This document shows, in pieces, positions 1-64,000 of a stretch of DNA of 64,000 nt. Source of the stretch: Propionivibrio soli. Its GTDB lineage: Bacteria > Pseudomonadota > Gammaproteobacteria > Burkholderiales > Rhodocyclaceae. The stretch spans positions 1 through 64,000 of the forward strand of contig NZ_JANZKY010000003.1 of assembly GCF_025770765.1 (NCBI RefSeq), given 5' to 3'. Under the pieces are notes generated by a model. That model did not search any database and was not told the DNA's origin. It saw only the letters and a list, made by a program, of their open reading frames with translations. The stretch's first letter is position 1, and the number at the start of each line of letters is the position of its first letter. A program made the position numbers and the translations under genes.

Positions 1-2
1 CC

Positions 3-188
3 AGCGACAGTGCCCGCGCCAAACGCATCGCGACGGAATTGGCCTCAAGCCTGGGGTTTTCGCCGGTTGATGCCGGAGGCTTGAAGAACGCCCGCTATCT
101 TGAGCCGCTGGCTGGGCTGAACATCTACTTCGGCTACGGCGCCGGCCTCGGCACAGCCATCGCCCCCACTTGGATGCGGAAGTCCTGA
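3..188 (+). CDS. NADPH-dependent F420 reductase-like protein, C-terminal fragment
   Basis: An open frame enters from the left edge and ends at TGA 186-188, giving 61 residues. The text FSPVDAGGLKNARYLEPLAG followed by LNIYFGYGAGLGTAIAPTW resembles the C-terminal end of small NAD(P)-binding proteins of the F420-dependent NADP reductase (NpdG-like) family. In that family the VDAGxLxxARxLEPLA segment follows the dinucleotide-binding fold. The N-terminal Rossmann glycine motif lies outside the window, so the cofactor cannot be judged. In proteobacteria such proteins are usually called NADPH-dependent F420 reductase although the real cofactor is often unknown. Confidence 0.7.
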   Translation, partial: SDSARAKRIATELASSLGFSPVDAGGLKNARYLEPLAGLNIYFGYGAGLGTAIAPTWMRKS

Positions 189-260
189 AACAGCCATTCG
201 CCGACGGCTCTCCCCGGTTTCAACTAACCGGTGGAGATGCCGCGGTGTCCTTGAGACAAG

Positions 261-668
261 ATGAACCACTCAGCCATCACGAGCCACATTCTGCACAGCA
301 CTTCTTTCATCCGGAATCATGTCTCGGAGGGGGCCATCGCCGTCTTACACTTGGGCGCAGAACAAACGGCCATCGCTTTCGGCGACACCATCGATCAGGA
401 TGAGGTTCTTGTGCTTTCGCTTGGCACCTCGGGAATTGCGCAGGAATACTTCAATGACCGGCTACCCACGCCGCTTGCGTTGGAGAGGGCGATTCAACAG
501 GTTGAAGACGAAATCGCAACCGCTTATAAGGTAGGCGGGAAGCACTTTCGGCTCTTCACAACCGACGCCGCCATCGGGGAGATCGCGGTTCAGGCTGGGC
601 TAAAGGAGATTGGCGGTACGGGAACTTGCACGGATAGCGAGCCGTTTCACGTCATCCTCGTTCCGTAG
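261..668 (+). CDS. Small hypothetical protein, possibly actin-like-ATPase-fold fragment
   Basis: The protein has 135 residues. The segments AIAVLHLGAEQTAIAFGD (about 25-42) and VLVLSLGTSGIA (about 49-60) look like paired phosphate-binding strands of the actin/Ppx-GppA ATPase fold, but the protein is far too short for a full enzyme. The upstream ribosome site is weak (GAGAC before ATG). Its 3' end overlaps the convergent DUF899 gene by 22 bases. No signal peptide or membrane segment is visible. It may be a stand-alone domain or the remnant of a longer gene; the function is unknown. Confidence 0.5.
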   Translation: MNHSAITSHILHSTSFIRNHVSEGAIAVLHLGAEQTAIAFGDTIDQDEVLVLSLGTSGIAQEYFNDRLPTPLALERAIQQVEDEIATAYKVGGKHFRLFTTDAAIGEIAVQAGLKEIGGTGTCTDSEPFHVILVP

Positions 669-1372
669 CCTAAGGACGCATACCAGTTCCCTCGTCCGCC
701 AGGTGTGAGGTCGAGAATGTTGTAGACGGGAGTCAAAAGGTCGATGCCGCGTTCACCGATGTCGCCCGCCATTCGCGGATGTGCGCTGTAGAAGTGTCGA
801 AGCGTGCCGTCGGATTCGCGGGTGAATACCGAGATGGTCGAGTCCTGATTACCTTCCTCGTCTTCGCTACCCAGGTCGTACTTGAACGTGCTACCTTCGG
901 CGGCGCTCAGCAGCCGCAATTTGTTCCAGGCTCTCGTTCGGGCGAATGCGCGCAGGGTGGGAGAATCGGCGGCGGCCACGATGGCGAAATCAACGTTCTG
1001 CACTATATGCTGCGCAACACCATTGAACCCGTCGATCCAGAGCGTGCACATCGGACATGCCTTCGACTGCCTCTTGCCGTACATGAAGTGATAGATCACG
1101 AGTGTCCGATTTGGCCCGGAGAAGAGCTCGCTCAGTCGCACCCTTCGAATGGGCGTGTCGCCGTCCTCAAGATCGGCGGGGCCTTCGGTGAAGGCGTAGT
1201 CGTCGACAGCCGCGCCCTGAGGTAGCTGGCGGCGCAACTCGGCGACGCGCTCGCGCAACTGCATTGAATCGATTTCGGCTAGCCTCAGCTCTTCGCGCTT
1301 CGCGAGATACTCGTCGGACTCGTTCGCCAATCGAGTGTGGCGAAAAACACCTGTAGGTTTGTCATCTAGCAT
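647..1372 (-). CDS. DUF899 family thioredoxin-like protein
   Basis: The 241-residue protein matches the DUF899 pattern. It has an N-terminal helical part with an EYLAKREELRLAE-type segment, then a thioredoxin-like core with LVIYHFMYG (about 98-106) and a Cys-Pro-Met-Cys pair in KACPMCTLWIDG. A conserved C-terminal stretch contains FYSAHPRM and the terminal GRGNWYASLGYG. The CxxC sits where thioredoxin-fold proteins carry their redox site, so a disulfide or peroxide role is plausible but unproven. The next gene upstream on the same strand is a glutathione transferase, which would fit redox or xenobiotic stress. The gene ends inside the convergent hypothetical. Confidence 0.82.
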   Translation of the reverse strand: MLDDKPTGVFRHTRLANESDEYLAKREELRLAEIDSMQLRERVAELRRQLPQGAAVDDYAFTEGPADLEDGDTPIRRVRLSELFSGPNRTLVIYHFMYGKRQSKACPMCTLWIDGFNGVAQHIVQNVDFAIVAAADSPTLRAFARTRAWNKLRLLSAAEGSTFKYDLGSEDEEGNQDSTISVFTRESDGTLRHFYSAHPRMAGDIGERGIDLLTPVYNILDLTPGGRGNWYASLGYGTRMT

Positions 1373-1516
1373 GAGTCAGCTCCTATAGCAGTCGATTCCC
1401 GAAATGCGATCTGATCACGACCGCGTTAAGTCCTTGGATTGTTGGCCTATGAGCCCGTTCCTTGCGCTGTCTCGTCTTGATGCGTCTGTATTTGGCGGTC
1501 GGCGGCGCATTTCGTA

Positions 1517-2149
1517 TCACGCCGGTGCCTCTATTCCAGCGCTTGCGGCAGCAAAACGACGCGGTGCGTTAGGCCGGGCATACATACGGTCCAGATACGC
1601 GCGCAGTTGAGGCAGTGATCCGAGCAGGTTGAATTCTTTGGCCCAATCAACCGTGTAGGCCACCACGCAGTCGGCGGCGGTGATTGAATTACCTACAACG
1701 AACTCTCGCCCGATCATGTGTTTCTCCAGCACCCGTGCCATGTCCGCAAAGTCTTCCCGGGCGAGCGCAATGTCGGCCGGGGACCGTTTGTCCTCGGGGT
1801 AGAGGAAGCTGTGGCGAGCAATACGCCACAACGGTTGATCGAGCTCCGTCATGGTAAAAAAGATCCAGCGGTAAACCTGAGCGCGCTGTGCCAGGTCTGA
1901 GGGCAGCAGGCCTTTTGCAGGATATTTCTCAGCAAGGTAGAGAACAATGGCGGCTGACTCGGTAATCACCTGGTCGCCATCTACCAACACAGGCACTTTA
2001 TGCGCGGGATTAAGGCGCAGGAACTCCGGCGCCAAATGTTCGCCCGCGGGTATTTTGACCGGTACGAGTTCGCAGTCGATGCCCAATTCCCCAATTGCCC
2101 ACAACACCCGTAGCCAACGTGAAGGGCCAAATCCGTAGAGTTTCATCAT
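1517..2149 (-). CDS. Glutathione S-transferase family protein
   Basis: The 210-residue length is typical of a cytosolic GST. The thioredoxin-fold N-domain begins MMKLYGFGPSRWLRVLWAI. It contains NPAHKVPVLVDG (about 48-59), with the cis-proline VPVL, and the glutathione-binding ITESAAIVLYLAEKY (about 62-76). The C-terminal helical domain carries the SITAADCVVAY N-capping motif (about 155-165). The Ser after GFGP is the probable glutathione-activating residue. A purine-rich AAGGAAGG lies just upstream of two tandem ATG codons. The subclass and substrate cannot be read from the sequence. Confidence 0.88.
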   Translation of the reverse strand: MMKLYGFGPSRWLRVLWAIGELGIDCELVPVKIPAGEHLAPEFLRLNPAHKVPVLVDGDQVITESAAIVLYLAEKYPAKGLLPSDLAQRAQVYRWIFFTMTELDQPLWRIARHSFLYPEDKRSPADIALAREDFADMARVLEKHMIGREFVVGNSITAADCVVAYTVDWAKEFNLLGSLPQLRAYLDRMYARPNAPRRFAAASAGIEAPA

Positions 2150-2558
2150 GATGCTTCCTTCCTTAAGTGGTCTTCAATTGATCACGACGCGCTGAAGTTA
2201 GCCTGCGCTTTTTGCGGCTTTGGCGTTACGCGAACCTTCGCCGAAAGCAAAGGTGCGATACGGCCGGACGCGCGGTTCCTGGTTTTCGCCAACCGGCTCG
2301 GCTCCATAGAAAACTCCGCCGTTTGTCCGGCCGACGGTTCACCTGATGAACGATCGGTTCCCGGCCCTTGCATTAAAGACGGCGCCAACGAGAGCCGGAA
2401 TCCAACTCAGCGCAAATTGTCCAAAGGGCTTTATCCCCAATGCCGTTTAGTTTGATCACCAAGGGGCGACGAGTCGGAGCTTATCGATGGCGGAGGAGAA
2501 TGGTGAGTAACAACTTTGACGCGTTTCGGGTGCGAGCCATCGACATAAAAGATGCACT
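2150..2558. other. Intergenic region between GST and the HTH regulator gene
   Basis: About 410 bases without a convincing gene. A 68-codon frame on the minus strand at 2182-2388 is basic and low in complexity, with no ribosome site and no recognisable motif. The right part must hold the promoter of the regulator gene at 2559: a TTGACG box lies near 2514, but no well-spaced -10 hexamer was found. No repeat, tRNA or integron attC pair was found. Confidence 0.4.
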
Positions 2559-3776
2559 ATGGACACATTGATCGCGTCTGCCGCGCGGGCCCTCAATGCG
2601 GGCGATCCGCTGGCCGCCTTAAAGCGAGTTGCGTTGCGCCAAGATCCGCGGGCGCTGGCCTTGCGCGGGATCGCGATGGCTCAGCTAGGTGAGCTAAAAA
2701 CGGCGAGGGCGCTATTGCGGCGTGCCGTGCGTGCTTTCGCTCCGGCAGAGCGGACGGAACGTGCTCGATGCATCGCGGCCGAAGCGGAAATTGCCTTGGC
2801 TGTGCGCGATCTACGCGGGCTAAACCCAGCTTTGAATCGAGCAAGGCGGACCTTCGAAGCGATGGGCGATCACGAAAATGCGCTGCATACGGCACTGATA
2901 GCAATTCGCCAACAACTCCTGCTCGGTCGCGTACACGAGGCAAGTGAAACGCTCAGCACGCTCAAAATGACAACAGCGTCAGCCATGTTGAAGGCGCGGA
3001 GTGAGCTTATCGCATTCGAGATTGCTCTGCGGAAGGTTAAGGTTATACCGGCAAAAGCGGCGCTTGAGGCGGCTCGGATTGCCGCTACCCAGTCGGGCAT
3101 TGCGGCGCTTTGCGCGGAGGTTCAATACGCCGAGCGCGCGTTTCAATTGCCGGCGGCAAGGCTCGTGTCGGCGGGAAGGGAACGACCGTTAGTAATCGCT
3201 GAAATTGAGGCGTTATCGACATCTGAACACCTCGTCGTAGACGCCTGCCGGAGAACGGCGCGCGTCCACGGGGTAGAAGTTGAGTTCGCACGGCGTCCCG
3301 TTCTATTTGCATTGCTGCGAACGTTGGCTGAGAGCTGGCCAGGAGATGCGACCCGCGAACTTCTCTGCGAACGCGCATTCCGCGCACGACGTATCGATGA
3401 ATCACATCGAGCACGGCTTCGGGTCGAACTTGGGCGTTTGCGCAAAGAACTAAGTACGCTTGCTGGCGTGCAAGCGACTCCTTCGGGCTTCGCTCTGGTG
3501 CCCCATTCCGGCTCCGTACTGGTTCTTGCCCCGCCAGTTGAGAGCGATGACGCGGCGGTGATCGCGCTGATGGCCGATGGAGAAGCCTGGTCTACATCTG
3601 CCTTGGCATTGGCGCTTGACCTGAGCCAGCGGACCGTGCAACGCGTGCTCGCCGATTTGATGGCGGCAGGTAAGGCACGCGCACTTGGCAACGGGCGAAC
3701 GCGCCGCTGGCTTGCCGCTTCAGTCAGCGAATTCGCGACGATGTTGTTACTCCCTACGTTCGTCGAGAGCAGATAA
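2559..3776 (+). CDS. Two-HTH transcriptional regulator with TPR-like N-terminus
   Basis: The protein has 405 residues. Residues 1-185 are Ala/Leu-rich helical repeats resembling TPR units (for example ALALRGIAMAQLGELKTARA). A winged-helix-like domain at about 235-310 includes ERAFRARRIDESHRARLRVE, reminiscent of OmpR-type wings. A second helix-turn-helix at about 330-390 reads WSTSALALALDLSQRTVQRV followed by a basic wing GNGRTRRWL. The layout suggests a DNA-binding regulator whose helical N-terminus senses a ligand or partner. The beta-propeller gene starts 35 bases downstream on the same strand and is probably co-transcribed. The target is unknown. Confidence 0.65.
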   Translation: MDTLIASAARALNAGDPLAALKRVALRQDPRALALRGIAMAQLGELKTARALLRRAVRAFAPAERTERARCIAAEAEIALAVRDLRGLNPALNRARRTFEAMGDHENALHTALIAIRQQLLLGRVHEASETLSTLKMTTASAMLKARSELIAFEIALRKVKVIPAKAALEAARIAATQSGIAALCAEVQYAERAFQLPAARLVSAGRERPLVIAEIEALSTSEHLVVDACRRTARVHGVEVEFARRPVLFALLRTLAESWPGDATRELLCERAFRARRIDESHRARLRVELGRLRKELSTLAGVQATPSGFALVPHSGSVLVLAPPVESDDAAVIALMADGEAWSTSALALALDLSQRTVQRVLADLMAAGKARALGNGRTRRWLAASVSEFATMLLLPTFVESR

Positions 3777-3811
3777 GCTGGCTTTTCCCAATGGTTTGAA
3801 ATGGATACACC

Positions 3812-4492
3812 ATGACATACGAGATAGGCGACGAATCTGATACCGGTAGTTCGGGTCGTGTAAGGCCGGCGGAAATTGTGTCTGAACTTGGCCCATTCTC
3901 AGGCGCACCTAGTGTCGGCGGCGTGACATTTGACGGAAGCCATGTATGGTTTGCTGCTGGCAAGAACCTTCGGGCGATCGATCCTGCAAGCGGCCGGGAA
4001 GTGCGCATAATCGACGTCGCGTCGGACGCTGGCACAGCTTATGACGGTCGTTTTCTTTATCAGATAGCTGGCGGAAGTATTCACAAAATCGATCCCGAAA
4101 CCGGGGCTGTCGTCGCTACGATCCCTTCGCCGGGAACGAGTGGCGGCGACTCGGGGCTCGCGTGGGCCGAAGGAACACTATGGGTTGGCCAGTACCGCGA
4201 CCGAAAAATCCACCAGATCGACCCCGATTCAGGGGCCATCTTACGCACGATTGAGTCAAACCGATTTGTCACAGGGGTGACCTGGGTGGACGACGAGCTT
4301 TGGCACGGTACGTGGGAAGGTGAGCAAAGCGATATTCGTCGGATCGACGTTGATAACGGCAGCGTTCTGCTCCAACTGACGATGCCGGAAGGTGTTGGAG
4401 TATCTGGGCTCGAATCGGATGGCGGGGATCTGTTCTATGCAGGAGGAGGCCCGAGTGGAAAAGTACGCACGGTTCGCCGACCCAAAGCCTAG
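3812..4492 (+). CDS. PQQ/Vgb-like beta-propeller protein (glutamine cyclotransferase-like)
   Basis: The 226-residue protein consists of repeated blades with the pattern V-W-x(2)-A/G...I-x-x-I-D-P-x-S/T-G. Examples are LRAIDPASGREV, IHKIDPETGAVV, IHQIDPDSGAIL and IRRIDVDNGSVL, spaced about 45 residues apart. This is the PQQ-like/virginiamycin-B-lyase type propeller also used by glutaminyl-peptide cyclotransferases. There is no signal peptide, so it is probably cytosolic. About five blades are visible. It lies 35 bases after the two-HTH regulator and may be its sensor partner or an enzyme it controls. A specific activity cannot be assigned. Confidence 0.65.
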   Translation: MTYEIGDESDTGSSGRVRPAEIVSELGPFSGAPSVGGVTFDGSHVWFAAGKNLRAIDPASGREVRIIDVASDAGTAYDGRFLYQIAGGSIHKIDPETGAVVATIPSPGTSGGDSGLAWAEGTLWVGQYRDRKIHQIDPDSGAILRTIESNRFVTGVTWVDDELWHGTWEGEQSDIRRIDVDNGSVLLQLTMPEGVGVSGLESDGGDLFYAGGGPSGKVRTVRRPKA

Positions 4493-4522
4493 GTTCTTTG
4501 TACGTCGCACAGTCCGATAAGG

Positions 4523-4678
4523 ATGGTCGGCTCAAGCTCTAGGCTCATCGTCCCAGCCTGGACATTAGCCGTCTTCATAGGGGCTGCCGCTCTGGCGGCT
4601 AAAGCGGCTCGCTCGTTCGACGACCTAAAACGTGCTGCATCGGTACGACACGGGCATTCACTGTACTTGCCTTTCTGA
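4523..4678 (+). CDS. Possible 51-residue hydrophobic peptide
   Basis: A frame ATG 4523 to TGA 4678 encodes a peptide with a central hydrophobic stretch (LIVPAWTLAVFIGAAALAA) followed by a basic, polar tail. GATAAGG precedes the ATG closely. It could be a single-pass membrane peptide, or chance in the gap between the propeller gene and the convergent histidine kinase gene. No homologue is recognised. Confidence 0.2.
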   Translation: MVGSSSRLIVPAWTLAVFIGAAALAAKAARSFDDLKRAASVRHGHSLYLPF

Positions 4679-4709
4679 GGATGCGCGCCTAAGTGTCACC
4701 GTCGGGTTG

Positions 4710-6995
4710 CTAACTGAGCCACCTCAGTAATTTCCTGTAGAGCTTTTCGGGATCAATGGGCTTGGCTATAAAGTCATTCATGCCAGCGGCCAGACAGCGT
4801 TCCTCATCTTCTCCGAAGGCATTCGCCGTCATGGCGATAACGGGAATGTCTTTCACGCCATCAAGTCGTCGAACAGCCTTTGTCGCGGTCACTCCGTCCA
4901 TTTTGGGCATTTGCAGGTCCATGAGGACCAAGGCATACCAACCCGGCTGGGCACTGCGGATTTTCGCGACGGCTTCTTCTCCGTCTGAGGCCAATTCGCA
5001 AATCAGGCCGGCGTCTTCCAAGATTGCCTGGGCGACAAGCTGGTTGATGTCGTTGTCTTCGACCAGAAGTACTCGGGTTCCTGCGACCTTCTTTCGGAGT
5101 TGCTCGGCGACGTCTTTGTCCGATGTCTCGACTAAATCGGTATGTCCGTCGTCTGCTTTACTCAGGCGCACCGTAAACCAGAAAGTGCTGCCTATTCCCT
5201 GAATACTGCTCACCCCGGCATCGCCACCCATCAGTTGCGCCAGCCGTCGGGTAATCGCCAATCCAAGGCCTGTTCCTCCATGACTGCGAGTTGTCGATGC
5301 ATCGCCCTGTTCGAAAGGAGAAAACAATCGAGACCTCGTCTCCGGAGGAATACCGATGCCGGTATCAGTGACTTCAAAACGGAGCAAAACCGAGCGCTCG
5401 TCCTCGTGCTCCTTGGCTGTTCGTACAGTCACCGAACCCGTCTTGGTGAACTTGACCGCATTACCGACGAGGTTCAGTAGCGCCTGGGTAAGGCGTGTGG
5501 CGTCTCCAAGCAATTGCGGCGGGAGGAAATCCATCTCGGTCTTGAGTTCGATCCCCTTGGCTCGCGCCATTTCGGCCACCATTGCGCATACCTCGTCGGG
5601 CAGCGCGCGGATGTTGAGCTCGTCTTCAGACAAATGAAGCTTACCCGCTTCGATTTTGGAGAAATCGAGGATGTCGTTGACGATGCCTAGCAGATGTTTT
5701 CCGGCGGCATCGATTTTCTCCAGCTTGCCTGCCGTGTCGGGGTCAAGATGTTTCCTTCGCAAAAGTCCCGAAAAACCGATGATGGCATTCATGGGAGTCC
5801 GGATTTCATGGCTCATATTGGCCAAGAAACTCCCCTTCGCCTGGTTGGCCACTTCTGCGGCTACCTTGGCCTCGATCAAGGCCGCCGTGCGTTCCTCAAC
5901 CATCGTTTCCAGATGGTTCCGATGGCGCTCCAATTCTGCCTCGGTCTCCTTGAGTTTTGTGATGTCCACCGCCACACCCACCCAGACCGCCTCCCCGGTG
6001 ATGCGTTGCATCGGCGCTGAACGAGCCTGTAGCCAGACGTGCCGCTCATTGGCCAAGTTGAATTGCAATACGCCGGAATACTGAATTCCCTCGCGTCGAC
6101 AACGCGCCTGTTCCTCCAGGTATCGTGCGTAAGACTCGGGTGCCATCAAAGAAAACAGCGGTTGCGTGTCCTCCAGGAGGTCAGAGGGCTTCAAACCAAG
6201 CATCTTCTCGACACCCGCGCTGATGTAGCGTAACGCGACTTTGCCGTCATGCATTTCGTATTGATAGACGAAGCCGTCCGGCAGGTTGTCGCCCACGGAG
6301 CGTAACTGCGCCTCGCTTTCTCGAAGACGAGTTTCACTGACCGAATACTCGTATTCAATGCGCTGAGAATTCATGCTCACCAGCGTCAAGGTCATCAGCT
6401 GCACGGTCAGTATTTGTGCGAGGGCGTAAAGGCTGCCAAAACCCTTCAATACTTCGAAAGCCGTACTTGCATTCTCACCATGAAGTTGAAGCGCGATCCG
6501 CGCTAAAGAAAGGAGGCCAACAATAAGCATCCAAAGCGCCAGCATCACGTCGTTCGAACCGAAGTAAGGCGGACGGTAGCGCCAGGTCAGGGTGGCTGTC
6601 GCCAAGCTGAGCACGCAGGCCAGGACACTATAGACAATAATGCGAGCATCAAGCTGAGCGGGATCCAGGCTGAAGTAGCCGAATACCGCCAAGAAAGCCG
6701 CGGCGAAGAGGCCATCCCAGCAATAGCTGACCTTGAGCCCTCGGAAAATGAGCATGCCGCGGAACACCAGGAGAAGTCCGCCCAACAGAAAAGCGTTGCG
6801 CGCCACGCGTACGATCCACGTCTGGGGCAGAGCCGCGGGTACGAGCATCGCCGCTCCCAAGGCAAGACACGCGATACCGGCGGTCCAGAAACCGAAACCG
6901 GGATAGGTTTTGCGAGTGCGGAAGACGACGAACATGATGAGTGTCGCCGCCGAAGAAAGCAAAGCGTTCGTACCCAGCAGTGTGGCAGTGTCCAT
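4710..6995 (-). CDS. Membrane hybrid sensor histidine kinase with receiver domain
   Basis: The protein has 761 residues. About seven hydrophobic segments fill residues 8-208, forming an integral-membrane sensor. A PAS domain follows at about 230-348 and ends in the usual VDITKLKETE linker. The HisKA phosphoacceptor is His396 in NMSHEIRTPMNAIIGFSGLL. The ATPase domain (about 500-620) has DTGIGIP, FSPFEQGD and GGTGLGLAI boxes. A C-terminal receiver (about 640-758) has the phospho-Asp in LVLMDLQMPKMDG. There is no output domain, so phosphotransfer to a separate protein is expected. The neighbouring HD-GYP gene, on the same strand upstream, is a candidate functional partner. The ATG start is well placed before the first membrane segment. 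Confidence 0.93.
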   Translation of the reverse strand: MDTATLLGTNALLSSAATLIMFVVFRTRKTYPGFGFWTAGIACLALGAAMLVPAALPQTWIVRVARNAFLLGGLLLVFRGMLIFRGLKVSYCWDGLFAAAFLAVFGYFSLDPAQLDARIIVYSVLACVLSLATATLTWRYRPPYFGSNDVMLALWMLIVGLLSLARIALQLHGENASTAFEVLKGFGSLYALAQILTVQLMTLTLVSMNSQRIEYEYSVSETRLRESEAQLRSVGDNLPDGFVYQYEMHDGKVALRYISAGVEKMLGLKPSDLLEDTQPLFSLMAPESYARYLEEQARCRREGIQYSGVLQFNLANERHVWLQARSAPMQRITGEAVWVGVAVDITKLKETEAELERHRNHLETMVEERTAALIEAKVAAEVANQAKGSFLANMSHEIRTPMNAIIGFSGLLRRKHLDPDTAGKLEKIDAAGKHLLGIVNDILDFSKIEAGKLHLSEDELNIRALPDEVCAMVAEMARAKGIELKTEMDFLPPQLLGDATRLTQALLNLVGNAVKFTKTGSVTVRTAKEHEDERSVLLRFEVTDTGIGIPPETRSRLFSPFEQGDASTTRSHGGTGLGLAITRRLAQLMGGDAGVSSIQGIGSTFWFTVRLSKADDGHTDLVETSDKDVAEQLRKKVAGTRVLLVEDNDINQLVAQAILEDAGLICELASDGEEAVAKIRSAQPGWYALVLMDLQMPKMDGVTATKAVRRLDGVKDIPVIAMTANAFGEDEERCLAAGMNDFIAKPIDPEKLYRKLLRWLS

Positions 6996-7273
6996 GTTCT
7001 GAACTTATCTTAGAGTTGGGCTGAGACCTCGATACGTCAATGTTAATCCGAGCCCGGTAATGCCACACAGTTACGCGCGGGATCGGAATACGTCCGGGTT
7101 AAGCAAGCGCTATTGACATCGACTGCTTTCAAACTTGCAGGTTGCATGCAGACGTTATGGCGGCAAGTACCCTCGCTCTTTTCTTAGCAATTTGACCGTC
7201 ACGCCTAGGTTTATTCCGGACTGTGGACGACTCTCCTTGATGGCGCTGAACCAGGAGGAAACGCTGCCTCCCG

Positions 7274-8995
7274 TCAGAGGTGCTTGCTGACGTCGACTTC
7301 GTCCAGTTGTGAGGGTTGGAGGTAGCGCTGCCCGTAGATTCGGTAAATGCCGTTTCTCAGGAAAATATCGAAGAGTTCCGCGTCGACCTCTCCGTTCTCC
7401 TTTAGCGAAAAGAGCGCGTCGACCGCCTCGCTCAAGGTATTGGGGCGAGTATAGGGGCGATCCCACGCGGTCAAGGCCTCGAAAATGTCGGCAATGGCCA
7501 GGATTCGCGCGGGCGTCGACACTTCGTCACCGGAGAGCTGTCGCGGATACCCGGTCCCCGTCGGGGTTTCGTGATGGCATCCCGCGTATTCGGGGATTCG
7601 CTTGAGTCCCTCGGGGAAGGGCAGGTTATCGAGCGCCCGGATCGTGTGGATCACGTGTTCCTTGACCGTGAAGCGCTCTTCTTCTGTCAGGGTGCCGATT
7701 CGTATGCCGAGGTTGTAGAGTTCCCCCGAGTTGAGCTGATGCTCGGGAATCGGCATCGAGAAGCCAGATTGTGCTGCCGGGTTTGGCGTTGCGTCTCGCC
7801 CGATCACGTGCTGCATCTTGTCCGCGAGCAACGGCTCATCGCCCGTGGCGCTCCCTTCGCCTGCCTGCTCCATGCGTCGCAACTCGTTACGGGAGAGTCC
7901 CAATCGGTCATCGAAATTCCTGTGCCAGCAGCGCGAGGCAATGGCGTGAAGCCGTGCCAGGCGGTCCGCATCCATCGGGATGAGACCGAGATTGCACTCG
8001 GCAATGAACGAAAATTCGTCGATCAACGTTCGCTTGCGCTCATCGAATTCGGCATCTGCTTGTTCCGGGGCCACCCCTTGCTCGTGGATCGCGCGCAGGC
8101 GGGCAATCTCTGCATCGCGGAACAGAACCTCGAACCGGGCTCTCACTTCGTGGATACGGTTGTGGACCGTCTCGAGTTTCGTCGCCTTGTCCACGATGTA
8201 TTCGGGGGTGGCCAGCTTTCCAAAGTCATGAAGGCGCGCCGCGATTCGGAACTCGCGCCATTCCTCATCAGACCGGAAGCCGAAGCCGGCGAGGGCCCCC
8301 GACGTCGCGCCGCTTGCCTCCTCTGCGAGCATGACGGCCAATTCGGACATCCGGGCGCAGTGCCCTCCGGTGTACCGGCTCTTGGCGTCGACCGCTTCCG
8401 CCATGACGGCGACGAGGCCATCCACCATCGCCCGTTGTTCGTCGACGAGGCGGAGGTTGTCCAGTGCGATCGCCGCTTGAGAGGCCAGGGCCTCAACAAA
8501 ACCGACGACATCAGGAGAAAATCCGACGATCTCGGCGGTATCGGGATCCGTTGCATTGAGGAATTGGAGTACGCCAATGGGCGCGTGGTCGCGCGGGGTA
8601 AGCGGTACCGTCAGCATCGAGACGGCGCGCAGGCCGGTTGATTCGCTGAAGCGCTTGGTACCGGAAAGGTCGAAGCGCGTTTCCCGATAGACGTCGTCGA
8701 TCACCACGGTTGTGTTGTTCAGTACCGCGTAAGCCGATACGTAACCGCTCTCGGGCTCTTTTGTTACCGGGTCGTAAAGCGGTACTTCGAATCCGCCAAT
8801 ATCGTCTACGCTGGTACGAACCGCGAAGCGCAGGGTGTCGTTTGCTGTGCGAAGAAAGAGGGTTGCCGCTTGGCAATGGGCTATTTCCTTGCCGGCGCTC
8901 AGGATTTGCTGGATGAGGCGAACCCGGTCTCGCTCCGCCGTCATCTCTCTGGCGCACCGAATCAGCCCTTCAAGGATGGCTTGCTCCCGCTTCAC
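7274..8995 (-). CDS. GAF and HD-GYP domain protein (putative c-di-GMP phosphodiesterase)
   Basis: The protein has 573 residues with a GTG start. A GAF domain covers about 20-185 (QAATLFLRTAND, then VSMLTVPLTPRDHAPIGVLQ). An HD-GYP region follows from about 200: GGHCARMSEL, then the HD pair in ARLHDFGKLATPEYIVDKAT and the signature HHETPTGTGYP near residue 490. The usual HHExxDGxGYP aspartate is Thr here. About 150 extra residues separate HDFGK from the EEERFTVKEHVIHTIR helix, longer than in standard HD-GYP domains. Metal-binding His and Asp residues of both motifs are present, so activity remains plausible. It probably hydrolyses cyclic di-GMP under control of the GAF ligand. Confidence 0.88.
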   Translation of the reverse strand: MKREQAILEGLIRCAREMTAERDRVRLIQQILSAGKEIAHCQAATLFLRTANDTLRFAVRTSVDDIGGFEVPLYDPVTKEPESGYVSAYAVLNNTTVVIDDVYRETRFDLSGTKRFSESTGLRAVSMLTVPLTPRDHAPIGVLQFLNATDPDTAEIVGFSPDVVGFVEALASQAAIALDNLRLVDEQRAMVDGLVAVMAEAVDAKSRYTGGHCARMSELAVMLAEEASGATSGALAGFGFRSDEEWREFRIAARLHDFGKLATPEYIVDKATKLETVHNRIHEVRARFEVLFRDAEIARLRAIHEQGVAPEQADAEFDERKRTLIDEFSFIAECNLGLIPMDADRLARLHAIASRCWHRNFDDRLGLSRNELRRMEQAGEGSATGDEPLLADKMQHVIGRDATPNPAAQSGFSMPIPEHQLNSGELYNLGIRIGTLTEEERFTVKEHVIHTIRALDNLPFPEGLKRIPEYAGCHHETPTGTGYPRQLSGDEVSTPARILAIADIFEALTAWDRPYTRPNTLSEAVDALFSLKENGEVDAELFDIFLRNGIYRIYGQRYLQPSQLDEVDVSKHL

Positions 8996-9077
8996 TTTTT
9001 ACAGCGTCCTCTCTTGTTCCAAAAAAGTCATTGGTCTGTATGCCAGTCAGTCATCCGGCCAACTCGAGTATGGCTAT

Positions 9078-9098
9078 TAGACCACCGCTAAAGGTCTA
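9078..9098. repeat. Short inverted repeat upstream of dinB
   Basis: TAGACC at 9078-9083 and GGTCTA at 9093-9098 form a perfect 6-bp inverted repeat with a 9-base spacer. It lies between the divergent HD-GYP and dinB genes. A related GGTCTGTA occurs near 9033. It may be a protein-binding site; no known consensus was recognised. Confidence 0.3.
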
Positions 9099-9246
9099 TA
9101 GTGCGCGAGTGAGACTTCAACCGCGCCGTGCAACAGGACGTAGAACGCACTATGGCTCAGATGCCTGGCTTACACGCGGGCCCGGGGCCGCGTACATCCC
9201 GTGGACGCGTTGCATGAAAGCGCAGGAAGGCTTAATGAATGCGATA

Positions 9247-9266
9247 AACTGTACGGATGAACAGTA
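9247..9266 (+). promoter_or_regulatory. LexA (SOS) box overlapping the dinB start codon
   Basis: The bases AACTGT-ACGGATGA-ACAGTA contain CTGT (9249-9252) and ACAG (9261-9264) separated by exactly eight bases. This is the LexA consensus CTGT-N8-ACAG, with the matching outer TA on the right. The dinB ATG (9257-9259) lies inside the spacer, so bound LexA would cover the translation start and probably the transcription start. A binding site here fits the established SOS control of dinB. Confidence 0.85.
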
Positions 9267-10405
9267 TCCGCCGCATCGCCCACCTCGACATGGACGCGTT
9301 TTTCGCGTCGGTCGAGTTGCTGCGCTACCCCGAGCTGAAGGGAAGGGCGGTCGTCGTCGGCGGACGCAGCATCCACCAGCCGACGCAACGGGAAGATGGG
9401 TCACTTGCGTTCGCTCGCCTGCGCGACTACGTCGGGCGTGGCGTGGTGACGACTTCCACCTATGAAGCACGTGCGTTGGGCGTGTTTTCCGGCATGGGGT
9501 TGATGAAGTCGGCGAAGCTCGCGCCGGACGCCGTGTTGCTTCCGGCGAACTTCGATGCCTACCGCGACTACTCCCGCCGGTTCAAGTCAGCGGTGACCAC
9601 GATCGCTCCACAGTTCGAAGACCGCGGTGTCGACGAAATCTATATCGACCTGACCGACATCCCGGAAGAGACTGAGCCGCTGGCGCGGCGCATCAAGGAG
9701 GCGGTGTTCGACGCGACGGGTTTGACCTGTTCGATTGCTGTCAGCCCGAACAAGCTTTTATCGAAGATTGGTTCGGATTTGCAGAAGCCGAATGGTCTCA
9801 CGATCTTGAACGCCGAGGATGTGCCGACGCGCCTGTGGCCGCTGGCGGCGAAGAAGATCAACGGCATCGGCCCCAAGTCGGCGGAGAAGCTGGGTCGTCT
9901 GGGTATCCACACGATCGGCGATCTTGCGGCGACGCCGGAGGATTTTCTCGTTCGTCATTTCGGCCGGTCTACCGGCGCGTGGATGCATCGCGCCGCGCAC
10001 GGTCATGACGACCGGCCGGTGGTGACTGAGTCCGAGCCGAAGTCGATCAGCCGCGAAACGACCTTCGAACGCGATCTCGATGCCCGGCGCGACCGCGCCG
10101 AACTCTCCCGAATCTTTACCTGGCTGTGCATGAAACTGGGCGAGGACCTGGAGCGCAAAGGGTACGCAAGCCAGACGATCGGCATCAAGTTGCGCTACGC
10201 CGATTTTCACGCGGTGACGCGCGACATCACGCTGCCGTTCCCGGTACGCGACGGCCCGGCCATCCGCAAGGCGGCCGGCGAATGCCTGAAACGCGCGCCG
10301 CTGACGCAGCGTCTGCGCTTGCTCGGCGTGCGCGCCGGCAATCTCACACCGGCGGGCGACGAGTCTTTGCCACCGACCGCCGTGCAGGCCGAGCTACGGT
10401 TTTAA
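9257..10405 (+). CDS. dinB: DNA polymerase IV
   Basis: The 382-residue Y-family translesion polymerase has the catalytic HLDMDAFFASVEL motif at residues 9-21 (first Asp-x-Asp site). Other landmarks are YEARALGVFSGM (steric/nucleotide-binding region), GVDEIYIDLTD with the second acidic site, and CSIAVSPNKLLSKIGSDLQK. A helix-hairpin-helix thumb (INGIGPKSAEKLGRLGI) is followed by the little-finger domain (ISRETTFERDL). A slightly longer fingers region (GGRSIHQPTQREDGSLAFAR) is seen compared with E. coli. There is no recognisable SD sequence before the ATG, and the message may have a very short leader. A LexA box covers the start, indicating SOS induction. Confidence 0.96.
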   Translation: MNSIRRIAHLDMDAFFASVELLRYPELKGRAVVVGGRSIHQPTQREDGSLAFARLRDYVGRGVVTTSTYEARALGVFSGMGLMKSAKLAPDAVLLPANFDAYRDYSRRFKSAVTTIAPQFEDRGVDEIYIDLTDIPEETEPLARRIKEAVFDATGLTCSIAVSPNKLLSKIGSDLQKPNGLTILNAEDVPTRLWPLAAKKINGIGPKSAEKLGRLGIHTIGDLAATPEDFLVRHFGRSTGAWMHRAAHGHDDRPVVTESEPKSISRETTFERDLDARRDRAELSRIFTWLCMKLGEDLERKGYASQTIGIKLRYADFHAVTRDITLPFPVRDGPAIRKAAGECLKRAPLTQRLRLLGVRAGNLTPAGDESLPPTAVQAELRF

Positions 10406-10490
10406 GGGCTTAGCCGCCGCGTTTGCCGAGTCGTCACTCGCGCGCTCTCTTCACTGTGCGGTCGCTGCCCTTTTGTTGGGTCCGAAGCGC

Positions 10491-12635
10491 CTATTCGCCC
10501 GGTTCCGGCGGCGTTTCCTCGGCCATCCGCTTGAGCGTTACGTAGTCCGTTTTCCCGGTACCGAGGAGTGGAATCTCCTTCACTACCCGGATCGTACGCG
10601 GTACAGCGAGCTCGCTCGCGCCCGCCGCTTTCGCGGCGGCAAGCAGGTGTTCGCGGCGCAGGTGCGGCGAGGTCGTGAACAGGACGAGCGCTTCGCCCTT
10701 GCTCGCATCCGGGCGCGTTGAGGCGGCGTGTGCGAAGCCCTGTCCGGCGGCCTTTGCCAGTCCTTCGACGACTTCGAGCGAGACCATTTCGCCGGCGATC
10801 TTGGCAAAACGCTTGATCCGACCGCGAATGTGCAGGAAACCGTCGGCATCGAACTCGACGACGTCACCGGTCGCGTACCAGCCCGGTTCATGGCTCTCTG
10901 GCGTCTGGATCACGCCGGGCTTGTCGAACAGCAGGTAGCCGCGCATGACGTTGGGTCCTTTCACGTGCAACGCTCCGCCGTTGGCGATGCCGGGGACGGG
11001 TTCGAGTCGGTGTTCGATTCCCGGCAACATTTGCCCGACACTACCGATGCGGCACGCCATGGGCACGTTGACGGCGACCACCGGCGCGCACTCCGTGATC
11101 CCGTAGCCTTCGAGGATGCGAATGCCGAACTTGTCCATCCAGGTCTGTCGCACGGCATCGTTCAGTTTCTCGGCGCCGGCGACGACATAGCGCAGCCGTC
11201 CGAAATCGTACGGGTGCGCGTACTTCGCGTAGTTGCCGAGAAAAGTCGAGGTACCGAAAAGTACGGTGCAGTCGCGGTCATACACGACCTCGGGAATGAC
11301 GCGGTAATGCAACGGGTTCGGGTACAGGAAGACCTTGCATCCCGAGACGAGGGGCAGCAGTACGCCGCAGGTGAGGCCGAACGAGTGGAAGAGCGGCAGC
11401 GCCATCATGAACTTGTCGAGCGGCGTGAAATCGGCGACGGCCCTGATTTGCGCGACGTTCGAGAGCACCGACGAGTGCGTATGCACGACACCTTTCGGCT
11501 TGCCTTCCGACCCCGAGGTGAACAACACGATTGCGGGGTCGCCGGGAGCCTGCCGTTCCGCTGCTCCGCGCGGAAAGATACTGCGCCAGAGGACCGTGGC
11601 TTTATCGCTGAGGCCTATCTGCGACTTGAAGTCTTCGAGGTAGCTGAATTCGACGCCCTCGATCCTCGCCAGTGTGGCTTCGAGCTTTGCCTTTGCGACG
11701 AACTCGCGCGAGGTGATGATCGTCCGGATCTTCGCCGCCGTACACGCGGCGCGCAGGCCGTCGACGCCGGCCGTGTAGTTGAGCATGGCCGGGATGCGCC
11801 GGCTGGCCGAAAGTGCCAGGATCAGAGCCGGGGTGGCGGCCGCGCTCGGGGTCAATACGCCGACGATCTCGTCGCACGCCGTGATCTTTCTGATGACTTG
11901 CCGCATCCCGAGTGCCATGCGCAGCACCGAACCGTAGGATTCCTCACGCAGACGGACGTCCTCGATGAGCTCGTGGTCGCGCCCGAACGTCGCCATGCCG
12001 TCGAGGAATGCGTCGTAGATCGTGCGTTCGGGGCGCGTCGCGACCAGCATATCGAGGAGGATGCGGCGCATCAGTTCACCGCACCGGCGGCGCCTTTCCT
12101 TCGCCGACGGTAGGTCGGGCATCTCGATCATGCGCCGGGGCTGCACCGAAATCGTCACTTTGGGGAAGAACTTGCGCGGATAGACACCGCCGAGCCGACC
12201 AAAATAGCTACGTGCCGCGCCGTCGATGCGTACCGGAACGACGGTGGCGCCCGTCCTGGCCGCGACGAATGCTGCGCCGTCGTAGACCTTCATCAACGAG
12301 CCCGTCCGCGTAATGCGGCCTTCGGGAAAGATGACGACGGGCTGCCCGGTCTCGACCAGCTTCACGATCTGCTTCATCGCCAGCGGACTCGTGGATTCGA
12401 CGGGCAGATGGCGCACGAAGCGCAGAAGGAAGCCGAACAACGGCCGGTCGGCGATCTGCTTATGCACCACATATACCGCATCGACCGGCATGTTGAGTCC
12501 GAGCAGCAACCCGTCGATGAACGATTCGTGGTTGGCGACAACCAGAGTTCGCCGATTGACGAAAGCCGAAGTGTCGCCATGCAACTCGACCCGGAACAGG
12601 AACTTTAGCAGTAGGTGAAGAATCGTCTTGAACAT
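10491..12635 (-). CDS. aas: Bifunctional lysophospholipid acyltransferase / acyl-ACP synthetase
   Basis: The 714-residue length is close to E. coli Aas. The N-terminal PlsC-type acyltransferase has the HxxxxD site in ANHESFIDGLLLG (about 33-45) and the FPEGRITRTGSL block (about 102-113). The C-terminal half is an AMP-forming adenylation domain with the P-loop-like LFTSGSEGKPKGVVHTHS, GYGITECAPVV and YATGDVVEFDADGFLHIRGR. It should re-acylate lysophosphatidylethanolamine at the inner membrane using fatty acid activated on acyl carrier protein. It lies 9 bases downstream of the ceramidase-like gene on the same strand. This suggests an operon in which one enzyme may release fatty acid and the other recycles it. 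Confidence 0.9.
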   Translation of the reverse strand: MFKTILHLLLKFLFRVELHGDTSAFVNRRTLVVANHESFIDGLLLGLNMPVDAVYVVHKQIADRPLFGFLLRFVRHLPVESTSPLAMKQIVKLVETGQPVVIFPEGRITRTGSLMKVYDGAAFVAARTGATVVPVRIDGAARSYFGRLGGVYPRKFFPKVTISVQPRRMIEMPDLPSAKERRRRCGELMRRILLDMLVATRPERTIYDAFLDGMATFGRDHELIEDVRLREESYGSVLRMALGMRQVIRKITACDEIVGVLTPSAAATPALILALSASRRIPAMLNYTAGVDGLRAACTAAKIRTIITSREFVAKAKLEATLARIEGVEFSYLEDFKSQIGLSDKATVLWRSIFPRGAAERQAPGDPAIVLFTSGSEGKPKGVVHTHSSVLSNVAQIRAVADFTPLDKFMMALPLFHSFGLTCGVLLPLVSGCKVFLYPNPLHYRVIPEVVYDRDCTVLFGTSTFLGNYAKYAHPYDFGRLRYVVAGAEKLNDAVRQTWMDKFGIRILEGYGITECAPVVAVNVPMACRIGSVGQMLPGIEHRLEPVPGIANGGALHVKGPNVMRGYLLFDKPGVIQTPESHEPGWYATGDVVEFDADGFLHIRGRIKRFAKIAGEMVSLEVVEGLAKAAGQGFAHAASTRPDASKGEALVLFTTSPHLRREHLLAAAKAAGASELAVPRTIRVVKEIPLLGTGKTDYVTLKRMAEETPPEPGE

Positions 12636-12644
12636 GATGTTGGC

Positions 12645-13448
12645 TTATTTGTGTTGTTGGCTCTGGTCAATGACGCAGATCTGTACCGTTTTTTTTCCAA
12701 GGCAGACCCGGCAGACCAGACGCCCCACAATGACAGCGGCAGCTCCAGTCGCCAGCAGGTGTTTCAACGTATGACCAGTTACGACGCCTAGCGCCTCGGC
12801 GATCTGGTGATCGTTAATCTCCGTTAACTTGGCGGCGGCATAGAGTAGCAGAGCTGCACTGAACGACAAACGGTCAGCCAGCGGGGCACGATAAAGCCAC
12901 TGCCACAGCGGGATCAATAGCATGGGCAGGATTTGCAGCAGAAGATAAAAGCGCAGGTCGCCTTGTCCCGCGATTTCCGAGAGGTACCACCAGGCGACGC
13001 TGTAGACGCCGAGTGCAGCCATCCAGGCGGCGAGGACGGCGCTCGATTCACCCCTGACGTCGCCCCATACTCCTGCCAGCAAGCCGCCGCAGGCGAGGGT
13101 AATCGGCAAGCGGTCCCAGACCAGGCGTGCGTTGTCGGGGGCCAAGTGGTACCACGCGGAACCGAACGCGGTGAGGACGAGACCGATCAGAAAGAGCCGA
13201 TAGCCGGCCCAGCCATTGACGAGCGAGCGGTGAGTGCAGACGCGTGGTAGACGAAACGCCGCCCACAGAGCGACCAACGCGAAGCCGGCATTCGACACCA
13301 CATCGGCGAAGTGAGGAATTCCGTAGACGACACTGACGTCGGCGAAGGCGTGGTAGTCGGGCAACTGCGCGATCGGGCCATGCCAGAGCGCGACCCCGGT
13401 GAGCAGGGTGACAAGCGCCGTTGGGGCGATTCTTGTGGCGGCATTCAT
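12645..13448 (-). CDS. CREST-superfamily membrane hydrolase (alkaline ceramidase-like)
   Basis: The 267-residue integral membrane protein has about seven hydrophobic helices. The CREST hydrolase signature can be traced: Ser and His in GSAWYHLAPDN (S-x3-H), Asp in VWDRLPIT, and HxxxH in TGHTLKHLLA. Together these form the expected three-His/Asp/Ser zinc site. Families with this fold include alkaline ceramidases, PAQR receptors and Per1. ATG 13448 was chosen because CGGAG lies eight bases upstream; a longer frame exists to 13520. The gene is followed almost directly by aas and faces an XRE regulator. The true lipid substrate is unknown; bacterial sphingolipid use is not implied. Confidence 0.72.
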   Translation of the reverse strand: MNAATRIAPTALVTLLTGVALWHGPIAQLPDYHAFADVSVVYGIPHFADVVSNAGFALVALWAAFRLPRVCTHRSLVNGWAGYRLFLIGLVLTAFGSAWYHLAPDNARLVWDRLPITLACGGLLAGVWGDVRGESSAVLAAWMAALGVYSVAWWYLSEIAGQGDLRFYLLLQILPMLLIPLWQWLYRAPLADRLSFSAALLLYAAAKLTEINDHQIAEALGVVTGHTLKHLLATGAAAVIVGRLVCRVCLGKKTVQICVIDQSQQHK

Positions 13449-13513
13449 TGTTTTTCTCCGTTCCTGATTGAAGGAGCGCTCAGGATGCCGCCGGACCTGA
13501 ATGGAAGAAACTA

Positions 13514-13541
13514 TTACCAAAAAAGTGGCTAGGATTATAAT
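13514..13541 (+). promoter_or_regulatory. Sigma-70-like promoter of the XRE regulator gene
   Basis: TTACCA (13514-13519), a 16-base spacer and a perfect TATAAT (13536-13541) lie in an A/T-rich stretch that stands out from the G+C-rich surroundings. Transcription would start near 13548, directly in the inverted repeat that follows and about 24 bases before the ATG at 13572. Confidence 0.65.
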
Positions 13542-13543
13542 TA

Positions 13544-13566
13544 AAAGTATTGAATATTGATACTTT
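13544..13566. promoter_or_regulatory. Palindromic operator candidate at the XRE gene start
   Basis: AAAGTAT (13544-13550) and ATACTTT (13560-13566) form a perfect 7-bp inverted repeat with a 9-base spacer. It is located at the predicted transcription start of the XRE gene. This is the usual position for autorepression by a dimeric HTH protein; binding by the encoded regulator is inferred. Confidence 0.5.
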
Positions 13567-13571
13567 ATGCC

Positions 13572-14321
13572 ATGAGCGAGTTTGGAGGCAGGGGAGAGAC
13601 GGGGCAGTTGGTCAGAACGCTGAAAAAGCGTTTAAAACTGCAGGGTGCGACGTATCGTGACCTGGCGGCGGCGCTCTCGTTATCCGAGCCGAGCGTGAAG
13701 CGCATGTTTGCCACCGGCCGCTTCTCGCTCGACCGGCTGGTGGAGATCAGCCATTTCCTGGGCTTTACGCTCGCCGAACTGGCTCAGGAAGCCTCGGTCT
13801 CAGAAAACCTGGTGCACCTGCTCAGCGAGGCGCAGGAGAGGGAGCTCGTCTCCGACGAAAAACTCCTGCTCGTCGCCATCTGCTCACTCAATCACTGGAG
13901 CGTCGAGGACATCGTGCGCAGGTATCGCCTGAGCGCAGCAGAGTGTATCCAGCGGCTGGTACAGCTCGATCGCCTGCGCCTGATCGTGCTGCTGCCCGGG
14001 AACCGGATACGGCTCAACGTGGCCCGCGATTTCGACTGGCGGCCGAAGGGACCGATCCGCCAATACTTCCGCGAGAACGGGCTGCACGATTTCCTGGGGA
14101 CCGACTTTTCGAATGACGACGAAATGATGGCCTTCTCGCACGCGATGCTGACCGACGTCGCCGCCGCGAAGCTGCTGACTGAACTGCGCCGACTCAGGCA
14201 GCGCTTTGCCGAGTTGCACGAGGAAAGCCTCTCGGCCCCGCTTGCGCGCCGGCATGGCGTCGGCATGTTGCTGGCAACGCGCGAATGGGAGATCGCGGCG
14301 TTTAGCCGGTTGCGGCGTTAA
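13572..14321 (+). CDS. XRE-family transcriptional regulator
   Basis: The 249-residue protein has an N-terminal Cro/C1-type helix-turn-helix at about 15-70 (TYRDLAAALSLSEPSVKRMF, then FSLDRLVEISHFLGFTLAEL). It is followed by a roughly 170-residue C-terminal part without a familiar domain. A second putative wHTH is seen at about 100-150 (WSVEDIVRRYRLSAAECIQR). ATG 13572 is preferred to TTG 13557 because it sits after the predicted transcription start. It has no SD sequence. It faces the CREST hydrolase-aas pair and is a reasonable candidate regulator of those lipid genes and of itself. Its stop codon overlaps the terminator of the convergent porin gene. Confidence 0.83.
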   Translation: MSEFGGRGETGQLVRTLKKRLKLQGATYRDLAAALSLSEPSVKRMFATGRFSLDRLVEISHFLGFTLAELAQEASVSENLVHLLSEAQERELVSDEKLLLVAICSLNHWSVEDIVRRYRLSAAECIQRLVQLDRLRLIVLLPGNRIRLNVARDFDWRPKGPIRQYFRENGLHDFLGTDFSNDDEMMAFSHAMLTDVAAAKLLTELRRLRQRFAELHEESLSAPLARRHGVGMLLATREWEIAAFSRLRR

Positions 14322-14344
14322 AAAAGCGGGCGCCGAAGCGCCCG
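14319..14344 (-). terminator. Rho-independent terminator of the porin gene
   Basis: On the minus strand the stem CGGGCGC, loop TTCG and stem GCGCCCG (14344-14327) are followed by C and six T residues (14325-14320). This is an intrinsic terminator with an extra-stable UUCG tetraloop. It stands 30 bases after the porin stop codon, and its T tract overlaps the stop codon of the convergent XRE gene. Confidence 0.88.
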
Positions 14345-14374
14345 AAGACCTAGAAGAGTGCCATGGGTGGGTAG

Positions 14375-15505
14375 CTAGAACATATGGCGAATACCGAGCT
14401 GGTAAGCCTGCTGATAGGTCGTGCCAGACGGAAGCGTGGAGATGCTCGCTTTCGTCAGGGTGTCGTCGTCCTGATTGATCTTTCCATAGGCGACGTAGAG
14501 GTTTGTCCGCTTGCTCAGGTTGTGGAAGTAAGCGGCTCCCCACATGCTGAGTGAATCGTCGTGGGTCGCGGAGTTGATGTAATCGAGTTTTGCCTTGGCA
14601 TAGACCAACGTCGCTTTCCCATTCGTACCGACGGGAGCGGCCAGCCCGACGGTCCACTGCTTGCGCGAGTCCTTGGTTTCCGCCCCGCTACTCAGCATGG
14701 TGTTCTTTGCATAGTTGTACTCGCCGTACGCAGCGTCCAAACGAACAACTCCAAAGTCGTAGGCACCGGCGATGTTCCAGACGTTGCCAGCGTCGTAAGT
14801 GCCGTCGATACCGGCGACCGCGCTACGGTTCTGCAGCTTGTTCCGCTCATAACTAGCGCCTAGAAGTGCCGGGCCGTTGACGTAGTGAGCGGCGACGGTC
14901 CACAAGCGGTTGTTGGTGTTGGCGGCGGTATTCTGAGCGGCGGCCGTGATTCGGGTCGGTTCGACTTCCTGAGCCGCCGTGTCGTTTCCGGCTGTTGAGA
15001 ATCCAGCCTTCAGTTGTAGGCCGTTCCAAGTCGGGGAGAGATAGGCAACAAAGTTGCCGATGCGCGCCTGGTCGATATATACGGGGCTCACTTGCGCGAC
15101 GGTGGTTCTGCCATTGGCGGACGCGCCGCCCACCAACTGATCGTGGAAGGTATCGCGACGGCCGATCTCGATTTCCCCCCAGTTCTTGCTGGCGAGGCCC
15201 ACCGTGGACCAACGGCCGAAGGTACCGGTTTGCGTCGACAATCCGGTATCCAGACTCAATCCGGCTTCAAGCCGGAACTTCGCTTCAAGGCCGTCACCCA
15301 GCGTCTCGGAACCTTTGAAACCAACCCGCGAACCCGATTGACCTCCGGACTGGACGGCGCTCAGACTCTTTGAACCGCGAACTGGGCTGTCGTTGGCAAA
15401 CGTGTAATTTCCGTCGGCTACGCCGTAGACCGTCACGTTCGTTTGCGCCATTGCAGCGACGGGAAGCAGGCCGGCGACTGCCAGTACGATTGCTTTCTTC
15501 TGCAT
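14375..15505 (-). CDS. Gram-negative general porin
   Basis: The 376-residue protein has a cleavable signal peptide (MQKKAIVLAVAGLLPVAAMA). It then shows betaproteobacterial porin features: QTNVTVYGVADGNYTF, a GSRVGFKGSETLGDGLEAKF segment, the GLSLDTG loop and WSTVGLASKNWGEIEIGRRD. It ends in alternating hydrophobic strands with terminal Phe in YQLGIRHMF, the outer-membrane assembly signal. It should form a trimeric 16-strand pore for small hydrophilic solutes. A GGAGGAG ribosome site lies before the ATG and a strong terminator follows. It is downstream of the pgmB-like gene on the same strand, with 123 bases between them, so a separate promoter is likely. Confidence 0.93.
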   Translation of the reverse strand: MQKKAIVLAVAGLLPVAAMAQTNVTVYGVADGNYTFANDSPVRGSKSLSAVQSGGQSGSRVGFKGSETLGDGLEAKFRLEAGLSLDTGLSTQTGTFGRWSTVGLASKNWGEIEIGRRDTFHDQLVGGASANGRTTVAQVSPVYIDQARIGNFVAYLSPTWNGLQLKAGFSTAGNDTAAQEVEPTRITAAAQNTAANTNNRLWTVAAHYVNGPALLGASYERNKLQNRSAVAGIDGTYDAGNVWNIAGAYDFGVVRLDAAYGEYNYAKNTMLSSGAETKDSRKQWTVGLAAPVGTNGKATLVYAKAKLDYINSATHDDSLSMWGAAYFHNLSKRTNLYVAYGKINQDDDTLTKASISTLPSGTTYQQAYQLGIRHMF

Positions 15506-15534
15506 GTTGAATCTCCTCCAATTTGTAGTTAACG

Positions 15535-15549
15535 GTGGCTAGAAGCCAC
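15535..15549. repeat. Small hairpin upstream of the porin gene
   Basis: GTGGCT (15535-15540) and AGCCAC (15544-15549) form a 6-bp stem with a 3-base loop. It lies in the porin leader, 30 bases before the start codon. It could affect leader stability or mark the end of the preceding gene; there is no T tract. Confidence 0.3.
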
Positions 15550-15628
15550 TCGACTGGTTATGTCTTCTTTTTCCTCATCGGTCCCGAACGATTCGTTTCT
15601 TCCGCCTCCTTTCCTGTTTGAACATTGC

Positions 15629-16333
15629 TCATGGGTTGCTTTTGCTTTTCGTTATCTGGCGATCTCGATACCGCTGCTCGATCTGCTTCAAAATGGCGGT
15701 GGGCGTGATTCCGGAGAAACCGCTAATCACGAGATCGGCATCCTTGAGTGATTGCGGGTCTCCAATTCCAACGACATGCATCCCCGCGTTACGCGCAGCC
15801 GTCACACCGGAGGCTGAATCCTCGAACACGACGCACAATGGCGGAGGCATGGAGAGGCGGTCCGCAGCCTTGAGAAAAACTTCGGGATCGGGCTTTGCCA
15901 CGGTGGTGACATTGCCGTCGACGACCGCATCGAAGAGTGATGCGAGTCCGGTCCGCTCAAGGATGGTTGGCGTGTTCTTGCTGGCACTGCCGATCGCCGT
16001 CTTGATGTTCTTCGCCCGCGCTTGCTTGACGAACGTTCTGACGTTGGGCAGTACCTCGGATGGTTGCATCCGGGTAACGTAGTCGAGGTACCAGGCGTTC
16101 TTCTTCTCCGCCAGTGCATCGAGTTCGTCGCCGCTCGCTCGAATGCTCACCAGGCCGAGAATGATCTCAAGGCTTCTCGTCCGAGATACGCCTTTGAGCA
16201 GTTCATTGGTTTCAGGCGATAACTCGAAACCCATTTCGTTGGCCAGCTTGCGCCAGGCTTGGTAGTGGTATTTGGCGGTGTCGACCAACACGCCGTCGAG
16301 ATCAAAAATGAAGCAGGCGATTTCCGAGTGCAC
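15629..16333 (-). CDS. HAD-family beta-phosphoglucomutase-like phosphatase/mutase
   Basis: The 234-residue protein has a GTG start with GGAG five bases upstream. HAD motif I is FIFDLDGVLVDT (nucleophile Asp and acid/base Asp). The helical cap contains HYQAWRKLANEMGFELS and LLKGVSRTRSLEIIL, which match beta-phosphoglucomutases. Motif II is AIGSASKN, the motif III Lys lies in VAKPDPEVFLKAAD, and motif IV is VVFEDSASGV. It would interconvert beta-glucose 1-phosphate and glucose 6-phosphate or act on a related sugar phosphate. It is the last gene of the tctCBA-GH3 row, separated from GH3 by a long perfect-looking hairpin. The association with a GH3 enzyme suggests sugar-phosphate handling. Confidence 0.85.
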   Translation of the reverse strand: MHSEIACFIFDLDGVLVDTAKYHYQAWRKLANEMGFELSPETNELLKGVSRTRSLEIILGLVSIRASGDELDALAEKKNAWYLDYVTRMQPSEVLPNVRTFVKQARAKNIKTAIGSASKNTPTILERTGLASLFDAVVDGNVTTVAKPDPEVFLKAADRLSMPPPLCVVFEDSASGVTAARNAGMHVVGIGDPQSLKDADLVISGFSGITPTAILKQIEQRYRDRQITKSKSNP

Positions 16334-16358
16334 GATGACTCCAGCAAGAGGGGTGATT

Positions 16359-16393
16359 GGTTCGCCTTGCCCTCCGTGAGGGCGAGGCGAACC
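16359..16393. repeat. 16-bp stem-loop between the GH3 and pgmB-like genes
   Basis: GGTTCGCCTTGCCCTC (16359-16374), loop CGT and GAGGGCGAGGCGAACC (16378-16393) pair over 16 positions with one wobble. No T tract follows on either strand. In an operon such a hairpin typically shields upstream message from 3' exonucleases or partly stops transcription, lowering pgmB expression relative to GH3. Confidence 0.7.
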
Positions 16394-16408
16394 TGAATGG
16401 ATCTTTCG

Positions 16409-17983
16409 TCAGAACGAAATGGGGAGGTTTCCGACAGGGAGGTGCTCGCCGGCCAAAGCGAGAGCCGCAATACGTTGGCATTCCTTGCCGTCGAATCCGT
16501 AAACGATCCGCTTGATGCGGCCGAACTCACGAGCGGCGTACGGGCAGCCGTACAGGACGATGGCGGAGAGCTTCTCGCGCAGCCCGTCGATGATCGACAC
16601 CATGCGTTGGCAGGCGTCGGACGAGCCGGTGTAGGACACCGACTGGTTGGCCAGAACCATGACCACGCTCTTGTATTTCAGCGTCGTGGCCAGGACGTGC
16701 TCGATCTGCGGCTTGACCGGAAATTCGGGCAGGGCCATGAAGTCGCCGTTCTTGAAGCGGCTCTTCAGCACGTCGGTGGCGACTTCCAGGTCGCACTTGT
16801 CGGCCTTGATCGCGCCGCTGACCGGATCCTTGTAGAGCACGCCTTCCTGGATGATGAACAGGTGCTTCTCGGCGGTGTCGAGCGCCAGCGTGTCGACGCC
16901 GTCGAGCTGGGCAGCGACCGCCTTTTCGGCCATCACGCGGGTGATGTTGCGGTCGTTGTCGTCGAGTTCGCTCTTCTGCGCGGGCTTCAACGTCTTGTTC
17001 TGCGCTTCGATGACGTGCTGCGCGGCGCTGGTGATCTGTTCCTCGCTCACCATGCCTTCACGCCAGGCGTCCAGCATGTAGCCGTAGGCTTCGCGGGCGC
17101 CCATGCGGTAACTGGTCATCACCATGTCGTTGCCGGCGGCCATCGCGAGCTTGTGGCAGTCGGGCAGCGGGAAGTAATTGGTCATGCCGATCATCGCGAA
17201 GGAGTCGGTCATGATCAGGCCGTTGTAGCCGGTGCTGCGCAGCAACTGGACGGCCTTCGGCGAGATGCTCGCCGGATAGACTGGGTCGAGCTTGGGGATC
17301 ATGATGTGCCCCATCATCACGCCGGACAGGTCGGCATGCCCCATCGCATAGGTGTAGGGATACATCTCGTGCTCGAGGATCTTCTGCTCGTCGCCGCTCA
17401 GGTAGACCATGCCGATGTGGTTGTCGACCTCGGACTCGCCGAAGCCAGGGAAGTGCTTGGCGGTGACGATCATTCCGTTGTCCTGGTAGCCGCGGATCGT
17501 GGCGGCGGCCATGCGGGCGACGAATTCCTTGGTGGCGCCGTAGGAGCGGGAACCAACGCAGCACGCCTTGGGGTTCTCGGCAAGGTCAACGATCGGCCCG
17601 AACACGACGTTGTAGCCGACCTTCTTGGCCTCGATGGCGGTGATGCGGCCGTATTCGTAGGCCAGTTCCTCCGAACCGGTAGAGCCGATGGCCATCTGGT
17701 ACGGCATTGACACGATGCCCTTCGGGTAGCCGTACTCCATGTCCTCGCAGATCAGGATCGGGTAGTCGGCGGTGGCCAGCACCTTGTCCAGGATGTCCCG
17801 CTCGCTCTTCACGTAGTAGTTGTCCTTGACGTACTTGTGCGAGATGTGGATGCCGCCCAGCGCGCGGTTCTTGATGAGTTCGATGACGAAATCGAAGTCG
17901 TCCTGATCGATCGGGTTGCGCATGAGCAGCATCTGACCGATCTTCTGTTCTACGTTGAGGCTGTTGATGTCGAGGGGCTTCAT
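16409..17983 (-). CDS. Glycoside hydrolase family 3 protein (NagZ-type His/Asp dyad)
   Basis: The 524-residue protein starts at ATG 17983 with AGGAG upstream. The GH3 N-terminal barrel shows IGQMLLMRNP, the substrate-binding Lys-His in TAKHFPGFGESEVDNHIG (Asp-x-His acid/base dyad as in NagZ) and the nucleophile Asp in LIMTDSFAMIGM. A C-terminal domain follows (about 400-520; VVMVLANQSVSYTGSSDACQ). There is no signal peptide, so it acts in the cytosol, probably on an imported N-acetylhexosaminide or similar beta-glycoside. Some His-type GH3 enzymes have been reported to work as phosphorylases, which would fit the adjacent sugar-phosphate mutase gene. It follows tctA in the same direction. Confidence 0.85.
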   Translation of the reverse strand: MKPLDINSLNVEQKIGQMLLMRNPIDQDDFDFVIELIKNRALGGIHISHKYVKDNYYVKSERDILDKVLATADYPILICEDMEYGYPKGIVSMPYQMAIGSTGSEELAYEYGRITAIEAKKVGYNVVFGPIVDLAENPKACCVGSRSYGATKEFVARMAAATIRGYQDNGMIVTAKHFPGFGESEVDNHIGMVYLSGDEQKILEHEMYPYTYAMGHADLSGVMMGHIMIPKLDPVYPASISPKAVQLLRSTGYNGLIMTDSFAMIGMTNYFPLPDCHKLAMAAGNDMVMTSYRMGAREAYGYMLDAWREGMVSEEQITSAAQHVIEAQNKTLKPAQKSELDDNDRNITRVMAEKAVAAQLDGVDTLALDTAEKHLFIIQEGVLYKDPVSGAIKADKCDLEVATDVLKSRFKNGDFMALPEFPVKPQIEHVLATTLKYKSVVMVLANQSVSYTGSSDACQRMVSIIDGLREKLSAIVLYGCPYAAREFGRIKRIVYGFDGKECQRIAALALAGEHLPVGNLPISF

Positions 17984-18133
17984 GAAGGATCTCCTGGAGT
18001 TGCGGCGTACTTCAGGCCGTCCGGCCGGGCGTTTTCTTCGGCTGCGGCCGCTTTTTGGGCGAAAAAAGGTCCTCCTTGCCAGCAATCGCGGGCCGGGGAC
18101 GTCTAGCTAGAAGAGGTGGTTCGGTGAGGCTCA

Positions 18134-18177
18134 GCCGGGGAGGGGCAAACTCCCGGCGGCGGAGCAGGGATCTGCTC
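18134..18177 (-). terminator. Tandem stem-loops just after tctA
   Basis: GAGCAG/CTGCTC (18162-18167 with 18172-18177) and GCCGGGGAG/CTCCCGGC (18134-18142 with 18150-18157, one bulge) form two consecutive hairpins directly after the tctA stop codon. There is no T tract, so this is more likely a 3' stabiliser or partial terminator than a complete stop before GH3. Confidence 0.4.
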
Positions 18178-19694
18178 TAGTCGTCTTCCTTAAAGGCCTC
18201 CTCGCGGCGCTTCTTCAGCGCGGGCGACAGAATCAACACCACGAGCAGCGCGGCCATGAGCAGCAGGAAGGCCGAGATGGGACGAGTGACAAAGACGCTC
18301 CAGTCACCTCCGGAAATGACCAGCGCACGGCGCAAGTTTTCCTCCATCATCGGCCCGAGGACCAGGCCCAGCATCAGGGGAGCCACTTCCGCGCCGAGAC
18401 GCATCAGGATGTATCCACAGAGGCCGAATATCGCGACCATCCAGATGTCCCACACCGTGTTGTTGGTCGTGAACACGCCGATGGCGCAGAACAGAACGAT
18501 TGACGGGAAGAGCCACCGGTACGGCACGGTGAGTAGCTTCACCCACATGCCGATCATCGGTAGGTTCAGTACCACGAGCATCAGGTTGCCGATCCACATC
18601 GAAGCGATCAGGCCCCAGAACAACTCAGGATTGCTGGAAATGACCTGCGGGCCCGGCTGGATATCGTGGATCATCATCGCGCCGATCATCAGTGCCATGA
18701 CGGGATTGGGCGGGATGCCCAGCGTGAGCATCGGCACAAAGGAGGCTTGTGCTCCGGCGTTGTTTGCCGATTCGGGGCCTGCAACGCCGCGAATGTTCCC
18801 TTTTCCCAGTGGGACTTCGTCCGGCTTCAGTTTCTTCTTCTTTTCGATGGTGTATGACACGAAAGCTGCAAGCATCGCTCCTCCTCCGGGAAGCACACCG
18901 ATGATCGACCCGATCGCCGAGCCACGGAGAATGGGCGGAAGCATGGCCTTCATATCTTCCTTCGTCGGCATCAGGCCGGTCAGCTTCCGCGTTAGCAGAT
19001 CACGATGGATTTCACCTCGCGAAAGGTTCTGCATGATTTCACCGTAGCCGAAAACGCCCATTGCCACCACGACGAAGCCGATTCCATCGGCCAGTTCGGG
19101 CATGTCGAACGAATATCGCTCTACTCCCGAATTTACGTCGGTGCCGATCATGCCGACCAGCATGCCGATGAGGATCATGGCGATGGCCTTCGGTAACGAC
19201 CCGCTGGCCAGCACCACCGCACCGATCAGGCCAAAGACCATCAACGAGAAGTAGTCGGCGGGACCGAACTTGATCGCGACGCTGGCGAGAGGGACGGCGA
19301 ATGCCGCCAGCCCGACGGTGCCGATGGTCCCGGCGATAAACGAGCCGATGGCGGCGGCCGACAGCGCGGGCCCGGCTCGACCGTTCTTTGCCATTTCATA
19401 TCCGTCCAGCGTTGTGACGATGCTGGACGGCTCGCCGGGCAAATTGACAAGGATTGCCGTGGTCGAACCACCGTACTGGGCTCCATAGTAGATCCCGGCA
19501 AGCATAATCAGTGCAGTAACCGGCGAGAGGGAATAGGTGGCCGGCAACAGCATGGCGATAGTGGCGACGGGGCCAAGCCCGGGCAGAACGCCGATAAGGG
19601 TTCCCATCAGGCAACCGATCAGGGCGTAGCTGAGATTCTGGAGCGTCAGAGCTACGCTGAACCCAATGGAGAGATTGTCGAGCAGAAAATTCAT
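18177..19694 (-). CDS. tctA: Tripartite tricarboxylate transporter large permease
   Basis: The 505-residue length is standard for TctA. About a dozen membrane segments and the family signatures GTLIGVLPGLGPVATIAMLL (about 36-55), ALIMLAGIYYGAQYGGSTTA (about 62-81), GVLPGGGAMLAAF and LGIPPNPVMALMIGAMMI are present. It is the channel subunit of a secondary uptake system powered by an ion gradient and fed by a periplasmic TctC receptor. It follows tctB by 24 bases. The substrate cannot be told from the permease. The transporter is linked in one direction to GH3 and pgmB-like genes and faces chemoreceptor and lyase genes. Confidence 0.95.
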   Translation of the reverse strand: MNFLLDNLSIGFSVALTLQNLSYALIGCLMGTLIGVLPGLGPVATIAMLLPATYSLSPVTALIMLAGIYYGAQYGGSTTAILVNLPGEPSSIVTTLDGYEMAKNGRAGPALSAAAIGSFIAGTIGTVGLAAFAVPLASVAIKFGPADYFSLMVFGLIGAVVLASGSLPKAIAMILIGMLVGMIGTDVNSGVERYSFDMPELADGIGFVVVAMGVFGYGEIMQNLSRGEIHRDLLTRKLTGLMPTKEDMKAMLPPILRGSAIGSIIGVLPGGGAMLAAFVSYTIEKKKKLKPDEVPLGKGNIRGVAGPESANNAGAQASFVPMLTLGIPPNPVMALMIGAMMIHDIQPGPQVISSNPELFWGLIASMWIGNLMLVVLNLPMIGMWVKLLTVPYRWLFPSIVLFCAIGVFTTNNTVWDIWMVAIFGLCGYILMRLGAEVAPLMLGLVLGPMMEENLRRALVISGGDWSVFVTRPISAFLLLMAALLVVLILSPALKKRREEAFKEDD

Positions 19695-19718
19695 GGCATG
19701 GTTCTCTCTGGTGGTCGG

Positions 19719-20204
19719 TCAGGCGGTAAGGAACGAAGGCAGCACAGGCAGGTTGAGCTTGAGCATGACCACAAAAAGGACGAAACAGGATGCCGCGAGA
19801 ACCGAAGCGAGTAGCAGCGCCTCGCGCCAGACGAACTCTCGTCCGGCCATCGCCGCCACGATTACGGTGGCAAAAACGGAGACGAGCAGCCCCATCGGTG
19901 GCAGTCCTACACTTGGCAATCCGACGAGCAAGACGCCGAACAGCAGGTTCGCGCCGAGGATGAAGATCACCGGGCGGACATAAAGCTTACCGATATTGCC
20001 TTCCGGTTTATGATCCTGGCCTAGCGATGTCACGCTGATCCACGCGCCGAGCAGGATGAGTAGGCACGATACGTAGAACGGGAAAAAGCCCGCCCCCATG
20101 CGAGCGGAGGTGCCGACGGAATATCCTTTTGCTCCGATAGCGAAAGCAATTCCCATCAACATGCAGAGAAGGCCGAATACGAAGTTCTGCCGGTGTTTGA
20201 CCAT
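19719..20204 (-). CDS. tctB: Tripartite tricarboxylate transporter small permease
   Basis: The 161-residue protein has four hydrophobic helices, the normal TctB shape. Characteristic stretches are FVFGLLCMLMGIAFAIGAKG, VGTSARMGAGFFPFYVSCLL and the C-terminal VLAASCFVLFVVMLKLNLPVL. GGAGAAAC precedes the ATG. It forms the membrane complex with TctA. A 154-base gap with two stem-loops separates it from the receptor gene tctC, which is usual where the binding protein is made in excess. Confidence 0.92.
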   Translation of the reverse strand: MVKHRQNFVFGLLCMLMGIAFAIGAKGYSVGTSARMGAGFFPFYVSCLLILLGAWISVTSLGQDHKPEGNIGKLYVRPVIFILGANLLFGVLLVGLPSVGLPPMGLLVSVFATVIVAAMAGREFVWREALLLASVLAASCFVLFVVMLKLNLPVLPSFLTA

Positions 20205-20303
20205 CTTGTTTCTCCAATGGAGCGGGAACTGATCTTCTCGCTCCGTTGCGGGCCCAGACCGTCTTGAGGCGGATTAAGGGCGTGTTCCTATTGTGTGGTG
20301 CAT

Positions 20304-20339
20304 CGAATGTGGGTGTGGCATTACATCAGCCCACATTCG
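20304..20339 (-). repeat. 10-bp stem-loop between tctC and tctB
   Basis: CGAATGTGGG (20304-20313) and CCCACATTCG (20330-20339) pair perfectly around a 16-base loop, 19 bases after the tctC stop. A second stem GGAGCG/CGCTCC (20219-20224, 20239-20244) lies close to the tctB ribosome site. These probably protect the tctC message and limit transporter-subunit expression. Confidence 0.6.
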
Positions 20340-20358
20340 TGCGGAGATTTATCGCTGA

Positions 20359-21327
20359 TTACTCTTCGAGCGAGATGCGTGCAGATTCGACGACGTCCTT
20401 GTAGATTCCGGCTTGCTGCTTGACGAACGTGCCCAGTTCCTTGCCGTTCAGCGGCGCGGGCGTGATGCCGGAGGCTTTGAGTTTTGCCTGGACGTCCACG
20501 TTATTGACTGCACCCAGAAGAGCTTTCTCGTAGGCGGCGACGACGTCCGAAGGAGTTCCGGCTTTGACGAACCATCCTTGCCAGAGAGGTAAGGACAGGC
20601 CGCCGAACCCTTCTTCTTCGCCGATCCGTTTGACGTTGGGAATCGCAGGAGAACGCGCTGTGTCCGACATGGAGAGCGCCTTGATTTTTCCATCCTTGAG
20701 GAAAGGCATGGCAGTGGAGAGGACCAGGATGGCGCTTTCGACGTGCCCGCCCATTAGGTCGGTAGCGATCTGGGCGCCGCCCTTGTAAGGCACGTGAACC
20801 ATCGACACCTTGGCATTCTTGTTGATCAGCGCACCGTAGAGGTGCTGCATCGTTCCTATGCCTGGCGTCGCGTAAGTGAAGTCCTTCTTGCCCTTACGCA
20901 GATCGGCAATCAGGTCGGGAAGTGTGTTGTACGGCGAGTTCGAGTTGACGGCGACGATCATCGGGAAAGACGTCATGCGGCCGAGCGGCTGGTAGTCCTT
21001 TTCCCAGTTGACCTTGACCTTGCTGTTCACCATCGGGATGACGACGGTGTCCGTGCCACCCATGTAGATCATGCTGCCGTCCGCTGGGCCGTTGATGACC
21101 TTCTGCGCCGCGAGCATGCCGCTTGCACCGGTAACGTTCTCGACGATGACCTGCCGCCCAAGTTGCTTGGACATTTCGGAGGCAACAGTACGGGAAACGA
21201 AGTCAGCGCTTCCACCGGCCGAGTATCCCACGATCACGGAAATGGGCTTGTCGGACTGCGCGGAAGCCACGCATGTCACGAGCGCGCAGCTGGCGGCGGC
21301 GAACTTAAGAATATTTCTGCAATTCAT
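20359..21327 (-). CDS. tctC: Bug-family periplasmic substrate-binding receptor
   Basis: The 322-residue protein has a signal peptide (MNCRNILKFAAASCALVTCVASA). The Bug/TctC fold shows ISVIVGYSAGGSADFVSRTV (the ligand-loop PxGGxxD region, here YSAGGSAD), VENVTGASGMLAAQKV, FTYATPGIGTMQHLYGAL and VPYKGGAQIATDLMGGHVES. These receptors bind carboxylates, often through bridging waters to the loops. It is the first gene of the operon. A leader of about 120 bases separates it from the promoter at 21453-21481. The clear neighbouring transporter genes make this a complete tripartite system rather than an orphan Bug protein. Confidence 0.93.
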   Translation of the reverse strand: MNCRNILKFAAASCALVTCVASAQSDKPISVIVGYSAGGSADFVSRTVASEMSKQLGRQVIVENVTGASGMLAAQKVINGPADGSMIYMGGTDTVVIPMVNSKVKVNWEKDYQPLGRMTSFPMIVAVNSNSPYNTLPDLIADLRKGKKDFTYATPGIGTMQHLYGALINKNAKVSMVHVPYKGGAQIATDLMGGHVESAILVLSTAMPFLKDGKIKALSMSDTARSPAIPNVKRIGEEEGFGGLSLPLWQGWFVKAGTPSDVVAAYEKALLGAVNNVDVQAKLKASGITPAPLNGKELGTFVKQQAGIYKDVVESARISLEE

Positions 21328-21452
21328 ATCAGTTCATCCTTTGTGAATACAGCTCTTGAGATAGCAAATTTCCGCATGGCAGATCCCCTCCCCATTGCGG
21401 TGGCGAACCGCTACGTCCGCCAACCGGGCCTTTAGCAAAGGCCGATACGATT

Positions 21453-21481
21453 AATATAGACATACATTTTTTGTGTGTCAA
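21453..21481 (-). promoter_or_regulatory. Sigma-70-like promoter of the tctC operon
   Basis: On the minus strand TTGACA (21481-21476) is a perfect -35 box. It is followed by a 17-base spacer and TATATT (21458-21453) as -10. This is the best-looking promoter in the window. The CAATACAA element at 21486-21496 sits directly upstream of the -35 box, and an imperfect ACATACA/TGTGTGT repeat covers the spacer. Confidence 0.8.
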
Positions 21482-21485
21482 CATA

Positions 21486-21496
21486 TTGTATTGTAT
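21486..21496. promoter_or_regulatory. Operator candidate O1 (11-mer shared with the regulator gene)
   Basis: TTGTATTGTAT here is identical to the 11-mer on the opposite strand at 25867-25877, just upstream of the GntR-LacI hybrid regulator start. It contains CAATACAA on the minus strand. It abuts the -35 box of the tctC promoter and would overlap a plus-strand promoter (TTGTGT-16-TATTTA, 21472-21499). Confidence 0.6.
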
Positions 21497-21593
21497 TTAA
21501 TCTGATCTTTGTGTTCCATCCGTAAAATGGCTAGGCCATTAGGCGGTTGCTGTCTGGTCTTGTACCGTTCAATTCTATTTGTGTGCTATTGTT

Positions 21594-21612
21594 TCAATAC
21601 AATGTGTATTGA
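21594..21612. promoter_or_regulatory. Operator candidate O2: perfect 8-3-8 palindrome
   Basis: TCAATACA (21594-21601), ATG and TGTATTGA (21605-21612) form a perfect palindrome containing the CAATACAA octamer. An extended -10-like TGCTATTGT lies at 21584-21592, so a bound repressor would block the start of chemoreceptor transcription. The site lies 58 bases before the chemoreceptor ATG. Confidence 0.7.
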
Positions 21613-21670
21613 CGGCTCGGACACGTGTTCGGCTTCGATTCCAGTTCTGCAATGCCAAGGAGAACAGGCG

Positions 21671-23296
21671 ATGAAACGCATCACGATTGCAACTCGTCTT
21701 GCACTGATGATAGGAGCATCAGTATTGGCTCTGCTGATCGTCGGTCTTGTCGGGATATCGGTCGCCGGCAAGGTGGCGGACAGTATCCGCAGGATCAACG
21801 AGGAAAGCTTGGGCAGCATCCAGACGCTAGCCGAGGCGCGTCAGATTTTCATGGAGATCCGGGTAAACGGCTACCTGCACATCATCACATCGACGGAATC
21901 CGGCATGAAGAAAATCGAGGCCAAGCTAGACGAAGATATGGGGCGGCTGACCAACGTGCTAAAAGGATACGAGCGGCATGTGGCCGATGACGAGGACCGA
22001 AAACTGCTTGAAGCGACGCTCGTCAATCTCAAGAACTACGATGCCATCGTCAAGAAATTGGTGCTTCCGAAGTCGCTGGATGACGAGAAGGAAGCGGCAC
22101 GCAGCCTCATGGCACTGCGCGGGACGCAAGCCGGCGCCGCCGCGCTGGCAGGCTTCGACGAACATATTGCCTACAACAAGAAGCACGCCGAGGCGGTTGC
22201 CGCCGAAGCGGCGGCCAACGCAGCGCTCGGCAGAACGGTCTCGCTGGTTACCATCGCAGCCGGGCTGGTGGCGGTTACTCTGGTGGGCTGCCTGCTTCTG
22301 CGCAGTATCAGGTCGTCGCTGGGTCAGATCCGGTCCATGGTCGGCCGCATCGAGAGCGACCTCGATTTCACCACCCGAGTGGAAGTCCGCCGCATGGACG
22401 AGATCGGCGAGGCGACGCAAGCCCTGAACCGTTTGCTCGATAAGCTGCAGACCAGCTTTAGGTCCATTGCTTCGGGCGCTCGTTCTGTCGCGGACGCTGC
22501 TAATCAGATGGTCGTCACGTCCAGCGAGGTGTCTAGGGCCTCACAACTGCAAAGCGAGGCCGCGTCGAACATGGCAGCTACTGTTGAGCAAATGACCGTC
22601 AGCATCAATCACGTCGCCGATCGGGCACAGGAGGCCAATCGTCTATCCGGTGATTCTGGCCGGCTGGCGATCATCGGCGCGAAGGTGATTGGCCAGACTG
22701 TGAGCGACATCCAGGAAATTGCCGGCACCGTTCATGAGGCTGCGGACGTTATCCAGGGTCTTGAGCAGAGCAGCCAGAAGATATCCGGTGTGGTAGCGGT
22801 GATCAAGGAAGTCGCGGATCAGACCAACCTCTTGGCGCTCAACGCCGCGATTGAGGCGGCACGCGCCGGCGAGCAGGGACGCGGCTTTGCTGTTGTAGCG
22901 GACGAAGTACGCAAGCTGGCAGAGCGCACCGCTGTTGCTACTCAGGAGATTGCCTTGACGATTGACGCGATGCGCACCAGCGCCGGCAGCGCGGTCGTCA
23001 GCATGCAAGGAGTGGTGGGCAAAGTGACCGTGGGTGTGGAGCGTGCCAAGGAGGCCAGCGTATCGATTCAGCAGATCAGCTCCGGTAGTCAGGCCGCTGT
23101 CGGTATGGTTGAGGAAATTGCATCGGCAATTCGCGAGCAGGGTGCGGCCACCAACAATATCGCCGTACAGGTTGAGCGGATTGCCCAGATGTCAGAGGAG
23201 AGCAGCGCGTCTGCTGGCAACAGTGCTACCGGCGCCGGAGACCTCGATCGTTTGGCCGCCGACATGCAGCGTATTGTCTCTGCATATAAGGTTTGA
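21671..23296 (+). CDS. Methyl-accepting chemotaxis protein
   Basis: The 541-residue protein starts at ATG 21671 with AAGGAG ten bases upstream. A membrane segment (about 8-30) is followed by a periplasmic four-helix-bundle sensor (about 35-190) and a second membrane segment (about 193-215). A HAMP domain follows ([20 protein letters not shown] onward), then a long cytoplasmic coiled coil. The kinase-control hairpin reads [20 protein letters not shown] then [20 protein letters not shown]. There is no C-terminal CheR-docking pentapeptide. It is divergent from tctCBA and upstream of a lyase gene. It may sense the substrate taken up by this transporter; that link is inferred from position and shared operator elements. 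Confidence 0.93.
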
Positions 23297-23392
23297 TTTC
23301 ATTCGTCGAGTCCGTTTCTTGTCTAGGGGAGACGGCAAGCAGACAGCGGGTGCGGGATCGTATCAACCGTTCTCTCTTGAGCGAGGTATGCA

Positions 23393-24754
23393 ATGTCCAT
23401 CGGAATGTTTGAATCCTTCATGACGGCGCATTGGTTTAGCGCCGGGGCGAAAGAAGTCTGGACCGACGAGACGACGTTGCAGACTTGGCTGGATGTTGAA
23501 GCAGCATTGGCGGAGAGCCAGGCGGAACTTGGGGTGATTCCCGCGTCGGCTGCTGCCATGATAAGGACCAAGGCCGATGCACGTCTTTTCGACCGGGCGC
23601 AACTGGCACGCGACATCGCCTTCATGCAACATCCTTTGGTACCGGTCCTGCGCCAGTTTGAGATGCTGTGCGGCGACTCCGCTGCGGGCTATCTCCACTG
23701 GGGAGCCACCACGCAAAACATCCTCGATACGGCGTGTTCTATGCAGATGGCTCGGACGCATGGTCTCATGCTTAACGAGCTCGATGTCGCCCTCAATGCG
23801 CTCACCACGTTGGCTATGAGGAACAAGGACGTCGCCATGGCCGGGCGCACGCACGGCCAGCATGCATTACCGATGACTTTCGGGTTCAAGGTTGCCGGCT
23901 GGCTAGACGAACTGGACCGGGATCGGGCGCGTCTTCGCGAGCGTTTTTCCTCCTCATTCACCGTATCGATGAGCGGCGCGATCGGAACGTTCGGCGCCAC
24001 CGGAAAGATAGGGCGTGAAGTCGAGGTTCTTGTGGCGAAGAAGCTAGGGTTGCAGCCCAGCATTGTGCAATTACGCGCGTCCTTCGACCGGGTTGCAGAC
24101 TATTGCGTGGCTCTCGGTTTGCTGGCGGGGACAACGCAACGGATAGGGCAGGATATCGCATTCATGCAGCGTACTGAGGTTGGCGAGGTGGCCGAGGCAT
24201 TCCACCTGGGCAAGGTAGGCAGTTCGACAATGGCCCAGAAGCGTAATCCCACAGTAGCCTTGCTTCTCGTCAGCCTGTCGCGGTTGCTTAGGGGGCGGGT
24301 ACCCTTGGTATTGGAATCCATGGTACGCATGGACGAAGGCGATTCGTCGGCGACCAACGTTAGCGATGTCTTGTTGCCGGAAATCAGCATCATCGCTGCT
24401 TCCATTGGCGAGACGCTTTCGCATCTCGCCAACGGGTTATCGGTCGATGCGGATGCCATGCGCCGCAATCTTGAGTTGACCCACGGTCTCGTTGCCTCCG
24501 AAACGGCGATGATGGGGTTAGCTCACGTGATGGGACGGCATGAAGCTCACCACCTGCTCTACGAAGCCGCCCAACGTGCCCAGTCGGAACACATTCCCTT
24601 GCTCACCGCTCTTCGGGAACATCCGGTCTTTCAAAGCCAACCTCTGCCATCAGAACTGGACCATTGGCTGGACCCCGCCGCTAATGTCGGCGAATCCTCG
24701 TCCATCGTTGAGGACGTCGTAAACCGATTGTCGCGAAATCGCCCGATTAATTAA
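23393..24754 (+). CDS. Fumarase/adenylosuccinate lyase superfamily lyase (PcaB-like)
   Basis: The 453-residue protein has the three conserved regions of the superfamily. These are WGATTQNILDT (region 1), GRTHGQHALPMTFGFK with catalytic His (region 2) and the mobile-loop signature GSSTMAQKRNP (region 3). A C-terminal helical domain resembles ADSL_C. It is not the housekeeping adenylosuccinate lyase by sequence look; nearest types are 3-carboxymuconate cycloisomerase and purB-like lyases of carboxylate catabolism. The superfamily cleaves C-N or C-O bonds to release fumarate, or lactonises muconates. It starts 96 bases after the chemoreceptor gene and overlaps the convergent regulator gene by 8 bases. 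The substrate could be a substituted succinate or aspartate brought in by TctCBA. Confidence 0.82.
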   Translation: MSIGMFESFMTAHWFSAGAKEVWTDETTLQTWLDVEAALAESQAELGVIPASAAAMIRTKADARLFDRAQLARDIAFMQHPLVPVLRQFEMLCGDSAAGYLHWGATTQNILDTACSMQMARTHGLMLNELDVALNALTTLAMRNKDVAMAGRTHGQHALPMTFGFKVAGWLDELDRDRARLRERFSSSFTVSMSGAIGTFGATGKIGREVEVLVAKKLGLQPSIVQLRASFDRVADYCVALGLLAGTTQRIGQDIAFMQRTEVGEVAEAFHLGKVGSSTMAQKRNPTVALLLVSLSRLLRGRVPLVLESMVRMDEGDSSATNVSDVLLPEISIIAASIGETLSHLANGLSVDADAMRRNLELTHGLVASETAMMGLAHVMGRHEAHHLLYEAAQRAQSEHIPLLTALREHPVFQSQPLPSELDHWLDPAANVGESSSIVEDVVNRLSRNRPIN

Positions 24755-25862
24755 CCTCGATCGGGCTTGCTACTGACGCACCTTCCTTCCGCGTGACGCG
24801 CGTCAGCCGGACACCGTAAGGCAAGCTGGGGTTGAGCCAGCGATCATTGATCGCCTGGTAAAGTGCCTCTACTTGATCGTCGATACTGCTCCCAATGATT
24901 TCGAAGAAACCGCCACGTTCGTTGGGAAGATCCGTACGTCCGAGCAATACCACACTGAGATGCTCGGGGACTGAAACACCCAGGTCCATTAGCATGCGCC
25001 GGAACCGGGCGCCATCTTCGACGCCCCAGACAATCAACGCGGAAAAAGGCAGTCGCCCGTCGTCGACCTGCACCATCAACTCGGCAACAAGGCTTTGCAC
25101 GTAGTCCTCGTCTGGCAGGAGAGGAACCTTGATGGTGTGGAAACTGATGTCGGGGTGTGCTTTCTCAAGGTACTCCCAACGGCGAAAACCAAGCTGCGTT
25201 GCCAGAAGTGGCCGCGATGTGGCGGCGAAAGCTATCTTCCGGTGTCCTCGTTCGAGAAGTCGTTGTGTGGCTTCGGCAAGCGGCTCGCCCCACTCGGTGC
25301 CGACCGCCTCGACGTCAGCACCTACCAACGCAGTACCGTCAACAGCGATCACGTCTGTCTTGTCGCGAATCGCGGCAAGCACTTCGATAGGGATCGGCCG
25401 GTAAGTCGATTGGACAACGCAGGCATCGAATCGCGGCAACCCCTTCAGAACCGCCCGCGCGTGGTTTGGGTCCGAATACGAAACCTCGAGCACTTTCTGG
25501 CCATTGGCGACAAAACGCTCGTGCAGTTTTTCGATAAGCACGCGTCCTCGAGCAATACTGATCGAACGCCGCAGCAGGAGTACTGATCGCGATTCGGCCC
25601 GTGCGGAAGAGACGATTTTTGATTCGCCTCCGTCGCGCGGTTCCCCGGCGTCGGAACCATGCAAGAGGAAGAACGTGCCGCGCCCCACTTGTGAGTCAAC
25701 AAGGCCGCGCGCCCTCATGTCATGAAAGACGCGTTGAACTGACATTTGGGAGAGGCCGAAGCGACGCATCAGTTCGCGGACTGTCGGCAACTTGTCCCCG
25801 GCACGTGCAGTCGTGGACAAGTCGTTGAGATACTTTTCAAGTTCAATGGTTGTATTACGCAT
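24747..25862 (-). CDS. GntR-type regulator with LacI-like ligand-binding domain
   Basis: The 371-residue protein has an N-terminal GntR winged helix (about 1-75): LPTVRELMRRFGLSQMSVQR and FHDMRARGLVDSQVGRGTFF. It is joined to a periplasmic-binding-protein-like domain of LacI type (about 100-360), with RGHRKIAFAATSRPLLATQL, SALIVWGVEDGARFRRML and VPEHLSVVLLGRTDLP. This AraR-like architecture is ligand-responsive repression. ATG 25862 is preferred; the longer frame to 25961 lacks a ribosome site. The CAATACAA element lies 5 bases upstream of the start codon. This suggests autorepression and control of the neighbouring transporter and chemoreceptor promoters that carry the same element. Confidence 0.85.
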   Translation of the reverse strand: MRNTTIELEKYLNDLSTTARAGDKLPTVRELMRRFGLSQMSVQRVFHDMRARGLVDSQVGRGTFFLLHGSDAGEPRDGGESKIVSSARAESRSVLLLRRSISIARGRVLIEKLHERFVANGQKVLEVSYSDPNHARAVLKGLPRFDACVVQSTYRPIPIEVLAAIRDKTDVIAVDGTALVGADVEAVGTEWGEPLAEATQRLLERGHRKIAFAATSRPLLATQLGFRRWEYLEKAHPDISFHTIKVPLLPDEDYVQSLVAELMVQVDDGRLPFSALIVWGVEDGARFRRMLMDLGVSVPEHLSVVLLGRTDLPNERGGFFEIIGSSIDDQVEALYQAINDRWLNPSLPYGVRLTRVTRKEGASVASPIEVN

Positions 25863-25866
25863 ACTG

Positions 25867-25892
25867 ATACAATACAACGCAATTGATGGGGC
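25867..25892 (-). promoter_or_regulatory. Regulator promoter with operator candidate O3
   Basis: On the minus strand TTGTATTGTAT (25877-25867) repeats the O1 11-mer exactly. TATTGT within it could be a -10 box. TTGCCT about 18 bases further upstream, near 25896, could be the -35. Transcription would then begin at or next to the ATG 25862, giving a leaderless message. The operator overlapping the -10 box implies autorepression. Confidence 0.5.
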
Positions 25893-26030
25893 AGGCAATC
25901 GATCCGCGTTTCCGATGGCTGCCTCATAGTCCTCCGGTGACCGCTGGGGGTCCCGCCTCAACCCGACGCAAAGTGTTAGTTAGGCCGAGACGGGAAAGGA
26001 GTGTCACCTCCGTTCGCTGATATTCATCTT

Positions 26031-27065
26031 TCAGCTGGCCGTTAATATGGGGAGGCGGCGATTCAAGCGCAGGACGATGACTGCCGCAAGCAAGGCCAAA
26101 CCGAGCAAGGCCGGAATCGCTGGCTCCGGCACCTGCAACTGCAGCGCCGCCAGCATGGCATTGCCGAGCACTGCATGCACCGCCTTGGTCGGGTGGATGC
26201 CGTCCCAGAAAACGTAGCTGTCGGGGTTGGCACAGACGCTGCCCCCGCCGGTAAAGGTGGAGTCGTCGCCCGTGTAGCAGCGGTCCGACGTATTGCTGAG
26301 GCCAAAAGCGGCCGGATCGGCCACAACCTCGTTGAGCAGGCTGTAGGTATCGAAGCCGATGATGTCGAGCCCGGCGTAGCTGGCCTCGAGCTGGCTGAGT
26401 GCCGCGCCCAGGAGGCCGTTATAGAGGAGCGAAAGCTGGTGCGCTGCCACTTTGGCTGCGGTGCCAAGCTCGCTGACCCGTGGCGTGAGCCCGAGGTCCG
26501 GGGCATTCGGAACCAAAAACTCGCGTGCGCCCTCGGCGTACAGGGCGAGGATGCCGGAGACGATGTCGTTCACGGTGGCAGCCACGTTCGGTATCGGATT
26601 GCCGAACACGTCACTGCTCTTGCCCATGATGATGTCTTGCAAATTATTGGAGCCTCCCCAGACGACGTACAGCGCCGTCGAATTGGCGGCGCCGGGTAGC
26701 GCGGTGTACGCGGCGATTTGGCTCAGTATGCCCATGAAGGGCTGGCCGAAGATCTGGTAGCGCGTGCGCGCGCCGCCAAACGCATAGTTGTTGCCGCCGG
26801 CGGTGGAGGGAGCGGACACAAAGCCGAGGCCTTGAGCGACAACGTCGGAGTAGTTAGGCCCGTTGGTCGCGCGCCCGCCAGAGTCATAGGGTGCGCCGGG
26901 AATCGTTGCTGGCCAGCCGGGCGAGTGCGGAACGTGGGCATACACGTTTTGCACGTTGCCGACGTCGGTCAGGCTATCGCCGAAGAAATAGATGCCGCTA
27001 TACGGCGCGGCGAAGGCTGGCAGTGAAGTGAGGCAGAAAAATAGTACGGCAAGGGTACGGCGCAT
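26031..27065 (-). CDS. Secreted SGNH/GDSL lipase-esterase with PEP-CTERM anchor
   Basis: The 344-residue protein has a signal peptide (MRRTLAVLFFCLTSLPAFA). Block I is YFFGDSLTDVGN with nucleophile Ser. Block III is VVWGGSNNLQD, and block V is FWDGIHPTKAVHAVL with the catalytic Asp-His pair. The C-terminus VPEPAIPALLGLALLAAVIV followed by RLNRR is a PEP-CTERM sorting signal: VPEP motif, membrane helix, basic tail. It should be processed by an exosortase system encoded elsewhere. It likely hydrolyses lipids or short esters outside the cell. It is transcribed alone, convergent with nothing; the GntR-type gene lies downstream on the same strand. Confidence 0.9.
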   Translation of the reverse strand: MRRTLAVLFFCLTSLPAFAAPYSGIYFFGDSLTDVGNVQNVYAHVPHSPGWPATIPGAPYDSGGRATNGPNYSDVVAQGLGFVSAPSTAGGNNYAFGGARTRYQIFGQPFMGILSQIAAYTALPGAANSTALYVVWGGSNNLQDIIMGKSSDVFGNPIPNVAATVNDIVSGILALYAEGAREFLVPNAPDLGLTPRVSELGTAAKVAAHQLSLLYNGLLGAALSQLEASYAGLDIIGFDTYSLLNEVVADPAAFGLSNTSDRCYTGDDSTFTGGGSVCANPDSYVFWDGIHPTKAVHAVLGNAMLAALQLQVPEPAIPALLGLALLAAVIVLRLNRRLPILTAS

Positions 27066-27367
27066 GGCGGTCCTCCTCGGTTGGTCGAACTATCGATTGC
27101 CTATCCGCACGTATTATGCCGAGGTTGAGCCGGCCGGTCGACGGACTTTTGCCCCTGTCATTAACACGGGAATCCATGAGACTCGGGAAGGTCCGCGGTT
27201 CTGACGCGAGGTTGCCCAAAACATGGTGGGCGGGCGAGTTCCAACAGATAGAATGGCGGCCGGCCGGGGTCTCGGGACTCGTCAGACTGGCGAGGGGATG
27301 CCGAGCTTTCTGCGCTAAGTCGCACGGCGGGTACTGAGACGAACAATCAGAAGAACAGAGAAACGTA
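27066..27367. other. Divergent intergenic region between the GDSL lipase and the 247-residue protein gene
   Basis: This region of about 300 bases must contain promoters for both flanking genes. No convincing hexamer pair, operator or small gene was seen. Short frames here are low in complexity and lack ribosome sites. Confidence 0.35.
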
Positions 27368-28111
27368 ATGGACCATCGACTCGGAAAATGGCTGTTTCTT
27401 GCCGGCGCCGCTCTGTTGGCGCTCGCGTTATGGAAAAAGACGGATCTGCCGTCCCCGCAGGAACTCGTGCCCGATCTGCTGGCCGAGCCTGCGCAAGTAG
27501 AAGTGGCGAAATCGCCGTTTCTAGTTGCAGCCGGCGGAATCGAATACACCATCCGCCCGCTATACAGTTACGACCTGTATGGCATGGTGGTCAGCAAGCA
27601 CAACGCCGATACCTGGTGGGACTACCTGCATAAGGAGTGGAACGACAAGCTGAACATCACCGACCTGTGCGTCATCTGGGGAAGCAATGCCAGCAGTGGC
27701 GCCTACCGCGACATCGAGTTCTGGAGCGAGCAATTCACTTGCAATGCGAAGAGCTCATCCCGCGAGACGTGGGAAGCCTTCGACATGACGGCGATCTCGA
27801 ATAACCATTTGCTGACGGCGGATCAACGGGTGGCTAAGGCGCTACGCGGTGTGCGCATTGGGGATCAGGTGCATTTCACCGGCTATCTCGCGGAGTATTC
27901 GCACAACCATGGCATGCCATTCAAGCGCGGCACGAGCATCGTGCGCACCGACTCAGGAAACGGGGCCTGCGAGACGGTGTTCGTGGAGGGATTCGAGGTG
28001 TTGCGCCGTGGCGGCGGACCTTGGTATTCGGTGCAATGGCTGGCCGTAGGCTTGATGATTCTCGGTGTTGTTGCCTGGCTCAGCCTGCCGGTTCGCCTTG
28101 ACCAGCGTTAA
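27368..28111 (+). CDS. Conserved-looking hypothetical protein with two membrane segments
   Basis: The 247-residue protein has an N-terminal membrane segment (WLFLAGAALLALALW, about 9-23) and a C-terminal one (VQWLAVGLMILGVVAWLSL, about 224-242). Between them lies a roughly 190-residue soluble domain, probably periplasmic. It has several Trp, Tyr and Cys residues, including LCVIWGSNAS, FTCNAKSSS and NGACETVFVEGFEVL. The paired Cys residues may form disulfides. The polar domain repeatedly mentions His and aromatic clusters such as YSHNHGMPFKRG. No enzyme family is recognised. It appears to be a monocistronic gene. Confidence 0.7.
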   Translation: MDHRLGKWLFLAGAALLALALWKKTDLPSPQELVPDLLAEPAQVEVAKSPFLVAAGGIEYTIRPLYSYDLYGMVVSKHNADTWWDYLHKEWNDKLNITDLCVIWGSNASSGAYRDIEFWSEQFTCNAKSSSRETWEAFDMTAISNNHLLTADQRVAKALRGVRIGDQVHFTGYLAEYSHNHGMPFKRGTSIVRTDSGNGACETVFVEGFEVLRRGGGPWYSVQWLAVGLMILGVVAWLSLPVRLDQR

Positions 28112-28173
28112 TAGTACGGAAACGGGTGATTTGGAATGCCGATAGAATTCGGTAGGAAAACGCAGGAGATGGG

Positions 28174-28219
28174 CGAAAAAAATCCCTGTTGCCTGCAAAG
28201 AGCGATGACAACAGGGATT
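28174..28219 (-). terminator. Rho-independent terminator of the 40-residue peptide gene
   Basis: On the minus strand AATCCCTGTTG (28219-28209 region) pairs with CAACAGGGATT (28191-28181) over 11 bases around a 17-base loop. It is followed by a run of T residues (28180-28174). It begins two bases after the stop codon of the small membrane peptide gene and gives that gene its own transcript end. Confidence 0.82.
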
Positions 28220-28221
28220 CT

Positions 28222-28344
28222 TTACGACTGTGCTTCCGAGCCGCGTGACGACCTCGAGCGGCTGTCGACGTAGGCTGATATGAGTTGCGGGATCAACGCC
28301 ATGGCCACCAATACGACAGCATAACCCAATTGTTTCAGTTCCAT
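28222..28344 (-). CDS. Small single-pass membrane protein (40 residues)
   Basis: ATG 28344 has AAGGAG eight bases upstream. The peptide begins MELKQLGYAVVLVAMALIPQ, followed by LISAYVDSRSRSS. That gives one hydrophobic helix (about 7-24) and a polar, Ser/Arg-rich tail. A strong terminator follows immediately and a perfect 9-bp inverted repeat lies just before the ribosome site. Together these make a compact, independently expressed unit. Similar tiny membrane proteins often modulate larger membrane complexes, but no partner is evident. Both neighbours (27368-28111 and the phosphoesterase) are read from other transcripts. Confidence 0.68.
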   Translation of the reverse strand: MELKQLGYAVVLVAMALIPQLISAYVDSRSRSSRGSEAQS

Positions 28345-28360
28345 TTTCGATCTCCTTTGT

Positions 28361-28388
28361 CTTGCCAAGCGTTGATTCACTTGGCAAG
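28361..28388. promoter_or_regulatory. 9-bp inverted repeat next to the ribosome site of the small protein gene
   Basis: CTTGCCAAG (28361-28369) and CTTGGCAAG (28380-28388) form a perfect 9-bp inverted repeat with a 10-base spacer. It ends about two bases before the AAGGAG of the 40-residue protein gene. It could be a repressor site or a leader hairpin affecting translation. Confidence 0.6.
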
Positions 28389-28549
28389 CTGAATTGTAGA
28401 GAGACATGCTTTTGTCGTCTGTTGCGTTCATTCGCCGATCCGTGCCAGCGTGTAACAGTATGAAACTTTGAAGCAAATCCAAGTGTCAGCGCATATCCGG
28501 GAATTCGGTGAACTTAAGGATAAATGCTTTTGGAATAGTGTCGGAGGGA

Positions 28550-29542
28550 TTACTGTTTCACCATCACCGGACGCACGGTGAAGACTTCGGGCCGGCGGGT
28601 GTCGACCGTCACGTGAACCCAATGGATGATGGGGCTGCCGAAGGTCTGCAAGCGCGTGAGGTTCGGCAACACGCGTGTCGGTGAGTACAACGGCTTGTCG
28701 AGCTTGAAGTAGTGCGTATCGCCGTGGACCAATAGCACCTGTCCGGCGAAGCGCTCGGTTTCGGCCACCAAGCGCTTCATGAAGCTCTGATATCCGGCGT
28801 ATCGCGGTGCCTGACTCTCATCGACGTTTTCGGTCTCGGGAAGGTCGAAGCCCGGGTCGGCCTGGAAGACCACGACGAGGCCCTTCGCTCCTCGTTCGCG
28901 TGCGATGCGGAACGACTGTTCGATCCACTCGATGTTGGCGGCATCGCGTTCTCCAAACTCGGTGTTGTCCGCGGCGCACTGCACCGGCGTACGAGCGCTC
29001 TTGTTGCTGCAATCCTTCTCGTCGACAACGAGATTATTGTTGCTACCGGGAATGTTGAGGCCAACGAAGACGACGCCCTTATGTGCGAAGCGTGTGTTCT
29101 CCGCATACTTTTGTCCCGGGGCGCCCTGCATGTCGAGCGGCAGCGTCGTCCGTCCGAAGCTGTGCTTTGTCGCGAACATCGTTTGGCGCAGATAGCCGAG
29201 ACGTTCAAGGTTATCGTATCCACCGTTATTGAGGCGGTGGCAATCCGTCCATTCGTTGTCGCCGGGGACGTAGACCACCGGCTTCTTGAACAGTCCGAAC
29301 AGCGCAATGGCTTCGTCGAACGAGGCGTCGGAGCACTGCGAACTGCCATCCTTGATGTCGCCGTCGAAGATCGAGAAAGCGATGTCCGAGGCATTGACGC
29401 TCTTGACGAGCGCCGGCATGTACTTCTCGTCGCCAGCCTTGGCGTAAGGCATGTCGCCCCATAAGCCGAAGGTGAAGGTTTCGGCCTTGGCCGAAAAGGC
29501 GGCGAGTGTGGCGAGAAGAAGGCAGATTTTTTTCGCAGTCAT
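28550..29542 (-). CDS. Secreted metallophosphoesterase
   Basis: The 330-residue protein starts at ATG 29542 with a signal peptide (MTAKKICLLLATLAAFSAKA). The calcineurin-like metal motifs are altered but traceable: FGLWGDMPY (D), IFDGDIKDGSS (GD), VYVPGDNEWTDC (GDN) and VLLVHGDTHYFKLD (GDxHx). A helical insertion holds LNIPGSNNNLV and Cys residues. The enzyme is probably periplasmic and may cleave phosphoesters such as nucleotides or phytate-like compounds; the substrate is unknown. A longer frame extends upstream to 29917, but it overlaps rtcB and has no signal peptide at that start. The gene is divergent from rtcB. Confidence 0.87.
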   Translation of the reverse strand: MTAKKICLLLATLAAFSAKAETFTFGLWGDMPYAKAGDEKYMPALVKSVNASDIAFSIFDGDIKDGSSQCSDASFDEAIALFGLFKKPVVYVPGDNEWTDCHRLNNGGYDNLERLGYLRQTMFATKHSFGRTTLPLDMQGAPGQKYAENTRFAHKGVVFVGLNIPGSNNNLVVDEKDCSNKSARTPVQCAADNTEFGERDAANIEWIEQSFRIARERGAKGLVVVFQADPGFDLPETENVDESQAPRYAGYQSFMKRLVAETERFAGQVLLVHGDTHYFKLDKPLYSPTRVLPNLTRLQTFGSPIIHWVHVTVDTRRPEVFTVRPVMVKQ

Positions 29543-29749
29543 TTGGGTTCCCGTTTGTTTTTGTGAACAGGGTGGAAAATATGGCGGGCAGATTACGGGC
29601 GCATGACAGCGCGGAAACTGTTCCAACAATGAGTCCTTACGCACCGGGGCCATGGGATACGGCGATCGGAACGCACGCTGGTTGCCGGAAGGAAATAGCA
29701 GAGGTAGCAGGATGGTTTTGATGGCGTACCAAGGCAAAGAGGGCATCAC

Positions 29750-30976
29750 ATGAGCGACCGGCAAACGAGTTACCAGCAGATCGATCTGCGGGACGGTAAG
29801 CCGATCAAGATGTGGACACGCGGCGTCCCGGTCGAAGAAGAAGCGCGCGAACAACTGTTGCACACGGCACGGATGCCGTTCATTTTTCACCATCTCGCGG
29901 TGATGCCCGACGTGCACGTTGGCAAAGGGTCGACCATTGGCAGCGTGGTCCCGACACAGGGTGCGATCATCCCCGCCGCGGTTGGCGTCGACATCGGCTG
30001 CGGGATGATGGCTGCGTGCACGACGCTGACGGCGGTCGATCTCCCGGATTCATTGCACGCGTTACGCTCCGCCATCGAGAATGCCGTTCCACATGGGCGT
30101 ACGCCCGGGAAGCATGACCGGGGTGCCTGGACTACGCCGCCGGAGAACGTCGATGCCGCTTGGGACGGACTCGCCGCAGGTTTCCGCCGCATCACGGAGA
30201 AGTATCCTCGCCTACTCAATACGAATAACCGCAACCATTTGGGCACGCTTGGAACCGGCAACCATTTCATCGAGATTTGCCTGGACGAGGCGCAGCGCGT
30301 CTGGATCATGCTGCATTCAGGATCGCGCGGCGTCGGCAACGCGATCGGTAGCCACTTTATCGAGCTTGCACAGAGGGACATGCGGCAACACATCGCCGAT
30401 TTGCCGCATCGAGACCTGGCATACCTCGAGGAAGGCAGCCGGCACTTTGCCGACTACGTCGAGGCCGTGGGTTGGGCGCAGGATTTCGCGCGGCGCAATC
30501 GCGCCGTGATGATGCAGAACATCATTGAGGCTGTACGTCGCGTGATTTCGAAACCGTTCGAGGCGAACGTCGAGGCCGTTAACTGCCATCACAACTACGT
30601 GCAGAAGGAAATGCACTTCGGAACCGAAGTGTTCGTGACACGCAAAGGCGCGGTCTCTGCGCGCAAAGGCGAGTTGGGCATCATCCCGGGGTCGATGGGA
30701 GCCAAGAGCTTCATCGTGCGCGGTCTCGGCAACGAGGAGTCATTCTGCTCATGCAGCCACGGCGCGGGGCGGACGATGAGCCGCACGCAAGCGAAGAAGC
30801 GTTTCTCCGTCGCTGATCAGGAACGAGCTACGGCGCATGTCGAATGCCGTAAGGATGCCGACGTGATCGATGAGATACCGATGGCGTACAAAAACATCGA
30901 CGCGGTGATGAACGCTCAACGCGATCTGGTCGAAGTCGTACACACGCTGCGGCAGGTGGTGTGCGTCAAGGGGTGA
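29750..30976 (+). CDS. rtcB: RNA-splicing ligase RtcB
   Basis: The 408-residue length is typical of bacterial RtcB. The metal and guanylate site residues are in GVDIGCGMMAA (Asp-x-x-Cys), LGTGNHFIEI, HSGSRGVGN, VNCHHNYVQKE and the nucleophile His in CSHGAGRTMSR. It joins 2',3'-cyclic phosphate or 3'-phosphate ends to 5'-OH RNA ends using GTP and Mn2+. The ATG is preceded by GAGGGC. No rtcA or rtcR gene is adjacent, so it may act in general RNA repair, and its control is not evident from the region. Confidence 0.95.
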   Translation: MSDRQTSYQQIDLRDGKPIKMWTRGVPVEEEAREQLLHTARMPFIFHHLAVMPDVHVGKGSTIGSVVPTQGAIIPAAVGVDIGCGMMAACTTLTAVDLPDSLHALRSAIENAVPHGRTPGKHDRGAWTTPPENVDAAWDGLAAGFRRITEKYPRLLNTNNRNHLGTLGTGNHFIEICLDEAQRVWIMLHSGSRGVGNAIGSHFIELAQRDMRQHIADLPHRDLAYLEEGSRHFADYVEAVGWAQDFARRNRAVMMQNIIEAVRRVISKPFEANVEAVNCHHNYVQKEMHFGTEVFVTRKGAVSARKGELGIIPGSMGAKSFIVRGLGNEESFCSCSHGAGRTMSRTQAKKRFSVADQERATAHVECRKDADVIDEIPMAYKNIDAVMNAQRDLVEVVHTLRQVVCVKG

Positions 30977-31037
30977 TTCAGGAGTAACGCGCGTTCGCGT
31001 CGCGCGAAAATAGTGTGCCGTGCGTTCGATGAGAGCC

Positions 31038-31054
31038 GGCCGCAAGGGGCGGCC
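31038..31054 (-). terminator. Weak GC hairpin between rtcB and the RDD gene
   Basis: GGCCGC (31038-31043) and GCGGCC (31049-31054) form a 6-bp stem in the 90-base gap between the convergent rtcB and RDD gene ends. No T tract is seen, so a termination role is only suggested by position. Confidence 0.3.
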
Positions 31055-31066
31055 TGCCACCTGGGA

Positions 31067-31816
31067 TTACCGCCCGGGTTTTGGCGAGCGATCTTCCCGG
31101 TGTCTGCCGAGCAGCGCGTTGCCGATCCGGAACAGCCGCCGTTGGGCCGCCTCAGGACGCAAACCTTCGGTCAGCGGCAACGCAAGCTCGGCAAGTTCGT
31201 GGGCGCGGGCTTCGGTCAATGTCGCCGCACGCTGGCGATATTCGAGGATGGCGCGTTGTTCGGCGAGCGTGAGCGGAAATGGCGCCGGTTCGGCGTCTTC
31301 GAAATCGTCCTTGATCGTTGGTGGCCGGTCTTCGCTACGATAGACGACGACGGTGCCGGCGATCAGGTCGCCGAGCCGCTTGCCGTTGGCATTGAGCCAG
31401 AGCGTCAGCAGGCCGCAGGCATAACCGAAGGGGAGAAAGTCGACAACGCGCAGCGTGTTGCGCGCGAACGAGGCGCCCCAGCCGATCGGGGTGCCGTCGT
31501 CGTGCAGAACGACGAGATTGGATAGCTTCTTCCCTGGTGTCGCACCGTGCCAATACACCTCGAAGAACACCGGGTAGAACCACTCGAGAAGAAAGGCGAT
31601 GAGCATCGCGACAGCCGAACCGAGGCGCCCGAAATAGCCGAGCACCATGGCGGCGGCCGCGAACAGCAGCAGGCGGAAGGCGAAATCGAATAGCCACGCG
31701 CGGACGCGGACGGTAGGGCCGGCGACGCGCAAGTTGAGTTCGCATCCCTCCGGCATGGCAACCCGCCGCACCGTATCGAGCGGTGCGGCGAACAGCGATG
31801 ATCCAGTCTCGGTCAT
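31067..31816 (-). CDS. RDD family membrane protein
   Basis: The 249-residue protein has an RDD domain: VRVRAWLFDFAFRLLLFAAA (Arg-x-x-Asp-like start of helix 1), VYWHGATPGKKLSNLVVLHD and WGASFARNTLRVVDFLPFGY. It has three hydrophobic segments in the first 140 residues and a charged soluble C-terminal half. RDD proteins have been linked to ion exchange or stress tolerance in a few cases, but the function here is unknown. ATG 31816 overlaps the stop of the upstream gene (ATGA), so translation is coupled. It is the last gene of the SpoIIM-MoxR operon. Confidence 0.83.
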   Translation of the reverse strand: MTETGSSLFAAPLDTVRRVAMPEGCELNLRVAGPTVRVRAWLFDFAFRLLLFAAAAMVLGYFGRLGSAVAMLIAFLLEWFYPVFFEVYWHGATPGKKLSNLVVLHDDGTPIGWGASFARNTLRVVDFLPFGYACGLLTLWLNANGKRLGDLIAGTVVVYRSEDRPPTIKDDFEDAEPAPFPLTLAEQRAILEYRQRAATLTEARAHELAELALPLTEGLRPEAAQRRLFRIGNALLGRHREDRSPKPGR

Positions 31817-32643
31817 TGACCGCCGGCAGTGAAGATTTCTTTGTACGAAACGTAGGTCGAGCAGACCATCGTCGGCACGAGGACGAGCCAGCCGAGCCCG
31901 ACCGGAATCGTCGCGATGATGGCAAGGACGATGAAGACGATGCCGTAGATCAGGAAAGGCATCATGTTGCGCCAACATCCCTGGAAACTCAGCTTCATGG
32001 CGCGCGCCGCCGGCACGTCATGCAGGGCGACGAGCGCGGGCGCAAACCACATCGCCATGGCGAGCGGAATGCCGAGGGCGACGCCCAGCAGCACGCCGCC
32101 CATGATCGTGGAAAGGGCGACACCGCCGCCGTGGCCGCCCTTGAACATCGCCATCGCAACACCGGCGCCCGAGATGGCGAAGATGATGATTCCGATCGCC
32201 ACGAAACCGAGCATGTAGAGCAGACCGACGAGAGCCAACTGCCAGAAGTTGTTCTGGAAGCCGGCGAAAAGGTGGCCGAAACTCAAGCCCTCGCCGTTAT
32301 CCAGCGCGTAGCAGCCGAGCATCAGGCCGCCGCCAAACACGGGGATCAACAGGTAGGTCGCGATTTGGCCGACGAGCGGGATCATGCCGAGCACGACGTT
32401 GATGATGATGAGCACGACGCCGATACCGATCCATAGCCCCGTCGCTTCGCGGAAGAGACTCCAACCTTCGCTCCACCACGCGGTGCCGCGACCGGTGCCG
32501 ACGCGGTCGGCTTCGTCGAGCAAGGTACCGTCGCCGGCACTGCGCGTGTCTTCGACGTGCGCCGTCGGTGCCTGGTACGGATTGTCGGTCCAGGCGGCGG
32601 GAAGCGGGCGTTCTTTTCTGCCTGACGGGTTCTGATCGGACAT
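31813..32643 (-). CDS. BPSS1780 family membrane protein
   Basis: The 276-residue protein starts at ATG 32643 with AGGGAG eight bases upstream. A polar N-terminus (about 1-55) precedes five or six membrane helices: LWIGIGVVLIIINVVLG, IATYLLIPVFGGGLMLGCYA, LALVGLLYMLGFVAIGIIIF and others. The LHDVPAARAMKLSFQGCWRN segment near 200-220 is characteristic of this betaproteobacterial family of unknown function. It is 32 bases after the DUF58 gene and overlaps the RDD gene, in a seven-gene row on the same strand. A role in envelope maintenance is inferred from its neighbours. Confidence 0.83.
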   Translation of the reverse strand: MSDQNPSGRKERPLPAAWTDNPYQAPTAHVEDTRSAGDGTLLDEADRVGTGRGTAWWSEGWSLFREATGLWIGIGVVLIIINVVLGMIPLVGQIATYLLIPVFGGGLMLGCYALDNGEGLSFGHLFAGFQNNFWQLALVGLLYMLGFVAIGIIIFAISGAGVAMAMFKGGHGGGVALSTIMGGVLLGVALGIPLAMAMWFAPALVALHDVPAARAMKLSFQGCWRNMMPFLIYGIVFIVLAIIATIPVGLGWLVLVPTMVCSTYVSYKEIFTAGGQ

Positions 32644-32675
32644 GCTTTTCTCCCTGGTTCGGTGTGGTGAATTCT

Positions 32676-33992
32676 TCAAATGAGACCGCTGCGTTTCATT
32701 TCCCAATAGCGATTGACGAGTGCGACCGGCAGTTTCGCCGGAACCGTGTCGAGCACCTGAACGCCCTGCGCGCGCAGGTGCGCCAGTTGCGTTTGACGCG
32801 CCTGCCGGTATTCGACGGCGGCAGCATAACCGAGCGCGCCGTCGAAGTCATCGACGGGCTTTTGCAGGAGGTGTTCGAGCCCGGTTTCGCGCAGGCTGGC
32901 GACCAGGACCAGGTGTTTGCGACGCAATTGCGCGATGCCCGGCAGAAGAGTCGAATCGTCCTCGTCGCGCAGATTGGTGAGCACGACAACGAGTGAGCGT
33001 TTGCGCAGGTTGCGGCCGAGAATTTCGCTGGCGGCGAAATAGTCCGGCGTATTGAGCGTCGGCTGCAGATCGTAGGTCGCATTCAACAACAGTTGCACCG
33101 TGGCCGCCGATTTGCGCGGCGAGAAGTAGCGCGGCGACGGATGGGCGAAAGTGCCGAAGCCGACGGCGTCGCCCTGGCGCAGGGCGACGTAAGCGAGCAG
33201 CAGCATGGCGTTCAGGGTGTGGTCGAAGTGCGAGAGCGCGTCGTCGCGGCTGCGCATGCGCTGGCCACAGTCGAGCAGAAAGACAATCTGCTGGTCGCGC
33301 TCATCCTGGTACTCGCGCACGATCGGCCGGTGCAGACGGGCCGTTGCCTTCCAGTCGATGTGGCGCGGCGAGTCGTCGCGACGGTACTCGCGCAATTGCT
33401 CGAAATCGGAACCCTCGCCACGGCGGCGTCGACGCAGTACGCCGAGTTGCGAGAGGCGATTGTCGGTGGCGAGCAACGCGTACTGGGTGATGCGAGCGAA
33501 GTTCGGGAAAACGCGCACGGTTTCCGGTGCGCCGGCCCGGCACGGCCGAAGCCAGAGGCGGAAGGGCGAGCTGAGGCGGAGTTCCACCGTGTCGAAACGA
33601 TGCTCACCGCGCTCGGTGGGCGTCAGACGGTAGGCGACTTCGCTCCATTGACCGCGTTCGACCGCGAATGCGAGCGGCAAGGCGGGTGCGGCGAAGGCCT
33701 CGGGATGACGGTCGAAGAGCCAGCCGCGGGTGCCCCGCGCGCCGGGCTCGAGCGTGAGGCGCAGGCGGATCGTCTGCTCGACACCGACTGGCCAGATTTG
33801 TGCCGAGCGGCGTTCCACATGCACCGGATTACCGGCTCGCCGGACGAGCCACGCGTCGGCGAGGGCGACCGCCAGGAGCAGCCCGCCGGCCGATTGCCAG
33901 ACGGGCAGTGCCGCCGGAACCCAAATGGCCAGGATGCCGACACCCAGCCAACCGATGACGGCGAGGAGGAGGGGACGGTGGGGAATCAGCAT
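32676..33992 (-). CDS. DUF58 domain-containing protein
   Basis: The 438-residue protein has two N-terminal hydrophobic segments (about 5-45), then beta-rich sequence. The DUF58 core has FEQLREYRRDDSPRHIDWKA (about 200-219) and a von Willebrand A-like fold beginning QQIVFLLDCGQRMRS with an altered MIDAS. The TLNTPDYFAASEILGRNL and LVVVLTNLRDED segments belong to the same fold. DUF58 proteins are almost always encoded next to a MoxR ATPase, as here (36 bases apart), and are thought to be clients or partners of it. The C-terminal half may bind ligands in the periplasm-facing or cytosolic side; topology is not certain. Confidence 0.88.
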   Translation of the reverse strand: MLIPHRPLLLAVIGWLGVGILAIWVPAALPVWQSAGGLLLAVALADAWLVRRAGNPVHVERRSAQIWPVGVEQTIRLRLTLEPGARGTRGWLFDRHPEAFAAPALPLAFAVERGQWSEVAYRLTPTERGEHRFDTVELRLSSPFRLWLRPCRAGAPETVRVFPNFARITQYALLATDNRLSQLGVLRRRRRGEGSDFEQLREYRRDDSPRHIDWKATARLHRPIVREYQDERDQQIVFLLDCGQRMRSRDDALSHFDHTLNAMLLLAYVALRQGDAVGFGTFAHPSPRYFSPRKSAATVQLLLNATYDLQPTLNTPDYFAASEILGRNLRKRSLVVVLTNLRDEDDSTLLPGIAQLRRKHLVLVASLRETGLEHLLQKPVDDFDGALGYAAAVEYRQARQTQLAHLRAQGVQVLDTVPAKLPVALVNRYWEMKRSGLI

Positions 33993-34028
33993 CGCTTTCC
34001 GCGGACGAAAGTAAATAGCATCCGGCGC

Positions 34029-35006
34029 TCACGCACGAGGCGCGGGCACGCTGTCGAGCAGCGCCGTGAGTGAGGTGTCGGCCGTCTGGCCCTCGATTTC
34101 CGCTTCCGGCGAGGTGGCGACGCGGTGGCGCAAGGCCGGCAGGGCAATGCGTTTGATGTCGTCCGGCGTCACGAAGGCACGTCCCTGGAGCAAAGCGGCG
34201 CCGCGCGCGGCGCGGACCAGCGCGATGCTTCCGCGCGGGCCGGCGCCGGTCGAAAAGCCGTTATGGTCGCGCGTGGTGCGCACGAGGTTGACGGCGTAGT
34301 CGAGCACGCGGTCGTCAACGTCGACGAGCGAAGCGGCCGTCTGCAGCGACTCGATGTGCTTGGGCCCGATCAACGTGCTGACCCGGTCGACCGCGAGTTC
34401 GGCGCCGGTGCTCCGTTCTGTGACGGCGCGCGTCAGCGCCGCTTCGTCACGAGCATCCGGGTAGTCGATACGAATCTTGAGCAGGAAGCGGTCGAGCTGT
34501 GCTTCGGGCAATGGGTAGGTGCCTTCCTGTTCGATCGGGTTCTGTGTGGCAAGTACCATGAACGGCTGCGGCAGACGGTTCGCCTTGCCTTCGAGCGTTA
34601 CCTGGTATTCCTGCATCGCTTCGAGCAGGGCGGACTGCGTTTTGGCCGGCGCGCGGTTGATTTCGTCGGCGAGCAGCAGATGCGTGAATACGGGTCCCCG
34701 TCGAGTGACGAAAGTGTTGTTCGCCATGTCGAAGATCGTGTGACCGATCACGTCGGAGGGCATCAGATCAGGCGTGAACTGAATGCGCGCGAAATCACCG
34801 GCAAAGGTTTTGGCGAGAGCCTTCACGAGCAGCGTCTTGCCGAGCCCAGGGACGCCTTCGAGCAGGAGGTGGGCACCGGCGAGCAAGCCGATCAGGACCT
34901 CGTCGATGACGGCGGTCTGACCGACGACGGCCTTGGCGAGTTCGGTACGCATCGCTTGCAGCAGGGCGGCGGCTTTCTGGGTTTGTTCTTCGGTGAGCGT
35001 GCTCAT
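34029..35006 (-). CDS. MoxR family AAA+ ATPase
   Basis: The 325-residue protein has Walker A in LLEGVPGLGKTLLVKALAKT (about 52-71) and Walker B in HLLLADEINRAPAKTQSALL (about 109-128). Sensor 1 lies in VLATQNPIEQEGTYPLPEAQ, sensor 2 in the C-terminal lid (GPRGSIALVRAARGAALLQG). There is no signal or membrane segment. MoxR ATPases act as chaperones that assemble or activate metal- or VWA-containing proteins. Here it would serve the DUF58 protein and neighbouring membrane components. The start follows a TGTCTTCCTGTC-type spacer without a strong SD on the coding strand, but the position fits other MoxR proteins. Confidence 0.95.
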   Translation of the reverse strand: MSTLTEEQTQKAAALLQAMRTELAKAVVGQTAVIDEVLIGLLAGAHLLLEGVPGLGKTLLVKALAKTFAGDFARIQFTPDLMPSDVIGHTIFDMANNTFVTRRGPVFTHLLLADEINRAPAKTQSALLEAMQEYQVTLEGKANRLPQPFMVLATQNPIEQEGTYPLPEAQLDRFLLKIRIDYPDARDEAALTRAVTERSTGAELAVDRVSTLIGPKHIESLQTAASLVDVDDRVLDYAVNLVRTTRDHNGFSTGAGPRGSIALVRAARGAALLQGRAFVTPDDIKRIALPALRHRVATSPEAEIEGQTADTSLTALLDSVPAPRA

Positions 35007-35042
35007 GCGTGTCTTCCTGTCTTCTTGATAGGCGGAGATGAA

Positions 35043-36218
35043 CTAGAGGCGTTGATCGAGGCGTTGCAGCGTTTGCATCGCCTGCGTGAATTCGTCCGGC
35101 GTGCCGGCTTGGCCAGCCGTCATTGCGGCACGAATGGCCTTGGCCGGCTGGGATGTGAGCGAGGCCAGCGCTTCGCATTGCGGCGCGACGAGCAGACGGT
35201 TGAGGTAGGGATGACGCAACGTGATGCGCTTGCGCACGGATTGCCGAACCGTCGCCAGCCAGTACTCGATACCTCCCTCGCGCCAGACGCTGCGCCCGAT
35301 CGCCGAGAGGTGCTCGATCAAGCCCCGACGCTCCGCGGCGTGCTCCGGCAAGGTGCCGCCGAAGCGGGGTACCACGTACCAGAGCCACAAGGCGATCAGG
35401 ACCGCCGTGCTGGCCGTCGCCGTCCATGCCGATTCCACGAGCCATTGCCAGAGCGTCGGCACTTCCATGCGCGAGGCGAGGCGAATTTCGCCGCGAGGCT
35501 GGTAGCGGTCGAGGAGCGCCCATAGGAGTTCGGCGTGGTCGTGATTTCCCAAATCGTAGTTGCGGAAAGGCGTCAAGCCAGCAACCACGGTGATCTGGCC
35601 CTTCCCCCAGCCGTAATGCAGCAGGCGGCTGTTTTCTTCGCTGGGCCCGACGTGCCAGGCGGGGTCGATGGCGCCGCGCGTTAGCCCCGCGCCCGTTTGC
35701 CGCAGGCGGAAGACGGTAGCCCGGCCGGGGATGGCGAATTCGACGAATTCGGCGTTCTCGGGCGCAGCTGCGGTGGCCTGGGTGGTTTTGTCCTTGTCGG
35801 CCTCGTTCGGGCGGCACTGCAACGCAGAGGGGCGATAGCGCGTAATGCCGAGCCGCGCCAACACAGGATCGTCCCCGGCCTGTTCGGCGGCGACGACCAG
35901 ATAGCCGCCATTGGCGACCCAGTCCAGAACCCGCTCGGCGCGCGCTTGACTTACGTTGCGCCGCCGGTTGGCGTCAAGGATCACCACCCCGCCGCCCGGG
36001 ATGGCGTCAAGGGCGGCCGGCGAGCGGACATGGACCACCGGTCGGCCCAATTCCTGAAGCAAGCGTTCGAGAGCCAGGAAGGGGTTGCGGCGGGCTTCCT
36101 TCTGTTCGCGTTCCCAGCGCGTCGTCTCCACTTCCTCGAAGTTGTCGAGGAACCACACCGTGGACAACGTAACGGCGGCAATGATGGCGACCACGGACCA
36201 GATGACCGTTCGCTTCAT
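35043..36218 (-). CDS. DUF4350 domain-containing protein
   Basis: The 391-residue protein has an N-terminal membrane helix (TVIWSVVAIIAAVTLSTVWF). It is followed by a DUF4350-like domain (about 45-220) with FLALERLLQELGRPV, GGVVILDANRRRNVSQARAE and LLHYGWGKGQITVVAGLTPF. A second membrane helix (about 270-290; TAVLIALWLWYVVPRFGG) precedes a soluble helical tail. The domain recalls glutamine-amidotransferase-like folds but lacks an obvious catalytic triad. Its ATG overlaps the stop of the DUF4129 gene (ATGA). It sits between DUF4129 and MoxR, the standard order for this gene set. Confidence 0.83.
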   Translation of the reverse strand: MKRTVIWSVVAIIAAVTLSTVWFLDNFEEVETTRWEREQKEARRNPFLALERLLQELGRPVVHVRSPAALDAIPGGGVVILDANRRRNVSQARAERVLDWVANGGYLVVAAEQAGDDPVLARLGITRYRPSALQCRPNEADKDKTTQATAAAPENAEFVEFAIPGRATVFRLRQTGAGLTRGAIDPAWHVGPSEENSRLLHYGWGKGQITVVAGLTPFRNYDLGNHDHAELLWALLDRYQPRGEIRLASRMEVPTLWQWLVESAWTATASTAVLIALWLWYVVPRFGGTLPEHAAERRGLIEHLSAIGRSVWREGGIEYWLATVRQSVRKRITLRHPYLNRLLVAPQCEALASLTSQPAKAIRAAMTAGQAGTPDEFTQAMQTLQRLDQRL

Positions 36219-37816
36219 GCGACCTGCCCCCTACCGTCGGCTAGCCGCGGATCGAAATGGCGTGCCCAATTGCCGCAGAGCTCGTCGGCGGTCGTTGCGT
36301 CAGGCGCTATCGCGGCGTAGGCAGCGAGCTTCCAGGTGTCGAGCAGGCGCGCGAAATACTGAAGGGCCGGGGCTCCAACGTGGCCTCTAACCCGGAGCAG
36401 GCAGCCGTCTTCGGTATCGCCGTCGCGGAACTCGACATGTTCACGATGGATCAGCGTCACCAGTGTGCCGCGGTAAAGGAGGGACAGCCCGCTCGCGAAC
36501 CGCCCGGCATCGAACTCTCCGCGTGCCGCCCCCGGGATGTCGTCGGGCAGCGACTCCGGGCGCACATCCAGGCCGAACAGGCGCTGAGGCGGAGGGGACG
36601 GCTTCGCCCATCGCCCGGCGACGAGGTGACGGTAACGGTAAAGGATGACGAGTATCGCGGCCACCGCGATAACGATGGCCACATAGACGAGCCCGCGCAC
36701 GCCCTTGGCGACGATCTCCGCGATGCGCAGGAGTTTCCGCATCCACCACGGCATCTCCATTTCCTGCGCTTTTTGTTCCTTTTGTTTGGGCTGCCAACTC
36801 GTTTCCTTGACCTCGCGACCGAAAACCGGGTCGGCCAGAATGCGCTCGGCGACCTTCTTGACCTTTCCGTCGGGACGCTCGACTGGCGCCTTGGGGCGGG
36901 GTATCGGCGGAGGCGTCGTCGGTGCTGCCTCCAATTCAGTGACTGGCCCATCGGCCGGGGCGACGGCCGGTACCTGGGCCGCCGCTTCGCGTGGGAACGC
37001 GAGGGGCAGCGCCAGGCCGGCGGTTACCAACAGGAGTCCCACGGCGCGCCGGACCGTCGAGCCGACCTCCTTCAGTCGTTCGCTCATGCGCCGGAAAGCC
37101 ACTTCGATATCCCAGCCTTCCAAGTCGCTGCGCCGATTGATGTAGAGCGAAAACCCGGCGGCCACGTAGAACGGTTCGACGATGGACTCGGCGACGATCC
37201 AGGCGAGATTGAACAGGTGGACGCGCCAGTCTTCGGCGTCCGCCGAGAAAATGCCTGCCCACGAGAAAATCGGCGCGGAATCCCCGGGCGAGAAGATGTC
37301 GAGCAACTCGACGATACCGAGTTCGAAGATGACCACGAGATGCGTGCACACGAAGGTCAGCCAAAGGGCGTAACCGCCTGTACGGCGCCCCAGAACCCGT
37401 CGCCGCGTACGTGCCGCCTTGCCTCGTTGCCCCTCCAGCTGCCAGACGGGCAGATCAAAAGAACGCGTCGGATTGAATCGCCTCAGCGTCAGCCCCGAAA
37501 TCAGTCCCGAGCGGCGGACCAGCCCTGGGAGCGCGCGCCATACCTCGCGTACCGAAGGGGCTCGGCCGAATGACGCTTCAGCGAAGACTTTGAGCAGGAT
37601 GCGGTCGTAAAGGGGTTTCAACCACCAGACGATGAACATGGCCACGCCCGGCCATTGCCAGAGCAGACCGAAGACGATCAGGGCGAAAGCGACAACCGTC
37701 GCGAACCACACGCGGTACACCGGGCCGCACCATTCGCGCAGCATCACCAGACCGAGGTCTAGTGCCTCCCACGGGTTGCGGCGGCGCAACGCGAGCCGGA
37801 GCTGTTCAAGCTGCAT
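36215..37816 (-). CDS. DUF4129 domain-containing membrane protein
   Basis: The 533-residue protein has three to four membrane helices in its first 250 residues (VWFATVVAFALIVFGLLWQW, LWLTFVCTHLVVIFELGIVE). A Pro-rich linker follows (EAAPTTPPPIPRPKAPVERP), then another helix (GLVYVAIVIAVAAILVILYR, about 380-400). The C-terminal DUF4129 segment includes GEFDAGRFASGLSLLYRGTL and ATTADELCGNWARHFDPRLA. DUF4129 domains are often fused to transglutaminases; there is none here. It overlaps both the SpoIIM gene (11 bases) and the DUF4350 gene, so translation is coupled throughout. Confidence 0.82.
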   Translation of the reverse strand: MQLEQLRLALRRRNPWEALDLGLVMLREWCGPVYRVWFATVVAFALIVFGLLWQWPGVAMFIVWWLKPLYDRILLKVFAEASFGRAPSVREVWRALPGLVRRSGLISGLTLRRFNPTRSFDLPVWQLEGQRGKAARTRRRVLGRRTGGYALWLTFVCTHLVVIFELGIVELLDIFSPGDSAPIFSWAGIFSADAEDWRVHLFNLAWIVAESIVEPFYVAAGFSLYINRRSDLEGWDIEVAFRRMSERLKEVGSTVRRAVGLLLVTAGLALPLAFPREAAAQVPAVAPADGPVTELEAAPTTPPPIPRPKAPVERPDGKVKKVAERILADPVFGREVKETSWQPKQKEQKAQEMEMPWWMRKLLRIAEIVAKGVRGLVYVAIVIAVAAILVILYRYRHLVAGRWAKPSPPPQRLFGLDVRPESLPDDIPGAARGEFDAGRFASGLSLLYRGTLVTLIHREHVEFRDGDTEDGCLLRVRGHVGAPALQYFARLLDTWKLAAYAAIAPDATTADELCGNWARHFDPRLADGRGQVA

Positions 37817-38819
37817 GGGTCCGCCGGCCGGCGAAAACGAAGTAGGCGACGAGAACCACCCACAAGGCGATTCCGGCGCCGATCTTGACGTTGAACGGCA
37901 GCGCCCGGTTCGGCGACCACAGGGCTTCGATGAAGGCGGCGCTGAACGTCAGCGCTGCAGCGCCGTAGAGCAGGCGAACGGCGACCTGGGCGGCGTCCTT
38001 GAGGGCGTCGAGGCGGCGCTTGCGCCCCGGCGCGACGAGCGCATAGCCGATGCGCAGTCCGGCCGCTCCGGAGAGGACGATGCCGATCAGTTCAGGCGCG
38101 CTATGTCCGGCGACGAAACCCCAGAACGTCTCGATATAGCCGATTTGGGTCAGGTGGCCGGCGGTGGCGCCGATCATCAGGCCGTTGAATACGATGTAGA
38201 AGAGGCTGCCGAGTCCGAATACGATGCCGCCGGCAAAACACTGGAAATCGATGCGGACGTTATGGGCGATGTAGAACGCAAGCATCGTCAGCTGATCCGA
38301 AGCCCCGCGCGGCCGCCCGAGTCGTTCCGCCGTCGGTGCGTACATTTCCTCATAGCTAGCGGCCTCGCCCGGAGAGAGCAGGTAGTACACGCCGTCGGGG
38401 TACCACTGCAGCAGCGCGAGCGTGATCAGCAGGGGTACAAAGAACAGCGCTGCGGCGGCGAGGATGAAACGCTTCTCTTCGCGCACCAGCCGGGGCAGGC
38501 CGTCGGCGAGGAATTCGAGCCAATGCCCGGCAAGCCGCCGCCGGGCGCCGTAGATCCGCTGATGCGCCGCCAGGACGCGATCGTGCAGCGCGTGCACCAG
38601 CGCGCTCGAATAGCTCCGGTCGCGGGCAAGGGAGAGATCGTGGCATAGGCGCCGGAACGCCGACGGCAGGCAATCGACGGTGAGTTCGTCCGCCGCCGAG
38701 GCTCGCGCCGCCGGTTGCATGACGCGCTTGGCCCTCGATTTACTGCCCGCCGGATTCAGCCAGCGGTCCCATGCTTCCCACTCACTTTGCCGCTGGCGAA
38801 TGAATTGGGTTTCCTTCAT
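37806..38819 (-). CDS. Stage II sporulation protein M-like membrane protein
   Basis: The 337-residue protein has a soluble N-terminus with a WLNPAGSKSRAKRV-type basic region and an RLCHDLSLARDRSYSSALVH segment. SpoIIM-like membrane helices follow: LAAAALFFVPLLITLALLQW, then AFYIAHNVRIDFQCFAGGIV with the family IxHNxRIxFxxFxxGI motif. The GHSAPELIGIVLSGAAGLRI motif is also present. The organism is not a spore former; in Proteobacteria this family accompanies MoxR-DUF58-RDD genes and its role is unknown. It is the first gene of the seven-gene operon. Confidence 0.88.
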   Translation of the reverse strand: MKETQFIRQRQSEWEAWDRWLNPAGSKSRAKRVMQPAARASAADELTVDCLPSAFRRLCHDLSLARDRSYSSALVHALHDRVLAAHQRIYGARRRLAGHWLEFLADGLPRLVREEKRFILAAAALFFVPLLITLALLQWYPDGVYYLLSPGEAASYEEMYAPTAERLGRPRGASDQLTMLAFYIAHNVRIDFQCFAGGIVFGLGSLFYIVFNGLMIGATAGHLTQIGYIETFWGFVAGHSAPELIGIVLSGAAGLRIGYALVAPGRKRRLDALKDAAQVAVRLLYGAAALTFSAAFIEALWSPNRALPFNVKIGAGIALWVVLVAYFVFAGRRTHAA

Positions 38820-39015
38820 GGACGCTTCTTTTTATGAGTGCGGAATCGTAGCGGTTCGCCGGGAAACGCGCCACAACGTGCGCCGTCCGGAAAGAAAACG
38901 GGGACAAGCGGCAGGGATGGGCGGCCGACAGGCAGAAATACACGGCGAACGCCATACGTTGGGGGCACCGCCACCGCATGTCGCCAGTGGCAGGCGAAGC
39001 GAGGCAGAAGTACGC

Positions 39016-39819
39016 CTAGCGGCCCGCCAACTGTTGCTCGGGAGCGTTGAACAGCTCTTCCAGCATGCGCGCGATGCCGTCCAGATGCAGGGCTGGGGCG
39101 ACCCGGTCGGCGATTGCCTTCAGGTCGGGGTGTCCGTTACCCATCGCGATGCCGAGCCCGACGCCCTTGATCATTTCCATGTCGTTGAGCCCGTCCCCGA
39201 AGGCGACCGCCTGCTGCGCCTCGAATCCCGCATCGGCGAGCACCCATTGGCAGCCGGTCCATTTGTTGACGGCCTTCGGCATGATGTCGACGGCGGATTT
39301 GTGCCAGCGCACAAGGTCGAATTCCGGGTAACGGCGGAGGATTTCGGGTACCAGCTCATCGTCGAGTGACTCGTCGAAGAACAGCCACCCCTGGTAAACG
39401 TCCTGATAGAGATAGATCGGGTCGTCGCTCTGGATACCCATTTCGACGGACTCCAGCGGCTCGACGACCGTCGGCACCCGATCGCTGATATAGCCGAGGC
39501 GCCCGGCGTTGATGCCGAAGTAGTGGCCTTGGGCACGCATCCAGCTGAACAGGCTGACCAACGGGTCGCGTTTGAGCGGAATCGACAGGACGACGTCTTC
39601 GCCCTTGAGGATGCGGGCGCCGTTCTGAGTGATCACGTAGCTTGGGTGGATCTGCTTGACGAAAGGTTCTGCGTGCCCGTAGCTGCGCCCGGTGGCGACG
39701 ACCACCGTGTGCCCGGCCTGCCTGAGCCCGGCGATCGCCGTGACCGCCGATTCAGGGATGGCGTTTGTTTTGTGGTCGAGCAGTGTGTTGTCGATGTCGA
39801 AAAAATAGATCTGCTTCAT
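39016..39819 (-). CDS. Cof-type HAD family hydrolase
   Basis: The 267-residue protein has HAD motif I in YFFDIDNTLLDHKT (nucleophile and acid/base Asp) and motif II in VVVATGRSYG. A C2-type cap follows in the middle (about 85-185). Motif III Lys is in VDIMPKAVNKWTG and motif IV in VAFGDGLNDMEMIKGVGLGI. This is the Cof subfamily, which dephosphorylates sugar phosphates, flavin mononucleotide or cofactors. It is probably cytosolic. It stands 40 bases upstream-side of the Gfo/Idh/MocA gene end and may be co-transcribed with it. The substrate is not evident. Confidence 0.9.
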   Translation of the reverse strand: MKQIYFFDIDNTLLDHKTNAIPESAVTAIAGLRQAGHTVVVATGRSYGHAEPFVKQIHPSYVITQNGARILKGEDVVLSIPLKRDPLVSLFSWMRAQGHYFGINAGRLGYISDRVPTVVEPLESVEMGIQSDDPIYLYQDVYQGWLFFDESLDDELVPEILRRYPEFDLVRWHKSAVDIMPKAVNKWTGCQWVLADAGFEAQQAVAFGDGLNDMEMIKGVGLGIAMGNGHPDLKAIADRVAPALHLDGIARMLEELFNAPEQQLAGR

Positions 39820-39859
39820 GAAAACCCGATGGCTGTTGAACGTAGGAACGAGTCCCGCG

Positions 39860-40858
39860 CTAAATGTTTTCCCAGCCGCCGTTCATGTCGGAGCGGAAGA
39901 TGGCATCGATGACCCTCATGTTGGCGATGGCGTCCTCAACGCCGTACGGCGCCTTGATCTCGCCGCGCACGACACGCGCGAAGGCATCGCCTTGCAGCCC
40001 GTACTGGTCGCACGCCGGCATTTCCTCGGCGACGGCGGCGGCCGCGCCAGGCAATGAGCCATCGTCGAGAAAGATGCGCATTTGCTGGCCGGGAACGGCG
40101 TTGAAAGGGATATGGATTTCGAGTCGTTTCTTTGTTCCGACGACGTTCACACGCTGGTAGGGGGCGCTTTGCGTTGAGACCGTGAAGTCCAGGCGGCGCC
40201 CTTCGCCGAAATCGACGATCGCCGTCACGTTGCGGTCGGTGCGGAACATCGGGTCGCGGTCAAACAGCGCAACAGCACGGCACGGCTCCGCTTCGAAGAG
40301 AAAACGCGCGGTTACGATCGGATAACAGCCGATGTCGTAGAGCGCGCCGCCGCCCACTTCAACGCGGTTGCGGATGTTGTTCGGTTGGACGTTGTAGTAC
40401 GAGAAGAACGTCTGGATCGTGCGCAACTCGCCCAGTTCGCCGCTGCGCACCAGTTCGCGTGCCCGCTGCCACTGCGGATGGATGCGCACCATGAAGGCTT
40501 CCGTGATGTGCACCTTGTCGGCGACCGCCCGCAGTTCTTCAGCCTGCGATGCTGTCAGGGCGATCGGCTTTTCGCACAGGACGTGTTTGCCGGCGCGCGC
40601 CGCCGCCAGGGTCATCGGTACGTGCAGGTCGTTCGGCAAGGGGTTGTAGATGGCCTCGATCTCGGGGTCGGCGAGGAGTTCCTCGTAGGATCCGTAGGCT
40701 TTCGGGATGCCGAGTTTTTCCGCCGCTGCCTGCGCGGCGGGCAGCGAGCGCGAGGCAATGGCGCGAATGTCGCACCACTCCGCCTTTTGCATGGCGGGAA
40801 GAACCTTGGATATCCCGATATTGGCGGTGCTCAGTACGCCCCAGGCGACTTTTTTCAT
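39860..40858 (-). CDS. Gfo/Idh/MocA family oxidoreductase
   Basis: The 332-residue protein starts at ATG 40858 (MKKVAWGVLSTANIG), where the Rossmann strand begins; the longer frame to 40912 adds unrelated residues. The N-terminal NAD(P)-binding domain has AIYNPLPNDLHVPMTLAAAR and the conserved Lys of the CEKPIALTASQAEEL motif (about residue 95). A C-terminal alpha/beta sheet domain with GGGALYDIGCYPIVTARFLF (His/Asp region altered to Asp-x-x-Cys-Tyr) completes the family fold. These enzymes oxidise sugars, inositols or trans-dihydrodiols. The substrate is unknown. Confidence 0.9.
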   Translation of the reverse strand: MKKVAWGVLSTANIGISKVLPAMQKAEWCDIRAIASRSLPAAQAAAEKLGIPKAYGSYEELLADPEIEAIYNPLPNDLHVPMTLAAARAGKHVLCEKPIALTASQAEELRAVADKVHITEAFMVRIHPQWQRARELVRSGELGELRTIQTFFSYYNVQPNNIRNRVEVGGGALYDIGCYPIVTARFLFEAEPCRAVALFDRDPMFRTDRNVTAIVDFGEGRRLDFTVSTQSAPYQRVNVVGTKKRLEIHIPFNAVPGQQMRIFLDDGSLPGAAAAVAEEMPACDQYGLQGDAFARVVRGEIKAPYGVEDAIANMRVIDAIFRSDMNGGWENI

Positions 40859-41046
40859 GGCAATGTCCAATTTCAAGTTGGCGTTTCGACCGCCGGCGTG
40901 GCGGCCGCGCAAATGATCAAATAACCGATGGGTATTACATCCGGCTTACGATGCTGCGTTTCTCGCTGCTTCTTGCTGTGCTTACGTTTCCCGCTTTGGT
41001 CAGCGCGGCGGCGGTTTCCGTTCCGTGCGGCAGCTGGAACCCCCTG

Positions 41047-42657
41047 CTAGGCGATCTTCTGACCGTGCTCGCGTGAGGCGTGGAAGCCGACTTTGCTCCA
41101 TTTTTCGCGCGTTACGTCAAGGTTGTAGCGCGTGCTGGCCAGGTACACCAGGTTGCCGTCCACGTCCTTCGCCATACGGTGTTGCTGCTCGCGCTCGAAA
41201 TTCTTGCGTGTCGTCTCGTCGGGGAACGTGAGCCAGCGCGCCGTGTGGATGTCCGCGGCTTCGAAGATGGCGTCGACCTTGTATTCAGTCTGCAGGCGCT
41301 GGGCGACGACTTCGAATTGCAGCGTGCCGACGGCGCCCAATAGCAGGGCACCGGACGCGAGATTTTCGAAGACCTGGATCGCGCCTTCCTCACCGAGTTC
41401 CTGCAAACCCTTCTGCAGTTGCTTGCTCTTCAGCGGATCGCGCAGTCGTGCGCTGCGGAAGAGTTCCGGCGAGAAATAGGGAATGCCCTTGAAGCCGAGC
41501 GTTTCGCCTTCGGTCAACGTGTCGCCGATATGCAACTGGCCATGATTGTGGATGCCAATGATATCGCCGGCGACGGCGTCTTCCATGAGCACGCGTTCGT
41601 TGGCCATGAAGGTCAGCGCGTTGGCGAGCTTCATTTCGCGGTCCATGCGCACGTGCTTCACCTTCATCCCCGCGGTATAACGCCCTGAGCAGACCCGGAA
41701 AAAGGCGATGCGGTCGCGATGCTTCGGGTCCATGTTGGCCTGAATCTTGAACACGAAGCCGGTGAACGGCGCTTCCGCAGGCTCGACCATGCGCGTCCCG
41801 GCATCGCGAGATTGCGGCGGCGGGGCCCAGTCGATCAAAGCTTGCAGGATTTCTTGCACGCCGAAGTTGTTGATCCCCGAGCCGAAAAACACGGGCGTTT
41901 GCTGGCCGGCGACGAAATCCACGATATCAAACGGGCTGCTGGCGCTGCGGATCAGATCCACGTCCTCGCGCAGCTTGCCGACTTCGAGGGGGAAGTCGCG
42001 GTCGAGCAGCGGATTGTCGATGCCTTCGACCTTCTCGGCCTCGGTACGGCGTTCTTCGCCGGGCGCAAAGCGCAGCAGGCTGTCGCTGCCCAGGTGATAG
42101 ACGCCGCGGAACGTCTTGCCCATGCCGATCGGCCACGTGATCGGCGCGCACTCGATGTTGAGCACTTCCTCGATTTCTTCGAGCAGGTCGAAGGGCTCGC
42201 GCACCTCGCGGTCGAGCTTGTTCACGAAGGTGATGATCGGTGTGTTGCGCATCCGGCACACATCGAGCAACTTGATCGTCTGCGCCTCCACGCCCTTGGC
42301 CGCGTCGATCACCATCACGGCCGCATCGACGGCAGTCAGCACGCGGTACGTGTCTTCGGAGAAGTCCTCGTGGCCGGGGGTGTCGAGCAGGTTGACCGTA
42401 TGTCCCTGGTACTCGAACTGCATCACCGAACTCGTGACCGAGATACCGCGCTGCTTTTCCACCTCCATCCAGTCGGAGGTCGCGTGGCGCGCGCTCTTGC
42501 GGCTCTTCACCGTGCCGGCCAGCTGGATCGCGCCGCCGAAGAGCAGCAGTTTCTCGGTCAGCGTCGTTTTGCCGGCGTCCGGGTGGGAAATGATGGCAAA
42601 CGTGCGCCGTTTCTGGACGTCGCGCAGAATGTCGGGCGGAAAAGGAAGCGAACTCAT
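41047..42657 (-). CDS. prfC: Peptide chain release factor 3
   Basis: The 536-residue length is standard. G1 is [20 protein letters not shown]. The switch region contains [21 protein letters not shown]3 is [20 protein letters not shown] and G4 is [10 protein letters not shown]. The domain II/III region includes GPVFGSG-like [16 protein letters not shown] and the C-terminal [22 protein letters not shown]3 is a GTPase that recycles RF1 and RF2 from the ribosome after termination. It is monocistronic by position and opposite to the small periplasmic protein gene. Confidence 0.97.
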
Positions 42658-42902
42658 CGGTCAGTGTTCCACTGCACAAAAACGAAAGCCGCCTGATCGG
42701 GAAAAGACCCACGGGCGGCAAATCGGAACTATAGCAGACTCAGTGCTGGCGACCCAGACTCCCGGCCGGCGAGAGGGATGGACAAGAGCGAGATGGTAGG
42801 GCGGCCGAACGGTTATCAATTCGTAACAGACGGCCGCCATGATGCGCGAGCGGGGCGTTCAGGTTGAAGCCCCCATCTTTTTTCTCTCGATCCAGTGCCG
42901 CT

Positions 42903-43427
42903 ATGGTCAATCGTCGGATGATTTTTGCCCTTGCTGTCGTGTGCCTGGCCGCGGTCGCGGTCGCCGGTTGGGCGACCGCTTGGCCGCCTGGCGGAGCCAC
43001 ACCGCAACAAGTCGTTCCCGCTACAGCCGTACCGACGGCCGCGTTGCCGTCCCTCTCGCCGAAAGACTTCGTTGCCGATTTGAAGGAGTCGCGGCTCGTC
43101 GCCTTATCGTTCATCTTCGCTGAGAACGACGACGCGGCCAGGAAAGCAGCCAGCCGGCTGGACCTCCTGGAGGTTTCGATGCGAGAACAGCTGGATGCTC
43201 TCCGGGCGGCAACGTCGGGTGAGAAGCAGCGGCGCATTCTTGACCAGGCCGGTGAAAGCCTGGCGTTCTTCGTTGACGCCGAGCAGCAGGCGCGGCGATT
43301 CAAGCAAGCAGGGAAACGTGAACTCGCCGAAGCTACCCTGTATGGCAACGTGGCGCCCTACGCCACCGAGCTGGAACAGATTCTCCATACGCTGGAGATC
43401 GAGCAGCGGCGGGAGCGGCCGGAATGA
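42903..43427 (+). CDS. Periplasmic helical hypothetical protein
   Basis: The 174-residue protein has an N-terminal signal anchor (MIFALAVVCLAAVAVAGWAT). The rest is nearly all alpha-helical and charged (DFVADLKESRLVALSFIFAE and GKRELAEATLYGNVAPYATE). It looks like a helical bundle of the type found in periplasmic sensor or CpxP/Spy-like proteins, but no conserved signature was recognised. ATG 42903 is chosen over TTG 42864 because it gives a proper signal sequence. It precedes the large GGDEF-EAL gene by about 500 bases on the same strand. Confidence 0.55.
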   Translation: MVNRRMIFALAVVCLAAVAVAGWATAWPPGGATPQQVVPATAVPTAALPSLSPKDFVADLKESRLVALSFIFAENDDAARKAASRLDLLEVSMREQLDALRAATSGEKQRRILDQAGESLAFFVDAEQQARRFKQAGKRELAEATLYGNVAPYATELEQILHTLEIEQRRERPE

Positions 43428-43933
43428 CTGGCCACTGCCGAACGTCTCGCTTGACGGTACGGCGCAGGCCGTAATATCCGCCGGCTCTTCGGCTGACGGA
43501 CGCCACTTGAGGTGGCTTTACGGACGCTGGCGGGACGATGTTCCGCACCGTCTTTGCGCTTCGACACTCAGCTCGCAGGGCGCCGTCTTCAACGCAAAAA
43601 CACCGGATTCCCCTGAAACGTAGAGCCCACAAGGCATTAACGCTTGACCGGTCGCCCGAATCAACGCACGATGGCGCCTTGTTCCGGTACCTGCTTGGCG
43701 CCGCAGCGTTTTTTCGGTGCGGCAGGTGGTTTGAGTCCCGAATCGGTCATCGAGAAGCCGACGCGGGCAATAGCCGGAAATGTAGCGGGGGGTTGCAGTG
43801 GTGCGCGCTCAAGGCGCCAACGATGCGGCCGTTAATGTCCTCTCCTGTGTTCGGTTTCCTGGATGCGGGACAGAAGCGGCACACCTTTTCGTGTCGAATG
43901 GATTGTTCACGTTCAGCGGCGGAAAGAACCTGA
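43428..43933. other. Intergenic region upstream of the GGDEF-EAL-CZB gene
   Basis: About 506 bases without a supported gene. A frame at 43538-43933 has mixed, Arg-rich sequence and no ribosome site. Small stems are visible, for example CCAC-TTGA-GTGG near 43505 and GGCGCC repeated near 43674 and 43697. Comparison by eye to the c-di-GMP-I riboswitch core gave no match. The leader probably contains the promoter of the 1190-residue signalling gene. Confidence 0.35.
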
Positions 43934-46900
43934 ATGGACCGGAACGTTTTTCGGTGGGATTCGTTAAAAACGAAAATTTCGCTCGCGACGCTCGGTATTT
44001 TTCTGCTCAGCCTGTGGTCGTTGTGGTTTTACGCCAGCCGCGTTCTGCTCGACGACATGCAGCGATTGCTCGGCGAGCAGCAACTGGCGACCGTATCGAT
44101 GGTCGCCGCACAGATCAACAGCGATCTCGAACAGCGTCTTGAAGCCCTGGAAAAGGCGACGGAGCCGGTCGCCCGCTTGATGGAAAAGGGCCACGAGTCC
44201 GTGCAGTGGTTCATGACGCAACGCGTTGCCTTCCGCTCCATGTTCAACAACGGCGTCTATGCGATTGGCGCCAGCGGCAACGTAATTGCCGACACCGATC
44301 TCGAAGATGGAAGGTTGGGTACCCAACCGCTTGACGATGATCTGATGGCCCGGCTATTGCAACAAGGGAAGGCGACCATCGGACGACCCGCCGGCGAAGA
44401 CAGAGACCGCGGTTCCATTTTCGTTATGGCCGTGCCTGTACGCGACGTAGCCGGTCGCATCGTCGGCGCCCTGGTCGGCGAAACGGATCTTGGCCTGCCG
44501 AACTTCCTCGAACGCGTGACGAACAGCCGCTACGGAAAGACAGGCGGCTATCTGATTCTTGCGCCCGAAGATCGTTCGGTCGTCGCGGCGACCGACAAAT
44601 ACAAGGTCGCGGAACATTTGCCCGAGCGGGGCAAACTGCCGTTGCTCGACCGGTTCCTCGACGGTAACGAGGGATCGGGGGTCGGCGTGAGTCCGCGCGG
44701 GATCGAAGTGCTCGTCTCGGCCAAACGTATCGCCGCCTCAGGTTGGTACGCGCTCGCCGCCTTGCCGACCGAGGAAGCGTTCGCGCCGATCCGCGATGTC
44801 GGACGGCGCATGCTGATCGCGACGATTCTCGCCACGCTCGCGTCCACGGCGCTCACGTGGTGGTTGACGCGCCGGCAGCTGGCGCCCTTGTTGGTGGCCG
44901 CCAAGACGCTGGTGACGATGGCGAAGACCGACAAGCGGCCGCAACACCTGTCCATCGTACGCAACGACGAGATCGGTCAGGTCATCGGCGGCTTCAATCA
45001 GCTCCTCGATACGCTCGACCAACGCGAAGCGCTGCTCAAACAAGTATTCGACACGTCGAGCGTGGCCATCTTCGTCATCGACATGAACGGTCGTATTGCG
45101 CAGGCCAACCAGCGCATGGCCGAGATGTTCGGCCTGCCGCTCGATCGGCTGGTCGGCTCCGAATACGCCTCCCTGGTTCACCCCTCGGAACGCGAAATGG
45201 GTCGTCGCAAGATGGCGGCCTTGCTGAACAGCGACGTCACGTCCGTGGACCTCGACCGGCACTACTGGCGTGGCGACAAGACGGATTTCTGGGGGCGGCT
45301 CACAGCCAAACGTTTTCACGACCCGTCCGGTCATGAACTCGGCCTTGTCGGGGTCATCGCCGACATCACGGTACGCCGCGAAGCGACGCAGGCACTGCTC
45401 AAGAGCAAACAGCAGTACGACAACCTCGCGGCAAAGATTCCGGTGGGCATCTACATCCTGCGCAGCACGGCCGAGGCACCGTTCCAGATCGTCTATGCCA
45501 GCCCGCGCATGGCGGAGATCCTCGGGCTTTCGGAAGAGACCCTGCTTGGCGACAGCAAGGCGATCCTGCGTTTGATCCATCCCGACGATTTTGGCAGCTT
45601 CATCGAGGCTGAACGCGATGCCGCGCGTTCGCGCCGGGCACTGGACTGGAATGGCCGTGTGGTGGTTGACGGCGAATTGAAGTGGCTCCACATCACCTCG
45701 TTCCCCGAGACGCAGGATAACGGCGACATCCTCTGGCATGGCTTGGTGACTGACATCACCGAGCGCAAGGAACACCAGAAACAGCTTGAACACATCGCGC
45801 ACTACGACGTGTTGACCACGCTGCCCAACCGTGTGCTGCTCGCCGATCGCTTGCACCAGGCGATGACGCAGGAGCAGCGGCGCGGGTCCCGACTGGCCGT
45901 CGTCTATCTCGATCTCGATGGCTTCAAGGCGATCAACGACCGTCACGGACACGAAACCGGCGATCAACTGCTGATCGCCCTGGCGGCACGCATGAAGCGC
46001 ACGCTGCGCGAAGGCGACACGTTGGCCCGGCTCGGCGGCGACGAGTTCGTGGCCGTGCTGCTCGACCTTGACGACGCCCTGGTCAGCGCGCCGACGCTGA
46101 CCCGCCTGCTGGACGCGGCGGCTCAGCCGGTGCTCCTCGGCAACTCGTTGCTACAGGTGTCGGCGAGCCTCGGCGTGACCTTCTATCCGCAGACCGACGA
46201 CGTCGATGCCGACCAGTTGCTGCGTCAGGCCGACCATGCGATGTACCAGGCCAAGCTCGCCGGCAAAAATCGTTACCACGTCTTCGATGCCGACCAGGAT
46301 CGGCATCTACGCGGGCATCACGAGAGCGTCGAACGCATCCGGCACGCGCTGGCCGCCCGCGAGTTCGTCCTGTATTACCAGCCGAAAGTCAATTTGCGCC
46401 GGGGAACCGTCGTCGGCGCCGAAGCGCTGATCCGCTGGCAGCATCCACAGAAGGGCCTGCTTGCTCCTGGCGTCTTCCTGCCCGCGATTGAGAACCACGC
46501 GTTGGCCGTCGATATCGGCGAGTGGGTGATCGATACTGCCTTGACGCAGATGGAAGTGTGGCGAGCGCAAGGGCTGAACATCCCGGTCGGCGTGAACATC
46601 AGCGCGCGCCACCTCCAGGAGCCCGATTTCGTCGACCGCCTGCAGGGATTGCTCGCTGCGCACCCCGGCGTGCGCGCCAGCGACCTGTCGCTGGAAGTCC
46701 TGGAGACGAGTGCTCTAGAGGACGTCGACCGAGCCTCGCGGGTGATCGAAGCCTGCCGCGAAATCGGCGTCATGTTTGCGCTCGACGACTTCGGCACCGG
46801 CTATTCGTCGCTCACGTATCTCAAACGCCTGCCGGTAACGCAACTCAAGATCGATCAGAGTTTCGTGCGAGACATGCTGGATGACCCCGACGACCTGACC

Positions 46901-47506
46901 ATCCTCGAAGGCGTGATCAGCCTGGCCGACGCGTTCCGCCGGCAGGTCATCGCGGAGGGGGTGGAAACGGTCGAGCATGGCGAACTCCTGCTGCAGCTTG
47001 GATGCGACCTGGCGCAGGGCTACGGCATCGCGCGGCCGATGGCCGCCGCCGATTTCCCGGCGTGGTCGGCCACGTGGCGCCCGGACATGGCGTGGCGCAA
47101 CCTTGAACCGATCCACGAGGACGATCTTCCGCTGCTGTTTGCGAGTGTCGAGCACCGCGCCTGGGTGGTCGCGCTCGTCAACCATCTGCGTGGGGACGGG
47201 GCGCCGCCGCCACTCGACCATCATCAATGCCGGTTCGGCATCTGGGCGGACGGCGACGGGCGCTTGCGCTACGGCGATGCCCCGGCGTTCCAGGTGGTGC
47301 AGCGCATGCATCGCCACGCGCACGTTCTCGCACTCGAACTGTGCGATTTGCGGCGCGCCGGGCACGACAAGGAAGCCTTGGCAAGGGTCGACGAAATCTA
47401 CAACCTGCGTGACACGCTGATTTCCAACGTCAACATGCTGATGCGCGGTCGCCGCAGCCTTGCCGTGGTGGGCGACGCCCACGTGCCGGCGCACCGGCGC
47501 GCCTAG
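43934..47506 (+). CDS. dCache-HAMP-PAS-PAS-GGDEF-EAL protein with CZB zinc-sensor domain
   Basis: The protein has 1190 residues. A membrane segment (about 12-35), an extracytoplasmic dCache-like sensor to about 300, a second membrane segment (about 292-310) and HAMP lead to two PAS domains (about 375-620). The GGDEF domain carries the intact LARLGGDEFVAVLLDL. The EAL domain has GAEALIRWQHPQKGLLAPG, NISARHLQEPDF, DDFGTGYSSLTYLKRLP and IAEGVETVEH, so both activities are possible. Residues about 1085-1180 form a CZB domain (VEHRAWV, CRFGIWADGD, MHRHAHVLALEL). Its His3-Cys ligands bind zinc in related diguanylate cyclases. It therefore probably couples zinc and a periplasmic ligand to c-di-GMP turnover. 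Confidence 0.92.
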   Translation: MDRNVFRWDSLKTKISLATLGIFLLSLWSLWFYASRVLLDDMQRLLGEQQLATVSMVAAQINSDLEQRLEALEKATEPVARLMEKGHESVQWFMTQRVAFRSMFNNGVYAIGASGNVIADTDLEDGRLGTQPLDDDLMARLLQQGKATIGRPAGEDRDRGSIFVMAVPVRDVAGRIVGALVGETDLGLPNFLERVTNSRYGKTGGYLILAPEDRSVVAATDKYKVAEHLPERGKLPLLDRFLDGNEGSGVGVSPRGIEVLVSAKRIAASGWYALAALPTEEAFAPIRDVGRRMLIATILATLASTALTWWLTRRQLAPLLVAAKTLVTMAKTDKRPQHLSIVRNDEIGQVIGGFNQLLDTLDQREALLKQVFDTSSVAIFVIDMNGRIAQANQRMAEMFGLPLDRLVGSEYASLVHPSEREMGRRKMAALLNSDVTSVDLDRHYWRGDKTDFWGRLTAKRFHDPSGHELGLVGVIADITVRREATQALLKSKQQYDNLAAKIPVGIYILRSTAEAPFQIVYASPRMAEILGLSEETLLGDSKAILRLIHPDDFGSFIEAERDAARSRRALDWNGRVVVDGELKWLHITSFPETQDNGDILWHGLVTDITERKEHQKQLEHIAHYDVLTTLPNRVLLADRLHQAMTQEQRRGSRLAVVYLDLDGFKAINDRHGHETGDQLLIALAARMKRTLREGDTLARLGGDEFVAVLLDLDDALVSAPTLTRLLDAAAQPVLLGNSLLQVSASLGVTFYPQTDDVDADQLLRQADHAMYQAKLAGKNRYHVFDADQDRHLRGHHESVERIRHALAAREFVLYYQPKVNLRRGTVVGAEALIRWQHPQKGLLAPGVFLPAIENHALAVDIGEWVIDTALTQMEVWRAQGLNIPVGVNISARHLQEPDFVDRLQGLLAAHPGVRASDLSLEVLETSALEDVDRASRVIEACREIGVMFALDDFGTGYSSLTYLKRLPVTQLKIDQSFVRDMLDDPDDLTILEGVISLADAFRRQVIAEGVETVEHGELLLQLGCDLAQGYGIARPMAAADFPAWSATWRPDMAWRNLEPIHEDDLPLLFASVEHRAWVVALVNHLRGDGAPPPLDHHQCRFGIWADGDGRLRYGDAPAFQVVQRMHRHAHVLALELCDLRRAGHDKEALARVDEIYNLRDTLISNVNMLMRGRRSLAVVGDAHVPAHRRA

Positions 47507-47565
47507 CTGGCTGATCCGCAGCAATCAACGCCGACTTGATTGCGCGGGCTTGCGTTTCCTGCGGC

Positions 47566-47988
47566 TTAGGCGGCGCCTTGTTTCGGCTCGGAACCGGCCT
47601 GCGGTTCGAGATAAACCACTTCCCAAATGTGGCCGTCGAGGTCCTCGAACCCGTGGCCGTACATGAAACCGTGATCCTGCGCTTCCTTGTGCGCTTTGCC
47701 TCCAGCCCTCACCGCCTTCTCCACGATCGCGTCTACGGCGGCCCGGCTGTCGAGAGAGAGGCAGAGCAGGACCTCTGTCGTGCTCGTTGCGTCGGCGACG
47801 GCTTTCGGCGTGAAGGTCTGGAAGTGCTCACGCGTGAGCAGCATCGTGAAGACGTTCCCGGTGACGTTCATGCAGGCACCCGAGTCGTTCGTCCACTCGG
47901 GATTGAAGGTGAAACCCAGCGCCGTGAAGAAAGCGATCGAGCGCTGTAGATGGGCGACGGGAAGGTTGACGAAGACTTGGTTAACCAC
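47566..47988 (-). CDS. VOC family protein (glyoxalase/bleomycin-resistance fold)
   Basis: The 140-residue protein has paired beta-alpha-beta-beta-beta modules: FVNLPVAHLQRSIAFFTALG (metal or substrate first module) and the second-module GFMYGHGFEDLDGHIWEVVY ending with the conserved DPDGH/E-like site (DLDGHIWE). The His and Glu in these positions fit a metal site. The family includes glyoxalase I, dioxygenases and antibiotic-binding proteins; no specific substrate can be read. It lies on the opposite strand to the preceding GGDEF-EAL gene and close to another VOC gene in the same direction. Confidence 0.87.
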   Translation of the reverse strand: MVNQVFVNLPVAHLQRSIAFFTALGFTFNPEWTNDSGACMNVTGNVFTMLLTREHFQTFTPKAVADATSTTEVLLCLSLDSRAAVDAIVEKAVRAGGKAHKEAQDHGFMYGHGFEDLDGHIWEVVYLEPQAGSEPKQGAA

Positions 47989-48094
47989 GGGAGGATCTCC
48001 AGGCGGTGAAAGTGTCAGCGGAAAAGATGCGGTGGCAGCGGCCTCTTGCTATGCCAGCAAGCCGCGGCGGTTCGGGGCGGCGGATAAAGAGCGA

Positions 48095-48565
48095 TTAGGC
48101 GCCCTCGCCGCCGATCTTGCCGGATGCCGCGATGATTTCTTCAAGGCTGACGTCGCGAACGTGCGTGGCAATCGACCAACGGTGCCCGAACGGGTCTTCG
48201 ATCTGGCCGTAACGGTCGCCCCAAAACATGTCGGCGACCGGCATCGTGATGCGGGCGCCGGCATCGACGGCTCGTTTGATCGTCTCGTCGACGTTCTCAA
48301 CATAGAGATGGATGACGACAGGGCTTCCCTTCAACGCGAGCGGACCGAGGGTCCCGTGCTCGGGGTATTCGTCAACGAGCATCACGTGCGAATCGCCGAT
48401 CTTGATCGACGCGTGCATCAGCCGCCCGTCGGGGCCGGGCAGCCTGGCCATTTCGGTGGCTCCGAACGCCTTTACGTAGAAGAGAATGGCATCGATCGCA
48501 CTGTGGCAGACGAGATGCGGAGTCACGGTGTGCATGTCGCGCGGGATCGGGGGAACGTCGCTCAT
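48095..48565 (-). CDS. VOC family protein (PhnB-like)
   Basis: The 156-residue protein starts at ATG 48565 with a strong AAGGAG eight bases upstream. PhnB-type sequence is evident: VTPHLVCHSAIDAILFYVKA, FGATEMARLPGPDGRLMHAS, IGDSHVMLVDEYPEHG and DRYGQIEDPFGHRWSIATHV. The last segment is the family signature (DRxGxxxDPFGHxW). Such proteins are related to demethylmenaquinone/ubiquinone methyltransferase-fold dimers by name, but have a glyoxalase fold. The function is unknown. The two VOC genes probably form a small operon (106-base gap). Confidence 0.88.
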   Translation of the reverse strand: MSDVPPIPRDMHTVTPHLVCHSAIDAILFYVKAFGATEMARLPGPDGRLMHASIKIGDSHVMLVDEYPEHGTLGPLALKGSPVVIHLYVENVDETIKRAVDAGARITMPVADMFWGDRYGQIEDPFGHRWSIATHVRDVSLEEIIAASGKIGGEGA

Positions 48566-48889
48566 GGATATCTCCTTCGTTGAACGGGTGTTCAGGCGGG
48601 GCGCCGCGGCGTAACGATGGTGACGCTCTGAACGCAGAGGCGCATGCAATCGACAAGCGCGCGGGTACTTCGTTCAGTGACGAAGTACCGCGTCGGAGGG
48701 CCGCGGGTGCGGAGGGAATGCCTGAGGTGACGAGACTTCCGCCTGCAAATCGCTACCTGCCTTGAAAATCGCAAGGATGGGCTGGTCCGCAACTTTTATA
48801 TTCGCTCCCTGTCGAACTTGACGACCTGAAGCGGCCGGCGTGGCCTGAGCAAGCCGAAAGCCTTGCGCGACGCCGAATACGGGGGAGAC
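48566..48889. other. Intergenic region between VOC gene and HsbR-like operon
   Basis: This 324-base region must hold the promoters of both divergent units. Its main feature is the long inverted repeat at 48664-48689. No convincing hexamer pair was found; TATATT occurs near 48798 without a well-spaced -35 box. Confidence 0.4.
48664..48689. repeat. 10-bp inverted repeat in the divergent region
   Basis: GGTACTTCGT (48664-48673) and ACGAAGTACC (48680-48689) pair perfectly across a 6-base spacer, with a further bulged CGC/GCG extension. No T tract is present. In a divergent region this could be a regulator-binding site or a hairpin in one leader. Confidence 0.6.
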
Positions 48890-50083
48890 GTGGCGACGGA
48901 AATCCTGATCATCGACGACGAAGCGGCGCTGCGCGAAGTCGTCAGCTTCTACCTCAAGCGGGCCGGTTACGTGGTGCATACAGCGCCCGACGGTGACGCC
49001 GGCCTGGAAACCTGCCGTCGCGTGCAGCCGGATATTGTCCTTTGCGACCTGCGCATGCCGGGAATGGACGGCCTCGAAGTGCTGGCTTCGCTGGCGGCGG
49101 AATTCCCGGAAATGCCGGTGATCCTTGTCTCCGGCATGGGCGGGCTGGCTGATGCCATCCAAGCCTTGAAACTCGGTGCCTGGGATTACGTCACCAAGCC
49201 GATCGAGGACTTCGCCGTGCTCGATCATGCGATCGGCAAGGCGCTCGAGCGCGCGGGCCTGCGTGCGGAGAACCGCGCGTACCGGGAACACCTCGAGAAG
49301 GCCAACGCCGAGCTTGAGCGCAGCCTGCGCCGTCTGCGTGAGGATGAAACGGCCGGCCGCAACATTCAGTTCCGCTTGCTTCCTGAAGCGCGGGCCGTTT
49401 TCCGCGACGGAAAGAGCGATTCGGCATTTGAATGCAGCCACCATCTGCTGACCTCGGCGATTCTGAGTGGCGATTTTGTCGACTACTTCGATATCGACGG
49501 CGAGCGGTTCGGCTTCTACATGGCCGACGTTTCCGGCCACGGCGTTTCCTCGGCATTCATCACCGTGTTGCTCAAGAGCTACATGGCCCGATATGTGCAG
49601 CGCAACCGGCAACAGGGCGATCCGACGATCCTCGATCCGGCCGCCGTGCTCACCGGCTTGAACCGCGACATTCTGTTCGACGGCCACGGGAAGTTTCTTA
49701 CCATGTTCTACGGTGTTCTCAATCCGGCGCAGGGACGGCTCGAGTTCGCCAATGGCGGGCAGTTTCCGTTCCCCATCCTCTTCGATGGCCAGGAAACGCG
49801 GCTGCTCGGCGGCAAGAGCCCGCCCGTCGGCTTGTTCGACGATGCCACGTACCGTACGCAAACGCTCGATATCCCATCGGCGTTTTCACTGACGCTGTTC
49901 TCGGACGGCATATTGGAGACGTTGCCGCAGGCGGGCCTCGCTGATAAGCAGAATGCGCTGCACTGCCTGGCCCGCGGCGACGGACACGATGCCGCGGCCT
50001 TTGCCCGTTCGCTCAATCTCGACGACAAGACGCCGCCGCCAGACGACATCAGCATTCTCAACGTGAGAAGACTGGCGGCCTGA
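48890..50083 (+). CDS. Response regulator with PP2C-type (SpoIIE) phosphatase, HsbR-like
   Basis: The 397-residue protein starts at GTG 48890 (MATEILIIDDE), directly at the receiver fold; a TTG at 48863 is the alternative. The receiver (about 1-118) has the acidic pair IIDDE, phospho-Asp in LCDLRMPGMDGLEV and Lys in YVTKPIED. A coiled linker is followed by a SpoIIE/PP2C domain (about 185-395) with GDFVDYFDI, YMADVSGHGVSSAFITVLLK, FANGGQFPFPILFDGQETRL and LFSDGILE. Such proteins dephosphorylate an anti-sigma-factor antagonist. The stop overlaps the STAS gene start, matching the HsbR-HsbA pair of Pseudomonas. Confidence 0.9.
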   Translation: MATEILIIDDEAALREVVSFYLKRAGYVVHTAPDGDAGLETCRRVQPDIVLCDLRMPGMDGLEVLASLAAEFPEMPVILVSGMGGLADAIQALKLGAWDYVTKPIEDFAVLDHAIGKALERAGLRAENRAYREHLEKANAELERSLRRLREDETAGRNIQFRLLPEARAVFRDGKSDSAFECSHHLLTSAILSGDFVDYFDIDGERFGFYMADVSGHGVSSAFITVLLKSYMARYVQRNRQQGDPTILDPAAVLTGLNRDILFDGHGKFLTMFYGVLNPAQGRLEFANGGQFPFPILFDGQETRLLGGKSPPVGLFDDATYRTQTLDIPSAFSLTLFSDGILETLPQAGLADKQNALHCLARGDGHDAAAFARSLNLDDKTPPPDDISILNVRRLAA

Positions 50084-50574
50084 TGAATCAAGGAAAAGTG
50101 TCCTACGCGGAACAGGACGGCAACTGCGTGATCCGTTGCGAGGGCGTCATCAACTACACGCTCGGTCCGGCGCTCGACCGTTTTCTCGACGAGCTGTTCG
50201 CGCGCGGCGAATGCCGGGGGATCATTGTCGACTTGACGCATGTCGACTCGATCGACAGCACGGGACTTGGCTTGCTGGCGCGCATCGCCAAGTATCAGCG
50301 ACAGCGGGACGGCAGCAAGCCCCTGATGTTCTCGGTACATCAGGACGTCAACACGGTGCTCAAAAGCATCTGCCTTGACGAAGTGTTCGTCTTGCTCGAA
50401 CAGACACCGATCGCCGTGGAGGGCCGGACACTTACCCCCGGCAACCCTTCGGAGACCGAGTTGGCGAGAACGATCCTGGAAGCGCATCGCTTATTGAGCG
50501 AGCTGAACGAAAACAACCGGGCGATGTTTCGCGACGTCGTCGAGGCGTTCGAGCGGGATCTGGGCCAGCGATGA
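50083..50574 (+). CDS. STAS-domain anti-sigma factor antagonist, HsbA-like
   Basis: The 163-residue protein has a STAS domain (about 5-110). It contains VIRCEGVINYTLGPALDRFL, IIVDLTHVDSIDSTGLGLLA with the phospho-acceptor Ser (DSIDSTGLGLL) and MFSVHQDVNTVLKSICLDEV. A C-terminal helix of about 45 residues follows. The domain arrangement and size resemble HsbA. In that system the unphosphorylated form binds an anti-sigma factor, while another partner controls biofilm signalling. The ATG overlaps the preceding stop by one base, and its own stop overlaps the hybrid kinase start (ATGA), so three genes are translationally coupled. Confidence 0.9.
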   Translation: MNQGKVSYAEQDGNCVIRCEGVINYTLGPALDRFLDELFARGECRGIIVDLTHVDSIDSTGLGLLARIAKYQRQRDGSKPLMFSVHQDVNTVLKSICLDEVFVLLEQTPIAVEGRTLTPGNPSETELARTILEAHRLLSELNENNRAMFRDVVEAFERDLGQR

Positions 50575-52616
50575 CGAAGACGGCGGCGGCCGAGCAAGAT
50601 GCGGTTCTGGCGGCGCTGCACGCCGAACTCGCCGTCGCCCGTGAATCCGAGCAGCGGTATCAGGGCTTGGTGGAGGCAGCGCCGGACGCCATGGTCGTGG
50701 TCGATCAGGCGGGGAACATCGTGCTCGTGAATCGGCAAAGCGAGACGCTCTTCGGCTATGACCGGTCCGAACTCGTCGGGCGGCCGGTCGAGATCCTCCT
50801 GCCCGCCCGGCATCAGTCGCGTCATCTCGAACACCGCGGTGGGTACGTTCATGCGCCCGGCGTACGCCCGATGGGAAGCGGTCTCGATCTGACAGCGCGA
50901 CGCAAAGACGGAAGCGAAGTCCCGGTGGAAATCAGCCTCAGCCCGCTGCGCACGGCATCGGGCCTGCTCGTTTCGGCCGCGATCCGCGACATATCCGAAC
51001 GGCATGCCGCCCAGCAAGCGTTGCGCGAAGCGCGCGATCTGCTCGAACGGCGCGTGCAGGAGCGCACCGCCGAGCTGGAACAGGCAAACGCGGCACTGCA
51101 GTCAAGCGAGGCCAAACTGCGGCTGATCACCGACAACATGCCGGCCGGCATGGCCTACATCGACGCCAGCGAAACCTACCTCTACCACAATCAAACTTTT
51201 GCCGACTGGCTTGGGCTGCCAGGCCACCGGATTGACGGGCACAAGGTTCGAGAGGTCGTCGGCGAAACGGTCTACGCCGAGATCAAAGGCAAGCTGCAAC
51301 AGGTTCTGTGTGGCAAACCGGTGCGCTTCGAACGTGAGCAAAAACACGCCAACGGCGAGGTGCGGCGCTGGACCGTACGCTACTCACCGCATTTCGGGGA
51401 ACACGGCGGCGTCGACGGCTGCATGGCGATGCTCACCGACATCACCGAGCATCGGCAGGCGGAGCAGGCCCTGCAACAGGCGCAGAAGATGGAGGCTGTG
51501 GGGCAGCTCACCGGCGGCGTCGCCCACGACTTCAACAACCTGCTCACGGTGATCATGGGCAATTTGCAGATCCTCGCCAGCGAAGTGCGCGACTCGCCGC
51601 TCGCCCGTGAGCTGATCGAGGCGGCGACCAAGGCAGCGCGCCGTGGCGCCGAGCTCAACCGAACCCTGCTTGCGTTTTCGCGCAAGCAACGGCTGGCGCC
51701 GACGCTGGTCGACTTCAACGAGCTGATCTCCGGCATGGCGGGTATGTTGCGGCGGACGCTCGGCGAGCAAATACAGATCGTCGTCGCGCCCGGACCGGGT
51801 TCGTTGCGAGCCGTAGCCGACGCGGGCCAACTGGAGACGGTGCTGCTCAACCTCGCCGTTAACGCCCGCGACGCGATGCCGCAAGGCGGCAAGCTGACGA
51901 TCGAGACGGCGCCCGCGTACCTCGACGAGCACTATGCCGCGCGAGAGATCGACGTCGCCCCGGGTCCGTACGCGATGCTCGCGGTATCCGATACCGGAGT
52001 GGGCATGACGCCGGATGTGAGGTTGCGCGCCTTCGAGCCGTTCTTTACCACCAAGGATACGGGAAAGGGCAGTGGGCTCGGCCTGGCGATGGTCTATGGA
52101 TTCGTCAAACAATCGGGCGGACACATCAAGATCTACAGCGAACCGGGTCACGGGACGACGGTCAAGCTATACCTGCCCACGAGCAGCGACAAGCACGATC
52201 AGGGCGCTCCTCCGGCTCCCGAACCGCCGCAACCGCGAGGCAGCGAGACGATACTCGTCGTCGAGGACGAAGGAGACGTGCGCGCTTTGGTTTGCCGCCT
52301 GCTGGCCGGGCTCGGTTATCGCGTGCTGACGGCGGTTGATGGCCAGCAAGCGCTTGAGATTCTCGATCGGGAACCGGCGATCGACTTGCTGTTCACGGAC
52401 GTTGTCCTGCCCGACGGCGTGAATGGTCCCGACGTGGCGCGCAAGGCGCAGGCGCATGGCCGAGCCATCAAGGTGCTCTATACTTCCGGGTATACGGGTA
52501 ATGCCATTCAGCAACTGGACGCCGTGACCGCCGAAGTGCGGCTGATCAGCAAGCCGTACCGGATCGAGGAGTTGGCAAGCAAGGTACGCCACGCGCTCGA
52601 CGGCGCTCCGGACTGA
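50571..52616 (+). CDS. Soluble PAS-PAS hybrid histidine kinase
   Basis: The 681-residue protein has no membrane segment. Two PAS domains: about 25-150 (VEAAPDAMVVVDQAGNIVLV, then FGYDRSELVGRPVEILLPAR) and about 178-300. The HisKA motif is GGVAHDFNNLLTVIMGNLQI (His near 321). The ATPase has NLAVNARDAMPQGG, DTGVGMTPDV and GKGSGLGLAMVYG. The C-terminal receiver (about 555-670) has VVEDEGDVRALV and the phospho-Asp in LFTDVVLPDGVNG. It is likely to phosphorylate the HsbR-like protein encoded two genes upstream, since no other output is nearby. The ATGA overlap with the STAS gene indicates coupling. Confidence 0.93.
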   Translation: MTKTAAAEQDAVLAALHAELAVARESEQRYQGLVEAAPDAMVVVDQAGNIVLVNRQSETLFGYDRSELVGRPVEILLPARHQSRHLEHRGGYVHAPGVRPMGSGLDLTARRKDGSEVPVEISLSPLRTASGLLVSAAIRDISERHAAQQALREARDLLERRVQERTAELEQANAALQSSEAKLRLITDNMPAGMAYIDASETYLYHNQTFADWLGLPGHRIDGHKVREVVGETVYAEIKGKLQQVLCGKPVRFEREQKHANGEVRRWTVRYSPHFGEHGGVDGCMAMLTDITEHRQAEQALQQAQKMEAVGQLTGGVAHDFNNLLTVIMGNLQILASEVRDSPLARELIEAATKAARRGAELNRTLLAFSRKQRLAPTLVDFNELISGMAGMLRRTLGEQIQIVVAPGPGSLRAVADAGQLETVLLNLAVNARDAMPQGGKLTIETAPAYLDEHYAAREIDVAPGPYAMLAVSDTGVGMTPDVRLRAFEPFFTTKDTGKGSGLGLAMVYGFVKQSGGHIKIYSEPGHGTTVKLYLPTSSDKHDQGAPPAPEPPQPRGSETILVVEDEGDVRALVCRLLAGLGYRVLTAVDGQQALEILDREPAIDLLFTDVVLPDGVNGPDVARKAQAHGRAIKVLYTSGYTGNAIQQLDAVTAEVRLISKPYRIEELASKVRHALDGAPD

Positions 52617-52735
52617 TCGGTTCAGGGGACGAGCGTCCGGGCCGGAGCGGCGCCGTTTTCGACGCGCCCGCCATAGCGAGTGCGCATCGGTTTTTGGGGT
52701 TCGGCACCTTCCGCCGCCCCATGAGGGAGATTGAC

Positions 52736-53176
52736 ATGTTGAAGCTGGGAGCCGCGTTCGCGGCGTTATGCATCTGGGCGGGCGCTGTGTGGGCGCAGGC
52801 CGACGCCATTGGTTACGTGAAGACCGTCCAAGGCGGCGCGAGCGTGTCTGTCGGAGGCCGCGCACAACCCGCTCAGCCTGGGACGCCGCTGTACGTGGGT
52901 GCCGTCCTGCGGACGGACAAGGACGGTAGCCTGGGCGTCACCTTCAAGGACAACACCATCATGTCGCTCGGTCCCGATACCGAAATCACCGTTGACGAGT
53001 ACCTATTCTTGCCGGGAAGCGGCGAACTCAAGCTGGGTGCGAACATGCTCCGCGGGACGCTCAACTACATTTCCGGTTTGATCGCCAAACTCAAGCCGGA
53101 GGCCGTTTCGCTGAAAACGCCCAAGGGCATCATCGGCGTTCGCGGCACGCATTTCCTGGCCAAAGTGGAAGAATGA
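52736..53176 (+). CDS. Secreted FecR-domain protein
   Basis: The 146-residue protein starts at ATG 52736, with GGGAG seven bases before it. It has a signal peptide (MLKLGAAFAALCIWAGAVWA). The FecR fold is shown by IGYVKTVQGGASVSVGGRAQ, LYVGAVLRTDKDGSLGVTFK, SLGPDTEITVDEYLF and the terminal SLKTPKGIIGVRGTHFLAKV. In this stand-alone secreted form FecR domains are thought to bind glycans or peptides near the outer membrane, not to regulate iron uptake. The ATGA overlap to the OmpA-lipoprotein gene shows tight coupling. A CHASE2 cyclase gene lies convergent just after; this trio is often seen together. Confidence 0.88.
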   Translation: MLKLGAAFAALCIWAGAVWAQADAIGYVKTVQGGASVSVGGRAQPAQPGTPLYVGAVLRTDKDGSLGVTFKDNTIMSLGPDTEITVDEYLFLPGSGELKLGANMLRGTLNYISGLIAKLKPEAVSLKTPKGIIGVRGTHFLAKVEE

Positions 53177-53796
53177 AGCCCGTGGAGGGCCTCGTAGGAG
53201 AGAACCGCTGCCGGCGCTGGCTGGCGCTGATCGCTGTCGTCATCGGGGTCACGGGCTGCGCTTCCGGACGGTCGTACGTTGTGCTGGTCCCGGACGAAGA
53301 CGGAACGACCGGTCGCGTATCCGTCTCTGGCGCCAAGGGAACGACCTGGCTCGATAAGCCGAACGAAGGCACGGTGATCGGTGCGCCGGCGGGCGAGAAG
53401 TTCGTGGTGGCCAAGGAGAGCCTCACCAAGGAGTTCGGGCCGGCGCTCGCCGCCACGCCGATGAAGCCGATTACCTTCCTGTTCTACTTCGAGACCGGCC
53501 GCGTGACGCTGACCCGGGAATCCGAAGCCAGCGTGCCGTCGGTTCTCGATGCCATCCGCAAACGACCGGCGCCCGACATATCGATCGTTGGTCACACCGA
53601 CACGGTCGGCAAGAATGAAGACAATGTCGCCCTCGGCTGGGGTCGGGCGCGTTTCGTCGCCCGGCTGTTCGAGAGCAACCGCATCGGGACGGATCGCATC
53701 TCGATCGAATCGCACGGCGAGAAAAACCTCCTCGTTCCCACGCCGGACAACACCGACGAGCCGCGCAACCGGCGCGTCGAGATCATGGTGCGCTAA
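53173..53796 (+). CDS. OmpA-family lipoprotein
   Basis: The 207-residue protein has an N-terminal membrane segment and a lipobox VTGCAS (Cys about 29). The C-terminal OmpA domain (about 95-205) has TFLFYFETGRVTLTRESEAS, ISIVGHTDTVGKNEDNVALG, GRARFVARLFESNRI and the NRRVEIMV end, with the peptidoglycan-binding Asp/Arg positions retained. It should be tethered to the outer membrane and bind peptidoglycan. Its start overlaps the FecR-protein stop. The functional link with the adenylate cyclase opposite is inferred from the recurring gene neighbourhood. Confidence 0.9.
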   Translation: MKPVEGLVGENRCRRWLALIAVVIGVTGCASGRSYVVLVPDEDGTTGRVSVSGAKGTTWLDKPNEGTVIGAPAGEKFVVAKESLTKEFGPALAATPMKPITFLFYFETGRVTLTRESEASVPSVLDAIRKRPAPDISIVGHTDTVGKNEDNVALGWGRARFVARLFESNRIGTDRISIESHGEKNLLVPTPDNTDEPRNRRVEIMVR

Positions 53797-53815
53797 GCGC
53801 CTTTCTCCGCCCTTC

Positions 53816-56026
53816 TTACTTCTCCGTCATCACGATCAGATCCCCGGTCTTGCCGGAACGCAGCCGCTCCAGGTGAAGAGCCACGAGGGGATCGTCGTTG
53901 CGCGAAGCGGCCAGCCATTCGAAAGCGGAGAGTGCGTCGGGGGACTCTGCGCGCATCAGATCGAATGCGCAGCGGTAATCGGTATCCGGGCCGTTGCCCG
54001 TGACCGGGTCGAGCGGTTCGAACACGGTGAGCGGCTGCTGCTTGCCTTTGAGTACTACGCGTCCGACGGGCCGGGCCGGCCATTCCGGGCAGCCGGCGAG
54101 CGTTGCCGCCGAGACGCAGATGCGCGTGCCCAGATATTTGTTGACGCCTTCCAGCCGGGACGCTGTGTTCACCGGATCGCCGAGCGGCCGGTAGTCGAAG
54201 ATCGTGTTGCCACCGAAGTTGCCGACGATCACTTCACCCGTGTGCACGCCGATTCGCGTTTGTCCGAAGGCGATCCCGCCGTTCTGACAATCCTCGGCGT
54301 ATTGCCGTGCGAAACGCTGCATTTCGAGTGCGCAGGCGAGCGCCCGCGGCTGATGGTCGGGCTGAGGCACCGGCGCCGAGAACATGATGACGACGGCGTC
54401 GCCTGCGATGCGGCTCAGCGTTCCCTGGTGCGCGAAGGCGATCGAGATCATGCGGTCGAGATAGCCGTTGAGCATGTCGACGGCCTCGCCCGGGTCCATC
54501 ATCTCAAGCAACGGCGTGAAGTCGGCGAGATCGGTGAATACGAAGCTGCATACCTGCCGGCGCCCGCCGAGTTCGAGCATTTCGGGGTGTGCGATGAGGT
54601 GGTCGACGAGGTTAGGCGACACGTAGCGGGAGAACGCCTCGCGTACCCAGCGTTGCCGCTTTTCGCTGAAGCGGTGCCGCGCGAAGCCGGCGATGGCGTA
54701 CGTGCCGATCAAGGCGATCGTTGGGTTGCCGGCATCGAGGAGCAAGCCGCTGCCGGAAAAGGCCTGCCACGCACTTGCCCAGAGCAAGGCGAGCGTAGCG
54801 GCAATCGCCGCGAGCGAGACGACGGCGCCGTACCCTAGCGTGACGACAGTGACGCAAAGGCCGCCGATGACAATGATCAGTAACTCCAGGGTCGCTGCCC
54901 AGGATGGTCGGCTGATGCCGGTTCCGGTGAGAATCTGCTCCAGGATCTGAGCGTGCATTTCCACGCCGGGCACGACGCCGCCCATCGGGCTGAAGCGCAG
55001 GTCCATCAGACCTTGCGCCGACGTACCGATGAGCAGGATGCGTCCGGCCAGATTCTGAGCGGGCACCGCTCCCGTAAAGAGCTTCCAGGCGGGTATGTAG
55101 CGGCTGGCCTCGGGTTTCGTGTAATGGATCCATACTTCCCCGGCCGGTGTGGTGTGTGCCAGGCGACTGCCAATGCGAATCGATTCGAGACCGACGCCTG
55201 CATCGGGTACCGTGCGCGTCGTGTAATTGAGTTCGCCTTCCGCCACTCGCAGCGCTTCGGCAGAGAGCGAGGGAAGCAGTTCATCGCCGAGTCGGACGAC
55301 GAGTGGCGCTCTCCTCACGACACCGTCGGCATCGGGGAAGAACGCGATCGAGCCGTTGCCAGCCGCGGCCTTTTCCAGCGCGGGCAACGAGCGCAAGGCA
55401 TCCGGCAAGGCGTGTACATACCGCTGCGGCGCTTCGCCGACCGTGACGTAGCGTGCCGGCGTATGCGGCATTCCCGAGCTGGGGCGCGAACGGCCGGTGG
55501 CAAAGCCGAGAACGACCTTGCCGCGGCGGATGGCACGACTCAGGACTTCGTCGTGATCGGGCAGGGCGGCGATTTCCCCCTCGATCGCCGGCGGCGCGTT
55601 CCACAGCCTGAGCATGGCGCGCGGCGACGTACGATCGGGTTCGGCAAAGAGAACATCGAAGGCGATGGCGGCCGCTCCCGCCTCCTGAAGGCGTGCAACG
55701 AGTTCGGCGACGCGCGTACGCGGCCACGGCCATTGTCCGAGGCGGCGCAGGCTTTCGTCGTCGATATCGACGATGCGCACCGACGTGTCCTGATAGGCGC
55801 GTGGCTGCCAGCGCTGAAACTGGTCGAAGGTCGCGTTGCGCACCATCTGTGCCGGGACCGGATCGAGGACGCTGATGGCGACCCCGGTGACAATGACCGC
55901 CAACGCCAGGAAAGCGCCCAGTTTCAGCCGCCTCAGGCGACCGAGCAGATGGTCAGACGGAGGTAGCGCGGGCCGTGTCCAGGACGAATTGCCATTCATG
56001 ACTTCTCGGCGACGGTTTTCGTTCAT
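53816..56026 (-). CDS. CHASE2-domain adenylate/guanylate cyclase
   Basis: The 736-residue protein has a membrane helix (about 31-51), then a CHASE2 extracytoplasmic sensor (about 55-360), with DESLRRLGQWPWPRTRVAEL and IAFDVLFAEPD. Three membrane helices follow (about 375-450) and then a class III cyclase domain (about 495-680). The cyclase has the metal Asp in FTDLADFT and in LSRIAGDAVVIMF, and the transition-state Asn and Arg in DPVNTASRLEG. The substrate Lys position is Arg (SRIAGD), but the Asp of YRPLGDPVN is that of adenylate cyclases. A 50-residue tail follows. It probably makes cAMP in response to a periplasmic signal and faces the FecR/OmpA pair. Confidence 0.93.
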   Translation of the reverse strand: MNENRRREVMNGNSSWTRPALPPSDHLLGRLRRLKLGAFLALAVIVTGVAISVLDPVPAQMVRNATFDQFQRWQPRAYQDTSVRIVDIDDESLRRLGQWPWPRTRVAELVARLQEAGAAAIAFDVLFAEPDRTSPRAMLRLWNAPPAIEGEIAALPDHDEVLSRAIRRGKVVLGFATGRSRPSSGMPHTPARYVTVGEAPQRYVHALPDALRSLPALEKAAAGNGSIAFFPDADGVVRRAPLVVRLGDELLPSLSAEALRVAEGELNYTTRTVPDAGVGLESIRIGSRLAHTTPAGEVWIHYTKPEASRYIPAWKLFTGAVPAQNLAGRILLIGTSAQGLMDLRFSPMGGVVPGVEMHAQILEQILTGTGISRPSWAATLELLIIVIGGLCVTVVTLGYGAVVSLAAIAATLALLWASAWQAFSGSGLLLDAGNPTIALIGTYAIAGFARHRFSEKRQRWVREAFSRYVSPNLVDHLIAHPEMLELGGRRQVCSFVFTDLADFTPLLEMMDPGEAVDMLNGYLDRMISIAFAHQGTLSRIAGDAVVIMFSAPVPQPDHQPRALACALEMQRFARQYAEDCQNGGIAFGQTRIGVHTGEVIVGNFGGNTIFDYRPLGDPVNTASRLEGVNKYLGTRICVSAATLAGCPEWPARPVGRVVLKGKQQPLTVFEPLDPVTGNGPDTDYRCAFDLMRAESPDALSAFEWLAASRNDDPLVALHLERLRSGKTGDLIVMTEK

Positions 56027-56110
56027 GGGCGGAATCGTCTCGCGGGCCTCTCATTGATGCGGCGTTCGGTAGCGCGCCTTGTTCGAGCCGCCACCGAATA
56101 AGAGCACAGC

Positions 56111-56566
56111 CTAGGCGCGGTCGGCAAGATCGGCGAGAAAGCGGTCCAGATGCCCCGCGAACACCTGGCGTTCTGCCTGTGTCATCGCCGGCGGTCCGCC
56201 GGTCTGCACGCCGCTGGCGCGCAGGTTGTCCATGAAGTCACGCATGTTGAGCAGCGGGCGGATGTTCTCCGCGGAATACCATTCGCCGCGGTGGCTGAGA
56301 ACGCGCGCTCCCTTTTCGATGACTTCGGCAGCCAGCGGCAGGTCGCAGGTGATCACAAGGTCGCCCGCGGCGACGCGTTTGGCGATCTCGTTGTCCGCGA
56401 CGTCGAAACCGGCGGCCACGTGAATCGTACGGATGAAAGGCGAAGGCGGCACGCGTAGCGGCTGGTTGGCGACCAGAACGACGGCTTCGCGGGCGCGTAC
56501 GGCCGCACGGAAGAGGATTTCCCGGATGACCTTGGGACAGGCGTCGGCGTCAACCCAGATGGTCAT
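56111..56566 (-). CDS. YaiI/YqxD family protein (DUF188, PIN-like)
   Basis: The 151-residue protein begins [20 protein letters not shown], the DUF188 signature. It also has [20 protein letters not shown] (PIN-like acidic site), [20 protein letters not shown] and the C-terminal [12 protein letters not shown]. The Asp residues at positions 5, 7 and in TCDLPL mark a PIN-like nuclease fold, but activity has not been shown for the family. Its start overlaps the AI-2E gene stop by one base. Confidence 0.93.
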
Positions 56567-57609
56567 CAGATCAGCCGGCGCTGCATGAGCTCATCCTTCA
56601 GCCAGGCATAGCAGAACGGTGCCGCCACCAGGCCCGGGATGCCGAGCGCGCTTTCCATGACCAGCATGGCGGTGAGCAGTTCCCACGCCTTGGCACGGAT
56701 TTGTCCGCCGACGATACGCGCGTTGAGAAAGTACTCGAGCTTGTGAATGATGACGAGAAAGGCGAGCGACGAAAGCGCGGCTGCCGGCGACTGCGCGAGG
56801 CTGACCGTCACGACGACGGTGTTGGAAATCAGGTTGCCGACCACAGGGAGCAGGCCGACGACGAAGGTCACCGCGATCATCGTCTTTACGAGCGGCAGCG
56901 AAACGCCGAATGACGGTAGGACAACCGCGAGGTAGATGGCGGTAAATGTGGTGTTGATCGCCGAGATGCGCACTTGGGCGAATACGATGCGGCGGAACGC
57001 CTCGGCGAGCCGGCGGAAACGCTCGACAAGCGCGTGCGCCAGCGGGCCGCCCGTATCGTCGTCGAACGCCCATTCGCGCATCGACACCATGGCGCCAATG
57101 ACCATGCCGATCACGAGGCGAGCGAGCATCTGCCCGGTCTCCTTGCCGATGCGCTGCAGTTCGGCGGCATGCTCGCGCAGCCACTGGCTCATCGCCTCGC
57201 GCAAGCTATCCGTCGTCCTTGGCAGATAGTCAGCGATCCAGGTCGGCAGGTGCGCGCGGGATGTCTCCACGACGTCAGCCATCTTGCCGAGCAGGGCGGA
57301 CAGACTGCCGCCCTCGCTCTTGACGAAAGCGACTACGCCGAAAACGCCGGCGCCGATGGCGGCCACCACGACGAACACGACGAGGCCGACGGCGACTCCT
57401 TTGGCGCAGCGATTCGACAGGCGCCGAGCAAACAGCGGAAAGATCGCGTGCACGAGTTCATAGATGAGCAAACCGGCGATCAAGGCCGGCAGCAGATGGA
57501 ACAGGAGCACGAACAGCATGCCGAGCGCCGCGAGAACCCAGGCAGCGTATTCGTGAACGGTGGGAGGACTTGTTCTTCTCATTCTCGGGAACTCTTCTGA
57601 AGCCGTCAT
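56566..57609 (-). CDS. AI-2E family transporter
   Basis: The 347-residue protein has seven to eight membrane helices. Family features are [20 protein letters not shown], a large loop with [20 protein letters not shown] and [16 protein letters not shown]. The C-terminal [20 protein letters not shown] and conserved [20 protein letters not shown] are also present. The family includes the autoinducer-2 exporter TqsA and Na+/H+ antiporter-like members; the substrate is unknown. Coupled by a one-base overlap to the YaiI gene. Confidence 0.9.
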
Positions 57610-57710
57610 TTAACTTGAAAACCCTACTGGCGAACAGTATGCCCGCCGGATCGTCGTATCTCGCTTCCGCGGCGTTTTCGTGTGGAAATCCGCATGCCTG
57701 GCTATCTGCC

Positions 57711-58967
57711 TCACGATTCCATGGTTGCCCGTCTTAGCCATGAGGTCGCGGCCTTGCCTGCCGTCAGGCCGCTGGCGAGACAGGCACTGAGGAGGTAGCC
57801 TCCGGTAGGCGCTTCCCAGTCGAGCATCTCGCCGGCGCAGAACACGCCGGGCATGGCGCGCAGCATCAAGCCCTCATCGAGCGCTTCGAAGCTTACACCG
57901 CCCGCACTGCTGATCGCCTCGTCGAGCGGACGCGGGGCGATTAGCCGTAACGGCAAAGCCTTGATGCCTTGAGCGAGTTTGTCAGAGTCGAGCAGGTCGG
58001 CGCGCGACAGGCGCTCATGCAGCAGGGCTACCTTCACTCCCTTCAACCCAAGCCGGCTTTGCAGGTGGCTGGACAACGAGCGCGAGCCGCGCGGATGCGA
58101 GGTTTCGCCGGCGACCCGTTCCAGCGTGTATTCCGGCAGCAGGTCGAGGAAAAGTTCAGCGTAGCCATCACGTTCGATGGCGTTACGCAAAGGCGCCGAC
58201 AGCGCGTAAACCGCCCCGCCTTCTATGCCGTCTGCCGTGATAATGATTTCGCCTCGCCGGTACTGCGACCCTGTTTGGCCGGCGAAGGCGAGGGCGACGT
58301 TCTTTACCGGTTGGCCGGCGAAGCGTTCGCGGAAATAGGGGCTCCATGCAACGTCAAAGCCGCAGTTGGCGGGGCGCAAAGGCATGATCGGTACGCCGAG
58401 GGCGGCCAAATCCCCCACCCAACGGCCGTCGGAGCCGAGTTTGCTCCAACTGCCGCCGCCGAGCGCGAAAACCACGGCGTCGGCATCCACTCTGGTTGTG
58501 CCGTCCGGGGTTTCGAACACGAGCCGGTACGGCCCGCCCGGTGCCTTCTCCAGACCGGCCCAACGATGACGCACGTGAAAGCGAACGCCGGTTTGCCGCA
58601 AACGATGCTGCCAGGCGCGAAGCAGGGGCGCCGCCCGCATTCCGGCCGGGAAGACGCGGCCCGACGACCCGACGAAACTGTCGACCCCAAGGCCGTGCAT
58701 CCACTGCCGTATGGCTTGCGGGCCGAACGTTCCCAGCAACGGCGCAATCCGTTCCCGGCGCTCGCCGTAGCGATCGAGAAACGCGGCATAGGGCTCGCTG
58801 TGCGTGATGTTCAGCCCGCCTTTGCCGGCCATCAGGAACCTGCGTCCGACCGAGGGCATCCGATCGAAGACGTGAACTTCGATGCCGGCCGCGCCCAATG
58901 CTTCGGCGGCCATCAGCCCGGCCGGACCGCCCCCGACGATGGCAACACGCGGATTTTCAGAGGCCAC
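57711..58967 (-). CDS. HI0933/BaiN-like FAD-dependent flavoprotein (TIGR03862 type)
   Basis: The 418-residue protein starts at GTG 58967, two bases after the murI stop. A longer frame exists but overlaps murI without homologous content. The N-terminal FAD Rossmann motif is VAIVGGGPAGLMAAEALGAA. Family-specific sequence follows: AGKGGLNITHSEPYAAFLDR, SSGRVFPAGMRAAPLLRAWQ, VFALGGGSWSKLGSDGRWVG and the C-terminal VFCAGEMLDWEAPTGGYLLS. These flavoproteins are annotated as aminoacetone oxidases or BaiN-like reductases, but the real reaction is unknown in most species. It is likely co-transcribed with murI. Confidence 0.9.
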   Translation of the reverse strand: MASENPRVAIVGGGPAGLMAAEALGAAGIEVHVFDRMPSVGRRFLMAGKGGLNITHSEPYAAFLDRYGERRERIAPLLGTFGPQAIRQWMHGLGVDSFVGSSGRVFPAGMRAAPLLRAWQHRLRQTGVRFHVRHRWAGLEKAPGGPYRLVFETPDGTTRVDADAVVFALGGGSWSKLGSDGRWVGDLAALGVPIMPLRPANCGFDVAWSPYFRERFAGQPVKNVALAFAGQTGSQYRRGEIIITADGIEGGAVYALSAPLRNAIERDGYAELFLDLLPEYTLERVAGETSHPRGSRSLSSHLQSRLGLKGVKVALLHERLSRADLLDSDKLAQGIKALPLRLIAPRPLDEAISSAGGVSFEALDEGLMLRAMPGVFCAGEMLDWEAPTGGYLLSACLASGLTAGKAATSWLRRATMES

Positions 58968-58969
58968 GT

Positions 58970-59752
58970 TCAGACGTCCGCCAAGGCCGCCGGAGCGCCA
59001 AGTCGCGAGGCGAGGCTTTGCAGTCCGAGCGGAACGAGCGCTGCGTCCAGGCGTTCGGGGCGCGCAGTCGCCAGTAGCGTTAGCCGGCCTTGACCGGAAA
59101 CGCGTCCGGCAAGGCGGACGCACTGTCGCGCCACCGCATCGGCGACATCGACCAGCCGTGCTCGATCAGCCACGATTGGTGCGAGTACCGGCGCGAGGAA
59201 GGCATAGTGCGTGCATCCGAGCACGACGTGATCCGCACCGGCGTCGAGCGTCGGCGCCAGATGCCGGCTGGCGGATTCGGCGAACGCCGGGTCGTCGAGT
59301 TGCAGCGTCTCGACCTTGGTCGCCCAACCGGGGCACGGAACAACATCCACCCGCACCGTTCCCGCGTGACAACGGATGAGTCGTGCCAGGCGTTCGCTGT
59401 GCGCGGTGGAAACCGTGGCGAGTACCGCGATGCGGCCCGACTTGGAAGCGGCTACCGCCGGTTTGACTCCGGGTTCGACGCCGACAATCGGAATCGAGGG
59501 CAGGGTTTCGCGCAGGGTGGCAACCGCGGCGGCGGTCGCCGTATTGCAGGCGACGACGATCAGGCGGCAGCCGCGGTCGACAAGATGTTGGCCGATGCCC
59601 AGGACACGCCGCTGGATGTACGCATCGTCTTTGTCGCCGTAAGGCACGTGCGCGGTGTCGGCAAGGTAAGTGAGGTTGGCGTCCGGGAGCGCCTGCGTGA
59701 TGGCCGAGAGTACGGAAAGTCCGCCGATACCGCTGTCGAAAACCCCGATCAT
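58970..59752 (-). CDS. murI: Glutamate racemase
   Basis: The 260-residue protein starts at ATG 59752 (MIGVFDSGIGG), the usual MurI N-terminus; a TTG 21 bases earlier is an alternative. The two catalytic Cys residues are in LIVVACNTATAAAV and VVLGCTHYAFL. Asp of FDSGIGGLSVL and the YLADTAHVPYGDKDD segment complete the active site. It converts L-glutamate to D-glutamate for peptidoglycan synthesis in the cytosol. The gene is immediately upstream of the flavoprotein gene. Confidence 0.95.
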   Translation of the reverse strand: MIGVFDSGIGGLSVLSAITQALPDANLTYLADTAHVPYGDKDDAYIQRRVLGIGQHLVDRGCRLIVVACNTATAAAVATLRETLPSIPIVGVEPGVKPAVAASKSGRIAVLATVSTAHSERLARLIRCHAGTVRVDVVPCPGWATKVETLQLDDPAFAESASRHLAPTLDAGADHVVLGCTHYAFLAPVLAPIVADRARLVDVADAVARQCVRLAGRVSGQGRLTLLATARPERLDAALVPLGLQSLASRLGAPAALADV

Positions 59753-59862
59753 GCGCCCTGCGCCTGCCGCCAATTCGAGCTTGGCGGGAGGCTTTCTGGA
59801 AGAATCATAGGCACTATTTTAGCCCATGGCGGGTCGGCCGGCGTCGTTGGCGATCCTGCCGG

Positions 59863-60702
59863 TCAAAGCGGTTTTTCGGCGGCGGCGACGGTTTGCTCGA
59901 TCAAGGTGGCGATCGTCATCGGCCCGACACCGCCGGGCACCGGTGTGTAAGCCCCGCATCGAGTAAGCACCGACGACAGTTCGATGTCGCCGACGCCGCC
60001 CGGGTGGTAGCCGGCATCGACGACGACGGCGCCATCCTTGATCCAGTCCCCGCGAATGAATTCCGGCTTGCCGACTGCGCCGACAACGAGGTCAGCACGC
60101 CGGAGGATGTCAGGCAGGCCCTGTGTCCGCGAGTGGCAGATGGTGACAGTGGCGTCGGCATTCAGCAGCATCATGGCCATCGGCTTGCCTAGAATCGGAC
60201 TACGACCGACGACCACCGCATTCTTGCCAGAGAGCGGTATCCGGTAGTGACTGAGAAGTTGCATGATGCCGGCGGGCGTCGCTGAACCGTACGCGTGTTC
60301 GCCCAGCGCCATGCGGCCGAAACCGCTGCTGGTGACGCCGTCCACGTCCTTGTCTATGGCGATGCGGTCGAAACACCGGCGCTCATCGATCTGATTCGGC
60401 ACGGGGTGTTGGAGCAGAATGCCGTGGACCTGCGGGTCGGCGTTGAGCCGATCAATTTCTGCGACAAGCTCGTCCGTCGTCGTCGACTCCGGCAGTACGA
60501 CTTTCAACGATTCCATGCCAACACGACGGCACGCGTTGCCCTTCATTTTGACGTAGGTGGCGGAGGCCGGGTCGTCGCCGACCAGAATGGTGGCCAGCAC
60601 CGGGACCTTGTCACCGTTGCGTTCTCTGATTCGTGCTACACGTCGCGCAAGCTCGGTTTCGATCGATTGCGCGAGGGCCTTTCCATCCAGAACGATGCTC
60701 AT
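59863..60702 (-). CDS. folD: Bifunctional methylene-THF dehydrogenase / methenyl-THF cyclohydrolase
   Basis: The 279-residue protein starts at ATG 60702. Family marks are [38 protein letters not shown] with the catalytic Lys, [32 protein letters not shown] and the NADP site [20 protein letters not shown]. The C-terminal signature [16 protein letters not shown] is present. It interconverts 5,10-methylene-, methenyl- and 10-formyl-tetrahydrofolate in the cytosol. It stands 80 bases from the GNAT gene on the same strand. Confidence 0.97.
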
Positions 60703-60782
60703 TGGGTCTCTTTCAAATAGGAATGCGGAATCGCTGGGCAATGTCCTCGGGTCGGTTGCGCCTTAAGCCTTCCACTTCGGAC

Positions 60783-61277
60783 TTACCGCAACAGGGCCAT
60801 CGCGTACACGTCGCGGTACACGCCGTTGATCCGGCATGCCTTGCGCAGCGTACCTTCCAATTCGAAGCCGAAACGTTCATAGAGCGCTCGTGCATTGTCG
60901 TTGCCAGCCCACACGGAAAGCTCGATACGTGTGAGGCCATTGGCCCACGCTTTGTCGATGGCGGCTTGCATCAGGCGGGCACCGAGTCCCTGATGGCGGG
61001 CAGACGGCACCAGGCCGATGCCTAACGCCCCGATATGCGCGCGCGCTTGGCCAAGTTGTGGCGATATGTCGATCCAGCCGACGACTTCGTTGTCATTGAG
61101 CGCAACGAACTGTGGCCAGCCATAGCGCAGCAAGTCTCGGTAGAAGGCGAGCGATTGCTCCACCGGCGGCGCCTTGGTGAACGCCAGGTATTTTTCTTCG
61201 CGCGCGACGATGTCCACGGCGCGATGAATGCCAACGAGATGCCCTTCTTCGGTGGGTGCGACGATGTAGTTTTTCAT
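60783..61277 (-). CDS. GNAT family N-acetyltransferase
   Basis: The 164-residue protein starts at ATG 61277. The acetyl-CoA binding motif A is HIGALGIGLVPSARHQGLGA with Arg/Gln-x-x-Gly-x-Gly/Ala, followed by KAWANGLTRIELSVWAGNDN and the motif-B YERFGFELEGTLRKA. It is closest in appearance to the phosphinothricin/RimJ-like and ribosomal-protein or metabolite N-acetyltransferases; the substrate is not known. It lies upstream of folD on the same strand. Confidence 0.88.
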   Translation of the reverse strand: MKNYIVAPTEEGHLVGIHRAVDIVAREEKYLAFTKAPPVEQSLAFYRDLLRYGWPQFVALNDNEVVGWIDISPQLGQARAHIGALGIGLVPSARHQGLGARLMQAAIDKAWANGLTRIELSVWAGNDNARALYERFGFELEGTLRKACRINGVYRDVYAMALLR

Positions 61278-61367
61278 GCCAGGTGTCCGGTCGAGAGTTC
61301 CGATTTCGCCTTGGGCCGACGCGCTTGTCAACGCCGAAGGGATTGCCGACGTTGATGACGTAAGAAG

Positions 61368-61914
61368 TCAGGTGGCCGGAAAGCGAATCTCGGCGGCGGG
61401 TAGGGGAATAGCGCGTGGGCCAAAACTCGAAATACCGGCCAGCGTTACGTTATGGTGTGCCGTGATTTGAGCGGCGGTCAGGATGGCATTGTCTACGGTG
61501 GAGTGGCCGTCCGCGACAAGGGTTACAGGATATCCAAGCGCCAAGGCGCGACGAGTTGTGGTGTCGATGCAGAAGTCGCTTTGCAGTCCGCAGATTGTCA
61601 AGTGCGTGACGTCGTGGGTACGGAGCAGGGTATCTAGCTCGGTGCGAAGAAACGAATCGGGCGTGGTTTTTCGTAAGCGCAGATCCGTTGGCGCGGTGAT
61701 CAGTCCGTCGGCGAGTTGCCAAGCATCGGAGCCGTAGGCGAGAAGGCCGCCGGGTGACTCGTGCTGAACGACCACGATCGGCACGCCCGCTTGGCGCGCG
61801 CGGCGCGACACGAAGTTGCTGCGGTCGATCACGCGGGGCTTCGAAGGCCGCTCCATCTCCATGGCAAAGGCCTTGCTGTACGTCGACGATGAGAAGGGCG
61901 GTTGTTATGTTCAA
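61368..61914 (-). pseudogene. Isochorismatase-family hydrolase gene interrupted by a one-base frameshift
   Basis: The N-terminal part (MNITTALLIVDVQQGLCHGD, TTG start 61914) and the rest (VIDRSNFVSRRARQAGVPIV onward) lie in different frames. They join if one base of the G run at 61835-61838 (C run on the coding strand) is removed. This restores GDGAAFEARVIDR, the normal cysteine-hydrolase sequence, and gives a protein of about 181 residues. Catalytic Asp (LLIVDVQQG), Lys (RLRKTTPDSF) and Cys (LQSDFCIDT) are all intact. Because nothing else is decayed, this is either a very recent mutation or a sequencing or assembly error in a homopolymer. Confidence 0.8.
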
Positions 61915-61984
61915 TTGGGTCTGTTCTGAAGAAAAGTTCTCTGTTCTTGGGCCTGGTGCTGAAAGGAGGTACTGAGATTTTTAA

Positions 61985-62008
61985 TTCCACCCGAACCGGC
62001 CGGTGGAA
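61985..62008 (+). repeat. Stem-loop in the leader of the polyglycine protein gene
   Basis: TTCCACC (61985-61991) and GGTGGAA (62002-62008) form a perfect 7-bp stem around a 10-base loop, about 80 bases before the start codon at 62089. It could be a leader hairpin or the end of an upstream signal; there is no T tract. Confidence 0.45.
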
Positions 62009-62088
62009 CTACACTGTCGCCGTCCTGCCGTTTTTCCATGTACCAAGGCGCGACGACAATTCAATCAGCATGAAGGAGGAAAACTATC

Positions 62089-62982
<894 letters not shown>

Positions 62983-63310
62983 GATATTTCTCCAAGCCCC
63001 CCGCCTTTCTTGATGACGGGGGAGCGCAAAGTGGCGGGGCGCCGAGCGCCAACGGTGTCCGATTTCTTCCGACCTTGTCGACAACCCTCGCGCTGGTATG
63101 AGCCCGAGCCGAGGTGCCAGCCGAAGCCGAAAAACTATCAACCGGGGTTGCGCCTCCAGGTAGCGCTTGAAGCTCGTCTTGCAGGCAAAGTTGGGACAGC
63201 GGCTCCTCGGGGCGCCCGTCTCTCGGTCTATCGGTGTTCGTCGCCTCCGACGCGCTTTAGGTGCTCATCGGTTCCGAGCGTTTTCCCCGGATGAGTTGCA
63301 TCCCAACGGC
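62983..63310. other. Region between the polyglycine protein gene and the acetyltransferase gene
   Basis: About 330 bases lie between the convergent gene ends. A C6-G stem with G5 (CCCCCG at 62998-63003, CGGGGG at 63017-63022) follows the polyglycine stop and may help end transcription, although no T tract follows. A second GC stem (GGCGC-CGA-GCGCC near 63040) is also visible. Frames here are low in complexity and unsupported. Confidence 0.4.
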
Positions 63311-63874
63311 TTACTCATTTTCCGTCACGCGTCGAATAACGCGGCACGGATTCCCGGCGGCCAGAACGCCAGATGGGACATCTCGCGTGACAACACTCCC
63401 TGCGCCGATCACCGCGCCAGCACCGATCCGCACGCCGGGACAGACGATCGCCCCGCCGCCAATCCATACGTCATCCCCGATCGTTATGGGTCGGCCGAAT
63501 TCCAACCCGGTTTTTCTTTGCTTGGCCGAAAGCGGATGGCAGGCGGTATACAGATGTACACCGGGGCCGATCAACACATCGTTCCCGATGCTGATCGGCA
63601 TGACGTCGAGGAGCACGCAATTGACGTTGAAATAGACGTTCGAACCCAGGCGCAGGTTATAGCCGTAATCGCAAACGAATGGGGTGTTGATCTTGACTGA
63701 GACCACAGCACCAAGCAGAGCTTCCAGCAGCCGCGCTTTTGCTTGGGTGGCTCCGGGAGACAGGCTGTTAAGTCGTTGGCAGATTGCGCGCGCTCGGACC
63801 CGGTCGGATTTCAGCTCGGGATCGCCAGGGTCGTATAACTCGCCGGCGAGCATCTTTTCTTTTTCGGTAGACAT
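63311..63874 (-). CDS. Maltose/galactoside O-acetyltransferase-like protein
   Basis: The 187-residue protein has a left-handed beta-helix of hexapeptide repeats (about 70-180), including VYFNVNCVLLDVMPISIGND and VLIGPGVHLYTACHPLSAKQ. The active-site His is in TACHP. GDDVWIGGGAIVCPGVRIGA is typical of sugar O-acetyltransferases (Maa/LacA/NodL type). The N-terminal Maa region EKEKMLAGELYDPGDPEL is present. ATG 63874 is preferred, with GGAG upstream. It transfers acetyl from acetyl-CoA to a sugar hydroxyl; the sugar is unknown. Confidence 0.92.
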   Translation of the reverse strand: MSTEKEKMLAGELYDPGDPELKSDRVRARAICQRLNSLSPGATQAKARLLEALLGAVVSVKINTPFVCDYGYNLRLGSNVYFNVNCVLLDVMPISIGNDVLIGPGVHLYTACHPLSAKQRKTGLEFGRPITIGDDVWIGGGAIVCPGVRIGAGAVIGAGSVVTRDVPSGVLAAGNPCRVIRRVTENE

Positions 63875-63876
63875 CT

Positions 63877-63999
63877 TCAACGCTCCAACTTCATGCGTCG
63901 TGAAATGCAGCGAACAATGGCAGGCGAACGATGACAGAATAGTTGGTCATATGTCGCTTCGGCCATCAAGTACGAGGGATTGTTGACGTCCGTGCGCAT
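63877..63999 (-). CDS. Short open frame at the right edge, possibly partial
   Basis: On the minus strand a frame from ATG 63999 to TGA 63877 gives 40 residues (MRTDVNNPSYLMAEATYDQL, then FCHRSPAIVRCISRRMKLER). It ends two bases before the acetyltransferase ATG. It could be the tail of a longer gene that begins outside the window, or a small leader peptide. No motif is recognised. Confidence 0.25.
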   Translation of the reverse strand: MRTDVNNPSYLMAEATYDQLFCHRSPAIVRCISRRMKLER

Positions 64000-64000
64000 G

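Follow-up and report, generated by a model that had tools for sequence, protein, structure and literature searches.

The locus lies within a 64,000-nt stretch of Propionivibrio soli DNA, analysed here as a whole and hereafter called the window. A sequence-only reading of this stretch had listed eight genes, and an open reading frame check found all of them at the reported coordinates and strands; Pfam and NCBIfam profile searches agreed with the label of each (Table 1). The coordinates confirm the gene order and strands, including the divergent orientation of the chemoreceptor and lyase genes. Also confirmed was a complete tripartite tricarboxylate transporter (TTT), the Pfam models for TctA, TctB and TctC all scoring over cut-off with the genes in the order tctC-tctB-tctA. 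The extent first given for the locus held for the eight genes but not for its boundary, as a porin gene continues on the same strand after the beta-phosphoglucomutase (bPGM) gene and belongs to the locus as its ninth member. The minus-strand run hence reads tctC-tctB-tctA-GH3-bPGM-porin and is followed by a terminator-like site. On the other side, the chemoreceptor gene is inserted between tctC and the lyase gene.

Table 1. Genes and control-region features of the locus, in window coordinates
Feature	Position	Strand	Evidence or remark
Intrinsic-terminator-like site	14327..14344	-	7-bp stem of G-C pairs only, 4-nt loop, T-run
Porin (Porin_4), last gene of run	14375..15505	-	Pfam
Beta-phosphoglucomutase (bPGM)	15629..16333	-	TIGR01990 216.8 bits, cut-off 189.4
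GH3 enzyme, no evident export signal	16409..17983	-	PF00933 201 bits, cut-off 27
tctA, large membrane part of transporter	18177..19694	-	PF01970 522 bits
tctB, small membrane part of transporter	19719..20204	-	PF07331 54.5 bits
Inverted repeat in tctC-tctB gap	20304..20339	no strand	10-bp arms, 16-nt loop
tctC, periplasmic binding protein, module core	20359..21327	-	PF03401 167 bits
Promoter-like TTGACA-17-TATATT for tctC	21453..21481	-	11/12 consensus positions
Operator site touching tctC -35 element	21479..21496	no strand	Matrix score 15.0
Second operator site, before chemoreceptor	21592..21614	no strand	Matrix score 16.2, window's best
Methyl-accepting chemotaxis protein, 4HB sensor domain	21671..23296	+	4HB_MCP_1, HAMP, MCPsignal
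Fumarase/aspartase-superfamily lyase, module core	23393..24754	+	Lyase_1, ADSL_C
GntR-LacI hybrid regulator, module core	24747..25862	-	GntR helix-turn-helix
Operator at regulator promoter	25867..25884	no strand	Matrix score 11.6, not significant by score alone

The core of the locus is a module of three genes encoding TctC, a distinct fumarase/aspartase-superfamily lyase and a GntR-LacI regulator, which recurs in dozens of bacterial species while the transporter parts vary. At the window locus the three genes are found together with the operator that they share elsewhere. Among 39 lyase relatives (more than 40% identical to the window lyase; 55-66% as listed), 37 had the regulator and 36 had TctC (>40%), and a weak porin match was detected in 20 of the 25 relative loci having TctC without TctA. 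Four rhizobial plasmids carry the module, with a TctA to which that of the window is 63-65% identical. They are the only four of 72,556 plasmid records with TctC at E <= 1e-60, and the same four have the lyase at 55% identity or more. Lyase searches of the sampled genomes returned, besides the host, only 38% matches. The 38% relative in L061 was rejected as a different system, adjoining another TctC gene and other enzymes. No description of the module was found in the open-access literature searched.

A palindromic operator, ATACAATATGTATTGTAT, is common to the locus and its relatives. The "shared control-region elements" of the sequence-only reading are real and correspond to the sites at 21479-21496, 21592-21614 and 25867-25884. 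The first and the last each hold one copy of the 11-mer TTGTATTGTAT, which in its exact form occurs only twice in the 4.76-Mb host genome, at the tctC/chemoreceptor and regulator promoters, and the site between them holds a CAATACA-ATG-TGTATTG palindrome. An operator of at least 14.4 bits was present upstream of a module gene in 34 of the 37 loci that have at least two module genes, the same set on which the matrix was trained, compared to 15 of 560 random 380-bp stretches from these loci; in the plasmid modules, which were outside the training set, a site scoring at least 17 was found in 4/4. The conservation of the operator in the relatives and the confinement of the exact 11-mer to just two host promoters support the earlier view of a single regulated uptake-and-catabolism locus. 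Through the 25867-25884 site the regulator probably also controls its own promoter (autoregulation). A matrix scan of the window revealed no operator site before the GH3, bPGM, porin or lyase genes. The clearest minus-strand terminator-like site, at 14344-14327 immediately beyond the porin gene, likely ends the tctC transcript; the terminator scan was weak overall (14 sites against a shuffle mean of 11.5), and promoter-like sites of the TTGACA-17-TATATT class numbered two in the region, against a shuffle mean of 4.1. The inverted repeat at 20304-20339 may protect the tctC message.

The eight genes do not form a conserved unit, as had been supposed. A tblastn search (E <= 1e-3) detected neither GH3 nor bPGM, whether in the 45 relative loci that the lyase had retrieved or in the four plasmid modules. 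The sequence-only reading had itself named a GH3-pgmB pair not lying next to tctCBA in relatives as evidence against it, and this is what was found. For the chemoreceptor, the 45 loci gave two distant matches (L091 and L096), neither of them beside the module. GH3, bPGM and the chemoreceptor are hence additions private to this genome. A glucokinase pattern adjoins tctC in just 2 of 36 loci, both from Polaromonas, and was dropped as a general link; its rarity and the lack of GH3 and bPGM in the relatives indicate that the core works without sugar genes. That most relatives are without sugar enzymes counts against a sugar-bearing core substrate. It is possible, though less likely than not, that the core serves a single sugar-free substituted succinate or aspartate and that GH3-bPGM-porin is an unrelated glucoside cassette downstream of tctA, either read through or expressed separately. 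The 193-bp gap that precedes GH3 and the occurrence of the core module by itself on plasmids would fit such an arrangement. However, scans detected neither a promoter-like site nor a minus-strand terminator-like site from the end of tctA to the end of the porin gene, which argues against a separate cassette and is consistent with a putative single transcript, and the genomic surroundings of the more distant relatives of the regulator speak against a sugar-free core.

In the regulator, the GntR domain is recognised by Pfam (41 bits), and the LacI-type part (Peripla_BP_3), at 23.9 bits, is below the Pfam cut-off of 26.5; a structure model of the protein (mean pLDDT 87) matches LacI/PurR structures, in line with the hybrid identity already assigned to it. 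With a GntR helix-turn-helix and a modelled LacI-type effector domain, it belongs to the AraR-like GntR-LacI hybrids. The effector pocket aligns with just one of the three sugar contacts of LacI, and no close solved structure was found for the regulator or for TctC. Distant relatives of the regulator, only 28-42% identical to it, adjoin CUT1-type sugar transporters in 5/5 annotated plasmid records and are also found beside sulfatases and sugar kinases. Two of their loci, L169 (an annotated plasmid record) and L173 (unannotated), have the same operator, and in Devosia (L099) the lyase itself comes after a CUT1-type ABC transporter. These associations count for a sugar-bearing core substrate, and make the substrate of combined acidic and sugar character suggested from the sequence a plausible one.

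The lyase passes the cut-offs of Lyase_1 (133 bits) and ADSL_C (58 bits) and is thus a member of the fumarase/aspartase superfamily, the signature of which is SSxMPxKxN. Its loop, SSTMAQKRNP, keeps the Ser, Met, Lys and Asn of the signature, with Ala replacing Pro; the 25 close relatives in alignment A3 all share this change. Since domain membership stands despite the altered signature, the change marks a subfamily. XcbD, PcaB, PurB, CreD and trans-aconitate decarboxylase belong to the same fold family and share most of the signature loop, but the subfamily has MAQKRNP in place of MP-K-N-P, and it reaches no equivalog cut-off (PurB, 278 of 326 bits; PcaB, 236 of 356 and 325 of 595; CreD, 232 of 650; and XcbD, the best NCBIfam match, 360 of 600). 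XcbD acts on a sulfo compound, which would suit a core substrate of the organosulfonate or sulfated acid type (e.g., sulfonated succinate), from which the lyase would eliminate the sulfo group, the sugar link of the distant regulators then being to sulfated sugars. Sulfatases adjoin three of the five distant regulators and phosphosulfolactate synthase one of the five, and PMC5812351 names sulfolactate as a TTT substrate. We regard this as improbable, given the XcbD score far under its cut-off, the low identity of those regulators to that of the window and, at the window locus, the apparent lack of a sulfite-handling gene.

More improbable still, the lyase could be an eliminase on O-glycosyl malate (or an N-linked analogue), releasing fumarate and free sugar by beta-elimination, with the glycosidic bond not hydrolysed; GH3 phosphorolysis plus bPGM in this genome and glucokinase beside tctC in the two Polaromonas loci would then be alternative routes by which this glucose becomes glucose-6-phosphate. 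PMC10428015 gives a tentative annotation of a malic acid glucoside from one plant extract, and the "glucosyl malate" encountered in PMC9919735 is a portion of a gallic acid conjugate.

The start of the GH3 gene is better put at position 17983, where an ATG is preceded by a good ribosome-binding site. Its product is a GH3 family member, having the PF00933 domain and an Asp nucleophile, D260, with TDSFAM in register with TDCLEM. Residues D187-N-H189 align with the D-S-H of the solved GH3 N-acetylglucosaminidases, which are also its nearest solved relatives, so that the enzyme has the His/Asp dyad of GH3 phosphorylases, replacing an acidic residue. The motif reads KHFPGFG...DNH in the window vs KHFPG[HL]G...D[ST]H in 55/55 other GH3 loci of the order. 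The last 263 residues have no significant PDB match (best E 0.2), and a single-sequence AlphaFold model (pLDDT 37.5) was set aside. With no close relative in any of the collections searched, GH3 failed as a marker for finding the locus elsewhere. We propose that it is a phosphorylase. The dyad is tied in PMC8950772 to GH3 phosphorylases producing beta-glycosyl phosphates; it is necessary, not sufficient, for phosphorolysis according to PMC6572805, in which LpqI, with a NagZ-type site, proved to be a hydrolase when assayed and a further GH3 is reported to be without phosphorylase activity.

That GH3 adjoins bPGM points to phosphorolysis over hydrolysis. The bPGM passes its equivalog cut-off, and because the host genome has no GH65, GH3 is the likeliest source of the beta-glucose-1-phosphate on which bPGM would act. 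A second run joining GH3 and bPGM is present on a Subdoligranulum plasmid, and an apparent pair on an L. paracasei plasmid was rejected, its bPGM going with GH65 and its GH3 lying ~13 kb off. Among 20 fetched regions of the order, the 16 with GH3 had no bPGM and the four with bPGM no GH3 (E <= 1e-5). It is rather unlikely that GH3 is instead a plain hydrolase, i.e., a beta-glucosidase or N-acetylglucosaminidase perhaps engaged in cell-wall recycling, with a ROK kinase phosphorylating the product and bPGM being an ordinary sugar-phosphate phosphatase/mutase acting on something else. The kinship with N-acetylglucosaminidases and the ability of NagZ-like enzymes with the same dyad to hydrolyse, as given in PMC6572805, are in its favour, as are the ROK-family kinase matches at five places in the host; against it stand the equivalog-level bPGM match with no GH65 available to feed that enzyme, the Subdoligranulum run and the presence in the genome of another NagZ-like GH3 (G000:C10). 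Owing to the ROK-family matches, the host could use free glucose as well, and the absence of Glk (PF02685) from the host was therefore dropped as proof against such use.

Overall, we give an even chance to a scheme in which an acidic, probably sugar-bearing nutrient is taken into the cell, where the lyase splits it, GH3 and bPGM salvaging the glucose phosphorolytically. The regulator, probably a repressor, would bind operators of the TTGTATTGTAT type at its own promoter and in the gap separating tctC from the chemoreceptor gene, and repression would be lifted by the acidic nutrient, which is most likely a substituted dicarboxylate bearing or accompanying a sugar. This nutrient would enter through the porin and TctCBA, with the chemoreceptor perhaps guiding the cell to it, and the lyase would cleave it by elimination, probably giving off fumarate. 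In this genome GH3 would additionally act by phosphorolysis on the nutrient in a beta-glucoside form, or on a beta-glucoside imported alongside, and bPGM would convert the resulting beta-glucose-1-phosphate to glucose-6-phosphate. Against the scheme stand the 193-bp tctA-GH3 gap, the lack of an operator site before the GH3, bPGM, porin or lyase genes and the single sugar contact matched by the effector pocket of the regulator.

The step from beta-glucose-1-phosphate to glucose-6-phosphate is common to the GH65 + pgmB operons (maltose/kojibiose-type phosphorylase), which likewise pair a phosphorylase, here a candidate one, with bPGM under a sugar-type regulator; GH65 adjoins bPGM in three of five annotated or partly annotated plasmid bPGM loci and lies close by in one more. 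Having GH3 instead of GH65 would mean beta-glucosides, not alpha-glucosides, and the importer is a TTT, whereas those operons use an ABC, MFS or PTS sugar importer. With the retaining beta-glycoside phosphorylases of family GH3 (Nag3 of Cellulomonas fimi; BglP/BglX, PDB 5vqd), the window GH3 shares, by sequence, the GH3 domain, the dyad and the Asp nucleophile, and is likewise without an evident export signal, but 5vqd is only its 13th match (79 bits) and its gene sits in a TTT-lyase run. The window thus presents an orphan GH3 with a phosphorylase dyad, paired with bPGM in a genome that lacks GH65. Only two GH3 phosphorylases had been characterised as of November 2021 according to PMC8950772, which makes the locus a clean case in which to test for a beta-glucoside pathway dedicated to phosphorolysis.

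The module itself, small, partly plasmid-borne and defined by a conserved operator and a separate lyase subfamily across its dozens of species, resembles the TTT carboxylate catabolic operons (citrate, adipate, terephthalate and similar) in grouping TctC, TctB and TctA with a regulator and a catabolic enzyme of their own. The window locus differs from these in its AraR-like GntR-LacI regulator, the lyase subfamily, the glycoside enzymes and the chemoreceptor. The alginate locus of Vibrio sp. C42 (PMC13390454), which has polysaccharide lyases and alginate-specific genes and for which the abstract names no fumarase-type lyase, GH3 or bPGM, likewise combines a porin with a TTT, importing an acidic carbohydrate.

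The genes of the minus-strand run from tctC to the porin gene are separated by gaps of 154, 24, 193, 75, and 123 bp, in that order, and no terminator-like site was listed on that strand from the 3′ end of tctA through the porin gene, in a terminator and promoter scan that was weak overall (14 terminator-like sites versus a shuffle mean of 11.5; 2 promoter-like sites versus 4.1). The regulator gene overlaps the 3′ end of the lyase gene by a few bases. No sharp break in GC content was seen at the locus. This layout would place the glycoside hydrolase family 3 (GH3) and beta-phosphoglucomutase (bPGM) pair, as part of the tctC run, under one control region with the chemoreceptor in the Propionivibrio soli genome.

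Features of the tctC-chemoreceptor-lyase locus
Feature	Position	Strand	Remark
tctC	21327-20359	minus	first gene of minus-strand run
tctB	20204-19719	minus	second in run
tctA	19694-18177	minus	third in run
GH3	17983-16409	minus	fourth in run
bPGM	16333-15629	minus	fifth in run
porin	15505-14375	minus	last gene of run
clearest minus-strand terminator-like site	14344-14327	minus	3′ of porin (terminator scan)
chemoreceptor	21671-23296	plus	
lyase	23393-24754	plus	
regulator	25862-24747	minus	

The palindrome CAATACA-ATG-TGTATTG at 21595-21611 is the sole exact match within the window, where two matches are found at up to three mismatches versus a chance mean of 0.61. Among 116 regions upstream of module genes, including the window's four, ATACAATACA was present in 45 and CAATACAA in 56, compared to 0.0 and 1.2 in single-base shuffles. 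A palindromic matrix derived from these regions, the window's own sites among them, yields sites like ATACAATATGTATTGTAT; its top three places in the 64-kb window, 21592 (16.2), 21479 (15.0), and 21597 (14.4), all lie in the tctC-chemoreceptor gap, and the regulator promoter site (25867) scores 11.6. Because the best scores in 100 Markov-model sequences averaged 11.3 and reached 18.2, the regulator promoter site is nonsignificant by score alone and the gap sites are only moderately significant. Stronger evidence comes from the rarity of TTGTATTGTAT: the 4.76-Mb host genome contains just two exact copies, one at 21486-21496 and one at 25867-25877 (about 0.4 copies expected from base composition by our own arithmetic). 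Seven other places match at one mismatch; the reversed pattern has five at one mismatch or fewer. A promoter-like TTGACA-17-TATATT for tctC adjoins the first operator site, and the matrix scan of the window placed no operator site upstream of GH3, bPGM, porin, or lyase.

Querying the species-genome collection with the lyase gave at least 45 loci, in a scan that requires one of six exact peptides and beyond which further lyase loci may exist. The lyase was >40% identical in 39 of the 45 (55 to 66% among the matches listed), and these 39 had the regulator in 37 cases and TctC in 36 at the same threshold. The chemoreceptor gave two distant matches in the 45 loci (L091 and L096), both away from the module. 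Transporter parts vary: TctA is present in 11 of the 36 TctC loci (Rhizobiales and Azospirillum) and absent from 25, 20 of which have a weak porin match, while the lyase is preceded by a CUT1-type ABC transporter in a Devosia locus (L099) and by an MFS gene in two from Opitutales (L090 and L097). Four Rhizobiaceae plasmids carry a TctA-TctB-regulator/TctC-lyase arrangement, without GH3 or bPGM by tblastn; these same four, with lyases of at least 55% identity, were the only ones among 72,556 plasmid records with TctC at E ≤ 1e-60. Since the lyase at 1e-80 was limited among 59 relatives to the host and one other genome (38%), the module probably reached this genome by transfer. On one of the plasmids, from Rhizobium gallicum (L131:4848-6208 and 9001-10334), tctA and lyase each match as two pieces, a sign of decay or sequencing error.

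A site scoring at least 14.4 lies upstream of a module gene in 34 of the 37 loci having two or more module genes, the exceptions being L074, L084, and L089; these 37 loci trained the matrix, and 15 of 560 random 380-bp stretches from them reached that score. Outside the training set, the best sites of the four plasmid modules (28.8, 19.6, 17.2, and 20.2) all fall between regulator and tctC. Two of six loci with distant regulators, also kept outside, carry GTACAATACATATTGTAT (28.1) directly after the regulator gene: Roseateles L169 and Sinorhizobium L173. In the remaining four, no score exceeds 12.2.

The window lyase and all 25 close relatives aligned with it share the signature SSTMA[QH]KRNP, in which Ala takes the place of the Pro of the superfamily signature; three distant rows of the alignment keep the usual Pro. 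HWGATTQN and RMDEGD are preserved in nearly all rows. Members of the fumarase/aspartase superfamily most commonly catalyze eliminations releasing fumarate, and decarboxylation and cycloisomerization also occur. As the lyase reached no NCBIfam equivalog cutoff (top match XcbD, 360 of 600 bits) and scored nearly equally against three solved structures (3c8t, 246 bits; trans-aconitate decarboxylase, 243; PcaB, 224), its reaction may be any of these three. In the Opitutales contig L097 (5380-6902), two tandem GDSL lipase-family genes separate a TonB receptor gene from the MFS-lyase pair; their products might remove acyl groups from the substrate of the lyase. In L072 (13488-16291), the module is followed by genes for a cyclase, kynureninase, and tryptophan dioxygenase; L068 and L070 have matching clusters there, and all are probably mere neighbors.

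A model of the regulator (27 sequences, mean pLDDT 87) best matched PurR and LacI-type chains, a result that fits sugars and purines alike as effector. LacI contacts its inducer through R197, N246, and D274; in a profile alignment with LacI, PurR, GalR, and RbsR, the regulator's invariant R228 lies opposite R197, and N246 and D274 are not preserved. Gene context is more informative. Ten plasmid records hold a regulator relative: the four with the module, one unannotated record (H88), and five others. In all of these five the relative lies next to a CUT1-type sugar transporter; three of the loci include a sulfatase, three a sugar kinase, and one a gene annotated as phosphosulfolactate synthase. 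That last locus, on plasmid pAtS4c (L168:3874-10074; regulator relative 42%), may serve the use of a sulfonate or sulfo-sugar. The Roseateles plasmid (L169:5487-17570) combines glucokinase, two Gfo/Idh oxidoreductases, a 34% regulator relative, a CUT1-type transporter, and a sulfatase, with a near-perfect operator copy at 10116.

Conjointly, the core would detect, take up, and cleave one acidic compound. This compound may bear a sugar, with evidence on both sides. The regulator's relatives beside sugar genes, the CUT1 variant, and a glucokinase gene next to tctC in two loci of Polaromonas (TIGR00749, 288.7 and 292.5 bits versus 225) favor a sugar; against it, 34 of the 36 TctC loci lack the glucokinase pattern next to tctC and none has GH3 or bPGM, neither of which matched in any of the 45 lyase loci (tblastn, E ≤ 1e-3; 7 loci <15 kb). 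An acid that bears or accompanies a sugar, the preferred reading, and a single carboxylate without sugar are close in likelihood. A tripartite tricarboxylate transporter for alginate oligosaccharides is described in PMC13390454.

In the host, GH3 and bPGM form a probable glucose-salvage pair of phosphorolytic type. bPGM is a good NCBIfam equivalog match. The first 330 residues of GH3 align with N-acetylglucosaminidases of solved structure, and its D81, R146, K176, H177, D187, H189, and D260 correspond to sugar-binding and catalytic residues of NagZ. The loop is KHFPGFG...DNH in the window GH3, against KHFPG[HL]G...D[ST]H in each of the 55 other GH3 loci compared within the order. Neither GH65 nor a Glk-type glucokinase was found in the host genome; because five ROK-family matches are present, the missing GH65 alone supports phosphorolysis. 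PMC8950772 counts only two characterized GH3 phosphorylases and links the activity to a His/Asp dyad, and PMC6572805 describes a dyad-bearing enzyme behaving as a hydrolase and cites another as without phosphorylase activity.

The best non-self match of GH3 was 111 bits (versus 1266 self) in the genomes of 59 relatives, host included, and 119 (versus 1187) in 399 genomes of the order. Its own copy was the only one at 1e-34 in 398 genomes of the phylum and at 1e-25 in the genus (1 of 28). No relative was found in viral contigs or, with six 8-residue peptides, in the species-genome collection, and 411 plasmid records all matched below 60% identity (21 to 31% among the 30 matches listed). As the peptide scan may overlook relatives, "orphan" status is valid within these searches. 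Of the plasmid loci opened for bPGM, those of L. paracasei, Cetobacterium, and Weissella have GH65 next to it or one gene removed, and that of Exiguobacterium has GH65 at a distance of about 5 kb; the Niveispirillum locus has no annotation. A Subdoligranulum variabile plasmid (L158:6264-15943) has a minus-strand run of four Pfam-confirmed sulfatases, GH3 (28% over 352 residues), an alpha/beta hydrolase, and bPGM (51% identical to the window bPGM over 211 residues), a possible desulfation-plus-phosphorolysis locus.

Elsewhere in the window, 26031-27065 encodes a GDSL lipase-family protein (Pfam) whose C terminus (VPEP, hydrophobic stretch, RR) by eye resembles a PEP-CTERM sorting signal. An RtcB-like protein, named by eye, is encoded at 29750-30976, with 56 to 58% homologues in 4 of 27 other genus genomes, two of which have two copies.
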